In this document: positions 1 through 64,000 of the stretch, in pieces
How the letters are laid out: the number at the start of each line of letters is the position of its first letter
Numbering within the stretch: position 1 is the stretch's first letter
Assembly (NCBI GenBank): GCA_902728285.1
Contig: CACVBU010001035.1
Location: 691,176 to 755,175 of the forward strand
Length of the DNA: 64,000 nt
From: Clytia hemisphaerica
Lineage: Eukaryota > Cnidaria > Hydrozoa > Leptothecata > Clytiidae
Direction of reading: 5' to 3'
The notes under the pieces: model-generated
The model's database searches: none
The model's input: the letters and a program-made list of their open reading frames with translations, nothing else
What the model was told of the DNA's origin: nothing
Program-made: the position numbers and the translations under genes

Positions 1-30
1 ATCAGTGCCATTAATTTGCATTTGTACCAG
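1..30 (+). pseudogene. 3' end of a 72-nt coiled-coil cassette exon (copy 1, edge-truncated)
   Basis: The window opens inside a copy of the exon family seen intact at 2425-2496. The last bases and the donor (CAG followed by gtaatc) match the family. Relative to intact copies about two bases are missing near the CHINLHLYQ end, so this copy would be out of frame. It shows the array continues to the left of the window. Confidence 0.5.
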
Positions 31-136
31 GTAATCCTATTTTTTCAGATTTGAAAAAGAGTAAAATCTTGTTTCAGAAGAGGTCCATGTATAGACTGTT
101 TAGACTAAATCGACCTTATATGGGAACATTCAAAAG

Positions 137-193
137 AGGAAGTGTCGTCGCTGCAGAGCATTTGATGGCCGCAATCCCGGTGATTGAAAGCAA
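137..193 (+). pseudogene. fragment related to the HLMAAIPVIG exon
   Basis: The + frame reads GSVVAAEHLMAAIPVIESK. The core HLMAAIPVI is shared with the terminal-type exons at 3737, 5871 and 7615. The upstream part differs, so this is a diverged relative or fragment. No splice site was assigned with confidence. Confidence 0.4.
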
Positions 194-350
194 ATTTTTT
201 TTTTGTATCTTTATCTTACACATTAGTTTTACTTTATTACTATAATTCTATTTCTAGCCAAAATTAAAAAAGATTATCAAAAATAAGTTCGTTTATCATG
301 ATAAAATTGCTTCAAAACTTCCCGCTTAAAATCTGTAGTTTCAAATAAAA

Positions 351-473
351 ATGGCAGCGAGAAACGTACAAAAAGATCGCAGAACTATCATAAACCAATC
401 AAGCTCAATCGGTGCAGACCTAGACGCTAATACAACAACTGACCAACTTGCGGGAATTGAGTTCAATTATTAA
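351..473 (+). CDS. copy of the first coding exon (MAARN type), read to a stop
   Basis: An ATG sits directly after the repeated upstream block 'aaaatctgtagttt..aaaa' that precedes every first-exon copy in this region. The short frame begins MAARNVQKDRR and runs 40 codons to TAA. In the best-preserved paralogue (24252-24284) the same start is followed after 11 codons by a GTGAGT donor. Here that donor is absent, so the 40-codon reading may be a decayed copy or a minimal protein. No known domain was recognised. Other first-exon copies begin near 1637 (stop after MAA), 4548, 5752, 6141, 7495, 7887 and 24252. Confidence 0.35.
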   Translation: MAARNVQKDRRTIINQSSSIGADLDANTTTDQLAGIEFNY

Positions 474-690
474 AATATTCATTGCAAAAACTTGAAATTA
501 TTTTATAATTTTACATAATTTTACCTTTTAAACTCTACTTTTCTTCTTACCTAATGTTGTTTTAAAGGTTAAATCGTAGGCGCAGCTTTTACACGCCAAT
601 CCGCCTTTTATATGTCTTAATGAAATATGTCAATGGACCTAAAGAGGTGTGATAATGTGTGTTAATGTTTGAATATGTTCTATTTCTCAG

Positions 691-775
691 TATATTTAAG
701 AGGATGGTGGAGAATACATACGCTTAATTGTGCACTGCCGGAAAGGTGCTCAACCACATCGATACTTGTACCAGG
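691..775 (+). CDS. internal exon, YLRGWW..TSILVP type
   Basis: An open segment follows a good acceptor (ctatttctcag) and ends at CCAGG before gtaaga. The frame reads YLRGWWRIHT near its start and ends CSTTSILVPG. The 3' part with the same donor recurs at about 1385-1424, 10700-10732 and 15366-15406. It is therefore an exon, or ex-exon, of the duplicated gene family in this region. Product unknown. Only this first copy has a clear acceptor and a fully open frame. Confidence 0.4.
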
Positions 776-916
776 GTAAGATTACAATATCAAGCTTGCC
801 TTCTTTTGGCACGGCAAGTTTAATTGATCTTCTGTTTTGAATAATTCTCTCATTATGTACCTATCTTAGACAAAATAGCTTTTTATCTTTTATTTTATTA
901 TTTTATTAGTACTAGT

Positions 917-1069
917 AATCGTATGGTTTGGAGTGCAATTAACGATTAATCACGAGTAACAAAGGAGAAAATAGTAATTTGCACGAGTCCGAAGGACGAG
1001 TGCAAATTACGGTATTTTCTCCTTTGTTACGAGTGATTAATCGTTAATTGCACGACAAAACATACGATT
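917..1069. repeat. near-perfect 150-bp palindrome (hairpin MITE)
   Basis: The left arm (AATCGTATGGTTTGGAGTGC onwards) is matched by its reverse complement ending at 1069, with a spacer of only a few bases around ccgaagg. The outer motif GTGCAATTAACGATTAAT recurs at about 1299 and 1341 next to another exon copy, so related repeats flank the area. There is no coding capacity. Confidence 0.8.
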
Positions 1070-1340
1070 CCGAGGTAATCGTCAGTAAATAATCATTAGT
1101 AAATCATAGTTTTTTTCTTTTGTTTAAAAAGAAAACATTGCAGTATAATTTTTCTTTGTTCTTTTTTATATTGAAGAAAAAAAATGTCTTTGTTTTTTAT
1201 TATATAGTAAAAAAAGTATCTGACACAGAACTTGGGAGAGAAAAGAATAAGGGGACAGAAGTATCCCCCCGCCGAAGAGTGCAAAAAGTGGTAATAGTGC
1301 AATTAACGATTAATTGCACTCCTCTAAACCAATCAGATTC

Positions 1341-1424
1341 GAGTAATTTTGCACGGCTGACGATTAATACGTTTAATTGTGCACTACCGGAATGGTGCTC
1401 AACCACATCGATACTTGTACCAGG
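1341..1424 (+). pseudogene. second copy of the TSILVP exon 3' half
   Basis: The last about 45 bases, donor and following intron match the 691-775 copy almost exactly. The 5' part is replaced by sequence related to the neighbouring palindrome (GTGCAATTAACGATTAAT), so the acceptor seen in the first copy is not present. This is probably a rearranged duplicate. Confidence 0.4.
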
Positions 1425-1835
1425 GTAAGATTACAATATCAAGCTTGCCTTCTTTTGGCACGGCTAAGTTTAATTGATCTTCTGTTTTAAATAATTCTCT
1501 CATTATGTATGTTGGTCAAAATAGCTTTTTATCTTTTATTTTATTATTATATTTATAATTTCTATATAATTGATTAATTTTTTACATTTCACATTGTTTC
1601 CTTACTTTCTTTCGTTAATTCGCCAAGATTGGTATAATGGCTGCATAAAACATTTAAGAAGAAGATCCACAAGTAAATTTCCAAATATTCCTTACATAGA
1701 TTCAAAATTGCAATTCTTTTTAAGGCTTCATTAGTAGGCTACTAGCTTTTATAGCTCTATTTGTTCCTGCAAAGCATCTATACTGTTTTGTTCTTGTATT
1801 CATTTCACTCTTGCCTATAGATAGTGTTGTTTTAG

Positions 1836-1910
1836 TTGTTGATCAATCAACTCAGAGGCGAACTTATACAGGCTGAGAACCACATACGCCAGCTAACCGC
1901 CGATCGGGAT
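1836..1910 (+). CDS. coiled-coil exon C (LLINQLRGEL type), GC donor
   Basis: A 75-nt phase-0 exon follows the acceptor ttgttttag. It begins LLINQLRGELIQAENH and ends ADRD. Hydrophobic residues recur at heptad-like spacing, consistent with a coiled-coil segment. The base after the exon is GC (gcgagt) where the copies at 12776 and 24463 have gtgagt, so this copy has either a GC donor or a mutated one. A copy of exon D follows at 2008, the same order as at 12776/12948. Confidence 0.55.
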
Positions 1911-2007
1911 GCGAGTTAGATCATTAAAATACTTATTGCATAAACTTAAAACAAATTTCTTTATTTTGTTACCTTTTTATGATTAGTTTCTTATAAAACT
2001 TTCTCAG

Positions 2008-2075
2008 GTTGCTGAGCAAGTGGGACAAAAAAACACTTTATACCATCATCGTTAAACTGAAAATTTTTAAAAAAG
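2008..2075 (+). pseudogene. degraded copy of exon D (VAERMGQRQF type)
   Basis: The segment after ttctcag matches the open copy at 12948-13014 but has indels, and the frame VAEQVGQK.. runs into TAA. It shows the exon C then exon D order was duplicated as a unit. Confidence 0.5.
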
Positions 2076-2424
2076 ATAAGTTGACTGACCCACAAGACTT
2101 GTTGCTCTCCAAATAAGTTTTTCGGATGGAAAAGTAATTCCAGAAATAAAAATTTATAATTCAAGAATTCAAATAGTCCAGTCGAAAAAAAAGATTTTGT
2201 CTTGAAACCGAAACAACACAAAAAGTAACATACTAAAACTTCAAAGTTGTTCCCAACATGGCAGCAAATCAAAATTATTTTGATCTGACACTATTAGACC
2301 AAATTTCCTCAATATCAGTTCATCTTTCTCGGAGCCCTCCTTAATTATATAAGCCTATATATTGAAATTGAAAAATGCTACGGGACTAACCACTTCCTTT
2401 TGCTTAATTATGTTTATTTACCAG

Positions 2425-2496
2425 GAGAACTTGCAACTGCAAGAAGAGCTGCAGAATTGGCAGGATCAGTGCCATATCAACTTACACCTATACCAG
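2425..2496 (+). CDS. 72-nt coiled-coil cassette exon E, intact copy
   Basis: The acceptor tatttaccag precedes GAG and the donor gtaaaa follows CAG. The 24-codon phase-0 exon starts ENLQLQEELQNWQDQC and ends INLHLYQ. Leucines and the Gln/Glu-rich pattern suggest an amphipathic helix, and exact 72-nt length with matched phases means copies can be added or skipped without changing frame. About 19 copies lie in the window. The function of the parent protein is not recognised. Confidence 0.6.
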
Positions 2497-2569
2497 GTAA
2501 AAATCTCATTTTATTTAAATTTGAAAAAAGAATCCCAAATCTTCAGTTATTGCGAAGGGTTCCATCTAA

Positions 2570-2820
2570 ACTTACAGATCGGTGAATCAAAAACAATAGT
2601 CTCGTTTGTTGGATAAATCAGATTTTATGAACAAACGTTATCCAAATCGAACAATTCAAACGGCCGATTTGCAATTTCAGTCGAATTTACATTCTGACTG
2701 CTCTGTAAAATCTCAACAAGTACTTTTTTACTGTGCAAGACGTGGATGTCTGAATTCGTCCTTTTTCGAATTCGTCCTTTGTACTCCCTTTAGTTGCAAT
2801 TTATCATCTTCTTTACTCTT
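2570..2820 (+). repeat. dispersed repeat R1, copy 1
   Basis: A block containing aaatcagattttatgaacaa and a following Gln/Phe-rich frame recurs at about 4138-4330, 10130-10340 and 14787-15010. It normally lies just downstream of exon E material, so it is probably intronic or flanking sequence carried along in the duplications. Confidence 0.6.
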
Positions 2821-3620
2821 TAGAAATAAACAAGTGATGCTTTTATGGACCTACCTGGTTATGCATTTAGCACATATATATAATTGATATATACGTAAGC
2901 GTGACCATTAAACAATCATTCAGAACAAAAATAGTGACGATCTATTAAAATTAGTTGTTTGTTCCTCATAAAAAAACGTTTAGAAACCAAAATTTTTATG
3001 CTCTTGAAATATTCTTTCATATTCAAGACTTTGACTTTTTGAAAAATTCTGCTATAGCCATCTTTTACCTATGATGGTAGCCTACTTTCATGCAAAAAAT
3101 CAGAAAAAGTTAATGATCCAATTATTCACAAAGTCCAAAATACCCGTTTTTAGCCGTTTTTAGGCCCAAATTTGCCCAAATTTTTTTTTACGAAAGTCGA
3201 GCTCCGTCACATTCGAGGGTTTATAGTTTTGCATCTTTGTGCAAAAAATCATAAAGAATCAAAGAGCTAATCTCGAAAAAAGCTAATATTTAAGTAATTG
3301 ATAATGTGCTCATAAATATCGAATTTGGCCATTTTTTTATAAAAACACGCATTCTTCAAAAGTGAACCCTCATGAGCAACTCTCATGGGCAATTCCCGTC
3401 ATTGCTCCTGCAAAAAAATTAATTTTGTATCTTTATTTTATATTTATCACTCTTTTTAAATTTTAATTAATTGATTAAATTTTTACATTTTACGATGTTT
3501 TTTACTTACGCTAATTTTTCAAATTAGTTCTCGTCAATATTAAAACGATTAAAAATGAATTCACTTATCATAACAATTTCTTCAAAAATTTTTGCTAAAA
3601 ATCTGTAGTTTGACATTAAC
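2821..3620. other. gene-free stretch with dispersed AT-rich repeat
   Basis: No supported gene. The part around 2970-3330 (frames with 'ctatgatggtagcc', 'aggcccaaatttgcccaaat') has diverged relatives near 41490-42160, so it is interspersed repeat DNA. From about 3430 the repeated upstream/5'UTR block of the local gene family begins. Confidence 0.4.
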
Positions 3621-3736
3621 ATAGTGTACAAAATTTAGAAGAAGATCCTCGATTAAACTTTTCAATATTTCTCACCATGGATTCAAAGTTTCGAAGTTAC
3701 CCTTTTTATGAGTGCTACCATTGATTTTCACTCCAG

Positions 3737-3816
3737 GCTACGAAAAACCTGGTACCGTCATTGATATGGATCGTTTAATGGCGGCAATTCCCGTCATTGG
3801 ACATACAAAGAATTAA
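3737..3816 (+). CDS. terminal-type exon B (HLMAAIPVIG family), copy 1
   Basis: The exon follows the acceptor cactccag and reads, after two bases, YEKPGTVIDMDRLMAAIPVI to a TAA at 3814. It is the most 5' of four near-identical copies (others at 5871, 7615 and about 8007). Each lies about 80-130 nt after a decayed first-exon copy, so a first exon - short intron - last exon mini-gene structure is possible. No recognised domain. Confidence 0.4.
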
Positions 3817-4137
3817 TTTTGTATTTTTATCTATATTTATCACTATTTTAATTAATTGATTAAATTTTTACATTCGACAATGTATTTTACTTTTTTACGT
3901 TAATTTTCAAATTAGTTCTCGTCTAGATTAAAACGATTTAAATGAATTCACTTATAATAATTTCTTTAAAAATTCTTGCTAAAAATCTGTAGTTTGGTAT
4001 AAAAGACCATAAAATTATTTTCTTCAGACAGCATAACCGGGGCTATTGGCCCTTTTTTGAAAGAAACACTTTCGATGACTTTTTTCACAGTTGAACAGCC
4101 ACCTTCCCGTTTCCCAGTAATGAGACAACCACCAGCC

Positions 4138-4330
4138 CGTTGATAAATCAGATTTTTTGAACAAACTTTATCCAAATCAAACAATTCAAGCGTCCGATTC
4201 GTAACTATGTAGTCGAATTTACACTCTGCTCTGTAAAATCCCAACAGGTACTTTTTTATTATGTGAGAAGTGGGTGTTTTGAATTGGTCCTTTTTCGATT
4301 TGTTGACAGAAACAAGACAAATAATAATGG
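4138..4330 (+). repeat. dispersed repeat R1, copy 2
   Basis: This matches the 2625-2790 block (aacaaactttatccaaatc.., gcgtccgattcgtaac..) and continues into sequence shared with 10130-10340. No gene is supported. Confidence 0.55.
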
Positions 4331-4547
4331 CAGACCACCGAAACAACCTTGAGTTAGCTCATTTGATTGGGCCTGCAAAGAATTTATATTGCATCTTTAT
4401 CTTACATTTATCACTGTTTGTGAATTTGAAATAAATTGATTTATTCTTTTATATCTCCAAGATAAAAAAGATTAAAAATAAATTTGTTTATCATGATAAA
4501 ATTGGTTCAAAACTTCCCGCTGAAAATCTGTAGTTTGAAAAATAAAA

Positions 4548-4562
4548 ATGGCAGCGAGAAAC
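4548..4562 (+). pseudogene. start of a first-exon copy fused to cassette-exon flank
   Basis: ATGGCAGCGAGAAAC matches the first exon at 351. After five codons the sequence passes straight into the intron that normally precedes exon E (acagtttacttaattatg). An internal deletion therefore joined the first exon to the next exon's upstream intron. Confidence 0.45.
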
Positions 4563-4604
4563 AAGAGTACAGTTACAGTTTACTTAATTATGTTTATTTA
4601 CCAG

Positions 4605-4684
4605 GAGAACTTGCAACTGCAAGAAGAGCTGCAGAATTGGCAGGATCAATGCCACATAAATCATCATTTGTATCAGATTGTTGA
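4605..4684 (+). CDS. cassette exon E copy with read-through end (..HHLYQIVEGR stop)
   Basis: The acceptor and 72-nt body match the family (ENLQLQEELQNWQDQC). The donor gtaat is replaced by attgttgaaggacgttag, so the frame continues IVEGR and stops. A sister copy at 13810 has the same exit but was interrupted by a transposon after gttgaag. It may be a terminal version of exon E or simply a lost donor. Confidence 0.45.
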
Positions 4685-4990
4685 AGGACGTTAGTTATGT
4701 TGAATTACTTTCATTTGATAAGGTTGAAATAAACATAGCATGTGCATCTTGTGGGATTTCATCGTGACCTATATATTCCAATTGAAAAATGCTACGCCAC
4801 TAACCACTTCTTCAGGAAATCATGTAGCTGTAAGAGGAGCTGGCGCAATGGCAGGACCAGTGCCACAATTTTATTTAAATTTGAAAAAATAATCCGAAAT
4901 CTTCAGTTATTGCAAAAGGTTCCATCTAGACTTACAGATCGGTGAATCGAAAACACTAGTCTCGTTTGTTTGATGAATCAGATTTTATGA
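4680..4990 (+). repeat. duplicated block with degraded exon E (copy of 14532-14880)
   Basis: This roughly 300-bp stretch is nearly identical to 14532-14880. It contains a degraded exon E after cttcag (GAAATCATGTAGCTGTAAGAG, two stops), then repeat R1. The pair documents a segmental duplication within the window. Confidence 0.6.
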
Positions 4991-5186
4991 ACAAACTATA
5001 ATACCCCCCCCTTTATGACCTATATGCTACGAAGTGCATACACTGCAACTGCACAGGCTGAATCAACTTCCTTTTTGGACCTACCTCGTAGGTCCTTTAA
5101 ATTAACCCATGTTTGTTTGTTCGTCTGTTATCTACTTTTCTCGGCATTAACTCATTAGTTAAATAATTCTAGTATAATAATTACCT

Positions 5187-5576
5187 TATCGGCCCTTTTT
5201 ACACCGGCCCTTATTCCGTCACAGCCTAATTTTGGGCTTAAGCCAATTAGGGCCGTATATAACCCCAAAATTTGTAAAAATCGCTATTCAGGCTTTAAAA
5301 CAGTAAAATTTACATTAAAATGTCATCTTTCTGTATCCTTTAATCATGCCTAAAACCCTTTAAATTGAGAAAAATGGTCAAAATTTAACACCACTTTTAC
5401 ATAGACAAGACAAGACATACACCTTCCCAAAAATGGGAATAGGCCCTAACCTAAGTCAGAGATCACTGCACAATATTCGCAGATCTATACTTCCTATAGG
5501 AATACTGTACTTTCTATAAGAAACTTTTTTCGCTAGAGGATGAGCAGAAGCCTATAAAAATTAAAACGGGCCGATA
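5187..5576. mobile_element. MITE, TATCGGCCC family, copy 1
   Basis: Ends TATCGGCCCTTTT and ..AAAACGGGCCGATA form a terminal inverted repeat bounded by TA. The 390-bp body has no ORF. A second copy with the same ends is at 6910-7315, and the sequences flanking both copies (tttttggacctacctcgtag on the left, atcattttt..ttaattaattg on the right) also match. Both the MITE and its host segment were therefore duplicated. Confidence 0.65.
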
Positions 5577-5751
5577 TATCATTTTTAAATTTTAATTAAT
5601 TGATTAATTTCTACATTTTACAATGCTTTTTACTTTTTTACGTTAATTACTCATATTAGTTCTCGTCAATATTAAAACGATTAAAATGAATTCACTTATC
5701 ATAACAAATTCTTCAAAAACTCTTGCTAAAAATCTGTAGTTTGGCATTAAA

Positions 5752-5880
5752 ATGGCAGCAAAAAATGTAGAAAAAGATCCTCAACTAAACTTTTCAATAT
5801 TCCTTACCATGGATTCAAAATTTGGAAATCAACCTTTTATCATGAATACTTCCATTCGCTATCACTCCAGGCTACGAAAA
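5752..5880 (+). pseudogene. first-exon copy (MAAKNVEKDPQ) without donor
   Basis: ATGGCAGCAAAAAATGTAG opens a frame MAAKNVEKDPQLNFSIFL that runs into the acceptor region of exon B. In the paralogue at 24252 the codons after DPQ are a GTGAGT donor; here they are ctaaac. The intron, if used, would need another donor. Nearly identical copies are at 7495 and 7887. Confidence 0.4.
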
Positions 5881-5950
5881 ACCTGGTACCGTCATTGACA
5901 TGGACCATTTAATGGCGGCAATTCCCGTCATTGGACGTGCAAAGAATTAA
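5871..5950 (+). CDS. terminal-type exon B, copy 2
   Basis: After atcactccag the frame (two bases, then YEKPGTVIDMDHLMAAIPVI) is open to TAA at 5948. It differs from copy 1 by a few substitutions only. The chemistry suggests a short helical segment; no domain was recognised. Confidence 0.4.
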
Positions 5951-6273
5951 TTTTGTATTTTTATCTTATATTTATCACTATCTTAATTAATTGATTAAAT
6001 TTTTACATTCGCCAATGTATTTTACTTTTTTACGTTAATTTTCCAAATTAGTTCTCGTCAACGTTAAAACGATTTAAATGAATTCACTTATAATAATTTC
6101 TTTAAAAATCCTTACTAAAAATCTGTAGTTTGGTATAAAAATGGTAACACAAAATGTAAAGATCCCCAACTAAACTTTTTAATATTCCTCACCATGGATT
6201 CAAAATTTCCAATTTCTTAGCCACCAAGAGAGGTAGAGATGTATGCTAGAGATTTTTCTTCAAATTTATACAG

Positions 6274-6533
6274 GAAAAAAAGACATAATAAAGGAGGTAA
6301 ACAATGGTTTCATAAATGAGATGCAGCTCTGGCACGGTACCAATGAAAAAGCCGCGTCTCTTATATGCCATCAATCATTTGACCCACGCCTTGTGAAGAA
6401 TTGTCTTTTTGGAGAGGGAGCTTACTTTTCATATTTACCCAATTATTCAATGAATTTGATCTATTCAAAGCCTGGTACAGGAGAACTTTGTAATCTATTT
6501 TTGGCTGACGTTCTGGTTGGTTACTCCGCTTTG
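6274..6533 (+). CDS. PARP catalytic-domain exon (partial gene)
   Basis: The exon follows tttatacag and ends at GCTTTG before gtaatt. The translation contains the PARP signature in order: LWHGTNEKAASLI (nicotinamide-binding His in HGT), FDPRLV, FGEGAYFSYLPNYS (NAD-contacting Tyr), then ADVLVGYS. PARPs transfer ADP-ribose from NAD+ to proteins or nucleic acids. The third conserved position (Glu in polymerising PARPs, hydrophobic in mono-transferases) lies beyond the exon, so activity type cannot be assigned. The LWHGT and 'FDPR' forms look more like the PARP14/tankyrase side than PARP1. No PARP partner exon was found in the window; it may be a fragment captured in the duplications. Confidence 0.75.
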
Positions 6534-6783
6534 GTAATTATGTTAATTACATACACTATTATATTACGCTTAAATCAGAACTATTCAATTTTCACATGAA
6601 GCTTTTTCGCTTGCGATTTCTTAGCACACGGCAATTCTTGTTGCACCTATTTTACATTGACCTTTCAATTGGTCAATTTTCAACTTTAAAATGAAAACCG
6701 TGAAAACATGAAATTTCTTTTTCTTTCTTTTTATAATTTTTCCTTTTGGTAAGAATTTTAAAAGCATTTTGAAATGGAACACT

Positions 6784-7330
6784 ATTTTCCTTTTTGGACC
6801 TACCTCGTAGGTCCTTTAAATTAACCTATGTTTGTTTGTTCGTTTGTCTGTTATCTACTTTTCTCGGCATTAACTCATTAGTTAAATAATTCTAGTATAA
6901 TCATTACCTTATCGGCCCTTTTTACACCGGCCCTTATTCCGTCACAGCCTAATTAGGGCCGTAAATAACGTCAAAACTTGTGAAAATCGCTATTCAGGCT
7001 TTAAAACAGTGAATATTATATAAATTTACATTAAAATGTCATCTTTCTGCATCCTTTAATCATGCCTAAAACCCTTTAAATTGAGAAAAATGGTCAAAAT
7101 TTAACACCACTTTTACATAAAAATTGCAAAATGTTGGTATACACCGGCCCTTATTACGCCACGAGCCCAAAAATAACGCCAATCGAAAAGGGCCGGCGTA
7201 AGAAGGGTAGTCTGATTCGCAGACCTATACTTCCTATAGGAATACTATACTTTCTATAAGAAACTTTTTCGCTAGAGGATGAGCAGAAGCCTATAAAAAT
7301 TAAAAAGGGCCAATATATCATTCTTTTTAA
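6784..7330 (+). repeat. segmental duplicate of 5070-5590
   Basis: From 'tttttggacctacctcgtag' onward this block repeats 5073-5590, including the MITE. It is followed by the same upstream/5'UTR block and first exon, so the whole 5.0-6.2 kb segment has a second edition at 6.8-8.1 kb. Confidence 0.65.
6910..7315. mobile_element. MITE, TATCGGCCC family, copy 2
   Basis: The ends are TATCGGCCCTTTTTACACC and a diverged ..AAAAAGGGCCAATA. It carries an internal stretch (ggcccttattacgccacg) not present in copy 1. No coding capacity. Confidence 0.6.
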
Positions 7331-7494
7331 ATTTTAATTAATTGATTAATTTCTACATTTTACAATGCTTTTTACTTTTTTTACGTTAATTCTCCAAATT
7401 AGTTCTCGTCAATATTAAAACGATTAAAATAAATTCACTTATCATTACAATTTCCTCAAAAACTCTTGCTAAAAATCTGTAGTTTGGCATTAAA

Positions 7495-7693
7495 ATGGCA
7501 GCAAAAAATGTAGAAAAAGATCCTCAACTAAACTTTTCAATATTCCTTACCATGGATTCAAAATTTCGAAATCAACCTTTTATTATGAATACTTCCATTC
7601 GTTATCACTCGAAGCTACGAAAAACCTGGTACCGTCATTGACATGGACCATTTAATGGCGGCAATTCCCGTCATTGGACGTGCAAAGAATTAG
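7495..7693 (+). pseudogene. first exon plus exon B mini-gene, copy 3
   Basis: MAAKNVEKDPQ start at 7495, then exon B at 7615-7693 with YEKPGTVIDMDHLMAAIPVI and TAG. The acceptor has changed from ctccag|G to ctcgaag, which may weaken it. Otherwise it is almost identical to 5752-5950. Confidence 0.4.
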
Positions 7694-7886
7694 TTTTGTA
7701 TTTTTATCTTATATTTATCACTATTTTAATTAATTGATTAAATTTTTACATTCGACAATGTATTTTACTTTTTTACGTTAATTTTCCAAATTAGTTCTCG
7801 TCAATATTAAAACGATTAAAATAAATTCACTTATCATTACAATTTCCTCAAAAACTCTTGCTAAAAATCTGTAGTTTGGCATTAAA

Positions 7887-8090
7887 ATGGTAGCAAAAAA
7901 TGTAGAAAAAGATCCTCAACTAAACTTTTCAATATTCCTTACCATGGATTCAAAATTTCGAAATCAACCTTTTATCATGAATACTTCCATTCGTTATCAC
8001 TCGAAGCTACGAAAAACCTGGTACCGTCATTGACATGGACCATTTAATGGCGGCAATTTCCCGTCCTTGGACGTGCAAAGAATTAGTTTT
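7887..8090 (+). pseudogene. first exon plus exon B mini-gene, copy 4 (frameshifted)
   Basis: The start is MVAKNVEKDPQ, and exon B begins about 8007. An extra T in ggcaatttcccg breaks the HLMAAIPVIG frame. This is a tandem duplicate of copy 3 at a spacing of about 392 bp. Confidence 0.5.
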
Positions 8091-8547
8091 GTATTTTTAT
8101 CTTATATTTATCACTATTTTAATTAATTGATTAAATTTTTACATTCGACAATGTATTTTACCTTTTTACGTTAATTTTCCAAATTAGTTCATCGTCAATG
8201 AAAACCAGAAAATTATTTTCTTCAAACAGCAATTGCTGGCAATGGTTAACATATTGCATTAAATATTTTTTTATTTTTTCAACTTGTCTGAAAAACCTTT
8301 GCCTAAAGAGTACATTAGCTTCCTTTACAACCAATCCAAGCAATTTTCAATGAATTTTGCTTTGGAAAAGACTTTAAAGCCAAATTTAGTTTAATAGCTT
8401 TAAGACCATTGAGTATCGATAATTTTCGCAAATTTAACTGTGTATTTTTTTAGCTTTATCAACGAAGCAAAAAAGCTTTCGATTATATGTATTCGGTATG
8501 TAATATAGAGCTGTTTCGATTTTATTCTGTTGTTTAATTTATTTTAG

Positions 8548-8619
8548 AACGTAATCGGTGAACTTCAACTCATCAACAACATGAGGGGAGAAATTGTAAG
8601 ATTAACAAGGGAAAGAGAT
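8548..8619 (+). CDS. 72-nt coiled-coil exon F (NVIGELQLIN type), copy 1
   Basis: The acceptor ttattttag and donor gtgaga enclose exactly 24 codons in phase 0, beginning NVIGELQLINNMRGEI and ending RERD. Heptad-like hydrophobics and many charges suggest coiled coil. A second copy at 20768-20839 has 24 codons with conservative changes, so the frame has been maintained in both. That favours recent function of at least one. Confidence 0.65.
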
Positions 8620-8874
8620 GTGAGATAATTTTATTCCATTAACCCCGTTACTAAAGTCAATGGTCAAAAATTTAGAGAGCTATTTAAATAACTTTAATGC
8701 AGTTGTTGTTATATATTTTTTGAGACCCCCCATCTCGTTGAGACCAGTGTTGTTGTAAGAGTGCCATTACTGCCAGTGTTGGATTCAGCTCACCTCAGGC
8801 CAGTGGAGACTGTTTTCCAAACAAATATGCTCATATAAAACATGTAATCAAAGTTTTCAATGATTTTCTTTCAG

Positions 8875-8952
8875 GTGTACCCGTACACCAAATTCAATAT
8901 ACCGTGCGCTGCAAGAGGGCCAGACAACCCTCACAGGTTGATCTTTATAGAG
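8875..8952 (+). CDS. exon H (CAARGPDNPHRLIF)
   Basis: A 78-nt phase-0 exon lies between tttctttcag and gtaagt. It begins VYPYTKFNIPCAARG and ends LIFIE. Related but stop-ended versions are at about 25049-25124 and 25325-25400, and a fragment is at 16590. The family was not recognised. Clean borders and frame make it one of the better exon calls here. Confidence 0.6.
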
Positions 8953-8959
8953 GTAAGTG

Positions 8960-9870
8960 CAATTATTATTTTTATCTAATCCTTTAGCAACCAGGTTAAC
9001 AGGCTTCTTTTAACTCCAGCCCCACCCTAACTAGGAGAGGTGGGTTGAGAAGCTTGTAAGATGAACATTATCTAGGATCTATCAAATTTCTTCCCTTTTC
9101 TACTTTGGGCTTCGACAACGAAAGGAGACTTATATCTAATGAACCATAAACAAAATACAATTCCGGGACAATTTCTTTCAGGCGGATTAAAATGTGGCTA
9201 TTTTAAATTCATACCGAGTGATGACTTTTTCTTCCTATGACATATGACCATTTCACACATGATAGATTTAATTCAAATTATCTGGAAATATACTTTCTTT
9301 TCAAATATTTTAGTATTTTACAGTACTTACTGGTCTACATAATACACTTTTTTCTGAGGCTCAAATTCGGTAAAAAATAGGCGTAATGCTAAGCATACCT
9401 CCAAACTCAAATGCAAATTCGTACAACTAAACGCTGACCTTTTTAGGTTACTTTTAAAGCTGTTTGCAATTTCTTAGACCAATGATTTTCGCCTGCGGCG
9501 CCAAATTTAGCCTATCTCTATCCCAACACGCGATTTTTTGATCACTAACGGTGTCGAGGAAAAAGCCGTGGTCGTCTGGTACAGGCTACGCCAAATTGCA
9601 AAAAAAGGTTTTTCTTTAAGCTGAATCAATGTTCCGACCTCAAAATTTTCATGAACCCAAAGAAAATAGATAAATCTAAGTCTAAGAATATAAATAAGCA
9701 TAAATTAAGGCTGAAAATCTTGTTGCGTCAATTTCTTCAACGACGAACGCCTCCCTCAGTTCTGAAAATGTGTCTCAAAAGTAGTTTGGCAGTTCAGCAT
9801 TTAAAGCTATACTAAAATGCAATACACTGTTGAAAAGATATTTCCGAGAAAAATAATCTAAAGTAAAAAG
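8960..9870. other. gene-free stretch
   Basis: No exon, tandem repeat or terminal inverted repeat was found. A short piece around 9484 (cgcctgcggcgcc) resembles one near 47806 and may be part of a dispersed repeat. Confidence 0.4.
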
Positions 9871-10115
9871 CCCGGGGGGGGGGGGTACTAGGGCAAGATG
9901 GGTTACAGGGATGCACCGCTGGTCAGGGTACCTTTTTAACCTCCACGAGTCCCAGGAAGGGTCGCAAAAACAGCAAAATAGAAAAATCAGTCCCTCGTAG
10001 GGTGCCTATTTTTGAAAAAATTGGGGAAAAAGTAGAAAATTTGAGAAAATTTTGGAATTTCAGTCCCATTCAGGGTTATTTTTTTGCAAATTTCGAGTCC
10101 CACGTAGGGTCCACT
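9871..10115. mobile_element. G-run MITE family (CCCGGGGGGG..TAC), partial copy
   Basis: It starts CCCGGGGGGGGGGGGTACTA and carries direct motifs of the form 'gtcccacgtagggtcc'. It matches 33677-33976 over its length, but the right terminal repeat is missing and repeat R1 begins at about 10115. A third family member is at 47100-47436. Confidence 0.6.
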
Positions 10116-10129
10116 TCCCGATAAAGAGA

Positions 10130-10340
10130 CAACCACCAGCCCGTTGATAAATCAGATTTTTTGAACAAACTTTATCCAAATCGAACATTTCAAGCGGCCG
10201 ATTCGTAACTATATGTAGTCGAATTTACACTCTGCTCTGTAAAATCCTAAAAAGTACTTTTTATAATGTGAGACGTGGGTGTTTTGAATTTGCCCCTTTT
10301 CGATTTGTTGACAGAAACAAGACAAATGATAATAATGGAC
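10130..10340 (+). repeat. dispersed repeat R1, copy 3
   Basis: This matches 4138-4330 (gttgataaatcagattttttg.., acagaaacaagacaaatga). Downstream the upstream/5'UTR block of the gene family follows to about 10600. Confidence 0.6.
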
Positions 10341-10689
10341 CACCGAAACAACCTTGAGTTAGCTCATTTGATTGGACCTGTAAAGAATTCATATTGTATC
10401 TTTATCTTACATTTATCACTGTTTGTGAATTTGAAATAAATTGATTTATTCTTTTATTTTTGACATTATTTTTACTTTATTTCTTTTAAATCGCAGAAAT
10501 TATTTCTAGCCAAGATAAAAAAAAATTGAAAATAAATTTGTTTATAATGATAAAATTGCTTCAAAGCTTCCCGCTGAAAATCTGTAGTTTCAAAAATTAA
10601 AAAATCTCAAAGATATCATAAACCAATTAAGGGCCAATTAACGGAGGCCGCCGTGCAAATACCACGACTGACCGCCTTGCGGGATTTGT

Positions 10690-10732
10690 TTTCAAAAATG
10701 TGGTGCTCAACCACATCGATACTTGTACCAGG
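10690..10732 (+). pseudogene. TSILVP exon 3' half, copy 3
   Basis: GGTGCTCAACCACATCGATA and the donor match the 691-775 exon; the 5' half is missing. The intron behind it matches the first two copies to about 10945. Confidence 0.45.
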
Positions 10733-10974
10733 GTAAGATTACAATATCAAGCTTGCTTTCTTTTGGCACGGCTAAGTTTAATTGATCTTCTGTTTTGAAT
10801 AATTCTCTCATTATGTACCTATGTTAGTCATAATAGCTTTTTATCTTTTATTTTATTATTATCTTGATAATTTCTATTTAATTGATTAATTTTTTACATC
10901 TTACATTGTTTCCTTACTTTCTTTCGTTAATTCGCCAAGATTGGTAAAATCGAGGGTCAAATCACTAAAAATTA

Positions 10975-11215
10975 GGTGTACGAGATTTTGATTTCTTTTT
11001 GATTTTTGATTTTCTATTTTTTTTTTGATTTTGATTTATTTTGATTTCGTTTGATTTCTATTTTTTTTTGATTTTTGAATTATTGTTTGATTTCTGATTA
11101 TTTTTTGATTTGATTATTTTTGATTTCGGAGTTCTTTGCTTTCTTTTGATTCTGTTTTATTTTGATTTTCTGATTTTTTATTTTGTGGTTTTTTTTGTTT
11201 GTTTAATCCGTGTAA
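10975..11215. repeat. TTTTGATT low-complexity minisatellite, left part
   Basis: Irregular repeats of TTTTGATTT with T runs. The same array resumes, in the same orientation, at 12225-12665, so a single array was split by the foldback element between them. Confidence 0.7.
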
Positions 11216-11225
11216 GGAAGTTTAA

Positions 11226-12210
11226 TTGAATTTCTTTTTAAAAAATGAAATGAAAAAAATTAATCTCTTTTTTGATATGTGAAAGTAATGAAAAAGTCAA
11301 ATTTCATTTTACGATCGAAAAGGAATAGAACTAAAATGATATATTTAGAAATTTTGGACGAGTTGGCGCTCTGGGCGCCACCTTTGGTAGTTATCTTTTG
11401 ATGGGAACCACCACGTTACCATCCTCACACCGCAGGTCATTTCATGTCCGTCGAATTTCTTTTAAATGGAATTCTAATTTGAAATTCTTTTTTTTTTTTC
11501 TTTGCAGCGCAAACTTGAAATATGAACCAATTTTCTTTCCTAACTAAATAGAAAATAAAGTTGAATCGCTATTTTGTGGGTGTACCCGGGCGTTTTTTTT
11601 TCTCCACAGGGGCCTCCTCTCTTGTTCATTGTCTGTCTGTTTGTTTGTTCTGCTCTTTCTTGTCACGAATGACATCGCAGCACCAGTGTCTTTCTCGTTT
11701 GTCTTTAGGTGTAATGTGTTGGCATCGGCAGGAGTTTAAAAGGAGCAGGAGAAACAGACAATGGACAAGGGTGGAGGCCCCTGAGGAGAAAAAACCCACG
11801 AAATCGCGATTCAACTTTACTTTTCTATTTAGTATAGGAAAAAGAAAATTGGTTCATATTTCAATTTTGCTTCTGGAAAAGAAAAAAGAAAAAAAGATTT
11901 AAAATTTAAAATTCCATTTTAAAAAGAAAAACTTTCGATTCGAAACACGGATAAGAATTACGGACCGATGAGCAATGACTGGCGGTGAGGATTTGGGTAA
12001 CGTGGCTCCCATTCAAAAGAGCTGGACCAAAGGTGAGAGCGCCCAGAGCGCCCTAACTCGTCAAAAATTTCCAAAAATATCATTTTAGTTCAATTCCTAT
12101 TTCAAATAGAAAATAGAAATTTGACTTATTTTTCAATTTTCTTTCACATATCAAAGAAAGGAAATTGAATTTTTTTCAATTTTCATTTCATTTTTAAAAA
12201 GAAAATGAAT
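11226..12210. mobile_element. ~985-bp foldback element
   Basis: Long inverted repeat arms run from tttctttttaaaaaatgaaa to ttcatttcatttttaaaaag and pair nearly throughout. Matching landmarks are ggcgctctgggcgccacc with agcgcccagagcgcc, and gggtgtacccgggcg/gggcctcc with ggaggcccctgaggag. The centre is near 11715. Frames inside it are shadows of the inverted arms. There is no transposase. Confidence 0.75.
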
Positions 12211-12224
12211 TATCTTTCGCTACT

Positions 12225-12665
12225 ATCTGTTTGATTTTCTTTTGATTTCTATTTTTTTTTTGATTCTGATTTATTTGATTTCTGATTTTTTTCTTTTGAT
12301 TTTTGATTTTGTTTTTGATTTTTGATTTGATTTTTTGATTTTTTTTTTTTGATTTTGATTTCTTTTGATTTCTTTTTGATTTTGATTTCATTTTGATTTT
12401 TTTTGATTTTTGATTTCTTTTGATTTTTTTGATTTTCTTTTGATTTCTGATTTCTTTTTGATTTCTGATTTCTTTTTTGATTTCTGATTTCTGATTTATT
12501 TTTTTGATTTCTTGATTTCTTTTTGATTTTTGATTTTTTTGATTTTGATTTTTTTTTTGATTTTTTTTTTTTTTTTTTTAGATTTTTTTATTATTTTTTA
12601 TTTCTTTTTTATTTCTTTTTTATTTCTGATTTCTTTTTGATTTCTTTTTGATTTTTGATTTCTTT
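12225..12665. repeat. TTTTGATT low-complexity minisatellite, right part
   Basis: It continues the array at 10975-11215. The apparent Lys/Asn/Gln-rich minus-strand frame here is a by-product of the repeat. Confidence 0.7.
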
Positions 12666-12775
12666 TATAGCTCTATTTGTTCCTGCAAGGCATCTATACT
12701 GTTTTGTTCTTGCTAGTTATACATCAATTAAGTTCGTATTCATTTCACTTTTGCCTTTATCTTGTATTGTTTCAG

Positions 12776-12850
12776 TTGTTGATCAATCAACTCCGAGGTC
12801 AACTTATGCAGGCTCAAACCCAAATCCAACAATTAACCGCCGATCGGGAT
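12776..12850 (+). CDS. coiled-coil exon C, copy 2
   Basis: Acceptor ttgtttcag, donor gtgagt, 25 codons in phase 0. It begins LLINQLRGQLMQAQTQ and ends ADRD. Substitutions relative to the copies at 1836 and 24463 (E to Q at several heptad-flanking positions) leave the hydrophobic pattern intact. Confidence 0.6.
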
Positions 12851-12947
12851 GTGAGTTCGATCATTAAAATAATTATTGCATAAACTTAAAACAAATTCTT
12901 TTATTTTGTTACGTTTTTATGATTAGTTTCTTATGAAACTTTCTTAG

Positions 12948-13014
12948 GTTGCTGAGCGAATGGGACAAAGACAATTTTATACCGCCGTCATTAAGCTGAA
13001 AATGTTCAAAAAAA
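12948..13014 (+). CDS. exon D (VAERMGQRQF), open copy
   Basis: After ttcttag the frame VAERMGQRQFYTAVIKLKMF is open. A donor candidate gtaagg follows after 67 nt. The phase then differs from the other cassette exons, so the exact end is uncertain. It sits one short intron after exon C, as at 1836/2008. Confidence 0.45.
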
Positions 13015-13557
13015 GTAAGGAGTTCTTTCCCAGCAAGAAGATTTTTGCTCTCCACTAAAGATTTTCTGATGGAAAAATAATTCCAGAAATAACCGTTTTA
13101 AATTCAAGAATTCTAATAGCCCAGTGAAAGAAAAAAGGTATTGTTATGAAACCGAAACAACACAAAAGGTGACATACTAAAACGTCAAAGTAGTTCACAA
13201 CATGGCAGCAAATTAAAATTATTTAGATCTGGCACTATTAGACAAAATTTTCTCTTTTCATTACACTTGCTGATTAAGGGTTTTATTCTTCTCCTGTAGA
13301 AATAGCTGTACACCCTAAACAAAGAGCAGTGACTGAAATTCAGTATAAGCGTACAAAAACTTTCCGTTAAAATAACTTTAAGACCCTTTTTGACTGTTTC
13401 TTACGTAACTTTTCACAAAAATGTCCAGCCATCCAGAAAAACCTCAATCAGTTCATCTTTCTCGGAGCCCCCCTTAATTATATAAGCCTATATATTGAAA
13501 TTGAAAAATGCTGCAGGACTAACCACTTCCTTTTGCTTAATTATGTTTGTTTGCCAG

Positions 13558-13629
13558 AACAGCATGCAGCTGCAAGAAGAGCTGCAGAATTGGCTAATCA
13601 ATGCCATATAAATCTTCATTTGTACGAGG
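13558..13629 (+). pseudogene. exon E copy with 2-nt deletion
   Basis: The borders are gccag and gtagta. The frame NSMQLQEELQNW is lost through a deletion after TGGC and meets a stop. It is the first of three closely spaced E copies (13558, 13657, 13810). Confidence 0.5.
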
Positions 13630-13656
13630 TAGTAAAAATCTCATTTTATTTACCAG

Positions 13657-13728
13657 GAGAACTTGCAACTGCAAGAGGAGCTACAGGATTGGCAGGATAA
13701 GTGCCATATTAACCTTCACCTATACCAG
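13657..13728 (+). CDS. cassette exon E, intact copy
   Basis: Acceptor atttaccag, donor gtaaaa, 24 codons. ENLQLQEELQDWQDKC differs from the 2425 copy at two positions, N to D and Q to K, without stops. Phase 0 on both sides. Confidence 0.6.
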
Positions 13729-13809
13729 GTAAAAATCCCATTTCATTTAAATTTGAAAAAAAGAATCCCAAATCTTACAGTTTACTTAATTATGTTTAAT
13801 ATTTACCAG

Positions 13810-13901
13810 GAGAACTTGCAACTGCAAGAAGAGCTGCAGAATTGGCAGGATCAATGCCACATAAATCATCATTTGTATCAGATTGTTGAAGCAACGGATT
13901 A
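13810..13901 (+). CDS. exon E copy with read-through end, interrupted by a MITE
   Basis: The body is identical in type to 4605 (..HHLYQIVE). The read-through tail changes from IVEGR to IVEATD because a transposon begins right after gttgaag. The stop at 13899-13901 lies inside the transposon end. Confidence 0.5.
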
Positions 13902-14531
13902 GAATAGGTGGATTAAGAACTCATAGAAAACACTCCTCGTTAGGTTATCAAACTTTTTTACGAGTTTGCTAGCAATTAAAACTTGATAAGTTGTAAAAAA
14001 GTTGTAAAAAATCATTACTTTCAACATTTTCATTGGTCATTACGTATCACGTGGTACATTTTAAATAAGAAAATGCACTTTTTTAGCCCTTTCTATCCAA
14101 TGCAGAAATTAGCCAAATAATTTGAAATTTATTTTCCTAATTCTAAATACAGTCTTCTTTCACCAGTATGCAACCCATTCGTGACCCATCGATAGTTTCT
14201 TAGTTATAGACCATACGTTAATTTTCACTTATCTGAAGATTGCCATTGACAAAAGATTAAAAATTTACATTAAAACTGGTCTAGCGTTTGTTGATGCTAA
14301 AACTTAAGTGCAGGATTTAAAATATTTGCAAAATCATCAAAATTGATCGAATCATAGGACAAATTCGTTTTCGAAACTGTATAAATTGGAAAATTGTTCT
14401 TATAAAAACAATGAAAAAACTAAACGAGGAGTGCGCAGAGTCATTTACAGATTTTTCTTGTAACAATGAGAAGACAATGGATCTCTCTTGGGAGCAACGA
14501 GAGAAGTTAATCCACCTATTCTAATCCGTTG
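13892..14531. mobile_element. 640-bp MITE with 7-bp target duplication
   Basis: The terminal inverted repeats are CAACGGATTAGAATAGGTGG and its reverse complement ending CTATTCTAATCCGTTG. Flanks are GTTGAAG at 13885-13891 and 14532-14538. The uninterrupted paralogue at 4678-4684 has a single GTTGAAG followed by the same downstream sequence, which directly supplies the empty site. There is no ORF, so this is a non-autonomous DNA transposon, possibly hAT-like given a 7-8 bp duplication. Confidence 0.8.
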
Positions 14532-14668
14532 GTTGAAGGACGTTAGTTATGTTGAATTACTTTCATTTGATAAGGTTGAAATAAACATAGCATGTGCATC
14601 TTGTGGGATTTCATCGTGACCTATATATTCCAATTGAAAAATGCTACGCCACTAACCACTTCTTCAGG

Positions 14669-14735
14669 AAATCATGTAGCTGTAAGAGGAGCTGGCGCAA
14701 TGGCAGGACCAGTGCCACATCAATTTTATTTAAAT
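14669..14735 (+). pseudogene. degraded exon E copy (two stops)
   Basis: After ttcttcag the sequence GAAATCATGTAGCTGTAAGAG matches the family but has TAG and TAA, and the end is cut. It is the duplicate of the copy near 4817. Confidence 0.5.
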
Positions 14736-14786
14736 TTGAAAAAATAATCCGAAATCTTCAGTTATTGCGAAAGGTTCCATCTAGAC

Positions 14787-15010
14787 TTACGGTCGGTGAA
14801 TCGAAAACACTAGTCTCGTTTGTTGGATAAATCAGATTTTATGAACAAACGTTATCCAAATCGAACAATTCAAACGGCCGATTTGCAATTTCAGTCAAAT
14901 TTACAATCTGTCTGCTCTGTAAAATCTCAACAAGTACTTTTTTATCATGTAAGACGTGGATGTCTGAATTGGTCCTTTTTCAAATTCGTCCTTTGTATAC
15001 TCTTTAGTTG
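14787..15010 (+). repeat. dispersed repeat R1, copy 4
   Basis: Nearly identical to 2583-2800, showing that the exon E plus R1 block was duplicated. Confidence 0.6.
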
Positions 15011-15365
15011 CAAAACACTCAAATGAGAAAAAACCCATTGTGCAATTAAATATTAAATGGAGGCCCAGAATCTTCGAATTAGCAATTTTAGAGTTAGAAA
15101 TATTCGAGTTAACTAAGTTATGACGTAATAAAAGTGCAAATTATGACGCCACTCGCTTCTAGCTCGAATTTTCATTTTCAATAAGGGATTTTCGAGTTGG
15201 AATTAAAGTGGGAGTCACATGAAGTTTTGAGATTTTGTGAAAAATTTATCGATTTCGGGATTTTGCATATTTCATGACCCTATACCCTTTCTGAACGCAC
15301 CCTAAAAATTTTAAGGCCGTAGCATTTATATTTCATGAGACAGGTTTTAAGGGTCTGTCGGTACC

Positions 15366-15406
15366 CTGTCGGAATGGGGCTCAGCCTCATCGTTACTTGT
15401 ACCAGG
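15366..15406 (+). pseudogene. TSILVP exon 3' half, copy 4 (diverged)
   Basis: GGAATGGGGCTCAGCCTCAT to ACCAGG with gtaaga is a diverged copy of the 691-775 exon end. The intron soon changes, and about 15480-15537 matches the family's intron in reverse orientation (gccgtgcca versus tggcacggc), marking a local inversion. Confidence 0.4.
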
Positions 15407-15520
15407 GTAAGATAACAATATCAAATTTGCCTTTCTTTGCAAATCACCACTTTTCATTTAGCTTACTTATCTTACGATTAATGAGAGAATTATTTAATAC
15501 AGAAAAAAGATTAACCTTAG

Positions 15521-15707
15521 CCGTGCCAATGATCCGCTCTTCAAGTCCGCAACATGCATTTCAACGACCACTCTAAGCGCCAGTACGAGAGGTTCGGCCC
15601 CCACAGCAGGCAAGAAACCCTGCCCTCGTCCCAATAAGAACTCAAAGAAAACAGAGACTAGCAATGCCTCCCAAGAAACCTCCCGTGATACCACATGTCA
15701 ACCATGA
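15521..15707 (+). CDS. unassigned GC-richer open segment
   Basis: The stretch stands out as GC-richer than its surroundings. After ttaaccttag one frame is open for about 61 codons to TGA, rich in Ser/Thr/Lys (RANDPLFKSATCISTTTLSA near the start), with no ATG. Other frames, including one on the minus strand, are also open, and the left border lies in an inverted intron piece. A decayed exon or foreign fragment are both possible. No domain was recognised. Confidence 0.25.
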
Positions 15708-15774
15708 GCATAATATTGTGGTTGGAAAATGCTCCGCCACTAATCACTTCTTTTTACTTATGTCTATTTACCAG

Positions 15775-15903
15775 GAGAACATGCAGCTGCAGCTGCAGCA
15801 GGGGCAAACTTCATCGAAAATTCTTTTGTACAGCAACAACGTAAAAGGTAAGCTTCAAGAAGAGCTGGTGAATTGGCGTCATATTAATCTACATCTCTAC
15901 CAG
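15775..15903 (+). CDS. variant cassette exon E with an in-frame internal insertion
   Basis: The borders tttaccag and gtaatc match the family, but the exon is 129 nt (43 codons), still phase 0. It begins ENMQLQLQQGQTSSK, has an inserted stretch KILLYSNNVKGK, then resumes LQEELVNWRHINLHLYQ, lacking the DQC residues. An internal aaag|gtaagc inside the insert could act as an extra donor. The frame stays open despite insertion plus deletion. Confidence 0.5.
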
Positions 15904-15972
15904 GTAATCCTATTTTATCTAAATTTGAAAAAGGATATCAAATCTTAATTTACTTAATTGAGTCTATTTACC

Positions 15973-15995
15973 AGGAGAACTTGCAACTAGTCTGA
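15973..15995 (+). pseudogene. 5' fragment of an exon E copy
   Basis: tctatttaccag GAGAACTTGCAACTAG matches the start of exon E and then ends in a stop and unrelated sequence. Confidence 0.4.
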
Positions 15996-16329
15996 AAAGA
16001 AGTCAATAAAAAAGATCTGAAAAAGAGCGAAATATTGCTTGCTTTTTTTCTATTAAAATTTATATGAATAAAAGTTGAAACGATTCGAGCTCAATGTAAC
16101 GGAATTTTTTGGTGATTAAATTATTTGATAACATTAACATCACTCTTTCTAAATTTTAATTAATTGATTAAATTTTTACATTTTAAGATGTTTTTTACTT
16201 TTTTTACGTTAATTTTCTAAATTAGAGAACTAATTCAAGGTCTAATCAAGAACTAATCAAGATTAAAACGATTTAAATGAATTCACTTATAACAATTTCT
16301 TGAAAAAATCTTGCTTAAAATCTTTTGTT

Positions 16330-16760
16330 TGGTATAAAACGACGAGAATATTAATGTCTTCAAACGAAAGGAACCAAAGGCAATTACTGGAAAACAGATT
16401 CATGAGCGTAACCACCGGCAAATGTTGGAGGGGAATATTGCAAACGGTTTCAGAGCCGACCATCTAGTTTAAGCTACTGTCTGGATACATAATGCAAAGC
16501 AATGGCTTTTTACAAGACGATCGACTTCTTGGTCAATTTGGAAACTATATCTTTAATGATGGTTTAGTTTTATTTCAAAGCTATTTTCCCATTTACCAAC
16601 TTACATGTGCAATGTGCGGCAAGGCAGAATGGCAGAAAATTATTGCCTGCTTGAAACAAAAGAAATCATAGGCAATCACTATCTGGATAATGCAAAGCAA
16701 TGGCTTTTTACAACTTGTTTTCAATAGTGAAAATTAAACGTGACGATTATCGAGATGAAA
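16330..16760 (+). repeat. degraded duplicate of 24790-25600
   Basis: Shares gaaccaaaggcaattactgg, gacgatcgacttcttggtca and ttttcaatagtg with the 24.8-25.6 kb block, but with deletions. The H-exon relative is cut off at tgtgcggcaaggc. No open exon remains. Confidence 0.55.
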
Positions 16761-17289
16761 TGTGAACTAGACGCTTACGTTTAAAAGAAAGGTAACTTTT
16801 ACGGGTTTTCAATCATTTCGAAATGAAATATGACATTGAGTTTCGTACAAATCACTAATTGAATTAGTTTGACTTGTGACTCGACTGCAGAAAAGACAAA
16901 TTCATCCAAACTACATTCCCCTGAGGGATATTGAAATTTTTTCAGCCATCGGTGGTAAGTATTTTTTGGTCATGGTGTTTTAACTTTTGGATCGTTTTTG
17001 GTTGTAAGTGCTCTTTGTGTTTTATTTTATAGTTCCTTTTTAGACTCGTTTTTAAGTGGCAGTGCACTTTTAATGAACAATTGCTTCACAAAGTTGACAG
17101 TTATCTTATTATATTCCATATATTTTTTCAATTTTTTTTGATCCTTTTAGTTTCGCAGGATTTTGAAAATTAGACCCCGTGAAAGTTGTCAAATTGTCGT
17201 TTGCCAGGTTTAGTGAAGAGAAGAGCTAACCCGTCGTGCATGGATTCTCGTTATCAGGTGTACATGTTTTAAAACATTTTTCAAAATTT
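16761..17289. other. gene-free stretch left of the PAT-like element
   Basis: No supported exon, tandem repeat or terminal repeat was found. It is AT-rich and has a likely pyrimidine tract near 17100-17150. Confidence 0.3.
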
Positions 17290-17540
17290 ATGAATTTATT
17301 TTTGTTCCTTCGGCGCTTCTTTGTCACGTGATACTTAGTATAAGGGCGGAAAGAATATCGAGAGTAATCACACGTCGATAGATTTCTTATTTTCCCACCC
17401 ACCCGCCCTTTTATGTAGCTCTATAACATTTACTTTATTATTTTGATAATTTGGTGTTTATATTACGTTAGTTTATGTATGTTTACAAATAGGATTTGTA
17501 AGACATTTCTTTTCGCACTCTTGCTATCTAGACGACCATA
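17290..17540 (+). repeat. split direct repeat A1
   Basis: Matches 20084-20334 at a constant offset of 2794, with a few substitutions. It ends in TATCTAGACGACCATA. Confidence 0.9.
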
Positions 17541-18549
17541 ATGAAATTTGTTTTGTCAAACATTATCAAATTAAAAACTAGATCTTTATACAAAGCCATT
17601 GATGAAGCTGTCTCATGGGATGGGAAGTTTAACATTTTCAATTATCCAGACGCTCAGAGAAATTCTTTTTTGGAGAGACAATGTAAATGTATTAAAAAAC
17701 AAAAGCGTGTTAAAGTCCCAAGTGAAGTATACTATCTATTCTGACGCAAGTAGCAGTGGGATAGGAGATGTATTAAAAGAGAATTCGATTTTAAATGTGT
17801 GTAACAAAATGTTTGATGTAGAGGAAATTGATAGAAGTTCAACTTGGAGGGAACTCGAAGCGATCAGATTCGGATTGGATTCATTTTGCCATAAGTTAAG
17901 TAACTCTTACATATCTTGGATGACAGATAATAGAGCAGCCATGTATGTTTCTTCAGGTGGTAGCAATAAGCCCCATTTACAAGAATTAGCACTAAGAATC
18001 TACGAATTGTCTCGTAACTTTAATATAAATTTGGAAGTGAATTGGGTTCCTAGGGACGAGAATCGAGTAGCGGACAGAGTTTCTAAAATAATAGATCCAG
18101 ACGACTGGGAAATCACAGAGGAAATTTTGCACTTTCTCGAACATCGTTGGGGTAACTTTACAGTCGACAAATTCGCTAATTTTGACAATGCAAAATGCGA
18201 GAGGTTTAATTCCAAGTATGTTGTGCCCGGTACAGAGGCTGTTGACGCCTTCACTCAAGACTGGCGCTTAGAGCGAAATTTATTAGTTCCTCCTGTCAGT
18301 CAGATTCCTCAAGTCTTACGCCTTTTAAAAAGCCAACCAGGAATTAAAGGGGTGCTCGTCATACCTTTTTGGACAGCGTCTTCTTTTTGGCCCCTTCTAA
18401 GAGAAGGGGATGAATTTTCATATTTTGTCAAGGATTACGTTATTTTCGAAGACACGTCGAACTTGTTACGCCTTGGGAGGTACAAATACTCTTTACTCGG
18501 TTCTCCACGATATAGAGGACGTATCATAGCCTTAGAGGTTATTAGTTGA
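17541..18549 (+). CDS. RT thumb remnant plus RNase H and C-terminal domain (one frameshift)
   Basis: The 17541 frame (LYKAIDEAVSWDGKFNI) resembles the DIRS-type RT connection. It passes by a one-base shift near 17665 into the 17599-18549 frame. There RNase H motifs appear in order: YSDASSSGIG (first Asp), WRELEAI (Glu), MTDNRAAM (Asp) and NRVADRVSK (last Asp). After this comes VDKFANFDNAKC.. EAVDAFTQDW.. FWTASSFWPLL, a region commonly seen behind RNase H in DIRS-like and other animal YR elements. RNase H removes the RNA template during reverse transcription. Without RT the protein cannot support its own copying. Confidence 0.75.
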
Positions 18550-18589
18550 TTCAGAAGGATAGTCCTTATCACCTTATAGAAAGAAGCTG

Positions 18590-18822
18590 AATTAATTTTA
18601 ACATGTATTTCTACACCCAAGGAAAAGGGTGAGGCAGGGGTTGATTAGTGGTATCAACTGAGGCCGTTTTAATTTTAACATGTATTTCTGCACCCAGAAG
18701 AAGGGTGAGGCAGAGGTTGATTAGTGGTATCAACCAAGGCTATATTAATTTTGAAATATATTTTCTACACCCAAAAAGAAGGGTGAGGCAGGGGTTGATT
18801 AGCGGTATCAACTGAGGCCAGA
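18590..18822 (+). repeat. three ~76-bp direct repeats between RNase H and recombinase ORFs
   Basis: Three imperfect units each contain taattttaacatgtattt-type starts, 'cacccaaaaagaagggtgaggcag' and 'ggttgattagtggtatcaac'. They fill almost the whole inter-ORF gap. Their role is unknown: regulatory, recombination or translation-coupling are all only possibilities. Confidence 0.7.
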
Positions 18823-18875
18823 GTTTAGCGACTAGGTCGCTATGGCAGCTTGGCTGCCGTAGCATAAAGTCAAAA

Positions 18876-19937
18876 ATGCCTCATATTTACGACAAAATAG
18901 TAATTTGCTCTTGCATTTCACTTATACCTTTAGCACAAGTCGCCCAAGACCTGTCTTCTCGTGTTGATGATCCACAGCTTAAAGAGCTCGCTACCGGAAT
19001 CGGAGATATCCTGACGAAAGCTCGTGCAGAGAGTACAATTAACAAATATAGCTGCTACTTCAAAAAATGGGAAAGATGGTGTGCGACATTCGAAGAGGTC
19101 CAGCCTTTTCCAGCCAAAGACTTTCACTTCGTTCTATATATCATCAGCCTTATCCAGCTTGGCGAATCTTTCCACGTTATAGAATCTGTATTCTACGCCG
19201 TGAAACATTTCCACAATGTGGCTTCGAAGCCAGATCCAACATCTTCTACGCTAGCCGAATACATCCTCGAAGCTGCAAAAAGAATCTGCCACAGAAAAAG
19301 TTCGAAAAAAGAACCAATCACTTCAGATCACATTCGTAAGATCTTTCAATTGATTAATGGGGACCAGGCTAACCTGCTTGATTTGAGGAATTTTACCATT
19401 ATCATCTTATCGTATGCTGGATTTCTACGTTATGATGAGGTTTCAAATTTAATCTTTGGGGACATTCTAGTCTTTGAGACGTATATGAAACTATTCATAG
19501 AAAAGTCAAAAACAGACCAACATCGTGAAGGGGCTTGGGTCTATATTGCCAAATTAGATTCCCCCTTTTGTCCTGTTAAGACACTGCTTAGATTTACTAA
19601 GAATGCAAACATAACCAACGATAATGAGTACCTATTCCGTGCCACTTCTTTCTTTAAGAAAAAGGGCATTCATAAACTGAGAAATAAGAACAAACCCATT
19701 TGTTACTCAACGGCCAGGTCCGCTGTTTTGCTTTATATCAAGAGAATTGGTCTTGACTTAAAACTTTTTGGACTCCACAGCCTAAGGAGGGGCGGAGCTA
19801 CGGAAGCCGCTAACCGGGGAGTTAATGATAGACTTTTCCAGAAGCATGGGAGGTGGAAAACCGCTGGTGTAAAGAACGGATATGTTCAAGAAGATATAAA
19901 TAGTCTTTTGAAGGTTTCTCTAGGGCTAGGCCTCTGA
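18876..19937 (+). CDS. tyrosine recombinase, apparently intact
   Basis: 353 codons, uninterrupted. The N-terminal half (TINKYSCYFKKWERWC..) fits a SAM-like core-binding domain. The catalytic half shows GFLRYDEVSNL (first Arg), LFIEKSKTDQHREG (Lys region), LHSLRRGGATEA (H-x-x-R), HGRWKTAGVKNGY (second His and the Tyr nucleophile). These enzymes integrate the circular DNA of DIRS-order elements without a target duplication. The ATG at 18876 is simply the first in frame; conserved sequence starts around 18950. Confidence 0.85.
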   Translation: MPHIYDKIVICSCISLIPLAQVAQDLSSRVDDPQLKELATGIGDILTKARAESTINKYSCYFKKWERWCATFEEVQPFPAKDFHFVLYIISLIQLGESFHVIESVFYAVKHFHNVASKPDPTSSTLAEYILEAAKRICHRKSSKKEPITSDHIRKIFQLINGDQANLLDLRNFTIIILSYAGFLRYDEVSNLIFGDILVFETYMKLFIEKSKTDQHREGAWVYIAKLDSPFCPVKTLLRFTKNANITNDNEYLFRATSFFKKKGIHKLRNKNKPICYSTARSAVLLYIKRIGLDLKLFGLHSLRRGGATEAANRGVNDRLFQKHGRWKTAGVKNGYVQEDINSLLKVSLGLGL

Positions 19938-19970
19938 TACATACCTCTTTCTCTCTGTGACAAGTTACAG

Positions 19971-20083
19971 GTTATCTAGACGACCATACTATGTTTTATA
20001 TACTAGGTATATAAAGTGATAAGAAGAAGAAGTAAAATAATAAATAAGGTTATTTTCGTTTGAGTGTACGAATTAGAAAATAA
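19971..20083 (+). repeat. split direct repeat B1
   Basis: Matches 20317-20429 at a constant offset of 346. It begins GTTATCTAGACGACCATA and ends ..GAATTAGAAAATAA. Confidence 0.9.
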
Positions 20084-20334
20084 ATGAATTTATTTTTGTT
20101 CCTTCGGCGCTTCCTTGTCACGTGATACTTAGTATAAGGGCGGAAAGAATATCGAGAGTAATCACACGTCGATAGATTTCTTATTTTCCCACCCACCCGC
20201 CCTTTTATGTAGCTCTATAACATTTACTTTATTATTTGGATAATTTGGTGTTTATATTACGTTAGTTTATGTATGTTTACAAATAGGATTTGTAAGACAT
20301 TTCTTTTCGCACTCTTGTTATCTAGACGACCATA
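20084..20334 (+). repeat. split direct repeat A2
   Basis: Second copy of A. Its last 18 bases are at the same time the first 18 bases of B2. Confidence 0.9.
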
Positions 20335-20429
20335 CTATGTTTTATATACTAGGTATATAAAGTGATAAGAAGAAGAAGTAAAATAATAAATAAGGTTATT
20401 TTCGTTTGAGTGTACGAATTAGAAAATAA
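20317..20429 (+). repeat. split direct repeat B2 (element right end)
   Basis: Second copy of B. The next bases (ttgtctttt) belong to the host segment, which resumes a block homologous to 8190-8540. Confidence 0.9.
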
Positions 20430-20767
20430 TTGTCTTTTACTTTTAGTTTAGTGTGTTACAATGGCTGGCAATGGAGAACATATTTGGTGAATATTTTTAG
20501 AATTTTTTTCAACTTGTCTGAAAAAGCTTATGCCTTACAGGGTACATTAGCTTCTTTTATAACCTATCCAAGCTATTTTCAATGGATTTTGCTTTTGAAA
20601 AGATTTGAAAGCCAAATTTAGTTTTATAGCTTTAAAACCATGGAGTATCGATAATTTTAGCAAACTTAACTGTGTATTCGTTTAGCTTTATCAGGCTTTC
20701 GAGTATATGTATTCGGTATGTAATATAGAACTGTTTCCATTTTATTCTTTTGTTTGATTTATTATAG

Positions 20768-20839
20768 AACGTAATCGGAGAACTTCAATTAATAAATGAC
20801 ATGAGGGGAGAGATATTCAGATTGCGAAGAAAAAGAGAT
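20768..20839 (+). CDS. 72-nt coiled-coil exon F, copy 2
   Basis: Acceptor tattatag, donor gtgaga. NVIGELQLINDMRGEI, ending RRKRD, is open and in phase 0. The flanking 430 bp are homologous to 8190-8650. Exon G follows 259 bp downstream in compatible phase, so F-G-E may represent the true order of the gene. Confidence 0.65.
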
Positions 20840-21098
20840 GTGAGATAATTTTATTCCATTACCCCGTTACTAAAGTACATGGTCAAAAATTCTATTATAT
20901 GGAAAATCCGTTCACTTATGGTGCTCGCAAAATTTTATTTTGCTTGCTACTTGCATCACCTAGGTTTCCAGTTTGTAACAACTGAAATTATTTAAAAAGA
21001 TCATTTGGTACACAATAATTTCAAGTCTGTACATACCTTATCAATTGGGGAGCTTCGGCTAGAGACTAAAAAGTTATTTCATTATTCTTTTCCTGTAG

Positions 21099-21155
21099 GA
21101 CGCACAGAGGATAGCGGCAGAGCAAGCAGCCAATAATTTCAATCACGCGAAATTG
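21099..21155 (+). CDS. 57-nt exon G (DAQRIAAEQAANNF)
   Basis: A strong pyrimidine tract and tcctgtag precede it, and gtaaga follows. 19 codons in phase 0, ending HAKL. Alanine- and Gln-rich and probably helical. It is the only copy seen in the window. It lies between exon F and the exon E array in the same phase. Confidence 0.6.
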
Positions 21156-21932
21156 GTAAGAACATGGTCCGTATAAGAAACAAGACCCTTCAAGACCCTC
21201 TTGTTTCTTTCTATTGTTGCGAACTTGGACTTACGTTGAGGAGTATTTGATAATGTGATCAAAATCTGAGCAAATTGATTTTTATATCGTTATTAACAAA
21301 GAAAAAAGTAAACAAAAAGTTACAAAAGGCTTCCGGACCAGGATTTTTTATACGAAGTATGGTAAGTGTAAGTATTTTTTCTTATGACACGGGCAAGACA
21401 CGCTACAAAAGCACAATGAACTTTATACAGTTTTTGTTTTATACCTAGAACCTAGTAATATACTCTTTTGGTGCTTAATTGTAGGGGGGTCATTTCGCAA
21501 TTTTTGGAGAAAAAAGTTACCGCAATATCACATTATAATAATCCCCCTTTTTATGACCTATATGCTACGAAGTGCATACACTGCAACTGGACAGGCTGAA
21601 TCAACTTCGACACCCTGGTAAACATGGCAACGGCAACAAGGGTTCCATCTTGATTTTATCGTGTAAAAAGTCGCAATTCATTTAAAAAACCTTAACAGCC
21701 TTTTTGGCCATTTCTTATTAAACTTTCCGCTACAAAATCCAGCCATCCGGAGCTTTATAAAGCTCTTTCACGATAATAGGGCAGTAGTTGGAACTTTTCC
21801 TAACCGGAAATAACCTTAATATCAGTTTATCTTTCTCTAAACCCCCCCTCAATTTTAAGACTATGTAATTGAAAATCGCTCCGCCACTAACCACTTTTTT
21901 TCATCTTAAAGTTAGCTATGTCAATTTACCAG

Positions 21933-22004
21933 GAGAACTTGCAACTGCAGCTGGAGCTGCAGAATTGGCAGGATCAGAGCTATATATAACTTTACTTCTA
22001 TCAG
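21933..22004 (+). pseudogene. array copy 1, stop and lost donor
   Basis: ENLQLQLELQNWQDQSYI then TAA, and the exon ends CAG followed by tt instead of gt. The same two defects occur in copy 8, so these two are sister copies. Confidence 0.6.
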
Positions 22005-22076
22005 TTAATTCTATTTCATCCAAATTTGAAAAAAATCCTAAATCTTACAGTTTACTTTATTATGTCTATTTACCAG

Positions 22077-22148
22077 GAGATCATGCAGCTGCAGCAGGAG
22101 CTGCAGAATTGGCAGGATCAGTGCTATATAAAACTTCACCTCTATCAG
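22077..22148 (+). CDS. array copy 2, intact cassette exon
   Basis: EIMQLQQELQNWQDQC, ending IKLHLYQ, 24 codons in phase 0 with tatttaccag and gtaatt. Gln/Leu-rich amphipathic helix. Confidence 0.65.
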
Positions 22149-22221
22149 GTAATTCTATTTCATTCAAATTTGAAAAAAAATTCCAGATCTTACAGTTTAC
22201 TTAATTATGTCTATTTACCAG

Positions 22222-22293
22222 GAGATCATGCAGCTGCAGCAGGAGCTGCAGAATTGGCAGGATCAGTGCTATATAAAACTTCACCTCTATCAG
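22222..22293 (+). CDS. array copy 3, intact cassette exon
   Basis: Protein identical to copy 2; borders tatttaccag and gtaatt. Confidence 0.65.
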
Positions 22294-22366
22294 GTAATTC
22301 TATTTCATCCAAATTTGAAAAAAAATTCCAAATCATACAGTTTACTTAATTATGTGTATTTACCAG

Positions 22367-22438
22367 GAGATCATGCAGTTGCAGCAGGAGCTGCAGAATT
22401 GGCAGGATCAGTGCTATATAAAACTTCACCTCTATCAG
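22367..22438 (+). CDS. array copy 4, intact cassette exon
   Basis: One synonymous-looking difference (cagttg for cagctg) relative to copies 2 and 3. Same borders and phase. Confidence 0.65.
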
Positions 22439-22511
22439 GTAATTCTATTTCATCCAAATTTGAAAAAAAATTCCAAATCTTACAGTTCACTTAATTATGT
22501 CTATTTACCAG

Positions 22512-22583
22512 GAGATCATGCAGCTGCAGCAGGAGCTGCAGAATTGGCAGGATCAGTGCTATATAAAACTTCACCTCTATCAG
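22512..22583 (+). CDS. array copy 5, intact cassette exon
   Basis: Same protein as copies 2-4. Its downstream intron is 75 nt and is of the tattttattt type shared with copies 6 and 7, marking a junction between two sub-arrays. Confidence 0.65.
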
Positions 22584-22658
22584 GTAATTCTATTTTATTT
22601 AAAGTTGAAAAAAAGAATCCAAAATCTTACAGTTTACTTAATTATGTCTATTTACCAG

Positions 22659-22731
22659 GGAGAACTTGCAACTGCATAAAGAGCTGCAGCATTGGCAGGA
22701 TCAATGCCACATAAATCTACATTTATATCAG
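22659..22731 (+). pseudogene. array copy 6, one extra G at the acceptor
   Basis: taccag is followed by GGAGAAC, so the exon is 73 nt if the usual AG is used, which would shift the frame. The rest (ENLQLHKELQHWQDQC) is open. Confidence 0.55.
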
Positions 22732-22809
22732 GTAATAATCCCATTTTATTTAAATTTGAAAAAAAGAATCCAATATCTTACAGTTTACTTAATTATGTCT
22801 ATTTACCAG

Positions 22810-22881
22810 GAGAACTTGCAACTGCATAAAGAGCTGCAGCATTGGCAGGATCAATGCCACATAAATCTACATTTATACCAG
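22810..22881 (+). CDS. array copy 7, intact cassette exon
   Basis: ENLQLHKELQHWQDQC, ending INLHLYQ, 24 codons. It differs from copies 2-5 at several residues, so it belongs to a distinct subtype shared with copy 6. Confidence 0.6.
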
Positions 22882-22969
22882 GTAATAAACCCATTTTATT
22901 TAAATTTGAAAAAAAGAATCCAATATCTTACATGCTTTTTTTGTCTCCAAGAACTACACACAGTCTAAG

Positions 22970-23650
22970 TTCGAAAAAATATAATTTCCACTCTTAATCC
23001 TTTTCCTATTTTGTATAAAACCTTCTTTAAAAAAAGTATAATTTGTTTAAAATGAACCCCCACTCTACACATGTTTGTGACGTCATATCGTTCATATTTT
23101 CTATGAATTTTTTGTATGTTCATCAACTTTAAAGCTTGATATTTCGTGAACAAGAAATAGTAGGAAGATAGTAAAATCATTTTTGATTTCAGGAAGGATT
23201 CAGTTTTACGTGGACTAAATTTGGGGTTGTCAGCTTATTCCAAAAAAAAAGTTCAATTTTTTCAATCGACTCTAAAATCCTTTTCACTCACTTGTTTCGA
23301 TAGTTCAAACACAGTTTTACTCCACTTAAAAATGGCTTTTTAATAAATTCTGTCTCTTGGTTAAACCATTTGTGGATAAAAAGTTATGGCTACACTAAAA
23401 AAGTTAAAGTTCTCTATCAACTAAAAGTAAGAGCTTTTCCAATTACTTTCTGAACGTGTTTACGTCAAACAGATGGCTCGACCTATTCCCCTAACAAAAT
23501 ACGCATTGCTTTAAAAGATTAGATTTTCTGTAAACATAAAGAGCTATATCTTTTAAAAGAGAAGTTTTTAGAGAAAAATATTTTCAGAGGTCATTCCTTG
23601 GAAGTATGTGATGTGATTTCGGTATTTTCAAAAAATGTTTAGTTCCCCTT
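22970..23650. other. spacer inside the exon array
   Basis: No exon or repeat unit was recognised. AT-rich sequence that may be an ordinary long intron between two blocks of cassettes. Confidence 0.4.
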
Positions 23651-23661
23651 TCATTTACAGG

Positions 23662-23733
23662 GAGCACCTGCAACTGCAGCAGGAGCTGCAGAATTGGCAG
23701 GATCAGAGCTATATATAACTTTACTTCTATCAG
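23662..23733 (+). pseudogene. array copy 8, stop and lost donor
   Basis: EHLQLQQELQNWQDQSYI then TAA, with CAG followed by tt. An extra G sits at the acceptor. It shares defects with copy 1. Confidence 0.6.
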
Positions 23734-23808
23734 TTAATTCTATTTTATCAAAATTTGAAAAAAAGAATCCCAAATCTTACAGTTTACTTAATTATGTCTA
23801 TTTACCAG

Positions 23809-23878
23809 GAGACCTTGCAACTATAGGAGGAGCTGCAGAATTAGCAAGATCAATGCTATATAAAACTTCACCTCTCAG
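23809..23878 (+). pseudogene. array copy 9, degraded
   Basis: 70 nt, with TAG at codons 6 and 12 and a two-base loss at the 3' end (cctctcag). A donor gtaata is still present. The following sequence matches the first bases of the window (tattttttcagatttgaaaa). Confidence 0.6.
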
Positions 23879-24251
23879 GTAATAATCCTATTTTTTCAGA
23901 TTTGAAAAAGAGTCGAATCTTGTTTCAGAAAAGGTCCATGTATAGACTATAGACTATTTCTAAAATCTCGAAAATCTTAAAATATAATACAATTTGAAAA
24001 AACGATGCCATAGTACACAAAATGTCGAGACTTAAAGACAGTTTGCTGATTCTTAAAAAAAGAGCGTCACTTTTAGTCCTTGACGTTATCGATTTATTAC
24101 TTAGGTGAATGCATGTCTCAACCTGAAATGATTAGATATTTTGTCGATATTTTATCTTTTATTTATCTTTATAATTTCCATTAATTGATTAACTTTTTAC
24201 ATTTTACATTGTTTCCTTACTGCCTTACTTAATATTCCTTACATTGCTAAA

Positions 24252-24284
24252 ATGGCTGCAAGAAATGTTGATGAAGACCCTCAA
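24252..24284 (+). CDS. first coding exon, best-preserved copy (MAARNVDEDPQ)
   Basis: ATGGCTGCAAGAAATG opens 11 codons, followed by a canonical gtgagt. Other copies in the window have lost this donor. Exon C follows 178 bp downstream. This copy therefore supports the interpretation of MAA(R/K)N as a genuine first exon, with the repeated upstream block as promoter or 5'UTR. Confidence 0.5.
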
Positions 24285-24462
24285 GTGAGTTTTCCAATAT
24301 TCCTTATATTGAATCAAAATTGCAAATCTTTCCTTTTTAAGGCTTTATTAGCAGGCTACTAACTTGTTGCTGCAAGGCAAGTATTATTATTGTTTCTTGC
24401 TAGTTACACATCAATCAAGTTCGTGTTCATTTTACTTTTGCCTTTATCTTGTGTTGTTTTAG

Positions 24463-24537
24463 TTGTTGATCAATCAACTCAGAGGCGAACTTATACACGC
24501 TGAGAACCACATACGCCAGCTAACGGCCGAGCAGGAT
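24463..24537 (+). CDS. coiled-coil exon C, copy 3
   Basis: Acceptor ttgttttag, donor gtgagt, 25 codons in phase 0. It begins LLINQLRGELIHAENH and ends AEQD. Open, with conservative changes from the copies at 1836 and 12776. Confidence 0.6.
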
Positions 24538-24789
24538 GTGAGTTCCATCATTAAAATAAATATTGCATAAACTTAAAACAAATTACTTTATTATTTTATT
24601 TTTTTATGATTAATTTCTTCGGAAACAATCACTCTTTTTAAATTCTAATTAACTGATTAACTTTTTGCATTTTACAATATTTTTTACTTTATTTACGTTA
24701 ATTTTCCAAATTAGTTCTCTTCAATATCAAAACGATTAAAATGAATTTACTTATCATATCAATTTCTTCAAAAATCTTTGCTGAAAATA

Positions 24790-24942
24790 TTTAGTTTGGT
24801 ATGAAAAGACGAGAAAAATATTGTCTTTAAACGAAAGGAACCAAAGGCAATTACTGGAAAACAGAATCATGAGCGTAACCAACGGCAAATGTTGGAGGGG
24901 AATATAGCAAATGGTTTCAGAGCCGACCACCATGTAAGTATA
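24790..24942 (+). CDS. possible exon with KRKEPKAITGKQNHERNQR, unassigned
   Basis: One frame is open from about 24826 to a gtaagt donor at 24943. It contains TGKQNHERNQRQMLEGNIAN and ends GFRADHH. The acceptor is not clear. It is basic and Gln-rich and could continue the coiled-coil protein. Degraded relatives are at 16370-16470. Confidence 0.3.
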
Positions 24943-24981
24943 AGCTACTGTCTGGATACATAATGCAAAGCAATGGCTTTT

Positions 24982-25534
24982 TACAAGACGATCGACTTCT
25001 TGGTCAATTTGGAAACTATATCTTTAATGATGGTTTGGTTTTATTTAAGATTTTCCCATTTACCAACTTACACGTGCAATGCGCAGCAAGAGGACCGGGC
25101 AACCCTCATCAAATGATCTTCTGATTGGCAAATGGCTTCAGGGCAGAAAATTATGTTAAAACGAAAGAAATCATATGCAGTTACTGGAAAACAGATTGGC
25201 AAATGGTTTCAAGGCAGAAAATTATTGTCTGCTTCAAACAAATGAAATCAGGCAATTACTATCTGGATCGACTTCTTGGTCAATTTGGAAACTATATCTT
25301 TAATGATGGTTTGGTTTTATTTAAGATTTTCCCATTTACCAACTTACACGTGCAATGCGCAGCAAGAGGACCGGTTAACCCTCATCAAATGATCTTCTGA
25401 TTGGCAAATGGCTTCAGGGCAGAAAATTATGTTAAAACGAAAGAAATCATATGCAGTTACTGGAAAACAGATTGGCAAATGGTTTCAAGGCAGAAAATTA
25501 TTGTCTGCTTCAAACAAAAAAAATCAGGCAATTA
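24982..25534 (+). repeat. 276-bp tandem duplication with stop-ended exon H relatives
   Basis: The block containing gacttcttggtcaatttgga, an H-like segment (NLHVQCAARGP.NPHQMIF then TGA) and caggcaattactatctgga occurs twice, 276 bp apart. The H-like copies end with a stop directly after MIF instead of a donor. They may be terminal versions of the 8875 exon or decayed copies. Confidence 0.6.
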
Positions 25535-25763
25535 CTATCTGGATAATGCAAAGCAATGGCTTTTTACAACTTGTTTTCAATAGTGGAATTTTAGTGACGA
25601 TTATGGAGATGATGTGAACTAGACGCTTACGTTTAACAGAAATGTAACTTTTACGGCTTTTCAATCGTTTCGAAATGGAATATGACATTGAATTTCGTAC
25701 AAATTGAATTAATTATGACTTGTGAGACCCGGGACGCTATTAACTTTGTAGTTTTATCTAACA

Positions 25764-26644
25764 TTAAGGTATGTGCTCACCTTTCTTGACACATTCTCTT
25801 TAAATGATCATATCTTTAGAACAACAAATTTTTATATATCGATATATATTTTCTGAAAGTCAATGACATTCTCTTTCTAATGGTAAAAGTTTTAGCTGAA
25901 TTCAAAAAACTGGGCAGGATATAATTAAGATCTTAAGAATTTTAACCTGACCTACTTTACGAAGTTAAAGAAAGTCACTCATAGCTTTTTAATTTTGAAA
26001 AAATAATTTCGATAAAAATTTCCCAATAGATCGAACTAAAAAAGTCTCTTGGGATTTTTTTTGGAATTGACTTTAACTCTTTAAATCCTAAATTCTGTAA
26101 AAATATCGATAAAAAAGTAAATTTAAATGTGATTTTTTTCAGTTATCTGTAAATTGAGGAAAAACAACTCGGTTAGAAATAAAATCCTAAGACACTTTTT
26201 AAGTTTGATCTTTTGGGAATCTCATAAAAAGAATGAAGTCGATATCTAAATGCTATGTGTGACTTTAACTTCGTTAAAAGTAGTATGGTGTGTTAAAATT
26301 TCGTTTTTTTCTACATCAATTTGAAATTTTTAACGAGTGGATTGCTGTTTATTTGAGTAATCAGTGAAATGTGTCAAAAATATTACTATTCAATAGAGGT
26401 GAGAATAAACATCAGCTAAATTCTCTCTTTTGTTTTTGTTGTTTCCGAAAGAGACAATTATTTGAGTAAATAATCCATCATGAGACGAACTTTGTTTTGA
26501 AATTTAAATGGTTATAACTCTGGATCAAAAAAAGATTTTAAGATCGCAATTTTACCAAAATGAAATCCAGTAACTTTTCTTCCACTTTTACTGAAAAAAA
26601 ATTTTTTGACAAAAAATCGGAAAAAAGGTGTACACATACCTTAA
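25764..26644. mobile_element. MITE with TTAA ends (TTAAGGTATGTG family)
   Basis: The left end TTAAGGTATGTGCTCACC and right end GGTGTACACATACCTTAA form an inverted repeat flush with TTAA on each side. The interior of about 880 bp has no ORF. A TTAA target would fit piggyBac-type integration, but the ends are not the usual CCC type, so the class is open. Confidence 0.6.
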
Positions 26645-28415
26645 TTAGCTTGAAATAAATCTTGCCAATAGTTAAAAATAATTGAAGGCTCGTCTAAAAT
26701 TAGCTATCGCTTTTTGTAATTTGCAATTTTGTGGCTCTATTTTTGAATTTAAACATATTTTTGTAATGATAGATTTATTACGTCTCGAAATTCTCTGTCC
26801 GATCTGGTCTGGTTTATGTTTATTCACGTGCATGTTGCTAGTAACAACAAACGGTCTTTCTTAAAGACCACTCCTTTAAGCTCTCCTCGCACAAGACAGA
26901 CTACCATACCAGCACGACATGTATACAGAATACAGTGAAAAACTTGGGTTTTCAAAAATCGGTGTAAAAACACAATGATTGTTTAATAATTCAGTCAGAG
27001 CAAGGAACTTGGTCAGAGCGTTCGAGCGACGAACGACACATCAAGAATCGACACCAACGGAATCACATAAGGATGTCAACGAAATCCAAATGGAGAATGT
27101 GGTTTTTGAGAAATTTGATAAAACCGTCCGAAAACTATTGATTTTGACCAAAGGCGCAAAAAATCTTCAAATACACTTTTTTAAGAACAAACTATATAAA
27201 ACATAAGACTTTATTGGCCAAAATGTTAAGAAGTTAAGAACATTTTGAGGCTTTGTGCACTAAACTCTCGATTTCTTAGGAAAATGGGCAAAATTACTCA
27301 CAAAATGGTGAAAATATGAACATGTTCAAAACATGTAGGCTATAAACTCAAAAAAAGTTGAAAAACATTCTCTTATAAAAAACGTGTATCAAAAAACAAA
27401 TTGGAGGGTTCACAACGCAAGTAATTACCAAAGACATATTAAGAAATCTTGAGACGGTTCAAAGTGTTTTGCAGCAACCACTCGTTCACCTTAAAATGTA
27501 CAATACCAACGAACATACAATTCGGCAAAATTTCATCCCTTTAGATTCGAAATACACACATTCGGTTAACATAGTATAACAAAGCATTCTTAGCAAATGA
27601 ACAAAAAGGATCGATTAGCGCTTTACAGTACGGTTGAAATTCACTTCATGAACACCAACAACAACAAACAGAAAAACACGAATAAAAAACATCATGCCAA
27701 TAATTCAAACCAATTAACATAGATTTTAGTCGTGCCAAAAGTTGCGTTTCATGTAAATTTTTAGATTGACTCTAGTTCCACTCTAATTAAGTTTAATTTT
27801 TGTGTTAATGTAATATCTGAGCAAATCCAACGATCTTTGAATATCATTATGCAGGCTTTACATTAAATTCTACTGTCAGTTTTAAATCCAGAATCTACAC
27901 GTTTCGATCTTCCTAAAACTTTTTGAAATTTTTTCAATGATATTAGTTCGTAAAAAGTATGAGAAAATAAGACCCATGATGACCATAATGAAAAGAGAAC
28001 GCTGCCACTAATATCATTGATAAAGTTTTAAAAGAACATCTTAAACCACACAGCCGAAATAATTGCGAAATACCAAACCTCATATATAAATAATGAACAC
28101 GAGAAAAATTCCAAACATAATAAAATCCAAACAAAGTTAAAGGGATACCACATGCCACAAGTCTTTCCCACTATCTTTATCTTTATGTTCGGTTTTCGGT
28201 ATCGATTTTCGTTTTATAGTTTCGTTCCTTTTTGTTCGACGATCTGACTGCCACTCAACACTGCTCCACTTAGATAACATCATTATAGCACTTTGACAGG
28301 AGCCTGAATCAAAAGATAAAAAAATGATTTAGAAAAAACTAAAATGGTTTACACAAAAATTTTCTTAAAACAATACATAATTTCTAAACATTTAAAAATA
28401 TTTAAAATCTTGGTG
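26645..28415. other. gene-free stretch
   Basis: No exon with supporting borders was found. A 75-codon + frame at 26979 lacks splice or domain support. AT-rich throughout. Confidence 0.35.
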
Positions 28416-29146
28416 AATCTTGGAAAAAAATTCAATCTTGGAAAAAAATTCAATCTTGGAAAAAAATTCAATCTTGGAAAAAAATTCAATCTTGGAAAAA
28501 ATTCAATCTTGGAAAAAATTCAATCTTGGAAAAAATTCAATCTTGGAAAAAAATTCAATCTTGGAAAAAAATTCAATCTTGGAAAAAAATTCAATCTTGG
28601 AAAAAAATTCAATCTTGGAAAAAAATTCAATCTTGGAAAAAAATTCAATCTTGGAAAAAATTCAATCTGGAAAAAAATTCAATCTTGGAAAAAATTCAAT
28701 CTTGGAAAAAAAATTCAATCTTGGAAAAAAATTCAATCTTGGAAAAAAATTCAATCTTGGAAAAAATTCAATCTTGGAAAAAAATTCAATCTTGGAAAAA
28801 AAATTCAATCTTGGAAAAAAATTCAATCTTGGAAAAAAATTCAATCTTGGAAAAAAATTCAATCTTGGAAAAAAATTCAATCTTGGAAAAAATTCAATCT
28901 TGGAAAAAAATTCAATCTTGGAAAAAATTCAATCTTGGAAAAAATTCAATCTTGGAAAAAATTCAATCTTGGAAAAAATTCAATCTTGGAAAAAATTCAA
29001 TCATGGAAAAAATTCAATCTTGGAAAAAATTCAATCTTGGAAAAAATTCAATCTTGGAAAAAATTCAATCTTGGAAAATTTCAATCTTGGAAAATTTCAA
29101 TCTTGGAAAAATTTCAATCTTGGAAAAATTTCAATCTTGGAAAATT
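28416..29146. repeat. 17-19 bp minisatellite (AAAAAATTCAATCTTGG)
   Basis: About 40 units varying mainly in the length of the A run. Long frames reading KKFNLG or KIQSW in three phases are repeat artefacts. The array is interrupted at its right end by a MITE and resumes for about two units after 29778. Confidence 0.85.
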
Positions 29147-29778
29147 GGGGTAACTTAATGAATGTCCCGGAATTGCATTAATTTTCCGTCCCAGTCCCTA
29201 AACCATAACAAACTATACATTTTTGGGAACGTATTTGGCTGGATGTAGAATACTGTTTTCGGTGTAACTTAATTTTTTTCTCAGTATGATTAGAATATCT
29301 TAAGAAAACCTGATTAGACCAATGATAGATGGACAATGATGAGACAAATTCATCAAGAGGAGAATTATTTTCAAAAAATTTGAAAATTTGCTATATGATG
29401 TCATTTATGACGGCATTTTATCGCAAAAATTGGAATTCTTGCAATTTCTGCTGACGTCATTAATTTTCGGAAATACTTTCAAATTTTTTTGAAATATCTC
29501 AATATCTTTTATCACTGTTCCGAATTTCATAAAGTTTTGATTTATATTTCTCGAGATATTCAACTTTTTAAAATTATGACGTCATAAATAATGACGTCAT
29601 AATCACGTTTTCTTAAAAAAACTCTAATTCTGCTGAGGAAATAATCAAGTTACACTGAATACGGTATTCTACATCCAAATATGCTTCGAAATGTTTAGTT
29701 TGTTATGGTTTAGCGGTTTAGGGGCTAGAATTGGGGCGGAAAAAATAATGCAATTCTGGGACATGCATTTAGTTACCC
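29147..29778. mobile_element. 632-bp MITE inserted in the minisatellite
   Basis: The left arm GGGGTAACTTAATGAATGTC and the right arm ending GACATGCATTTAGTTACCC pair for about 120 bp with mismatches. Minisatellite units abut on both sides. No coding capacity. Confidence 0.7.
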
Positions 29779-29799
29779 GAGAAATCTTGGAAAAATTTC

Positions 29800-30735
29800 A
29801 ATTTTGGAAAGGTCAACATGGAAAACAAAATCTTAAAATTCAATGAACGAGCTCGGACAGAAAAAAGCACAAAATTCGGAAAACTAAAATCTACAGAAAA
29901 AGAAAACCTGACTCTGAAAGAAATGGTCAGGAGCTAAAGCAAAAAAATTCTTATTTGGAAAATTGACAAGAAAAAAATGGACAAGAAAAATCAAGAAAAA
30001 CTTATTTGGGACTGAACAATCAAATTTCGAAAAAAAAAGCATCACAATAGGATAAATCGATCAAAAATGAGCTAAGTTCATTCGGTGCTTATCCAACTGA
30101 CAGAAAAAATCGAAATCGAAGAAATCAATTATCAAATTCGGACCATAGATAAAGCCACCCAAAGTGGGACAAAAACCATCCAAGTCAAAGTAAAAATACA
30201 GAACACAGAAAAAAGATTCGGTAGAAAAATCATCAAACTCTACAAAAACATTTGATCAAGACAGTAAAACACTTAAACAAAAACCCATCGACCTTAAAAA
30301 TTATGACATCAATCTCGGAAGAAATTGAGAAAAAAGCAAATTTGAACAAAAACTAACCATCAAACTGGAACAGATAAAAATATCAAACTCTCTCTGACAA
30401 GATAAAAATCGAACAGAAAAAAACAGAATCTATCGAATTGAGAGTGAAATAGAAGCGATAATACCGAGCTTTGAAAAGAAAAATCGGACACGAAAGTTAA
30501 AATATTCGTAAAGAAATTGAAAAAACAACATGCAGTTCTGATAAAATCAAAAATTCAAACGGAAAAATACCAACTTTTTTGACAAAAGACAGAAAAAGTT
30601 ACCAAACCCAAAGATATAAATCGCTTATAGTTCAGACTTAGAGTAAGAACATCAAAGCCGGTCACAAAAATCATCGCCAAGTTTCAGATCAAAAATCTAA
30701 GTTTCTAACCAAAAGAACCCAAGTTTGAGAGAGTA
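29800..30735. other. gene-free AT-rich stretch
   Basis: A-rich + strand with many short 'gaaaaa' motifs, no ORF of note and no inverted repeat recognised. Confidence 0.35.
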
Positions 30736-30736
30736 T

Positions 30737-30964
30737 ATTCTAAAAAAAAAGTAAAGACGAAAAACAAAATTTGGTTCATCCTTGACGTTTCGATACTTCT
30801 TGTATCATGATCACAAGCAAATGTTAGCTTACAAGCAAAAACGTGTTAATAAATCAATTTCAAAATCACATCTGGCAATTATAGGTCATAAAATTTACAT
30901 AAGAAGTATCGAAACGTCAAGGATGAACAAAATTTTGTTTTTCGTCTTTACTTTTTTTTGAGAA
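30737..30964. mobile_element. hairpin MITE (AAGTAAAGACGAAAAACAAA arms)
   Basis: The left arm at 30745-30802 (aagtaaagac..gatacttctt) is complementary to the right arm at 30899-30955. It directly abuts the next MITE at 30965. Confidence 0.65.
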
Positions 30965-31257
30965 TACACGTCTTTTTTTTATAAGGAACCTTAACTTTGC
31001 TCTGAGCCTGGTGTTCCTTATTTTTACAGAGAATTTCAGTCTCAAAGTTCCTTATCGAGTTCCTTACTACATAGGAAGTTTTGAACTTTTTGCCCCTTGA
31101 AAGATCAAAATTTGGTCAAATTAGTCCCAATAACGTACATTATTTTCAAATCCACTTATTCTCAGCCTGGGCAGTTCCTTAAAAATTCCTTATTTTTTGA
31201 ACCATTTTCAGCCTCGAGTTCCTTATAAACGTGTTCCTTATAAAAAAAAGACGTGTA
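30965..31257. mobile_element. MITE with TACACGTC ends
   Basis: TACACGTCTTTTTTTTATAAG and ..TTATAAAAAAAAGACGTGTA are near-perfect inverted ends flanked by TA. The interior carries repeated GTTCCTTA motifs in both orientations. Confidence 0.7.
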
Positions 31258-32661
31258 ATCTGGCCCAGAAGAATTTTTTCAAGTATATTCTAAGTTTCAT
31301 CAAGAAAAATCAAAATCAGAAGTCGTAAAAAATCGAACGTACCTTTTACTGTTTTATTCGTGGAGCAGCAAAGCCGTCAAATATTCACAAAAATCTCGTT
31401 TCACAAAAATTCGTTTGAAGAGATTATATCTTGATCAACTACCGGTCCTCCACGCACAAAAATTTGAATATAATTGTTTCGGAACATGTAAATTTAGCTG
31501 CGTTCATTACAATACCAAGTACCATATGATTCTTTAAAGTTCGGTCAAATTGATACAATGTTATATGAATTTCAGTGTACCATCATTGGTATAGATATGG
31601 AAACATTTTCGACAATTTTCAGCATGATACTTGTTTCGAGTACGTGTTATTTCTTTGGTGTTGGTCCAGATTCAAGATCTAAAATAATAAAGAAAAAGAG
31701 TTTAGTTCTACAACGTTTACATATTTGAGAAAATTACCTTACGTATTTGTTGATAGGTGTAGCTAGATCCCAAGATATCACTCAAAATATCACAAAATCT
31801 TTCATCATAATTTCAGTAGCATCAAAACAGAAATATTTCTATCTGAAAATATCTTTCCAATCCCAGAACAAAAAATCTCCTAAAAGTAAGTAGTGAATAA
31901 AGCAGAGCTTTTTCAATCATGTTCTTACCTCAATGTTTGAAGGCTGGTATAGTTTTCATAATACATTTCAAAAAACTTTCTAAAGATTGATCACAAGTTT
32001 TTCAAGGCGTGCCGTAAAGTTGAAACTTTATTCAACACACAAGTCACTTCTCTAACAAGTAAACGTGTCATTTCGTTTTCGAGATTCAGACTGACCATTT
32101 TATAAATCGTTCAAAATCAGCGATGTGTAAAATTCTCTCTGATTGGATAAAAAGACAAAGGAAATCGAATGTTTACAAGTCTCTAGACAATGCGTGAAAG
32201 AAAAAGCTGTATTGTTTGTAGAACAATCTCATTGGTCAATGAGAATGTCGATTTCATTATAGACATTAATTTCTGAAATCGACAATTCTTTATCGCTTTT
32301 AACATCCCATCAGGGAATTTCGGAAAGGCGGTTCTTTATAAGAAACAATAGATATTTATCAAATTTTATCTTTGATTTCGCTGTATATCAGATCATTAAG
32401 AAAAGCTTTCAATGAATTCCTTCCCGTGACCCCCGGAATTCTTTTTGAGAGAAAGTTGAGAGAAAGCTGTAGTAAATTATTTCGGTTTGTAACCGGGGGT
32501 TTGTAATTAAAGAGCGATTGATTAAATTTATTAAATTTGTAAATGATTCTTATGAAAAACATTGCGGAGTTAAGTTGACTCGGCAAAATTTGTGGGAGAA
32601 AAAATCGAAAACGGTAGAAAGGGTTAATTTATACACTGTAACGTACATCCTTTCTCCATTA
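31258..32661. other. gene-free stretch
   Basis: No exon supported. A 75-codon minus-strand frame at 32359-32586 was considered and not accepted. Confidence 0.35.
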
Positions 32662-32939
32662 TAACACCCCTGTCTCACAGTCCCGGTGGAGCTTTTTTCC
32701 ACAGTGGAGATAAAAATTCCCATTGAAATCGCAATGGGGGTAGAAATTCTACTGTTTCAAGATTAAAAAATCCAGTGGGGATGGTTTTGGAGTGCAACTT
32801 TGAAACATTGAATTTCGAATGGGGGTGAAATCAAAGTCAATTTCCAAGTGGGCTGAAATTCCAGGGTATTTTCCCACCGGGGACGCGATTTTTGGCAAAT
32901 TTTCCAGCGGTCCCAATGGGTCTGTGACACAGGGATGTA
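32662..32939. mobile_element. MITE with TAACACCCCTGTCTCACAG ends
   Basis: The left TAACACCCCTGTCTCACAG and right CTGTGACACAGGGATGTA ends are inverted and TA-bounded. A related left end is at about 40820 (acacccctgtttctgtgccc), so it is a family. Confidence 0.65.
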
Positions 32940-33676
32940 TTATAAATTATCCTCACACTTTCAAAGCCTTAATTTCGCTACTTTAATAATTGCACTTGAC
33001 TTTAATACAAACATGAGAAGTGATCATAATATGAGAGTTTGGGACTTCTAAGTGTACATTGGGAGCTTAAATTATATTTCTGCCTCAAAGTTTCAATTCG
33101 AGTCTAACAAAAGAAGCAGTTTTTTTCTGTTAACCAAAGACAAAATTGTTGTATTCTTATCAAATTCTGTAAAACTTACCATAGAGGGTATTCTTATTGT
33201 ATGGTATTCTTACCATTTGGCCAATTTTCACCCTGATATTCTTATAGAAGATATTCTTAATAGTAACGAAGAAGCCATTGTATATGAATATTTGTCAAAC
33301 GATTTTATTTAGCTGATGATTGTCGTCCACACGAACGGCATGAAACTTAAAGTTCTAAATAATAAATCAAAATCTCTTTCTTTTAATTTGAAGATATTCT
33401 TATAAAAAAAGCGTGTAATATTTTTTACGGGTATCAAAGAGATACCTTTTTGGAGCCTGAAAGTCCATCAAAGGCTTTGAAAAATCGGAGAATAAAATCT
33501 CTCAGTCCTATAATATACCTTATCGGGGAAAGAATGTCGGGGTTTTATTTAGTCGGGGTCTTTTTTCGTCGTGGAAAAATTTCGTCACGTAGAGGCATTT
33601 TCGTCACTTTTCCCCGACCAAAATTTCAAATTCGTCACTTTTCCCCGACAAAAATTTCAAATTTGTCACTTTCATC
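32940..33676. other. gene-free stretch
   Basis: An 86-codon + frame at 33052 is AT-driven and has no supporting motif. Repeated 'gatattcttat' motifs occur. From 33520 Pro/Thr-type frames reflect 'cgtcacttttccccgac' repeats that also recur inverted near 34190-34260. Confidence 0.35.
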
Positions 33677-33976
33677 CCAGGGGGGGGGGTACTAGGGCAA
33701 GATGGGTTACGGGGATGCTGCGCTGGTCAGGGTACCTTTCTTAGCCTCCACGAGTCCCAGGTAGGGTCGCAAAAACACCAAAATAGAAAAATCAGTTCCA
33801 CGTAGGGTGCCTATTTTTGGAAAATTCGGGAAAAAAAGTAGAAAATTTGAGAAAATTTTGGAATTTCGGTCCCATTCAGAGTCACTTATATCGCAAATTT
33901 AGAGTCCCATGTAGGGTTCCTTTTTCGAACCTTTTCGGAGCACCCCCGTCGGTCGACAAGGGTAGTACCCCCGGGA
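33677..33976. mobile_element. G-run MITE, full-length copy
   Basis: It runs from CCCAGGGGGGGGGGTACTA to TAGTACCCCCGGGA, an inverted pair. Internal 'gtcccacgtagggt' motifs match 9871-10115. Confidence 0.65.
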
Positions 33977-35310
33977 CTTTCACCCGACTAAACTGTCCAA
34001 AAGAAATGGTTTCTGTCACTAGCTCGAAAATGAATCTTGTAATTCGACGTTTAAAGCACTAATTTCGATTAATAAAGATGTAAAAAAATAAGATTTGAAT
34101 TTTGGTTGCGGTATAAAATTTCAGGTAAATGTTTTGGTCGGGGATAAAAAAATTGGGTACAAGTTTTGGTCGGGTGATAAAAAGTCGGGAAAATATTTCG
34201 TCGGGGAAAGATTTCGTCACTTCCTCAAAATTTTCGTCACTTTCCCCCGGAATTTTTTCCCGTAGGTCGGAAAAATAATAAAATTTTGTCCTGGTAAGAT
34301 TCAAAGGGACCTAGAATTTTTTCTAGATTTCCTCAAACTCAGAGTAAGGCACCTTTCCTAAGTTCCTGGTCCGTCTCAGTTAGGGTAGAAAAAGATCAAA
34401 CCAGAAAAATGCCCTCGAACTTCCCTCAAAGGGGAACAAAATCTATTAAAAAGCAATTATTGAGTCTCTGTAAGGTTTCCAAAATTACGAAAATCAAAAA
34501 CAGACTCCCTAAAAAGGTCATAAGTTCTTAGATTTGAACACAATTTTCGAAGACTCGATTTTGGGATTTCACTTGAGCTCCGAGTGGGATAAGACTTTTT
34601 GATTTTTCATCAATTTTGCACTAACCCATAAAATCTGTTCATCCCCATTGGTTTCTCGATGTTTCTTTCGATTCTAATACACTTTGTGAATTTATTGCCC
34701 AAATATAGTATTCCTCCTTCTTTAGAAATATTTTCCAAATCTTTTTTCACATTCTAGCACGTCGTCTTAGGTAGAGACAGTCCCGATTGGGAAAACCAAA
34801 TTTTAGAATTTTCGGGAAAAATTTAGTGCAAATCAATTAAAGATTTCTTCCTTAATTTAAAACCCTCCATATCATTCTCCCTAAGATTAATTTTTTGACA
34901 TTTGACTTATACCATACCCATGTATCAGTGACCCGGTCAGACAGATCCACCCGCCCCAGTAGATAAACCCGCTGAAATAAAATGAAATCAAAATCCTCCA
35001 CACCAGAAGAAATTTATGGCTCTTACATCTGCTTACATGGTCAATCCCTGACTTTTTTGAGAAGAGCGTAAATGTCTCCCTAACTTTTTTTATTGCCGAC
35101 CCAAAAAAATATCAGCGTTTTGATTGGTCGAGAGCATCGAGATATTTGCGATATTTCATATTTCTTTAATCTGCAAATATGACCGCGTTGACTTTTGGGG
35201 GACTCGATATTTTACTCGTTCCGAGATTGCACCGATATTTTTCCCCGCCTAAAGGCTCGGAAAAATATTTCTCGTATTGCACTCGAAATCATGCGATAAC
35301 TAGTACTTAT
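33977..35310. other. gene-free stretch
   Basis: No coding or repeat structure beyond 'ttcgtcac' motifs at 34190-34260, which are inverted copies of those at 33580-33670. Confidence 0.35.
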
Positions 35311-35316
35311 TCTTTG

Positions 35317-35317
<1 letters not shown>

Positions 35318-35356
<39 letters not shown>
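35318..35356. repeat. (TTA)n microsatellite, possible retroposon tail
   Basis: About 13 TTA units. On the minus strand this reads (TAA)n and lies about 780 bp beyond the stop of the non-LTR ORF, so it could be that element's 3' tail. Confidence 0.6.
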
Positions 35357-35358
<2 letters not shown>

Positions 35359-36135
35359 TGTATTTCAGGCACTTCCATATATCTCAATGGCTATTCGTCC
35401 TATTTATAATAAGTAAACTAAATAAATAAATAAATTATTATGTAAAAAAAACTTTCAATTGCAAAAATATACGTACGACCAAAAGTTGATTCGCTGAATT
35501 GAGATCCAAATTATAAATTGAAGCTTGGATAAAATTGTACAACTGCCCTATCTGGGCAAGTTGAAATACAGAGCTATATATCTCTTCAGTGAGGCCTATT
35601 CACTTCTGAAAGATATAACTCTGCAGGCAAGGCTTAGACCTCGGAGAAATTCTAAATGGTGGAGACTAAGTATAGTATCAGACAGTATTCATTAGAATTG
35701 GATTGAGAAATATGAAATAAATTAAAAATCAATAAAAAAAAAAAGAATTATCTTAAACAATAACTATTTGTCGGAACAAAAGAAGAGCAAAGTAGTGTTG
35801 TTGAATGTGAGATTGATGCTTGAAAATAAGCTTGTGAAAAAAAAGAAGTCAGATCGTGATCGGCTATTGAAGGTAAAAAAAAACTCGATTGCTTGAAAAA
35901 TGGCTAAACATGAAGTACTAGAAATATAATAATTTAAATTTGAAATATAGAAAATAAAATATTTATTATCTTATCGACAACTTGGGAGACTAGAGACTTA
36001 AAAGAAAATAGACAAAACTAGAAGTGAATTGCAGCTTGGATTGGAGAATTGTGGAGATATTGAATTGTTGTTGATAGAAGTCTTACTAGTAGTAGTAGTG
36101 ATTGTTGAAATGTCGAATTTGTCGAGTGTCATAAA

Positions 36136-37704
36136 CTAATGTTGCATAATATATATTGCAAGACTAACATCTAATAAATATTTTTTTAAAGAATTGCGAA
36201 ATTTAATAGAATCAACCTCTTCCCGAATAGCCTTTGGGAGATCATTCAAAAGGCGACTTGCCTTACCAATAAACAGTTTTTCAGATACATTACATACATA
36301 ATTAGAATCAATCTCTTCAACATTACGTGTTGGTCTACCAGCAGCTCTCAGATGGAAGCCCTTTAGGTATGATGGGAAATCCTCCAGATGAATCGACTTG
36401 TGAGCAAGTTTTAAGAGTTCGAATTCAACCCGCTGTTGCATTGGTAACCAGCCAAGGTTTATTACGTCCTCAGTTGTTGAATACTTTAGCGTTACAAAGG
36501 ATGCGATTCGACATAGAAGCTTATCAAGTTTTTTGAATTGATATTGCGGAAGGTTCCAGAATAACGAGCAACAATAGTTGATCCTCGGTAACAATAGTGC
36601 TTCTGCGAGTTGCTTACGTAAGCGATACGATGCAGTGCGACGAAGGTATCGAAGAACATATAGCTTTGCATATACCGATTGACAAAGTTTGTTAACATGA
36701 CCCTCCCAGTTCAAATTTTCGTCGAACTGAACACCAAGCAGTTTATATACGGTAACTCTTTCGACCAATTGATTTGTGTGATGAATATGGAAGGTCGGAT
36801 GGGTTGGGTTAGCGAGATCGTGCAGCTTACCCATTCTGGAAGTCGATAGGAGCATGATCTTTGTCTTTTTGTTGTTGAACGCAAGATTGTTTTCGGTCGA
36901 CCAATCTTTGAGTTGATCTAGGCGTTGTGTCATTCTGATGATTGCGGCTGGTACTTCTTTAGGTCTACAATGTTCGTAATTTGTAGTATCGTCAGCATAT
37001 TGGTTGGTACTACCACCCTCGACGTTGTCTTGTAAGTCCACGGTGTATAGATTAAACAAGATCGGTCCGAGGATGGAGCCTTGTGGTACACCAAACTGAA
37101 CATTGCCTTGTTCAGACTGCTTGTCGTCGACCTGAACAAATTGCTTGCGATCGCTGAGGTATGATAACATGAGCAACGCGGCCTTGTCGGAGAAGCCGAT
37201 TTTCCGTAGTTTGGTTATGAGTGTCTTATAATCAACCGTATCGAAGGCTTTCGAATAATCGAGAAATGCAGCGAGTGTGATTTCCCCTTTGTTCATTGCA
37301 CCAACGATATCATCTCGAATTTTCATAAGCAACGTTTCGGTCGAGTGACGTTTGCGAAAGCCAGATTGGGTTTGCTTATATATCTGATGTTGTTCAATGT
37401 AGTCTACGATTTGTTTTGCCATTAAACGTTCAAAAAGTTTGGAGAGTATGGGTAGCACGGTAACAGGTCTGAATTGATCTGGAGTGGTGGACTGTTCTGT
37501 TTTCGGAATAGGTGTTACTTTGCCGATTTTCCACTGTTGATGAAAGGTGTTTTCGGCGATACCTGTGTTGATTATATGCGTGAGTGGAGATGCGAGATGG
37601 TCAGCAATAGGTTTGATGAGTGAAACTGGAAGATTGTCGTATCCAGAAGAGCAGTCAGTTCGAAGGTTCTTGATTTCTTTGACTACTTGTTCATATGTGA
37701 CGGG
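36136..37704 (-). CDS. non-LTR reverse transcriptase, main part
   Basis: The minus frame is open from the transposon junction to the stop at 36136. RT blocks in order: WKIGKVTPIPK, FRPVTVLPILSKLFERLM, QSGFRKRHSTETLL, FLDYSKAFDTVDY (first catalytic Asp), GVPQGSILGPILFNLY, NQYADDTTNY (YADD active site), NNKKTKIMLL and KLLGVQFDENLNW. A C-terminal region with INYCCSLFWNL and a long helical tail follows, as in CR1/L2-like elements. The enzyme copies element RNA at a nicked target. Active-site residues are present, but the protein is split upstream. Confidence 0.85.
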   Translation of the reverse strand, partial: PVTYEQVVKEIKNLRTDCSSGYDNLPVSLIKPIADHLASPLTHIINTGIAENTFHQQWKIGKVTPIPKTEQSTTPDQFRPVTVLPILSKLFERLMAKQIVDYIEQHQIYKQTQSGFRKRHSTETLLMKIRDDIVGAMNKGEITLAAFLDYSKAFDTVDYKTLITKLRKIGFSDKAALLMLSYLSDRKQFVQVDDKQSEQGNVQFGVPQGSILGPILFNLYTVDLQDNVEGGSTNQYADDTTNYEHCRPKEVPAAIIRMTQRLDQLKDWSTENNLAFNNKKTKIMLLSTSRMGKLHDLANPTHPTFHIHHTNQLVERVTVYKLLGVQFDENLNWEGHVNKLCQSVYAKLYVLRYLRRTASYRLRKQLAEALLLPRINYCCSLFWNLPQYQFKKLDKLLCRIASFVTLKYSTTEDVINLGWLPMQQRVEFELLKLAHKSIHLEDFPSYLKGFHLRAAGRPTRNVEEIDSNYVCNVSEKLFIGKASRLLNDLPKAIREEVDSIKFRNSLKKYLLDVSLAIYIMQH

Positions 37705-39002
37705 GGTGTCAGGAAAATTGCCCCCGAGAAAATTGCCCCCCGGAAAACTGCCCCCCGGAAAATTGCCCCCCGGAAAACGGCCCCCCGGAAAATTGCCCCC
37801 TAGGAAAATTGCCCCCAGAAAATTGCCCCCCAGAAAATTGCCCCCTAGGAAAATTGCCCCCCGGAAAATTGCCCCCTATTTTTCCATTTTTCGAAACTAA
37901 ATCTAACTCAATTTTCAACATTTGGGAGATTTTGGATTACGCAATTTTACGTGATCGCGTCTTAACGGATTAAGAGATCTAGAATATTTTGGTCCAACGG
38001 TTGCAGGTTGCAGCCGTAATTTTCATTAAGTTGACGCTTTTTATAAGGAATAATGTGGTTTAACCATGGAATACAGAGAAAGCGTTTTCTCTGTTTAGCG
38101 ATAGTCAATTTCAATGTGTTTTATACTGTATTTCTTTCGCTATTCAAGTATTTTCTTTATGGTTTTACAAAATTTCTTGGTCATATGGAATGGATAACTT
38201 CATTCTTGCTATATTCCTCACGCTAACCATTGATCTGCTTTGCATGTTTTAGTTTTTAGTTTTTTCTTAAAGAAAAAAGACGCCTCAAAAACGACTTTTA
38301 CAAGTTTTGTATGAGGTGGAGAAAGATAGTCGAGTAATAAAATCACTTTCAAAAAAATCTTTCCCCATTTCTTAACCCTAAGCGCCCTATCCGTGCTATC
38401 TTAAGCTAAGGGAACTAATTTTTACTAACATGCCAAAATAAGTTGTGGGAACTATTTAAATTAAAATTTCAGTTTTCTTGGCTAAATAACCCCTGAAATT
38501 CAACAAAGTTGCTCAAAATAAGATGAAATAGAACAGATTTGCGCTGTCATTCGCTAAAATTAATTCCAACCACAGTTAAAAAATTAATTTTTCGAAAATT
38601 TTCTACCCAGGACATTGTTGATCCAACCCCTCCTCCGCTTATCAATTTTTCGGAATCTGAAACTTCTTTTTTGTACGGATTATGCTGTTTTAGCCTTTTT
38701 TCCAATCCACCCCCGCTGACCCCCGTTTAATAGGTACCCTAAGAGTAATTCAAAACTACTTAATTTTACAGCTACAATGGCCATTTGAAGTTTCATTGGA
38801 TTTTATAAAAAAGTGGAAAAAAAGATGGGGGGGGGCAATTTTCCGGGGGGCAATTTTCCTAGGGGCAGTTTTCTGGGGGGCAATTTTCTGGGGGGCAGTT
38901 TTCCTAGGGGGCAGTTTTCCTAGGGGGCAATTTTCCGGGGGGCAATTTTCCGGGGGCAGTTTTCCGGGGGGCAATTTTCTCGGGGGCAATTTTCCTAGAA
39001 CC
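37705..39002. mobile_element. 1.3-kb DNA transposon with minisatellite arms and 8-bp target duplication
   Basis: Flanks GTGACGGG (37697-37704 and 39003-39010) duplicate eight bases of the RT gene. The ends GGTGTCAGGAAAATTGCCCC and (inverted) GGTTCTAGGAAAATTGCCCC are followed by about ten 15-16 bp units of GGAAAATTGCCCCCC on each arm, inverted relative to each other. The ~950-bp centre (37877-38826) has no transposase. An 8-bp duplication suggests hAT-like mobilisation by a partner element. Confidence 0.85.
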
Positions 39003-39307
39003 GTGACGGGTTGGAATTCGAATTCATGCTCAACATTTGTCGCAAGATCTTGAAGAAGGAGCTGGATTTCCTCGATTGAAGTTGGCTGTGATCCAAGGAT
39101 TCTAGGAGCTGTTGAAATGTAGTGATCGTTTAATTCGGAGGGTTGAATATTGATAACACTTTTCTTTGGGTGGAGGATTCGGTGAATAAGCTTCCAGACT
39201 TCTTTTGGTTTTCTGGATGAGAGAAGTTTACGGTAGTAAGTTTTTAACGTAGTTTTGTTTCTCAACGTAATTAACACAAAGTTATCAAAATAATTCTTTT
39301 GCTGCAC
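39003..39307 (-). CDS. non-LTR reverse transcriptase, N-terminal piece
   Basis: The minus frame reads NYFDNFVLITLRNKTTLKTY, KPKEVWKLIHRILHPKKS and ends EFEFQPVT at the target duplication. Reading across one copy of the duplicated 8 bp continues in frame into YEQVVKEIKNL of the 37704 part. This proves the two were one ORF. Confidence 0.8.
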
Positions 39308-39589
39308 TTACAAAGTTTTTTAAATTCAATTCATTCTCGTTAACCTTAAAGTCTAGACATCCTTGAAAACCTTAAAACAAACCGTACAACAAGAGCTGGG
39401 ACATAGAAAAGAGGCCACGAAGTTCAAAACTTTCGAATATGAGTTGAAATACAAAGATTTTCACCGGTGACGCAAACAATGACGTCTCCTCAATCACTGG
39501 TTGTTACGGAATATCGCTCTTCTTTCTAATGTATTGCCTCTGTTAGCTTAGTTCTTAGGATATAAAGATATCACAGCTTGGATTTAACA

Positions 39590-39700
39590 AAAAAGAGCAC
39601 TCGTAGCGCAAAGTTAGGGTATTCAGCTACACTGACGCAAGGTCATTAGTTAAATCCTCGACTGCAAGTCATATTAAAGACTTCATACTTAGTACAAAAA
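39590..39700 (+). repeat. possible tRNA-derived SINE head
   Basis: GTAGCGCAAAGTTAGGGT and, about 30 bp later, GGTCATTAGTTAAATCCTC resemble degenerate A and B boxes of a pol III promoter. No second copy was identified in the window, so this is weak. Confidence 0.25.
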
Positions 39701-42130
39701 TGGTGCTTGATGCCTCCCTTCTTGGTGAAGGGTTAAAGAATAAGTGTAGAGTAATCCAGAGAGAACGAGTGACGCCCTAAATTACCTTCGGTTACCTTCG
39801 ATAGCTTTCGAAAAAGGAGCCTTCATGTCCCCTTCGACTGCGGTCACAGACTTGAAATTGGGGTTATGAGGCCTGTAGTTGAAACCCGGTCGAATTTTAC
39901 TATTTTCATAATAGCTCCAGTGGGTTTTCAAATTGCCAAATGACATCGGTTCACTGAGACAGCGGACGATGTATAAAGTGAGTCCAATTTTTGTCCGCGC
40001 ATGCGATGATTTTCAGATCTAGTGCCTCTCTCCCCGGGATATGACTACGAATTTGATGGTCAAATAACGGTCAATTTCTGTCAACTAAAACGACAATATC
40101 AAAATCAAAATGGAAAATAAATCCTTACCCCTTGCTGGCATCATATTTAGACGTCACCACGGAAAGGGCCAAAGGTTGAAAATCAAAAATTTCAAGGTTG
40201 GTATACTACTGGTCCGTCTATTCTCCACTTGAGTCTTTTGAATGGACATGTCATATTTCTGCACCATTGGACGATACAGAACCTAGGCAGAAAAAAAATT
40301 TTCATATTTAGGCGAAAATAGAAAAAATGTAGTGAAAAAGAAATCTTTTTGACACGGCCGCAGATTATGGGTTCATCTATATGGTCCATCATAAAGAAAA
40401 TCAAGTTAAAAAAACAACGTGCAGAAATGGTTTGAGACACGTAGTGTTACTGGCAAAATCTGCTTTAAATAATGTTTTCAACCTTGGATAATCTGACAAA
40501 AGGGGTAGAATATCAAAAAATGAAAAAGTAATAGATCAGCAACACATTCCTTTGATATCAATCATTAATTTCACTTTTTTTTCTCAATTTTTCAAACTTT
40601 TTCTTACGAGTTAGGACCTACAGATTTGAATACCTCCCTTAGAAAAAAGAGAAAAAACTAGAGCTGGTGTCCAACAAATTTGATTTTAAAGCATTTTGAG
40701 CAAAGCAGCCTTATAATATTGTCGCCAAAAATTACAACCAACTAGCAAATGCACTTTCAAATAACCCCTGAAGAGGGGATACTCGAAAATATATAGTTCT
40801 TAGCAATGCTCTTGTCCCTAAGCACACCCCTGTTTCTGTGCCCAGTGGGTGTTAAGCACCCAATGAGGTAAGAATTTAAAAATCTTAAATTCAATGGGGT
40901 GAGAAAAAAATTTGACAACTTTTTGCATGAGCTAAGTTTTGGTTTAGTGCTATTTAGAATCCGTTACATATTACTAAAGAAGAAGTGGTTATCTTGATCA
41001 GATAGATCCATTTTTGTACTGTGACAGAAATGTAATGAGGTTGGGAAAAGGGGGCTATTGAGAAGCCAGTCTGTTATATAAAATGTTATCAACTCTAGAA
41101 CATTGTGATGTATCGACATGGTTTAAAAAGTTTAAATTTCTTTCAGTATCTGCGCAAGTGAGAAAGCCTCTCTCAAACTTGAAGTTAGAACCAAGGTATA
41201 CAGAAAGGGAAAATAATTGACTTTTAAAGAGGTACAACCATGGTTGTGCCGACGGAAAAATTTTTGATTTCAAGCCCTCTTGTTTGGCTAAAAGCACTTT
41301 CTTTTCCCGGACCTTGATGAGGCAAATTAAACATTTATTTCACACATACTCATGTCACGGACCCGGTGGTTCAACAATCAAACTGCGGAAAAATCGGGTT
41401 AAGAACACCTTCTCTCTATATTCATATTCTCTCTATGCACCCTTTGGTGTTATTACATTCTTTCATAGCTAGAAATTCATTTTTTAACCCAAAAAGATTT
41501 TTTTATGAAAGTCTGCTTCAACCGACTTTTGACTGTGGTAGTAACCTACTTTTAAGCAAAAAATGTAAACAAAATCTAATATAAAATCTCGAGAATAACA
41601 CATATTATTGGGCATATTTGGGCCAAATTTCCAAACATATGTGCTTATAAAAAAGTTGAAAAAAAAACAACAAAACCTTAAAATAATGAAAAGAAGACCT
41701 GTAGAAATTCATCCAAGCAAAAAGTACACTGCATTTCAGCGGAATAGGACAATTTTTAAGCTTTTCAGACCAGTAAAAATATTTTTTTTCCAATGTGCTT
41801 ATAAATAAATTACGAATTTGGCCCAGTTCTTGTAAAAAATATATCAACAACTCAAAATTTCAAACTTAAAGCCTAATCTTCTGTAAAGGTACAGTTTTAA
41901 TAGCAAAAACACATCCATAAAATAGTGGTGATTCTTATAGCTAGAAATTCATTTTCTGAGCCGAAAAAAACTTTTTTACGAACCATCTCTTCCCTATGAT
42001 GGTGATCTGTTTTTATGGGAAAAATCAGAAATATTTAATGATTCAAACTCAAGGAAATCCCAAAAGCTCATTTTTGGGCATATTTTGGCCCAAATTGACC
42101 AAAAATAAATAGGGCTTCTTCACTTTTGAT
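39700..42130. other. gene-free stretch with interspersed repeats
   Basis: No coding region supported. At 40815-40900 lies a left end of the ACACCCCTGT MITE family. From 41490 to 42160 two tandem-like passages (ctagaaattcattttttaac.., cctatgatggtgatctg..) resemble 2970-3330. Confidence 0.4.
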
Positions 42131-42133
42131 TCT

Positions 42134-44338
42134 TTGTGCAAAATATCAGAAAGATTGAATGAGCCAATCTGGAGAAAAGCTCAAAATGAACGAAAAACGG
42201 AGGAAAATGAACAACTGGAGTTTGTGAAATGTCTCACCAAACCCAATCAAACTATTGAGATCTTGGTGATGAACTGTTTTGATCGTCATGTTACCCTGGA
42301 TCCAAACGACACTTGTAATCGTCAACACCGTGAACGTGCATACACTTGGTATGGAGGAACAAACTGAAAAATGGCACCTTCCCATTAACCTAAAACATTT
42401 GCACCCAGAACTATAAGAAAAAGTGGAGGGGATCGTATATGAGTACAGTGATGTATTTTCAAAGGCTAAAACTGATATTGGTTATCTGAATAGACTCTGA
42501 AAGATTTTGTTATGGGTATCAAATTATCAGACTCGACTCCTATCCATGTCCCATATCGCTGGTTACCCAAAGTCTGAGATATTCAAAACAGAGATCAAGA
42601 AGTCTCTTGCGAGACACACAAGAAGGCCATCGGATGGATCCAGTATCAAGTAAAGTCATTGAGAAGTTGAGATCTCCACCCACAAATATTGGAAATCTGA
42701 GAAGTTTGCTGGGATTTATAAATTGTTATCGCTTCTCCATCGAAAACTTCGCATCAAACTATTTGTACGACTTGTTGAGAACAGAACAAACAATTAAGCA
42801 GCAATAAAAATCATCAAAGACACCCATTGTATGGACCGGACAACATCAACTCATTCTTGAGGAGATTTTGGAACATCACCAAAAGTCACCAAAAGTAATG
42901 CATTCCCAAATTTTGACAAGAAGTTTGTTTTGCATTGCGATGATTGTGAGAAAGGTTTGGGAGCGGTAATATACCAGGGAAATGATGATGCACAATTGAA
43001 AGCGATTTGTTATGGTTCAAGGACTCTGTCACCATCTAAATAAAACTACCGCAATCATAGCGGAAAACTAAAACTCTTGTCTCTAAATTGATCGGTATGT
43101 GTACAGTTTAAAGTCTACAACGACAACAATTCATACAGACAACTGCAAAATTAAACGCCATTGGGCTTAGATTGATAGCAAATTTGGCACAATATAACTT
43201 CACGGTGAAATATCTTCCTGGTAAGGATCACAAACACTGTGACTTCCCATCACGTTTACACGAATATAAAATGTGGAAGAAGGGAAAACAGAGAATTGGT
43301 AACCGTGTGGGAGCTTCGGGATCTACTAAAACGCTCAACCAATAATGGATTGATGGTGGTTGTACCTCAGACCAAGTAGCACTGAAAGATCAAAAGCTGA
43401 ACGAAGTCTTGTCGTCTTTCCGTGAGTGAGGTTGTATATTTTTTAAACATCACACTGTTTAAAAAATATTTTCATTTTTATTTATTTATTTAAAGACAAT
43501 TAACTTTTGTTACACAAAAGACCCGTGCCGGGACTGGCTCCGGTAATAGTATATACTATATAGCAAATTTGTTCTAAAGTTTATAGTTGTACCCGAAGTT
43601 TTACGGAGAGAATTGATACTATCGGTTCTACCAGACAATTCATGAAGGCTGAGGTCATCTTGGCGCAACAAAATGTTGCGACCAAGCGAAATAAGGATCT
43701 ATTAGCCGGGTATGAAACCTAATATCCTGAACATGTCAAACATGTCACACAACTGTGTAAATGAATGTATTAAGAGCAAAACTCCCAATCGTAAACAAAT
43801 AGCACCATTGACTCCAATCAGGTCATTAAAACCATTTGAAATCATTGGGATTGATTATCTCAAGTTGGATAAATGCAACGGTAATTTTGAATATCTGTGG
43901 GTAGTAACTAAAATCAAACCAACAGTAACCAATCGATGATGGAAAGAGACAAACAAACGTCTAAAGGCCATCGTGAAACTCAAAAATTATCATCATGAAT
44001 ATATCTGTTAGTAGTAACTGATCATTTCTCCCGCTTCAGTCAAACATTTGCAACTAAGAACAAGAAGGGAAAATCTGCTGCGGAGAGAATATTCAAGAAT
44101 TGTTCAACAATGGAGAAAAACATTTGATAACGCAATCGAAAATGCTCAAAAACATCATGCGGTTGAAAACCAAAGATCCGACAAAACATCATTTTGTGAA
44201 AACTTGGTAGAAGGAGATTGTGTACTAATCAAAAACCTATCAGAAAGAGGTGGAACAGGTAAATTGAGATTTTTCTATAAGAATGAAATATATGCGGTGG
44301 TTGAAAAAGCTGAAAGTCTTCCTGTTTATATATGTTAA
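42134..44338 (+). pseudogene. decayed Ty3/gypsy pol
   Basis: Fragments occur in correct order in several frames. Pre-RT and RT start: LPINLKHLHPEL, KTDIGY and STPIHVPYRWLPK (about 42370-42570). RT connection: LRSPPTNIGNLRSLLGFINC (42665-42730). RNase H: HCDDCEKGLGAVIYQG and ICYGSRTLSP (42930-43035). RNase H end: YLPGKDHKHCDFPSRL (about 43210). Integrase core: PFEIIGIDYLKLDKCNGNF and [15 protein letters not shown]. Integrase C-end: VEGDCVLIKNLSERGGTG. The RT palm with its catalytic Asp pair is missing. Many stops and shifts; no activity is possible. Confidence 0.75.
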
Positions 44339-44868
44339 AGCAATTAGATGGAAAAAAGTCAAGACAGGGATGACAATTATAAAGAAAATCAAGAAACAAG
44401 GAAGACATCAACTACTTTGACCCCTTCTTACTTTGACCCCTTCTGAAATTGAACCCACAGTGACAGCTATGTTAATCAAGCAACGGAAGTAAACAAGTTC
44501 AGCGTAGAATTTGCCTTTTTTGAAGCACAAATCATACATGCGGTACAGGATGAACCTACATCAACATCTGATAATTCAATCAGGCCTGTTGGTACTGTAG
44601 ATGATTTGGCAGTACCTTCTCATCTTAGTGATTCGAGCCAAGAGGCTCACTGAGTACTAGACTCGAGCGAATACTTCCATACAACTAACGGTGGGCTGAT
44701 TGATGACTCGAACAGACATATTTGTCACTTCAACACAACGTCGTTTTCCTCCTGTGAATGGCCCACCACCTCATGTATGCCTACGTTATCAAAGAGAACA
44801 CTATACCCCGTGTGATAGGCCGTCTCCTATCACCAATTGTACTGCTATGATGGATGGATCACTTGGGT

Positions 44869-45410
44869 TGGATGTTGGTGGATCATTCGGTTGGATGTTG
44901 GTGGGTCAGATGTTGGTGGATCATTTGGTTGGATGTTGGTGGGTCAGATGTTGGTGGATCATTTGGTTGGATGTTGGTGGGTCAGATGTTGGTGGATCAT
45001 TTGGTTGAATGTTGGTGGGTTGGATGTTGGTGGATCATTCGGTTGGATGTTGGTGGGTCAGATGTTGGTGGATCATTTGGTTGGATGTTGGTGGGTCAGA
45101 TTTTGGTGGATCATTTGGTTGGATGTTGGTGGGTCAGATGTTGGTGGATCATTTGGTTGAATGTTAGTGGGTCAGATGTTGGTGGATCATTTGGTTGGAT
45201 GTTGGTGGGTCAGATGTTGGTGGATCATTCGGTTGAATGTTGGTGGGTCAGATGTTGGTGGATCATTCGGTTGGATGTTGGTGGGTCAGATGTTGGTGGA
45301 TCATTTGGTTGGATGTTGGTGGGTCAGATGTTGGTGGATCATTTGGTTGGATGTTGGTGGGTCAGACGTTGGTGGATCATTTGGTTGAATGTTGGTGGGT
45401 CACTTAGTGG
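44869..45410. repeat. 38-bp minisatellite (GGTTGGATGTTGGTGGGTCA..)
   Basis: About 14 units, very homogeneous, alternating 'gggtcagatg' and 'gatcattt'. Frames rich in WW/VGG are artefacts. It lies between the gypsy integrase end and the polypurine tract, i.e. inside the element's 3' part. Confidence 0.85.
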
Positions 45411-45854
45411 ATGTTGGTTCAAACCTGTCGCTTTGCAATGAACAAGTTGAATACTAATACCCAACGGTGCTTGGTTTTGAAGTACGTCATAACGAGTTTA
45501 CCCAGAACCTGACTAGCTTGGTATGTAGTGAAAACGCTGCTTGAAACAGTTCTTACTTTTTGATATTGAAGTGATCATTTAACTGTCATGTGGCTTGTAA
45601 CTAACGTGGTTTTTAATTAGTCTGAATAGGTCACTCCGACATTTTGAGATGTTGGCTATATTGAAGTGACGAGTTGGGTTGCCACTAGTAACGTGGTAAT
45701 ACGTTACTCAAGCATTGATCTTAGTTGTGATCCAAGTAATCAAGACTATTGTTAATGAACTGATGAATATTGATTATGTTATCACTCACTACAAAGTACA
45801 AATGATTGTTTGCATTGAGAATCAAATAGTTTTGTCATTGGGACATGACTCTCG

Positions 45855-45960
45855 AAGGGGGGGGGAGTGAGTGTGGAAATCACTATATCAATAATGTAGC
45901 TTTATTTTCGTGTATATTGTGACAGAGATCTGAGCTCAAGGAGAGCAAGTGTGGAAAATA
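45855..45960 (+). other. candidate polypurine tract and 3' LTR start
   Basis: GAAGGGGGGGGGAGTGAG is a good polypurine tract. It is followed by tgtggaaatcac, a plausible LTR start (TG). No second LTR copy was found upstream, so the LTR extent is unknown; a MITE follows at 45995. Confidence 0.4.
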
Positions 45961-45994
45961 CTAAATAAAATAAAAATGAAACATAAAAAGGGAC

Positions 45995-46663
45995 TAAAGT
46001 CTATTCACGATAAGTGTGCACTCTTTTTTCTTTTACCTATAACTTTTGAAGGAATTCTTTAATCTTTATAAATTAGGTATCGTTGGAGAGATATTTGAGA
46101 GTGGAACAACTTGAAATAAAAAAGTCTTTAAAAAAATTCCAAAAACGAAGATGAAAATAAAAACGAAAAAAATGAAGATCTTGTAGAGAAGTGCTATGAC
46201 TTTCATTTTTACTGGAGAGATTCTTTAATCTTAGGAGGTCATCACTGTAAAGAAATTTTGCTAAAATATTTATTCAATATAAAGTTATGATACAAAGTTG
46301 ATAAGTGATTGACCCTAAAAACACAGAAAACAGCGTTTTTAGATGTCAATTATCTTATAACTTTGCTTGATATCTTTTGACTAAATGATTATTTTTGAGA
46401 ATTTTTTTCACAGTGATGACGTTCGATGATAAAGGATTCACTTCAGTGAAAATGATAGTTATAGCACTTTTCTACAAGATCTTCATTTTTTTCTTCTTCA
46501 TTTTCATCTTCATTTTTATAATCTTTTTAAAGTTTTTTTTATTTCAAATTGTTCCACTCATTAATATCTTTTCAATGATACCAACTTTATAAAGATTGAA
46601 GAATTCCTTCAAAAGTTATAGGTAAATGAAAAAAGAGTGCACACTTATCGTGAATAGACTTTA
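45995..46663. mobile_element. 669-bp foldback MITE
   Basis: Ends TAAAGTCTATTCACGATAAG and CTTATCGTGAATAGACTTTA, with pairing continuing about 250 bp inward (gaagatcttgtagagaagtgc with gcacttttctacaagatctt). TA on both sides. No ORF of its own. Confidence 0.85.
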
Positions 46664-47099
46664 ATACTGTTATAACTATTTTTTCTATTTTTTTTATTTT
46701 TGTAAATACCGAGTGGTCCAAAAAGTGTCCATAAAATTCAAATAGAATTTGCTACATCAAAATAATATTGAGTGCTTTGGAATAAATCACTCCAGCATAA
46801 ATCTTTTTATAATATAATAACATATTGATTTGCCTTTTACAAAACAACACAGCTGCTGGGTGCCTAGTACAAACACTTATCCAGTTTGTACTGGTGACTG
46901 GCTAAGGGCAGTAGCGACCTGGCTTAATTTTCTTGGTGGTGCAAACTATGACATTGGCGCCCCTGGTATTTTTGTCCTTATTTGCACCCTATACCATTAA
47001 AAGTGAAACTATTAAACTGTAACAGCAGTGACTGGTTGAAAGTAACGCCCGGAATCTCTGTGTTAATAAACTTTTATTTATACGAAGATGGTGGTAATG
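46664..47099. other. gene-free stretch
   Basis: 'accgagtggtccaaaaagtg' near 46712 looks like a transposon end, but no partner was found. 'ctaagggcagtagcgacctggc' near 46902 has an inverted relative near 56600 on the other side of the nested elements. Confidence 0.35.
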
Positions 47100-47436
47100 C
47101 CCGGGTGGGGGGGGGGTACTTAGGCAAATGGAGGGTACGGTATGTGCCGCCCTTAAGGGTACCTTTTTTGGACTTCCAAAGTCCCGCTAAGGGTCGGAAA
47201 AATCAGAAAATCAAATTTCAGTCCCACTAAGGGTCGGAAAAATAGGAAAATTTCAACTTTTTACCCCCTGAAAGATCGAAATTCGGTCAAAATTGGTCAT
47301 GTTTGTCCCGCTAAGGGTGGCAAAATTCCCAAAATTTTCCTTTCTTTTCTCCTTTCTAGTCCCGGTAAGGGTCCAAAGTTCGAAAGTCAGGCGGCACTCC
47401 CCCTCCCGTCAGCTCGCAACCCTATTACCCCCCGGG
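47100..47436. mobile_element. G-run MITE family, diverged copy
   Basis: It runs from GCCCGGGTGGGGGGGGGGTA to TTACCCCCCGGGTG, inverted ends. Internal 'gtcccgctaagggtcgg' motifs recur four times. Confidence 0.6.
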
Positions 47437-48205
47437 TGATAATTTGATATCTATTTCCTTGTTATTTCCTGGTCTTACTTTACTCTCCACTAAAGATGAA
47501 TAGATGAATGGCTGAAAGAGGCCTCAAACATTCGAAAGTTGGCAAAAATAAGGGTTGTTTGTAATTTTGGCGCCGTAGGCATAAAACTTTGGTGTAAGAA
47601 ATGTCAAACAGCTTATAAGATATTCTAAAATGGAGAAAGTTAGTCCACATAAGACCACAAAAACCACAGCGAGCAGTTTCGATCAATCTCTCATTTTTGG
47701 GGTGAGCATCCTCTTTAACCCCTGGTCGATACACAACACTTCTCTTGCTTTGACTTTTCGCAACTCAATGTTGAAAGTAGTTTTGAAAATATTCGTAAAA
47801 TAAAACGAAGCGCCGCAGGCGAAAAAATATTTACATTGCACTTATACCGGGTGCGCCACAAAAAAGTTTCTCTCTTTAAAACTAATTTTCTCGAAATCTA
47901 AAAATTTTAAAAGAACCATTCCTACTCCATTGGAAAGAAGAAGGATAGACTTAAATTTTGATGGGTCATTTAGTGAATTCGGTACATTAGATCGAAAGTT
48001 ATGCTCAAGTGAATAAAAAAGTTACTTTCTGAAAGTGCTTAAAAACGTTAAAAATTGACCTATCAAATTAAACAGAAGCATAATTACACGATGCACTAGT
48101 TTTTTTGCTTCAGCCACCAAAAATGATAATTAGCTGTCTAAATGACCTTTTGTTGTATAAAGGAAGGTTGAATTACATTAAAAGGAAGAAAATTCGTCGA
48201 AAAAA

Positions 48206-48320
48206 GCCATTAAACACATAGAGTAAGAAAAGGACACAGGGTACCTGTCATTGGTACAATCACAGTTCTTCTGAATAGACTAGCATGGGCTAGGACAAAA
48301 ATATACAAAAAGAGATAGGT
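48206..48320 (-). repeat. split direct repeat B2 (element 3' end)
   Basis: Identical or nearly so to 48806-48920 at an offset of exactly 600. Confidence 0.9.
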
Positions 48321-48631
48321 AAACATGAAATAACACAAACACATATAAGAGAGAAAAAAAAAATATATATATATATATAATACTAATAATGGCCAACTGA
48401 CAAACTGAAAACATAGAGTATAGTATATAGCAATATGAAAACAAAAACTACACGGGGAGTATAGCAAACAGCATTAAATAAAAATGTGCTAAAGAAAATG
48501 TAAAATGAAAATGACAATAGAGGTATAAAGCAAATATAGGTACATAACCTTCAGCGAATACACAGTAAAAATAATAAAAATAATAATAATAAACCTATTA
48601 GAACACCATGAGATGTCGGGGAGGGAGGAGG

Positions 48632-48809
48632 AGCAAAAATACAGGTCAGCATGCACAGTGAAGAACTGAAGAAAGAGGCTGTTCAGGTACCATGTGCTCT
48701 TTAAATACTCATGAGAGTGAGGCTACATAAAACAGAGGCTGAATGAAGAGTACAGATAAAAACATAACACTATGAATCTAAAACCTGATATACCACATAT
48801 ATCAGGCCA
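48632..48809 (-). repeat. split direct repeat A2
   Basis: Matches 55813-55990; one clear difference (acataaaac versus acatgaaac). Confidence 0.9.
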
Positions 48810-48920
48810 TTAAACACATAGAGTAAGAAAAGGACACAGGGTACCTGTCATTGGTACAATCACAGTTCTTCTGAATAGACTAGCATGGGCTAGGACAAAA
48901 ATATACAAAAAGAGATAGGT
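48806..48920 (-). repeat. split direct repeat B1
   Basis: Copy of B2, overlapping A2 by the four bases GCCA at the junction. Confidence 0.9.
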
Positions 48921-49019
48921 CCAAACCCAATGTGAGAATGTAGTGGGAAAAAAAAAAAAAAAAATTAATTATATATTAGGAAAAGCTATATATAGGTGGG
49001 GCACAGTGAAAGACTAGGA

Positions 49020-49978
49020 CTAGCACTCAAGAAAGGAAGTGATGGAATGTTGGGCACGCAAGCGCTGGGACAAAGGCATGTGCAGGTAAAGGTAAATAGC
49101 GTCAGACTTCCAGTCACCCATGACAGCTATAGTGTCCAGCGGGACGCCAGCTTCAAGGGCAAGGGAAGCACCACCCCTTCTGAAGGAATGGGAACCATAC
49201 TGAGCGGAATTGAGACCTAAACGAGTGAGGAAGAACTGCAGTGAATGCATGAACTCCTTATACGTGAAGATCCGGTAAGTGACACGAGAAGAATCCCTCC
49301 AGCAAAAGGCCTGGTCATTGGGACGAGTATGAGGAGTGAGAGAGAACGCACGGGACACGGCCCAAACTGGACACAGGGGAGAAGAGCTTGCAACCAGTGG
49401 AATGGTAACATACGTTGACCAAACTGGATCGTCTTACTCCACCTGACCCTGATCAGAATTGAAGACCCAGAAAAGCTAAAGTCTGAACGAGTGAGGTAGG
49501 TCAAGGGGGAGAACTCTGACACAGAAGAAGGCAGGAGATGGCTCTCACGGAAAAACCCAAAAAAAGAGACCAAGCAGACTGCCCAAAACGACGCATGCTT
49601 ACTATCCATGAGATTGAGGAGACCACGGATACGAAGCAGGATGTCTGTGGTCATAGGGAGCCTTGGGAGAGGAGGGGAGCCTAAGGTGCGCTTGATACCC
49701 TTCAGGACAGTGGAGAGGGTCCAGTTATCCGTCAGTGGGTTAGGGAGGCCCTGGTCCCTGTGAAAAATACCCACAAAATTAATATATATACAAACAGATT
49801 GCGGCAAAAGAAATCTAGCTAGGTATGCAGCATACATACAGAGGTGGACAGTAGAAATAGGTGCTGGCTCAATGCCCAGTAGGCTGCAAAAACGGAAGTA
49901 TGTATTGCGGTGAGTACGGTAGGCCTTCACAGTGTTGGGAGCATAGGTGGCCTGTCTGTAGAATAGGACGTCTGCCAA
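49020..49978 (-). pseudogene. Ngaro tyrosine recombinase, one frameshift
   Basis: The first frame (49978 down to about 49380) has the core-binding region (NTVKAYRTHRNTYFRFCSLL), HRDQGLPNPLTDNW, and FFGFFRESHLLPSS with the first catalytic Arg. The second frame (49358-49020) has GSHSFRRGGASLALEAG (H-x-x-R) and MGDWKSDAIYLYLH (second His position replaced by Asp or Trp, then Tyr). The two frames overlap near 49360, a single indel. The enzyme would integrate the circular DNA form of the element. Confidence 0.85.
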
Positions 49979-50001
49979 GAGAGAGGAGGACAGTGCTCGA
50001 C

Positions 50002-51558
50002 CTAAAAGGCAGAAGAAAAACAGAGGCTAGAGGAGTAAAGACCCAGCAGAAAGAAGTATGATAAGGGAGACATGTGTAGCGTGGCAGGGGCTACAAGGGC
50101 TGGCATCCCCCCGGAGGCAAGCAGATGGTGACAAAAAGCTTGCATGTTAGGACGGAAGTGAAGACGAGAGATATGATCTGCCAGAACATTCAATTTTCCC
50201 GGAATATGAAATGCCCGAAGACGGAAATTGTACATGGCAGAACACCAAAAGAGCCGTCTCAGGTAAGTCATCATAACCGGATTTTTTGTGGTACCCTTGT
50301 TTAGCATAGCAACAGCCGCTTGGTTGTCACAGTAAACGTGGACTACCTTATTCTTGAATGATTCCGCCCAACGCTCCGCAGAAAAAACTACACATAAAGC
50401 TTCCTTGTACGTGATATGAAGACCTGACAGTTCAGGAGCATCCACCAGAAGATTAGAATAGAACCAATCCTCTCCAAAGGATGCACCGATTCCCCAGGTG
50501 CATGCATCTGTGTGGAGGTTAGTAACAGGGCGTGAGTCATGGAATGAACGAAACCCATTGAAAACTTCCAAAAAACTAACCCACCAATCTAGGTCTTTGA
50601 AAAACTCCTCTGAGAGCAAGCACTTAGCAGACTGGGAGGCAAGGGGGGACATGAGATCAAGGATCCTCCGAAGAAAGGTTCTACCGCCATGAACCACCTT
50701 GCAGGCCCAGTTAAGGCGACCCGCTAATTGTTGAAGCTGTCTCTTGGACGCTCGCACTCTAGTTTGAAAAGAGAATAGCAGGTCCTTGAGATCCCTGAGC
50801 TTCCTTTGAGACAAAGAAAGGGACAAGGACTGTGTGTCAATGTCCACACCTAAAAAGGTAAGTTTCTGGCAGGGTTGGACCAACTTGCTTGGGCTTATCA
50901 TGAAACCCAGTTCAAGTAAGAGGGCACAGAGGGTGTCAAATGCTCGCTGACATTCTTTGAATGTACGGCCAACTACAAGAAAGTCATCCAAGTAAACAAC
51001 CAGTTTAGAGAATCCTTTCTTGGCCATCATGCGCTTAACAGACTGTGTGATACGATGAAAAATACCAGGAGCACTGCGAGCTCCAAACGGAAGACGTGTG
51101 TCTATTAGGTAGGTGGAATGTCGGTCATCCTTGAACCGCCACTTCAAACCTAGTGCTGAGTAGTTTCCAGGGTGGACGGGAACAGAGCGATAGGCCCTGC
51201 GAAGGTCCACCTTAGCAGTGTAAAAGTCCTTCCCTATCAGTTTAGTAGCATCATCTAGGGTCTGGAACTTTTGTTTTTCAATGTCAATGAAAGAGTTTAC
51301 CCCACGCCCCGGAGGCATGGAGCAATCGTGGATTATGCGCAAATCCTCAGAGTCTGGCTTTGGAACGGCTCCAAGTGCACTGACAATGGTAGGTTTGCAA
51401 TTAGCAATGCGATAATTTCCAGCCGCTAGTTCCTCGAGAATGGTGGCTTCAACCTTCTCTTTGGCACCTGGGCTGACAGCAGATGTGTAGTTGTCCACCT
51501 CGGCAATCGAGATGGTAGCAACTCCAGAAGATTTTTCAAATTTTGATTTTTTTTTCAA
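50002..51558 (-). CDS. Ngaro reverse transcriptase and RNase H, open
   Basis: 518 codons. RT: LGAVPKPDSEDLRIIHDCSM, KVDLRRAYRSVPVHP (first Asp), LPFGARSAPGIFHRI, LVVYLDDFLVVG (YLDD active site), LTFLGVDIDT. Connection/RNase H: LHTDACTWGIGASFG (Asp), TYKEALCVVFSAERW (Glu), VYCDNQAAVAML (Asp), LNVLADHISRL (last Asp). All catalytic positions are present. It makes the element's cDNA. The ATG at 51558 lies in the inserted sequence boundary, so the natural N-terminus is probably cut. Confidence 0.9.
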   Translation of the reverse strand: MKKKSKFEKSSGVATISIAEVDNYTSAVSPGAKEKVEATILEELAAGNYRIANCKPTIVSALGAVPKPDSEDLRIIHDCSMPPGRGVNSFIDIEKQKFQTLDDATKLIGKDFYTAKVDLRRAYRSVPVHPGNYSALGLKWRFKDDRHSTYLIDTRLPFGARSAPGIFHRITQSVKRMMAKKGFSKLVVYLDDFLVVGRTFKECQRAFDTLCALLLELGFMISPSKLVQPCQKLTFLGVDIDTQSLSLSLSQRKLRDLKDLLFSFQTRVRASKRQLQQLAGRLNWACKVVHGGRTFLRRILDLMSPLASQSAKCLLSEEFFKDLDWWVSFLEVFNGFRSFHDSRPVTNLHTDACTWGIGASFGEDWFYSNLLVDAPELSGLHITYKEALCVVFSAERWAESFKNKVVHVYCDNQAAVAMLNKGTTKNPVMMTYLRRLFWCSAMYNFRLRAFHIPGKLNVLADHISRLHFRPNMQAFCHHLLASGGMPALVAPATLHMSPLSYFFLLGLYSSSLCFSSAF

Positions 51559-52480
51559 AATCTATCCTATCTTGTAGAGCTTTGAAAAAGAAAGAAAATG
51601 AGGGGTCATAGGCCTCCAGAGGATTAGTGGTTGTAAAGATATTCAAATTTTAGTTTCAAAAATTTGACTAAAAATGTCAAAAAAAAGGTTAGGAAAATGG
51701 CTTGGAAAAATTCGAAAAATGTGTCAAAAAAGAAAAAAAAGAAATTTTCCAGTCATGCTTCTTAAATTTTGCATATCTCTTTTTCTAGTGTAGCTAGAGA
51801 CCTCAAATTTGGAGGGAGAATTCTTTGATGGTGTTAAAATATTATTATATAAAAATATTTGTAAAATATTTAGTATATTTATCAAAATAACGAAAGATAT
51901 ATCTTTTTTTGAAAAAAGAAGACATTGCATTGTTTAATTTTTTTTTTTGAAGAAAATAGCTTGGAAAAGGTTGAAATGAGTCAAAAAAGGTGGTAGGACC
52001 CATTTTCAAGGGGCCTCTGGAAATGGAGGAACAAAAACTTATGAGTAAAGAATAAGTTTTTCTGAAAGGAGAAACCCCAAATGAAAAGAAAATCCATTTC
52101 GGCAGAAATAAAAACTTTTTTTTGGGACATTCCCATGCTAAAGAAGCAAAAAAGTTAAAAAACTACATGAAAATGAAAGAACTAGAATTAGCGATTGTGA
52201 TTTTTGAATTCCTCACCCTTTTTCTGATAAACATACAAAGTTTCAGCCTCCAAATACATTTTCCTCCGTTTCCAGACACATTTGTTCTTCGATAGTTGCT
52301 AATTTTTTTTCTCCCGTCGGCAAACAATTTTCAAAATGTTGCAAGACGTTCGGCATTTTACCAATTTGCCGTCTAGCCCGTGTCCACAGTGTTATATACC
52401 GCTGGAAAGCTAAGATCACAGGCTTTCATTTAGTAAATACCATAAGGGAACGCTTTAGCATACATAGAAGAAAAGTTCCA
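51559..52480. other. ~0.9-kb unexplained insertion between pol N-terminus and RT
   Basis: The conserved pol start ends around 52490 and RT begins at 51558. The intervening AT-rich sequence has no frame that continues either. No clear terminal repeats were found. It could be a MITE, an intron or a rearrangement. Confidence 0.4.
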
Positions 52481-52489
52481 AGGGTTCAA

Positions 52490-52690
52490 AGTTCATGGAA
52501 AAATGAAACATTTGGTTTGACGTCAACGAAAGTTGCATGACTTCTGGAGTCGCTAGAGATGGGAGCATCAAGGGGCAGGAGCTTAAAACCGTTGGTGACC
52601 CCGTCAAGAATGAAATCCTTGTCAGGATCCCCTTCAAGCTCCCTCTCCCAAACAAACGAAGATAGGTTTGAAAGAGGAGGTGAGGGTTGT
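52490..52690 (-). pseudogene. Ngaro pol N-terminal segment
   Basis: On the minus strand a frame reads WERELEGDPDKDFILDGVTN followed by GFKLLPLDAP and VDVKPNVSFFHEL. This type of segment lies directly before RT in YR and gypsy-like animal elements. It is in a different frame from the upstream gag ORF and stops before the 51559-52480 insertion. Confidence 0.6.
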
Positions 52691-53448
52691 CATTCATCCC
52701 CATCTTTGGAGTTATCACCACGTGACGGGTGATTACATCCAGCATGTTGTCTGTTCCCACAGGCTTGCGAACCAACTTTACGGTTGCAAGCGTGGGAAAA
52801 CTTGCATTGGGGACGTTGACATCCCTTACGAGAGTTGAACATCCTACAGATCTCTTCACCACTGGGAAGATGTGAGACAGTAGTAGTCCGAGAGCCCCCA
52901 GTCTTACCTGACCCAAAAGGTAAGGAAGAGCCGGAGAACTTGTCTTGTCCCTTAAGCGCGCTTGCCCATTTTGGTAAAAGCATTACCTCATGTAGGTGAC
53001 TGTTATCAGTGGCCCAGGAAAAGCCATATGTGTGCTGTAATATGCGATATTCATCATCGTACAGCAGCACAGACTCCCAGGAATACTTAGTCGCCAATTC
53101 TAAGATCTTAACAGAGTACGAGAGATACTCCCGGACTTCTTGCATGGTGCTCAGTTTTTTAGAAAATAATAGTTCATAAAAAATTCGAAGATTTGCTATG
53201 CTAAATTGTTCAACAGTAATGTTTTTGAGCTTCGGTTTTGAATCATTTAAGATGAATGAGAGTTTACAGTTTCTATCATAGGAGAGGACCTTTTCCTCTT
53301 CCGTGGGACGAGCCCTTGAAACAAAGTCAACTATTCGTAATGGCTTACCACGAGTCCCATCGTTGGACAGACGAGATGGTCGAAGAAAGATTTCAGTGCT
53401 ATCAATTCCACCAACATTACCATTTCCACCACGAAGCCCCACGAACAT
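52690..53448 (-). CDS. Ngaro gag-like protein with CCCH zinc finger
   Basis: 252 codons. The middle has ITVEQFSIANLRIFYELLF and EYLSYSVKILELATKYSW, helical and capsid-like. The C-terminal part has SGEEICRMFNSRKGCQRPQC followed by KFSHACN, a Cys-x7-Cys-x4-Cys-x3-His type finger that is characteristic of structural proteins of animal YR retroelements. It presumably packages element RNA. The start at 53448 is uncertain because an inserted sequence lies upstream. Confidence 0.7.
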   Translation of the reverse strand: MFVGLRGGNGNVGGIDSTEIFLRPSRLSNDGTRGKPLRIVDFVSRARPTEEEKVLSYDRNCKLSFILNDSKPKLKNITVEQFSIANLRIFYELLFSKKLSTMQEVREYLSYSVKILELATKYSWESVLLYDDEYRILQHTYGFSWATDNSHLHEVMLLPKWASALKGQDKFSGSSLPFGSGKTGGSRTTTVSHLPSGEEICRMFNSRKGCQRPQCKFSHACNRKVGSQACGNRQHAGCNHPSRGDNSKDGDE

Positions 53449-53740
53449 TATTTACAGCCAGGAAAACATAAGAGACAAACCTCCAAAATGTGATCGGCTA
53501 TTGCTCATTCCGACATTTCAAATTTTCCGGGGGTTTGCTGTTTGGGATTGTTTAGGGTTGCTAGTAACGGCTTGTCACTGTGCCGGGTGCATACTCGGCG
53601 CCTTGGGCCCCGCAGGGTTGCTAGTAACGGCTCGAATTTCAGTCAGGTTTAAAAAAGGGGTACTTTTACCCATATTATAATAACATTACCCCCGTATTTT
53701 GCCAGTTTGGTATAAAACGTTATGAATTGCGTATTTTGCT
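53449..53740. other. non-coding stretch between gag and foldback element
   Basis: Contains the repeated phrase gggttgctagtaacggct twice (53557 and 53616), otherwise no structure. Origin unclear. Confidence 0.35.
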
Positions 53741-53744
53741 GTGC

Positions 53745-55005
53745 GGCAATGGCTCGATGGATAGAGCGCTGGCTTCCGAAACTGAAGGTCTTTCTTTGGT
53801 GGTGGTTCGAATCCGAGTCTGCTAAATTACGTGGGTTACGTGCGTGTCGTGGGTTCGTGGGTTCGTGGGTTCGTGCCCTCGTGGGTGTTCGTGGGTTAAA
53901 ATGTCTCGTGGGTCCGTGGGTTCGTGGGTCAAAATATCTCGTGGGTCCGTGGGTTCGTGGGTCCAAAAGAAAATCACGTGGGTTGAAATTGCTCGTGGGT
54001 TTGTGGGTTCGTGGGTCCAAAAAAATCACGTGGGTTAAAAAATTCTAATAATTTTCCAAAAATAAATTATAAAAATTCATATGGGTTATCGGGTATTTTT
54101 TAGAGTAGTCGAAAAAATTGTAAAAGTTTAAAATTGAAAAACTTCCTCATTGTTCTTCGTTCTTCTCACCCTATAATTAACTCAATAGTTTTTATGAGAA
54201 GAAAGAGCGAAATATGGAAAATGTCAAAAAACATTTCCAGCTGATATGATTTTAATATTAATATTTCTACCGCTGTCCTTAAAAAAACGACTTCCATCGA
54301 AAGCTTTATAATATATATAGCCCAATTAACGTCACTATGAGGAATCTTATTTTTATCTCCCTTTACGGTTTACCATGTTCCTCCTACCACACAATTAATA
54401 CAAGAGGTCTTTTAAAAGAATCGTTTAATTTATAATTATTAAAATAAAAACATTTCCTGGGTATTTATAAAAAGTCATGTCTATTGGTTATAACATTAAC
54501 AATTCTTCTTTATCAACTTAGCTGAAATACGGTCCTTCGGACGGTAAAATTGCGCAAGGGTTTCAAATATCGAAACACGCGAATCGCAAAGAAATTTACA
54601 AAAGAAATAATTGAATCATTATTAAGTGTTTTAGGGTTTATTAGAAGATGATGGATTTAAGAATAGATATGAAACAGCGAAATGTAAACATATCTTACAC
54701 GATCTTACAGTATTGGGATTTTTGGAACATTTCGGACCAACGGAAAATTTTGGACCCACGCACGGGAAAATTTGGACCCACGAGCGATTTTGACCCACGA
54801 ACCCACGAGCAATTTCAACCCACGTGATTTGTTTTTGGACCCACGAACCCACGAACCCACGAGATATTTTGACCCACGAACCCACGAACCCACGAGACAT
54901 TTTAACCCACGAACACCCACGAGGGCACGGACCCACGAACCCACGAACCCACGACACGCACGTAACCCACGTAATTTAGCAGACTCTTCGAATCCCACTC
55001 GGTGC
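53745..55005. mobile_element. foldback element with tRNA-like head and GTGGGTTCG arrays
   Basis: The left arm (53815-54045) and right arm (54735-54985, inverted) pair for about 200 bp, both starting with gagtctgctaaattacgtgg and filled with GTGGGTTCGTGGGTC-type units. In front of the left arm, 53743-53815 resembles a tRNA: GGCTCGATGGATAGAGC (D arm, A box) and GGTGGTTCGAATCC (B box), with an Arg-like CTTCCGAA anticodon region, but stems do not all pair. It lies inside the Ngaro element. The ~690-bp centre has no ORF. Confidence 0.75.
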
Positions 55006-55113
55006 GAAAATTAGACTGGTCGAAATTGATGGACAAATGATTGACAGGTATGAAAACTCAGTCAGAAATGAGAAACTCAGTAACTCAGACTGTCAGAAAA
55101 GAGAAAGACGGGA

Positions 55114-55758
55114 TCAGAGATGAGGATCACATCTCGGAGGTTTGTATCTTACGGCCAAGGCAAGGGGGTCAGAAAGATGACCTCTAGAGTTTTCTAATAA
55201 AGATCCACTTTGCAAAACTTGTGGGCGTACAGGGCGATCGTCATCGAACAGCGAAGGTAAGATGGCGGCGTTTGTTGTAGCTTGAGACGTTGGGGTGGGG
55301 GCGGGTTGATGACGGGAGGCGGAGACAGAAGAGTTCGTTGATTGGATCGATTGGGATTGGAGCCTGCGAGCTTTCAGAAGGTCGATCTCACGTTTCTTTT
55401 GCTCTATCTGTTGCAGCAAGAGGTTCTCCTCATTATTGATCTCGCTCAAAACACGCTGTTCTTCTTGTTCGAGAAGTTCTAATTGTTTTTTATAATATGT
55501 GACTTGGGCGCTTTTATCTACGAGGGCGTCATTCGAAATGGTAGACGAGTTGTGACGCCCGGGAGATTGTTGTGGAGTTCCCTCACCTGAAGATTCTGGT
55601 CCAGTGCATTGCGGTCCAGGCTGCCCAAAGGTATGTTCAGTGTGTGGGATCCTACAACTGGGACACTTTCTGACTCTTGAGGGAAGTTCTGGAGTCTTCT
55701 TAGATTTTGAAGTGTCTGTATCAGTACAAGCAATTGCAGATGGAGAGTTGCTAGCCAT
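55114..55758 (-). CDS. Ngaro ORF1: Cys/His motif and coiled coil
   Basis: 214 codons. Near residue 30 is RKCPSCRIPHTEHTFGQPGP followed by QCTG, a compact C-x2-C..H..C metal-binding motif found at the start of structural proteins of such elements. Residues about 85-130 (KKQLELLEQEEQRVLSEINN, QQIEQKKREIDLLKARR) are a strong coiled coil. A Ser/Pro/Thr-rich tail follows. Probably the N-terminal half of gag, now separated from 52690-53448 by inserted DNA. Confidence 0.75.
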   Translation of the reverse strand: MASNSPSAIACTDTDTSKSKKTPELPSRVRKCPSCRIPHTEHTFGQPGPQCTGPESSGEGTPQQSPGRHNSSTISNDALVDKSAQVTYYKKQLELLEQEEQRVLSEINNEENLLLQQIEQKKREIDLLKARRLQSQSIQSTNSSVSASRHQPAPTPTSQATTNAAILPSLFDDDRPVRPQVLQSGSLLENSRGHLSDPLALAVRYKPPRCDPHL

Positions 55759-55812
55759 TGTTGTAGTGTAGGTAACGTAAAGTAAGTTTCAGAAAAGTTT
55801 GTATAATAAATC

Positions 55813-55990
55813 AGCAAAAATACAGGTCAGCATGCACAGTGAAGAACTGAAGAAAGAGGCTGTTCAGGTACCATGTGCTCTTTAAATACTCATGAGAGTG
55901 AGGCTACATGAAACAGAGGCTGAATGAAGAGTACAGATAAAAACATAACACTATGAATCTAAAACCTGATATACCACATATATCAGGCCA
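55813..55990 (-). repeat. split direct repeat A1 (element 5' end)
   Basis: Matches A2. It ends (minus-strand start) at GGCCTGATATATG, where the host MITE resumes with aaaaatctgg. Confidence 0.9.
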
Positions 55991-56715
55991 AAAAATCTGG
56001 TAAAATTCATAAAAATACATCAAATATGGGTTTCGAGGTACATCCAGCCTTACATAGACTTTATCCAGTCTAGAACCAAAAATCTGTGAAAAATTCGGGT
56101 AAAAAGTAAATTAAAATGATTTTGATGATGATTTAAAACCATTTCGTCCCATCAGTTTTAAAATTTATGTGTTTAATTACTGAAAAATGCTCTTGATCGT
56201 GTAAAGGCTATTGCGATTGCCAAATTTAAAATAAAAAATTTGATAGGTCGATTTGTAACGTTTTTGGGCACTTTCTGAAAGTAACTTTTTTATTCAATTG
56301 AGCATAACTTTTGATCTAAAGAACCGAATTAGATAAATGACCCATCAAAATTTAAGTTTATATTTCTTCTTTCCAATGGAATAGGCATGGTTCTTTTAGA
56401 AATTTAATATTTCAAGCAAATCAGTTTCAAAGAGGGAAACTTTTTTGTGGCGCACCCGGTAGAAGGCGCTAAAAACGTGTCAAAGGGCGCAAAATCGGCC
56501 AACCAAACATCAAAAAAAAATTAGCGCCCCCTTGAAAAGCTTTTTTGGCGCCCCTCTCAGGTCTTTCTGGGTGGTGCACTGCACACCCTGCACCCCCTGC
56601 CAGGTCGCCACTAGCTAAGGGCAAGTATGTAATGTAAACACCATGGAGAATGCCATAATTGTGGCCCCCTATGCTAAACAACCATACTCATCTGCTCATC
56701 ATTTATGATGACTAA

Positions 56716-58515
56716 TAGACCTTTTTTTAAAGAAGCAGCCATGTGAATAATTATGTACTCCAGCATAAAAACAATGATACAGCCATGCATAATTACTGTA
56801 TCATGCATATTTTAAAAATTATGCATGGCTGTATCATTGTTTTTATGCTGGAGTACATAATTATTCAATATGGCTGCCTCTTTAAGGTGGTAGTCTACCG
56901 CCAGATTTCAAAAGTCAAAAAATCACATTTTTTGCAATAACTCAAGAACTTCTTTACATTTCGTAATGAAATTTTCAGGAAATGTATATCAACTATTAAC
57001 ATTTCTAAAAATAAAAAAAAATTCTAAAAATAACCAAAGACGGTGGTAAAATCAGCCAGGGGGTAAAATACTTTATTTTGCTTGTGTCAGGTTTTCTGAA
57101 TAGTCGGCTTGACCTATGAAGTTAGTTTTTTTTTTAAATGACTAATATTTAGAAAAGGTCTGGAATGAGTGAAAAAAAAAATAAAATTTTTTTCCAGGGG
57201 GTAAGAAACTGAAAAAAACGCTTTTTTGAGATTAAAAATCAGGAAACCAATTTTAAAACTTTTTAATCCATTCATTCAATGCACAATCATGTAAGGAAAC
57301 TTCCCTGAAAATTTCAAGTCTGTAGCTACTCTCAATCCTAAGATATTTCTGACAAGGTGTTTGCGAACCCCCGGAAACGCGTTTTTGAGAAAATCAAAGA
57401 AAAAGACAAAAATGGGTATCATTTTAAGCTGGAAAGCTCTTTTCAAAAAATTTCTTCACTGAATACTCATCAAACCAGTCAGGTTTCATAAGTTAAAGTA
57501 AAACATTTCACAAAAATTGATAAATTATCCAAAAATCAACAAAAACATGTTGCGCTAAAGTTACGTAAATATAGCAAACTTTGCGGTAATCTTGCGATAA
57601 CATCAAATTTGGGTGAAAACAGCCACATAAGTGTGACAAAATGTTCATTGAAATTCCAGCATGACTCTCTGTAGACATGGAAACTTTTCTAGTGCATATT
57701 TTTATTCACATAGACTTGAATTGACAATGAGCTGGCTTGATCGAAGGCGGCGCCTTCGCTTCGGTTACCGCCTAGGCGGTTATGAATGGCTGGTGTCAGA
57801 TGAGAATGTGTGTCTCCAGAAGTTAGGTCCAGTTCATTATAATGCACATTTCTATCTCTGTTACATCATGTTGTGCTTGGAAATATCTCAGTTACATTTA
57901 AATCCACTACAAAACATTATGTGAGCCACCAAAAGCACACTGTCTATGCTCAAAACAAAATGCCGACAACTTAAATGTTTTTCGCAGAAATCCAGCAACA
58001 CAACCAATGTAGAGCAACTTTATAGATTCTGTAGAGTCCATTCTTCATTTAAATAAATCATTTCAATCAAAGAGATTAAGTTTTGATCTAAAACTTGCCA
58101 AGAAATCTGCAGAATCATGCTTACAGCTTGCTTTTCAGCTGGTTTTGATGTGTTACACTACTGCAGCTACCATCTTTAATTTCAAGGATTACGTAATGCC
58201 ACGGAAAATAATATTTTGGCGCTCGAAAAGGGCGCAAAAAGAGCTTTCTTTTGGCGTATCACATTGCTATGTTTCGGCCGAGATTGAAGAAATAAGTCCT
58301 TAGCAACGGGATTTTCCTGTTGCTAGGGCGATTTTTCAAGCACCCAACAGGATAAAAATGCTCACTGCGGCCTGAATGATAAAGATATAGCTCTGAAATT
58401 TTCAGGAGATGTTCAGAAAGACCTAAGGATCTCAAAACACCCAAAAACCAGAATTCGACAATTTTTTCGATGATTTTTTATTTTTGGGTAGACTACCACC
58501 TTAAAAAAAGGTCTA
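56716..58515. mobile_element. 1.8-kb TA-flanked element (GACCTTTTTTTAAGGTGGTAG ends)
   Basis: The left end TAGACCTTTTTTTAA, interrupted by a hairpin MITE, continues GGTGGTAGTCTACC at 56886. The right end is GGTAGACTACCACCTTAAAA AAAGGTCTA to 58515. The interior has no transposase; a GC-rich imperfect palindrome (ggcggcgccttcgcttcggt..cctaggcgg) lies near 57745-57780. Confidence 0.75.
56728..56887. mobile_element. 160-bp hairpin MITE with TTAA ends
   Basis: Nearly the whole sequence is one palindrome: gcagccatgtgaataattat pairs with ataattattcaatatggctgc, and cagcataaaaacaatgatac with gtatcattgtttttatgctg. It is bounded by TTAA on both sides and inserted in the terminal repeat of the surrounding element. 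Confidence 0.85.
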
Positions 58516-59665
58516 TCTGGTAAAATAAAAGAAAACCATGTGAGAATAAATGTAAAATAAATGAAAATATTCTTACTTAGTCTTTTCATCTATCATATAT
58601 TAGGATCTACTTTTCTGGCTGGCTTTTGCAAGGTTTAGATTCCAGAGATTCACTGAACTTTCAGCTGTAAGCATGTCAGCATGGTTTCTCTCAGTTTCAC
58701 TTTCGGTTTCCCGAATTCCGAGTAAAAGGGTGAAAACGTTTTGGGCGTTTTAAAACAATAAAAATGAGAAGGGCAGGGCGGCGTAGAGGGCGTAGAAGGC
58801 GATACGTGCTGCCCATACTCACCTGTAAATAGCAAAAATCCGATGCTTATTCGCACATCGGAAGAAACCACTGACCTTTATATAACGAGGTTGATTTAAA
58901 TGGTCTGATCGCAGCTTTTATTCAGAAACATTTTAAATTGGAAATCGGTGATGTTGGTGCAACCCGCCTCATTTATGTTAAAATGATGGTTGTTAACTAT
59001 ATTCTCATGTTGAAGGACGTCTAGTTTTTTGTATCTTCTTTTATATTAAATAACGTACAAAAAAAGCAAGAATTTGGAGCGCTTCAGTTCTTCGACACTT
59101 GTCCTCTTCGAAGTGCATCGTTCTCTACCTTAAAAGTGAATAAATTAACGCGAAAATAAATAAATACGGAAGAAAAAGGAGGGGGGGGTCGTTAAAGGGA
59201 GGGGCTTACAATATATTGTAGATTATTTCCAAGCACAGCTATGAAATTTTGTCTACACAAAAAAGTTTTCTGTTTAAGTCAAGAAGAACAAAGAAGTTTA
59301 CTTTCTTTTTCTCTCGAAAGATCGAAAGAAAATATTTGTTAGCTATTTTTGTCCAAAAACCTTGGGGATAGGTATTTTTATAGATAGGCATCGTTACTTA
59401 GGTCTCGTACTTGCGACTTTCATTAAAGAACTCGTTACTTCTTGTTACTTCTTGTTCCTCGTTTTAGTAACAACCGGTACACCACCCCTAAAATCTTATA
59501 TTTTACAGATTAGACCAAAAGAGGGGGTACTATGTTCGCTTTTCTGACTGAATATGGACAGATAATTCAAGCAAACTATCATAGATAAAGTCAGAGGATT
59601 TTGATAGGTCCCAAAAATGTCCAAATTTTACTCTTTAAAAACAATCTTTTTTTTCATTTTTGCGG
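58516..59665. other. gene-free stretch
   Basis: No supported exon. A minus-strand frame at 58650-58871 has no motif or splice support. Purine-rich run near 59170-59195. Confidence 0.35.
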
Positions 59666-60020
59666 CTTTAATCGTAGAAATTTTAGCGAGACTAATTTTA
59701 GCGTTTTAGCGAGTTTTCCCTATTTTCGCTAAAATAAATCTCGCTAAAACACGCCGAATCGCCAGATCGCTAAAATTTATCCGCGCGAAATTTCTGGTTA
59801 TATTGCTATGATACATTTTTATCATTGGGAAGGGTTTCAGTGCAAAGAAATGCTAGAAAACGAAGTCAATTAATGATGAAATGCGAGTATTCGCTAAAAT
59901 TTATCCACGCGAAATTTTTTGAAATCGTGATTCACTAAAATAAATCCAAAAAAAATCAAGATTTTTCTGACTCGCTAATATACGCTAAAATTAGTCTCGC
60001 TAAAATTTCTACGATTAAAG
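59666..60020. mobile_element. 355-bp MITE (TTTAATCGTAGAAATTTTAG ends)
   Basis: CTTTAATCGTAGAAATTTTA and its inverse TAAAATTTCTACGATTAAAG bound it, with about 38 bp of inverted repeat. Further internal TTTTAGCG/CGCTAAAA motifs are scattered in both orientations. TA duplication is likely. Confidence 0.8.
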
Positions 60021-60075
60021 TAATTCGCATTATTTAAGTCCTGCATTAATTTACTCCCTTAAGTAAATTCACAAA

Positions 60076-60960
60076 TCTGAAGACCCGTCATTTCAATTAT
60101 GGACGGCAAATCTTAAATGACGGTCCTCTAGCTTAGAAACCTGAAAAACCGTCATTTTCTCACAGCAAATCTTACTGACGGTTCTCTAGTCGAAAAACCT
60201 AAAAATCCATCATTTTATTACGGCAAATCTTAACTGACGGTTCTCTAGTCTACAAATATAAAACTCCGTCATTTTCTCACAGCAAATCTTATTGACGGTT
60301 CTGTAGTCCACAAACTTAAAGATCCGTCATTTTATTACAGCCAAATCCTAGTGACGGTTCTCTAGTCCACAAACATAAAGATCCGTCATTTTATTACACG
60401 GCAAATCTTAGTGACGGTTCTCTAGTCCACAAACATAAAGATCCGTCATTTTATTACAGCCAAATCCTAGTGACGGTCCTCTAGTCCACAAACATAAAGA
60501 TCCGTCATTTTATTACAGCCAAATCCTAGTGACGGTTCTCTAGTCCACAAACATAAAGATCCGTCATTTTATTACACGGCAAATCTTAGTGACGGTTCTC
60601 TAGTCCACAAACATAAAGATCCGTCATTTTATTACAGCCAAATCCTAGTGACGGTTCTCTAGTCCACAAACATAAAGATCCGTCATTTTATTACAGCCAA
60701 ATCCTAGTGACGGTTCTCTAGTCCACAAACATAAAGATCCGTCATTTTATTACACGGCAAATCTTAGTGACGGTTCCCTAGCCCACAAACCTAAAGATCC
60801 GTCATTTTATTACGGCAAATTCTAGTGACGGTTCTGTAGTCCACAGACTTAAAGATCCGTCATTTTATTACAGCCAAATCCTAGTGACGGTTCTCTAGTC
60901 CAAAAAACATAAAGATCCGTCATTCTATTACGGCAAATTTTAACGACTATCTCTCAAATC
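60076..60960. repeat. 59-60 bp satellite with inverted CCGTCA/TGACGG core
   Basis: About 15 units, each with CCGTCATTTTATTAC.., AGTGACGGTTCTCTAGTCC and cataaagat. Central units follow a three-step pattern (two 'acagccaaatcct' units then one 'acacggcaaatctt' unit). Outer units are more diverged, as expected for unequal exchange. It is degenerate to about 61045, where it overlaps the end of the transposase frame. Confidence 0.85.
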
Positions 60961-61044
60961 TAAAGATTCGTCATGACGGTACTCTAGCTCACAAGTCTCA
61001 AGATCCGTTGACGGTACTCTAGCTCCAGAGCTTAAAGATACGGT

Positions 61045-62398
61045 GACGGTGCAGCAGCAAGAGCCATTTTTTAACGCCTGATTAACAAGAATTTGTACGT
61101 CCTTGATCTTGAAAGTAACATTTTTACGCGCCACCTCAGATTTAACCTGGGCCCAAACCAGCTCAATGGGATTCAATTCTGAGTGTCCTATCGGAAGACG
61201 CAATATGTGAATGTCTTTTCCTTTTTCAGCGCAAAACTTCTGTGTCATCTTTTCTAAATTGTATTGTTTGGGGACAACAATGCTTTTGCTTTTTGTTAAC
61301 AGAATGACTTTCGTATCTTTTGGATCTTTAAATAGAATCCCTTTCTTTGTAAGCCAATCCTGCATTTCTGCTTTTCTCCACGACATGGTTGGACATTTTG
61401 ACTCTTCGGTCTGGCGCGAGTGATATCGAGCATTATCAATAACAACAACAGATTTGTCAGGGAGGCTTGGGAGAACTTTTTTCTCGAACCAATCCTCGAA
61501 GTGTTCTCCATTTACTCATTGTGGTAGTCCTCTGAATCTTTTTTTCCGATAAAACATTCCCCACAGTCTTTCAAAAAACCATTTTTCGACCCCAAGTGGT
61601 TAATGATTAATCGCTTACCCTTACCAGAGGGCACCTTCAGGCCACCTTTGCAAGAAATACCTGTCAAGAGAGGATTTTCATCGGTGCAATCTTCCTGCCA
61701 AATGTACTCCTGTGTGTGGTTCTGATTACACCAGGTTTCATCTTGGTAAAAGATTTCGTATCCTTCGTCACGGTATTTTTTTATGTTTCTCAGGTATTCA
61801 TGACGGGTAGCAACAATGTCTACACGTTGATAAACGTTCATCTTTTTATTTCTCTTTCTGCACACAAAACCCAATTTTTTGATACAAGTGTGTAATTTAG
61901 ATCTACTCATTAGTGGAAAGCCGGGTATGTCTAAAGCTTCGGCGTGAATTTTAGAAAAAGTGTGGGGATTTCTGGGTATGGTCTTGTGTAGAAGCTGTGA
62001 ATTAGACGAGATAGAGCGTTTTTATTAAAGTCATCCAGCTTTATTCGTGGCTTTCCACGTGTCTCTGTGCTGGAATTTGGCTCCTTATTGTCCTTATCCT
62101 CTTCACGTCTCACTCGATAGACTTGTCGCTCAGAAATTCCACAAATCTCACTGATTAGTTTAGCAATATTAGGACGTTTTTCAAAAACGGGTTCACTGAA
62201 TTTCTCACGGTTTGCTGCAGCAGTTGCCCAAAAATCTAAGCGTTTTACAATAGATTTTTCCCTTTCACTCAACCAAAAGTGTGTATTTTTAGATTTTTTG
62301 GAAGAACTTTTTAGCAGTTCTCCTTTTCGTTTAGAATCCATTTTACCAAGGTAGACGAAGGAAAGAAGGAGTATAACACTTTCAATTTTTAAGGCCAC
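61045..62398 (-). pseudogene. Tc1/mariner-superfamily transposase, two frameshifts, 3' end lost in satellite
   Basis: Read on the minus strand. Part 1 (62398-61975): ISEICGISERQVYRVRREED, a helix-turn-helix, then basic linker RGKPRIKLDDFNK. A shift near 61975 leads to DIPGFPLMSRSKLHTCIKKL. Part 2 (61910-61512): IFYQDETWCNQNHTQEYIW with the first catalytic Asp, and SGKGKRLIINHLGSKNG. A one-base loss at 61512 leads to part 3: SVVVIDNARYHSR (second Asp) and LPIGHSELNPIELVWAQVK (Glu). By my count 90 residues separate the second Asp and the Glu, far more than the 34-37 of classic Tc1/mariner. The frame ends KNGSCC in satellite sequence. Confidence 0.8.
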
Positions 62399-62399
62399 T

Positions 62400-63160
62400 T
62401 AAATTTCATATTGAACTGATATTGTCTTTGTTATTTTTAAGTAATTAAAGAACTTTGCTAATTCCCAAAACACTAAACATAGTTTGGCTCTGAGGTCATT
62501 AATCAGATCGTAAAATGTGTTTTGATCGAAAAACTGTTTTATCATATCACTACCCCCGTTTTTAGTAATAAGTTGGAGATTTGATATTTCACAGAAAAGT
62601 GCTACCAAGGGGTATTTCGGGTCCCATATCTTCCGAAAGACTTTTCTGTTTGCCTTGAAATTTTACAACCTTCTTTAACTAAAGCTGATTTACCACTGGT
62701 GTAAAAATGAAGGTTATAGCATAAGTAGAAAAAAAGCACAATTTTTACAATCGCAAATTTAACCGCTAAAAATCGCGAATTTTTCAACCAAAAATACATT
62801 CAAATGTAGCGCTTTTGATTCTCTAAAACAAGCAAAAAAAAATTTCATAATTATATTTGACTATCAAAAGTTACAGGCATTCTTGTTTCCACTGCCAATT
62901 ATATCTGGACAGACTTTAGATGTCCATTTAAAATTGTCATAACAGAATTCTTTGAAGGAATCTGAAAGTCATAATTCTTTAAATGGAAATATTTTCAGTG
63001 AATAGGAACATTGAAGTTAATTTGCTATTTTCAATTTACCCAATTTCAAATGTAATGATTTTAAATAACAGAATTTGGAGCGGAATAATAGAACTTCGGA
63101 AGGGCCCAAGATCTGTAATCTTCCCGAGATGTTTTCAGATAATTCCATCACATGTGTCAA
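62400..63160. other. gene-free stretch
   Basis: No right-hand transposon end matching the left side was recognised. AT-rich, no supported exon. Confidence 0.35.
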
Positions 63161-63165
63161 CGAAT

Positions 63166-63447
63166 TTACAAAATAGCACCATAGACCCAAATCTCCATGA
63201 TATTAATGGCATCTCTTGAAACGGCTTGTGGCTGTACAGCATAGATCCCATCTGCTTGAAGCATACATATAAACATTCGACGTTCGATTTCAAATTCACC
63301 AGTGTTCCCAAACAAACTCATGATGGTCTCACCGTTGATGGAAAGAATAGTCTTGAGGTCAATGTGAGAATTTCGAGTATGCCAGGGAATATCCATACGA
63401 TTAACAAACACAACGTAGTCAATGAAAACTCGACTGTGAAATTCGGC
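63166..63447 (-). CDS. last exon of an unidentified minus-strand gene
   Basis: After an acceptor on the minus strand (caccacaaaag) the frame is open for 93 codons to TAA. It has balanced codon use unlike the surrounding repeats: AEFHSRVFIDYVVFVNRMDI near the start, HIDLKTILSINGETIMSLFG in the middle, INIMEIWVYGAIL at the end. Mixed hydrophobic/charged composition suggests a globular domain. I do not recognise the family. It is probably a genuine host gene that continues beyond the window. Confidence 0.5.
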   Translation of the reverse strand, partial: AEFHSRVFIDYVVFVNRMDIPWHTRNSHIDLKTILSINGETIMSLFGNTGEFEIERRMFICMLQADGIYAVQPQAVSRDAINIMEIWVYGAIL

Positions 63448-63815
63448 CTTTTGTGGTGTGTAAAATAATAATGAAATGTATAAAGAGAGACTACAGGAAA
63501 GATTACCTGTACAAGACATGTCTTAGAAAGACACACAGAGAATGGTTTTTTCACTATTTGGAATAATCTCAGCTAGGACGAGAACAAGTCATCTTGCGTT
63601 TCAATATTTAAGACATTTCTTTTCAGCGTACAAGGCCTTTGTATCAGAGCATAAAGTAAATAATTGCAGAAGTCAAAATAAAAAAATTCGCTCAAAATAG
63701 AAATAACTCGAATGCGTCAGAAGCAGTTAGTATAGAGCTAAAAAGAAGGTAAACAGGCTAGGACTACTAACCTTTATCCAATGTGTTGTTTCACCATACT
63801 GAAAACCATGCTTAC

Positions 63816-63924
63816 TGTGAAACATAGAGTTCTCTTCCATCAAATGCTTTTATAGCTGTCACCGTCGATATTTCCTGCATAGTAGAAGAATTTGTTGCTT
63901 CTTTAACGTGTGCATGCAAGGATT
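63816..63924 (-). CDS. probable upstream exon of the same minus-strand gene
   Basis: On the minus strand it lies between tttcttttag and gtaagc. One frame is open for 35 codons: SLHAHVKEATNSSTMQEIST then AIKAFDGRELYVS. Its end phase does not match the 63447 exon directly, so a further small exon or another donor is needed; one candidate lies near 63511-63525 (between tttctaag and gtaatc). Confidence 0.4.
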
Positions 63925-64000
63925 CTAAAAGAAAGATACATTACTGCAATGATGACTATACTATTCACTCTTTATCCCTTAAGAGTGTCCAAAACCCAAT

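What the first reader, a model, noticed from the sequence alone, without database searches (positions are those of the whole stretch)
21933..23878. Tandem array of interchangeable 72-nt coiled-coil exons
Nine copies of one exon, each with its own acceptor and (mostly) donor, lie in a row; four consecutive units have an exact 145-bp period. All intact copies are 72 nt in phase 0 and encode 24 residues with heptad-like Leu/Gln spacing. Any number could be included, skipped or chosen one at a time without breaking the frame, giving a coiled coil of adjustable length. Two subtypes (QQELQNWQDQCY and HKELQHWQDQCH) exist. Arrays like this in other animals underlie mutually exclusive splicing, but here it may equally be recent duplication on the way to decay. 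Spliced use is inference.
Basis: partly seen in the sequence, partly recalled or inferred. Interest (0 to 1): 0.75.

Follow-up and report, generated by a model that had tools for sequence, protein, structure and literature searches.

The report
Tandem array of duplicated coding exons
A gene in this stretch of DNA carries nine copies of one small exon, five of them undamaged and shaped by selection on the protein they encode; it looks like a real but ordinary tandem exon duplication, and RNA data are needed to show whether the copies are used.

Summary
The array is real: nine copies of one phase-0 exon (21933-23878), c2-c5 exactly 145 bp apart. Five (c2-c5, c7) are clean; c6 has an extra G at its acceptor (73 nt); c1 and c8 share a stop and a lost donor; c9 has two stops and a deletion. 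Ten whole or partial relatives lie at 1-16 kb: a locally amplified, partly decayed gene family. The exon evolved as protein: codon-model omega 0.09. Among c2-c5 exons have 1 silent change; introns 5 (i2-i4, p=0.11) or 9-10 (adding i1 or i5, p=0.011, 0.006). Between subtypes, third codon positions often differ more than introns (c5/c6 9/24 vs 5/105, p=7e-5; 5 of 9 pairs p<0.05), as reported for primate L/M opsins, where intron gene conversion is the explanation. A model NVIG-DAQR-array-KRSMYRL-stop stays open for 32 of 32 subsets of the clean copies, 0 of 32 with 73-nt c6. Heptad pattern and a docking site for mutually exclusive splicing were not found. Expression is untested.

The parts
20768..20839 (+). 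Candidate upstream exon NVIG (72 nt, phase 0, AG/GT flanked): NVIGELQLINDMRGEIFRLRRKRD
   Evidence: paralogue at 8548-8619
21099..21155 (+). Candidate exon DAQR (57 nt, phase 0, AG/GTAAGA)
21933..22004 (+). c1: damaged copy, in-frame TAA, donor GT changed to TT
22077..22148 (+). c2: intact exon, subtype E (EIMQLQQELQNWQDQCYIKLHLYQ)
22222..22293 (+). c3: intact exon, identical to c2
22367..22438 (+). c4: intact exon, one silent change from c2
22512..22583 (+). c5: intact exon, identical to c2; its downstream intron is of the c6/c8 class
22659..22731 (+). c6: subtype H with an extra G at the acceptor (73 nt; 69 nt if a second AG is used)
22810..22881 (+). c7: intact exon, subtype H (ENLQLHKELQHWQDQCHINLHLYQ)
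23662..23733 (+). c8: damaged copy with the same TAA and lost donor as c1, extra G at the acceptor
23809..23878 (+). c9: damaged copy, two stops, 2-nt deletion (70 nt)
22149..22809 (+). Span holding introns i2-i6 (73-78 nt each; 4-14% different in pairs among c2-c6) with c3-c6 between them
23929..23952 (+). Candidate terminal exon in phase 0: KRSMYRL stop; its first 7 residues match the exon that begins at 78
2425..2496 (+). Intact relative with donor GTAAAA
13657..13728 (+). Intact relative with donor GTAAAA, beside a broken copy at 13558 and a donor-less copy at 13810
4605..4676 (+). Relative without donor; the frame runs on to IVEGR and a stop, and AATAAA stands at 4728-4733 (read by eye): a possible terminal-exon form

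Best explanation
A tandemly duplicated coding exon in the 3' part of a multi-exon gene of a locally amplified family. Shown: nine copies, five clean; protein-level constraint over the history of the exon; damage in c1, c8, c9 and a frame-shifting base in c6; introns more alike than exons between subtypes in several pairs. Inferred: the gene reads NVIG-DAQR-array-KRSMYRL-stop, and one or several of the interchangeable phase-0 copies c2-c5 and c7 are included as ordinary optional cassettes, giving a protein tail with a variable number of 24-residue units; c1 is skipped or acts as a decoy. Also inferred: the E exon reached four copies by unequal exchange of 145-bp intron-plus-exon units; exchange and gene conversion keep the introns alike, while selection on the protein keeps the E and H exon sequences apart.
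For: Codon model on 9 copies (c2-c7, 2425, 13657, 4605): omega 0.09, lnL -223.0, against -235.8 and -237.0 with omega 1 and kappa fixed. Random-change simulation, 5 pairs at two ts/tv settings: P from 0 of 5000 to 0.077. Inside c2-c5: 1 silent exon change against 5 intron changes in i2-i4 (p=0.11), 9 in i1-i4 (p=0.011), 10 in i2-i5 (p=0.006). Damaged c1 and c8 against c2: exon and intron differences about equal (8/72 vs 6/72 and 6/73), dN/dS about 1.2. Third positions vs flanks, 9 pairs: p<0.05 with an exon excess in 5: c5/c6 9/24 vs 5/105 (7e-5), c6/13657 10/24 vs 4/73 (8e-5), NVIG 9/24 vs 36/339 (0.001), LLIN 12776/24463 10/25 vs 12/110 (0.0013), c2/13657 7/24 vs 6/73 (0.015). 28 of 171 informative site pairs fail the four-gamete test among 16 copies. 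c2-c7 share the acceptor TTTACCAG (c6 with the extra G) and donor CAG|GTAAT; U1 duplex -8.1 kcal/mol, stronger than 8 of the 10 donors of other exon kinds that were scored (the YLYQ donor there was cut one base out of register). 32 of 32 subsets of c2-c5, c7 keep the frame to the same stop.
Against: No RNA evidence. I assigned no start codon or promoter to this copy (by eye; no promoter scan was run); a retroelement ends at about 20437, just upstream of NVIG. The terminal exon is truncated. Constraint may be past, not present. In the within-array test i1 and i5 may be older than the amplification; without them p is 0.11. Exons made identical by recent conversion could mimic purifying selection. 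dN/dS of 1.2 for c1/c8 rests on one silent difference, and against c4 it is 0.5. Exon against flank, 14 pairs: LLIN 1836/24463 goes the other way (4/75 vs 17/110, p=0.036) and 8 pairs, 2425/c2 (p=1) and 2425/13657 (p=0.48) among them, are not significant. Third positions: no significant excess in 4 of 9 pairs (LLIN 12776/1836 p=0.058, LLIN 1836/24463 p=1, both damaged pairs p=0.68). The exons are short and the pairs are not independent.
Confidence: 0.5

Rival explanations
1. Relic: a once-coding exon array stranded in a dead gene copy, now unexpressed and decaying like much of the cluster.
For: 4 of 9 copies are damaged or frame-shifted; of ten relatives at 1-16 kb only 2425 and 13657 keep the 72-nt frame and a donor; a retroelement sits just upstream; the terminal exon is cut to 7 codons; I found no start exon for this copy.
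Against: c2-c5 show no replacement change while their introns show 5 to 10 changes (chance 0.048 with i2-i4, 0.004 with i1-i4, 0.002 with i2-i5 if rates per site were equal); donors of c2-c7 are intact.
Confidence: 0.36
2. Mutually exclusive splicing: one copy per transcript, chosen by selector-docking base pairing as in Dscam.
For: Equal-length homologous exons in phase 0; the introns share one pairing site at about 21445-21522, where i3 and i4 are matched by 1 and 2 of 100 dinucleotide shuffles. A 14-16 nt A/T helix with 23881-24250 exceeds 20 mononucleotide shuffles (maximum 14) for i2 and i6.
Against: At the upstream region the mean over i2-i6 is reached by 20 of 100 shuffles, i5 by 65 and i6 by 98; best z of 16 tests is -2.8. 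The A/T helix gives no energy signal against dinucleotide shuffles (z +1.1 to +1.4 for i1, i2, i4 and -1.1 for i6). c2-c5 encode the same protein, so choosing among them would change nothing; 72-nt phase-0 exons leave no frame penalty against double inclusion.
Confidence: 0.08
3. Coiled coil of adjustable length.
For: Gln/Leu/Glu-rich first 16 residues; in subtype E the helical moment (1.53 at 103 degrees) is the largest of those computed.
Against: Heptad fit no better than shuffled residues (p 0.40, 0.64, 0.64 for three subtypes; four joined E units 0.46); in the other two subtypes residues 1-16 have no helical excess; 24 is not a multiple of 7; residues 17-24 alternate like a strand (moment 2.2-2.5 at 160-180 against 0.75-1.03 at 100-103 degrees).
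Confidence: 0.04
4. Non-coding satellite that merely looks exonic.
For: Tandem 145-bp period.
Against: Omega 0.09, silent excess also between copies far outside the array (2425, 13657, 4605), splice sites at every clean copy.
Confidence: 0.02

Closest known systems
Titin PEVK region, serial repeated exons (PMC6469411, passages seen)
   Same: Many short homologous exons; exon duplication and loss and tandem duplications are reported; the length of the region varies.
   Different: PEVK is a known protein spring; here splicing, the start of the gene and the protein's role are unknown, and 4 of 9 copies are damaged or frame-shifted.
Dscam exon arrays (PMC3236188, passages; selector model PMC6071210, abstract and passages)
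   Same: Tandem duplicated exons with small introns; a passage gives an average omega of 0.094 (the data set it refers to was cut off in what I saw), 0.09 here.
   Different: That Daphnia study found no gene conversion between exons, and the Dscam model needs docking and selector pairing; here exon sites fail the four-gamete test and no docking site was found.
Primate L/M opsin genes (PMC3213168, abstract and passages seen)
   Same: Exon divergence, silent sites included, exceeds intron divergence between tandem copies; read there as gene conversion in introns with selection against it in exons.
   Different: There also replacement divergence exceeds introns, here first and second positions match the introns. 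Opsins are whole genes; here the copies are neighbouring exon units and scattered exons of one cluster, and no conversion tracts were mapped.

Membership tests
Tandem exon duplication array | Adjacent homologous exons with their own splice sites and compatible phase | tested here: met
   five clean phase-0 copies
Tandem exon duplication array | Copies coding and constrained | tested here: met
   omega 0.09 for the exon family; the test inside c2-c5 alone is p=0.11 to 0.006 depending on the introns used
Tandem exon duplication array | Copies appear in spliced mRNA | not testable with these tools
   no RNA data; no genome held for the window
Mutually exclusive exon cluster (Dscam type) | Docking site complementary to selectors beside each exon | tested here: not met
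   not above shuffles over the introns together; i3 and i4 alone are
Mutually exclusive exon cluster (Dscam type) | Exactly one exon per transcript | not testable with these tools
   no RNA data
Coiled-coil module | Heptad a/d hydrophobic pattern, continuous across copies | tested here: not met
   a simple permutation test, no coiled-coil predictor or structure was run
PARP (ADP-ribosyltransferase) gene | PARP catalytic domain in the same gene as the array | tested here: inconclusive
   PF00644 match in the frame 6237-6599 (E 7.6e-11), about 15 kb upstream of the array; nothing shows that they form one gene

The most novel reading that the evidence does not exclude
The cluster diversifies its exons in place: exon sequences are exchanged as cassettes between copies while the surrounding introns stay nearly uniform, in three exon families (array, NVIG, LLIN). 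It would be a modular, recombining repertoire, perhaps one of recognition or immunity (my guess, from the nearby PARP exon only), with exon choice and exon number both varying between individuals.
Probability: 0.1. Interest if true: 0.8.

Novelty: new member of a known kind. Interest (0 to 1): 0.4.

Why it matters
It is a compact case in which exon age and intron age seem to differ: silent sites of neighbouring exon subtypes are several times more diverged than the introns beside them (c5/c6 7 of 12 against 5 of 105). That lets gene conversion and selection in a young exon array be told apart, with damaged copies in the same array as an internal control. If expressed, copy number would be a simple length dial for a protein tail.

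Tried and rejected
Searches for the exon outside the window: an exact 23-mer and a degenerate 39-mer in viral contigs and a degenerate 48-mer in genome contigs: 0 matches each; these collections hold few or no animal genomes. Two patterns from repeats of the window, tried in the hope of naming the host: 0 matches. The PARP exon found one relative in viral contigs, L001, not followed up. No whole genome is held. Rfam at gathering scores and ARAGORN with the bacterial code: 0 hits in the window. Pfam on six small exons: one weak hit below its cut-off, GM130_C for the array exon, E 0.07, 13.4 bits against 23.5 (DAQR, 19 residues, was too short to scan). PDB search with the VYPY exon: two matches at E 0.9, taken as chance. 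Weak donors as a sign of alternative use: rejected, the array donors score better than 8 of 10 other donors. Paper searches. In what was listed (titles and starts of abstracts; for example 20 of 226, 10 of 36, 8 of 110, 0) I saw no description of this array; with the species unknown this is weak evidence. The codon models ignore recombination although one search points to it. Left out of the four-gamete count: the 30-bp tail at 1-30 and the copy with an insert at 15775.

Full report
Observation. The nine copies are present on the + strand at 21933, 22077, 22222, 22367, 22512, 22660, 22810, 23662 and 23809. TRF reports period 145 with 6.9 copies and score 1453 over 21917-22932. c2-c5 have identical protein sequence and one silent difference; the introns i2-i4 carry private differences, so the units are not a simple assembly stutter. 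The last two copies are separated from c7 by 780 bp.

State of the copies. c2, c3, c4, c5 and c7 are clean 72-nt phase-0 exons with acceptor TTTACCAG and donor CAG|GTAAT. c6 has one extra G after the acceptor. c1 and c8 share a TAA and a GT to TT donor change. c9 has two stops and a 2-nt deletion. 32 of 32 subsets of the five clean copies, the empty subset included, keep the frame from NVIG through DAQR to the stop of KRSMYRL, and 0 of 32 subsets with the 73-nt c6 do. Using the next AG would make c6 69 nt and in frame.

Surroundings. The exon has relatives at 1-30, 2425, 4605, 4816, 13558, 13657, 13810, 14668, 15775 and a stub near 15975, on the + strand. Other phase-0 exon candidates stand in the cluster: LLIN at 1836 (donor GC), 12776 and 24463; NVIG at 8548 and 20768; DAQR at 21099; VYPY at 8875 with weaker relatives at 25050 and 25326; a first-exon unit MAAR/MAAK at 24252, 5752, 7495, 7887 and elsewhere, of which the one at 24252 keeps a GT donor; and terminal exons. 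A PARP catalytic exon lies at 6273-6533 (frame 6237-6599, Pfam E 7.6e-11); all 14 PDB sequences matched at E 0.001 or better are PARP12, 14 or 15. Whether it belongs to the same gene is not shown. A retroelement with an RNase H-like frame of the reverse-transcriptase kind and a tyrosine recombinase frame occupies about 17.3-20.44 kb, so the upstream end of the array's gene is unclear. The label DIRS-like is my recall of that gene content. That the host is an animal is my inference from introns and the PARP12/14/15 likeness.

Selection. On nine copies with an open frame the codon model gives omega 0.09 (lnL -223.0) against -235.8 or -237.0 with omega 1 and kappa fixed. By counting, pairs of intact subtypes have dN/dS 0.04-0.29, one pair 0.00 at saturation and four undefined for saturation; c1 and c8 give about 1.2 against c2 but 0.5 against c4, on one or two silent differences. 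In random-change simulations the observed number of replacements or fewer was reached with P from 0 of 5000 to 0.077 for five pairs and two ts/tv settings. Among c2-c5 the exons have 1 silent change; the introns have 5 in i2-i4 (p=0.11), 9 in i1-i4 (p=0.011) and 10 in i2-i5 (p=0.006). i1 and i5 may be older than the amplification, so this is a hint of use after duplication, not proof, and exon homogenisation could imitate it.

Exons against introns. Of 14 pairs, six have p below 0.05; in five the exon differs more than its flanks (c5/c6 15/72 vs 5/105, p=0.0013; c2/c6 15/72 vs 8/105, p=0.013; c6/13657 14/72 vs 4/73, p=0.012; NVIG 15/72 vs 36/339, p=0.028; LLIN 12776/24463 17/75 vs 12/110, p=0.039). 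LLIN 1836/24463 goes the other way (4/75 vs 17/110, p=0.036). The other eight, the two damaged pairs among them, are not significant. The excess sits in third codon positions (9 pairs): c5/c6 9/24, c6/13657 10/24, NVIG 9/24, LLIN 12776/24463 10/25, p from 7e-5 to 0.0013, c2/13657 7/24, p=0.015; four pairs show no significant excess (LLIN 12776/1836 p=0.058, LLIN 1836/24463 p=1, c1/c2 and c8/c2 p=0.68). First and second positions match the flanks in the five pairs with an excess (p 0.1 to 0.71). So in these pairs the exons seem older than the introns beside them, or the introns are held back. The damaged copies show no excess, which suggests that about 8% intron divergence is the neutral scale. 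Among 16 exon copies 28 of 171 informative site pairs fail the four-gamete test, so exon pieces have been reshuffled or hit twice. The opsin study PMC3213168 (abstract and passages seen) describes exons more diverged than introns between tandem copies and explains it by gene conversion in introns with selection against it in exons; I adopt this as the likeliest cause.

Splicing mode. Pairing of introns with flanking regions does not stand out: best z -2.8 of 16 tests on i1, i2, i4 and i6; for 21156-21932 the mean over i2-i6 is reached by 20 of 100 dinucleotide shuffles, although i3 and i4 alone are reached by 1 and 2. A 14-16 nt A/T helix with 23881-24250 is longer than in 20 mononucleotide shuffles for i2 and i6 but gives no energy signal against dinucleotide shuffles. 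Choice among c2-c5 would also change nothing in the protein. Serial optional inclusion is the simplest mode; this is inference.

Protein. The unit shows no heptad signal beyond its composition (p 0.40, 0.64 and 0.64 for three subtypes; four joined units 0.46), 24 residues do not fit 7, and the last eight residues alternate like a strand. No coiled-coil predictor or structure prediction was run. I do not support the coiled-coil claim.

Verdict. A real, coding, partly decayed tandem exon array in a duplicated gene cluster of an unnamed, apparently animal genome; about even odds that it is in use.

Noticed in passing
6273-6533 (+): Exon encoding part of a PARP catalytic domain (PF00644); by PDB sequence like PARP12/14/15.
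   Followed up: partly
17300-20440 (+): Retroelement with an RNase H-like frame (RVT_3; also a Dam match) and a tyrosine recombinase frame (Phage_integrase); 121-bp direct repeats at 19971 and 20317 (98%).
   Followed up: no
49020-51561 (-): Second element with a reverse transcriptase frame (RVT_1) and a neighbouring frame that looks to me like a tyrosine recombinase (no Pfam match).
   Followed up: no
60943-62398 (-): Frames of a DDE transposase (DDE_3), beside a 59-bp tandem array at 60103-60942.
   Followed up: no
13892-14530 against 4686: By eye: an insertion of about 640 bp with inverted ends interrupts the sequence just after the 13810 copy; the matching place at 4686 is empty.
   Followed up: no
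5752, 7495, 7887 (+): First-exon-plus-upstream unit repeated, partly in a 392-bp tandem (7331-8199).
   Followed up: no
28416-29144: 18-bp satellite (AATCTTGGAAAAAAATTC), about 42 copies.
   Followed up: no
37713-37876 and 38830-38995; 53830-54040 and 54724-54971: Pairs of short tandem arrays in opposite orientation, possibly ends of mobile elements.
   Followed up: no
4605-4733 (+): Exon copy without donor runs into a stop, with AATAAA at 4728-4733 (by eye), so this exon type may also serve as a last exon.
   Followed up: partly
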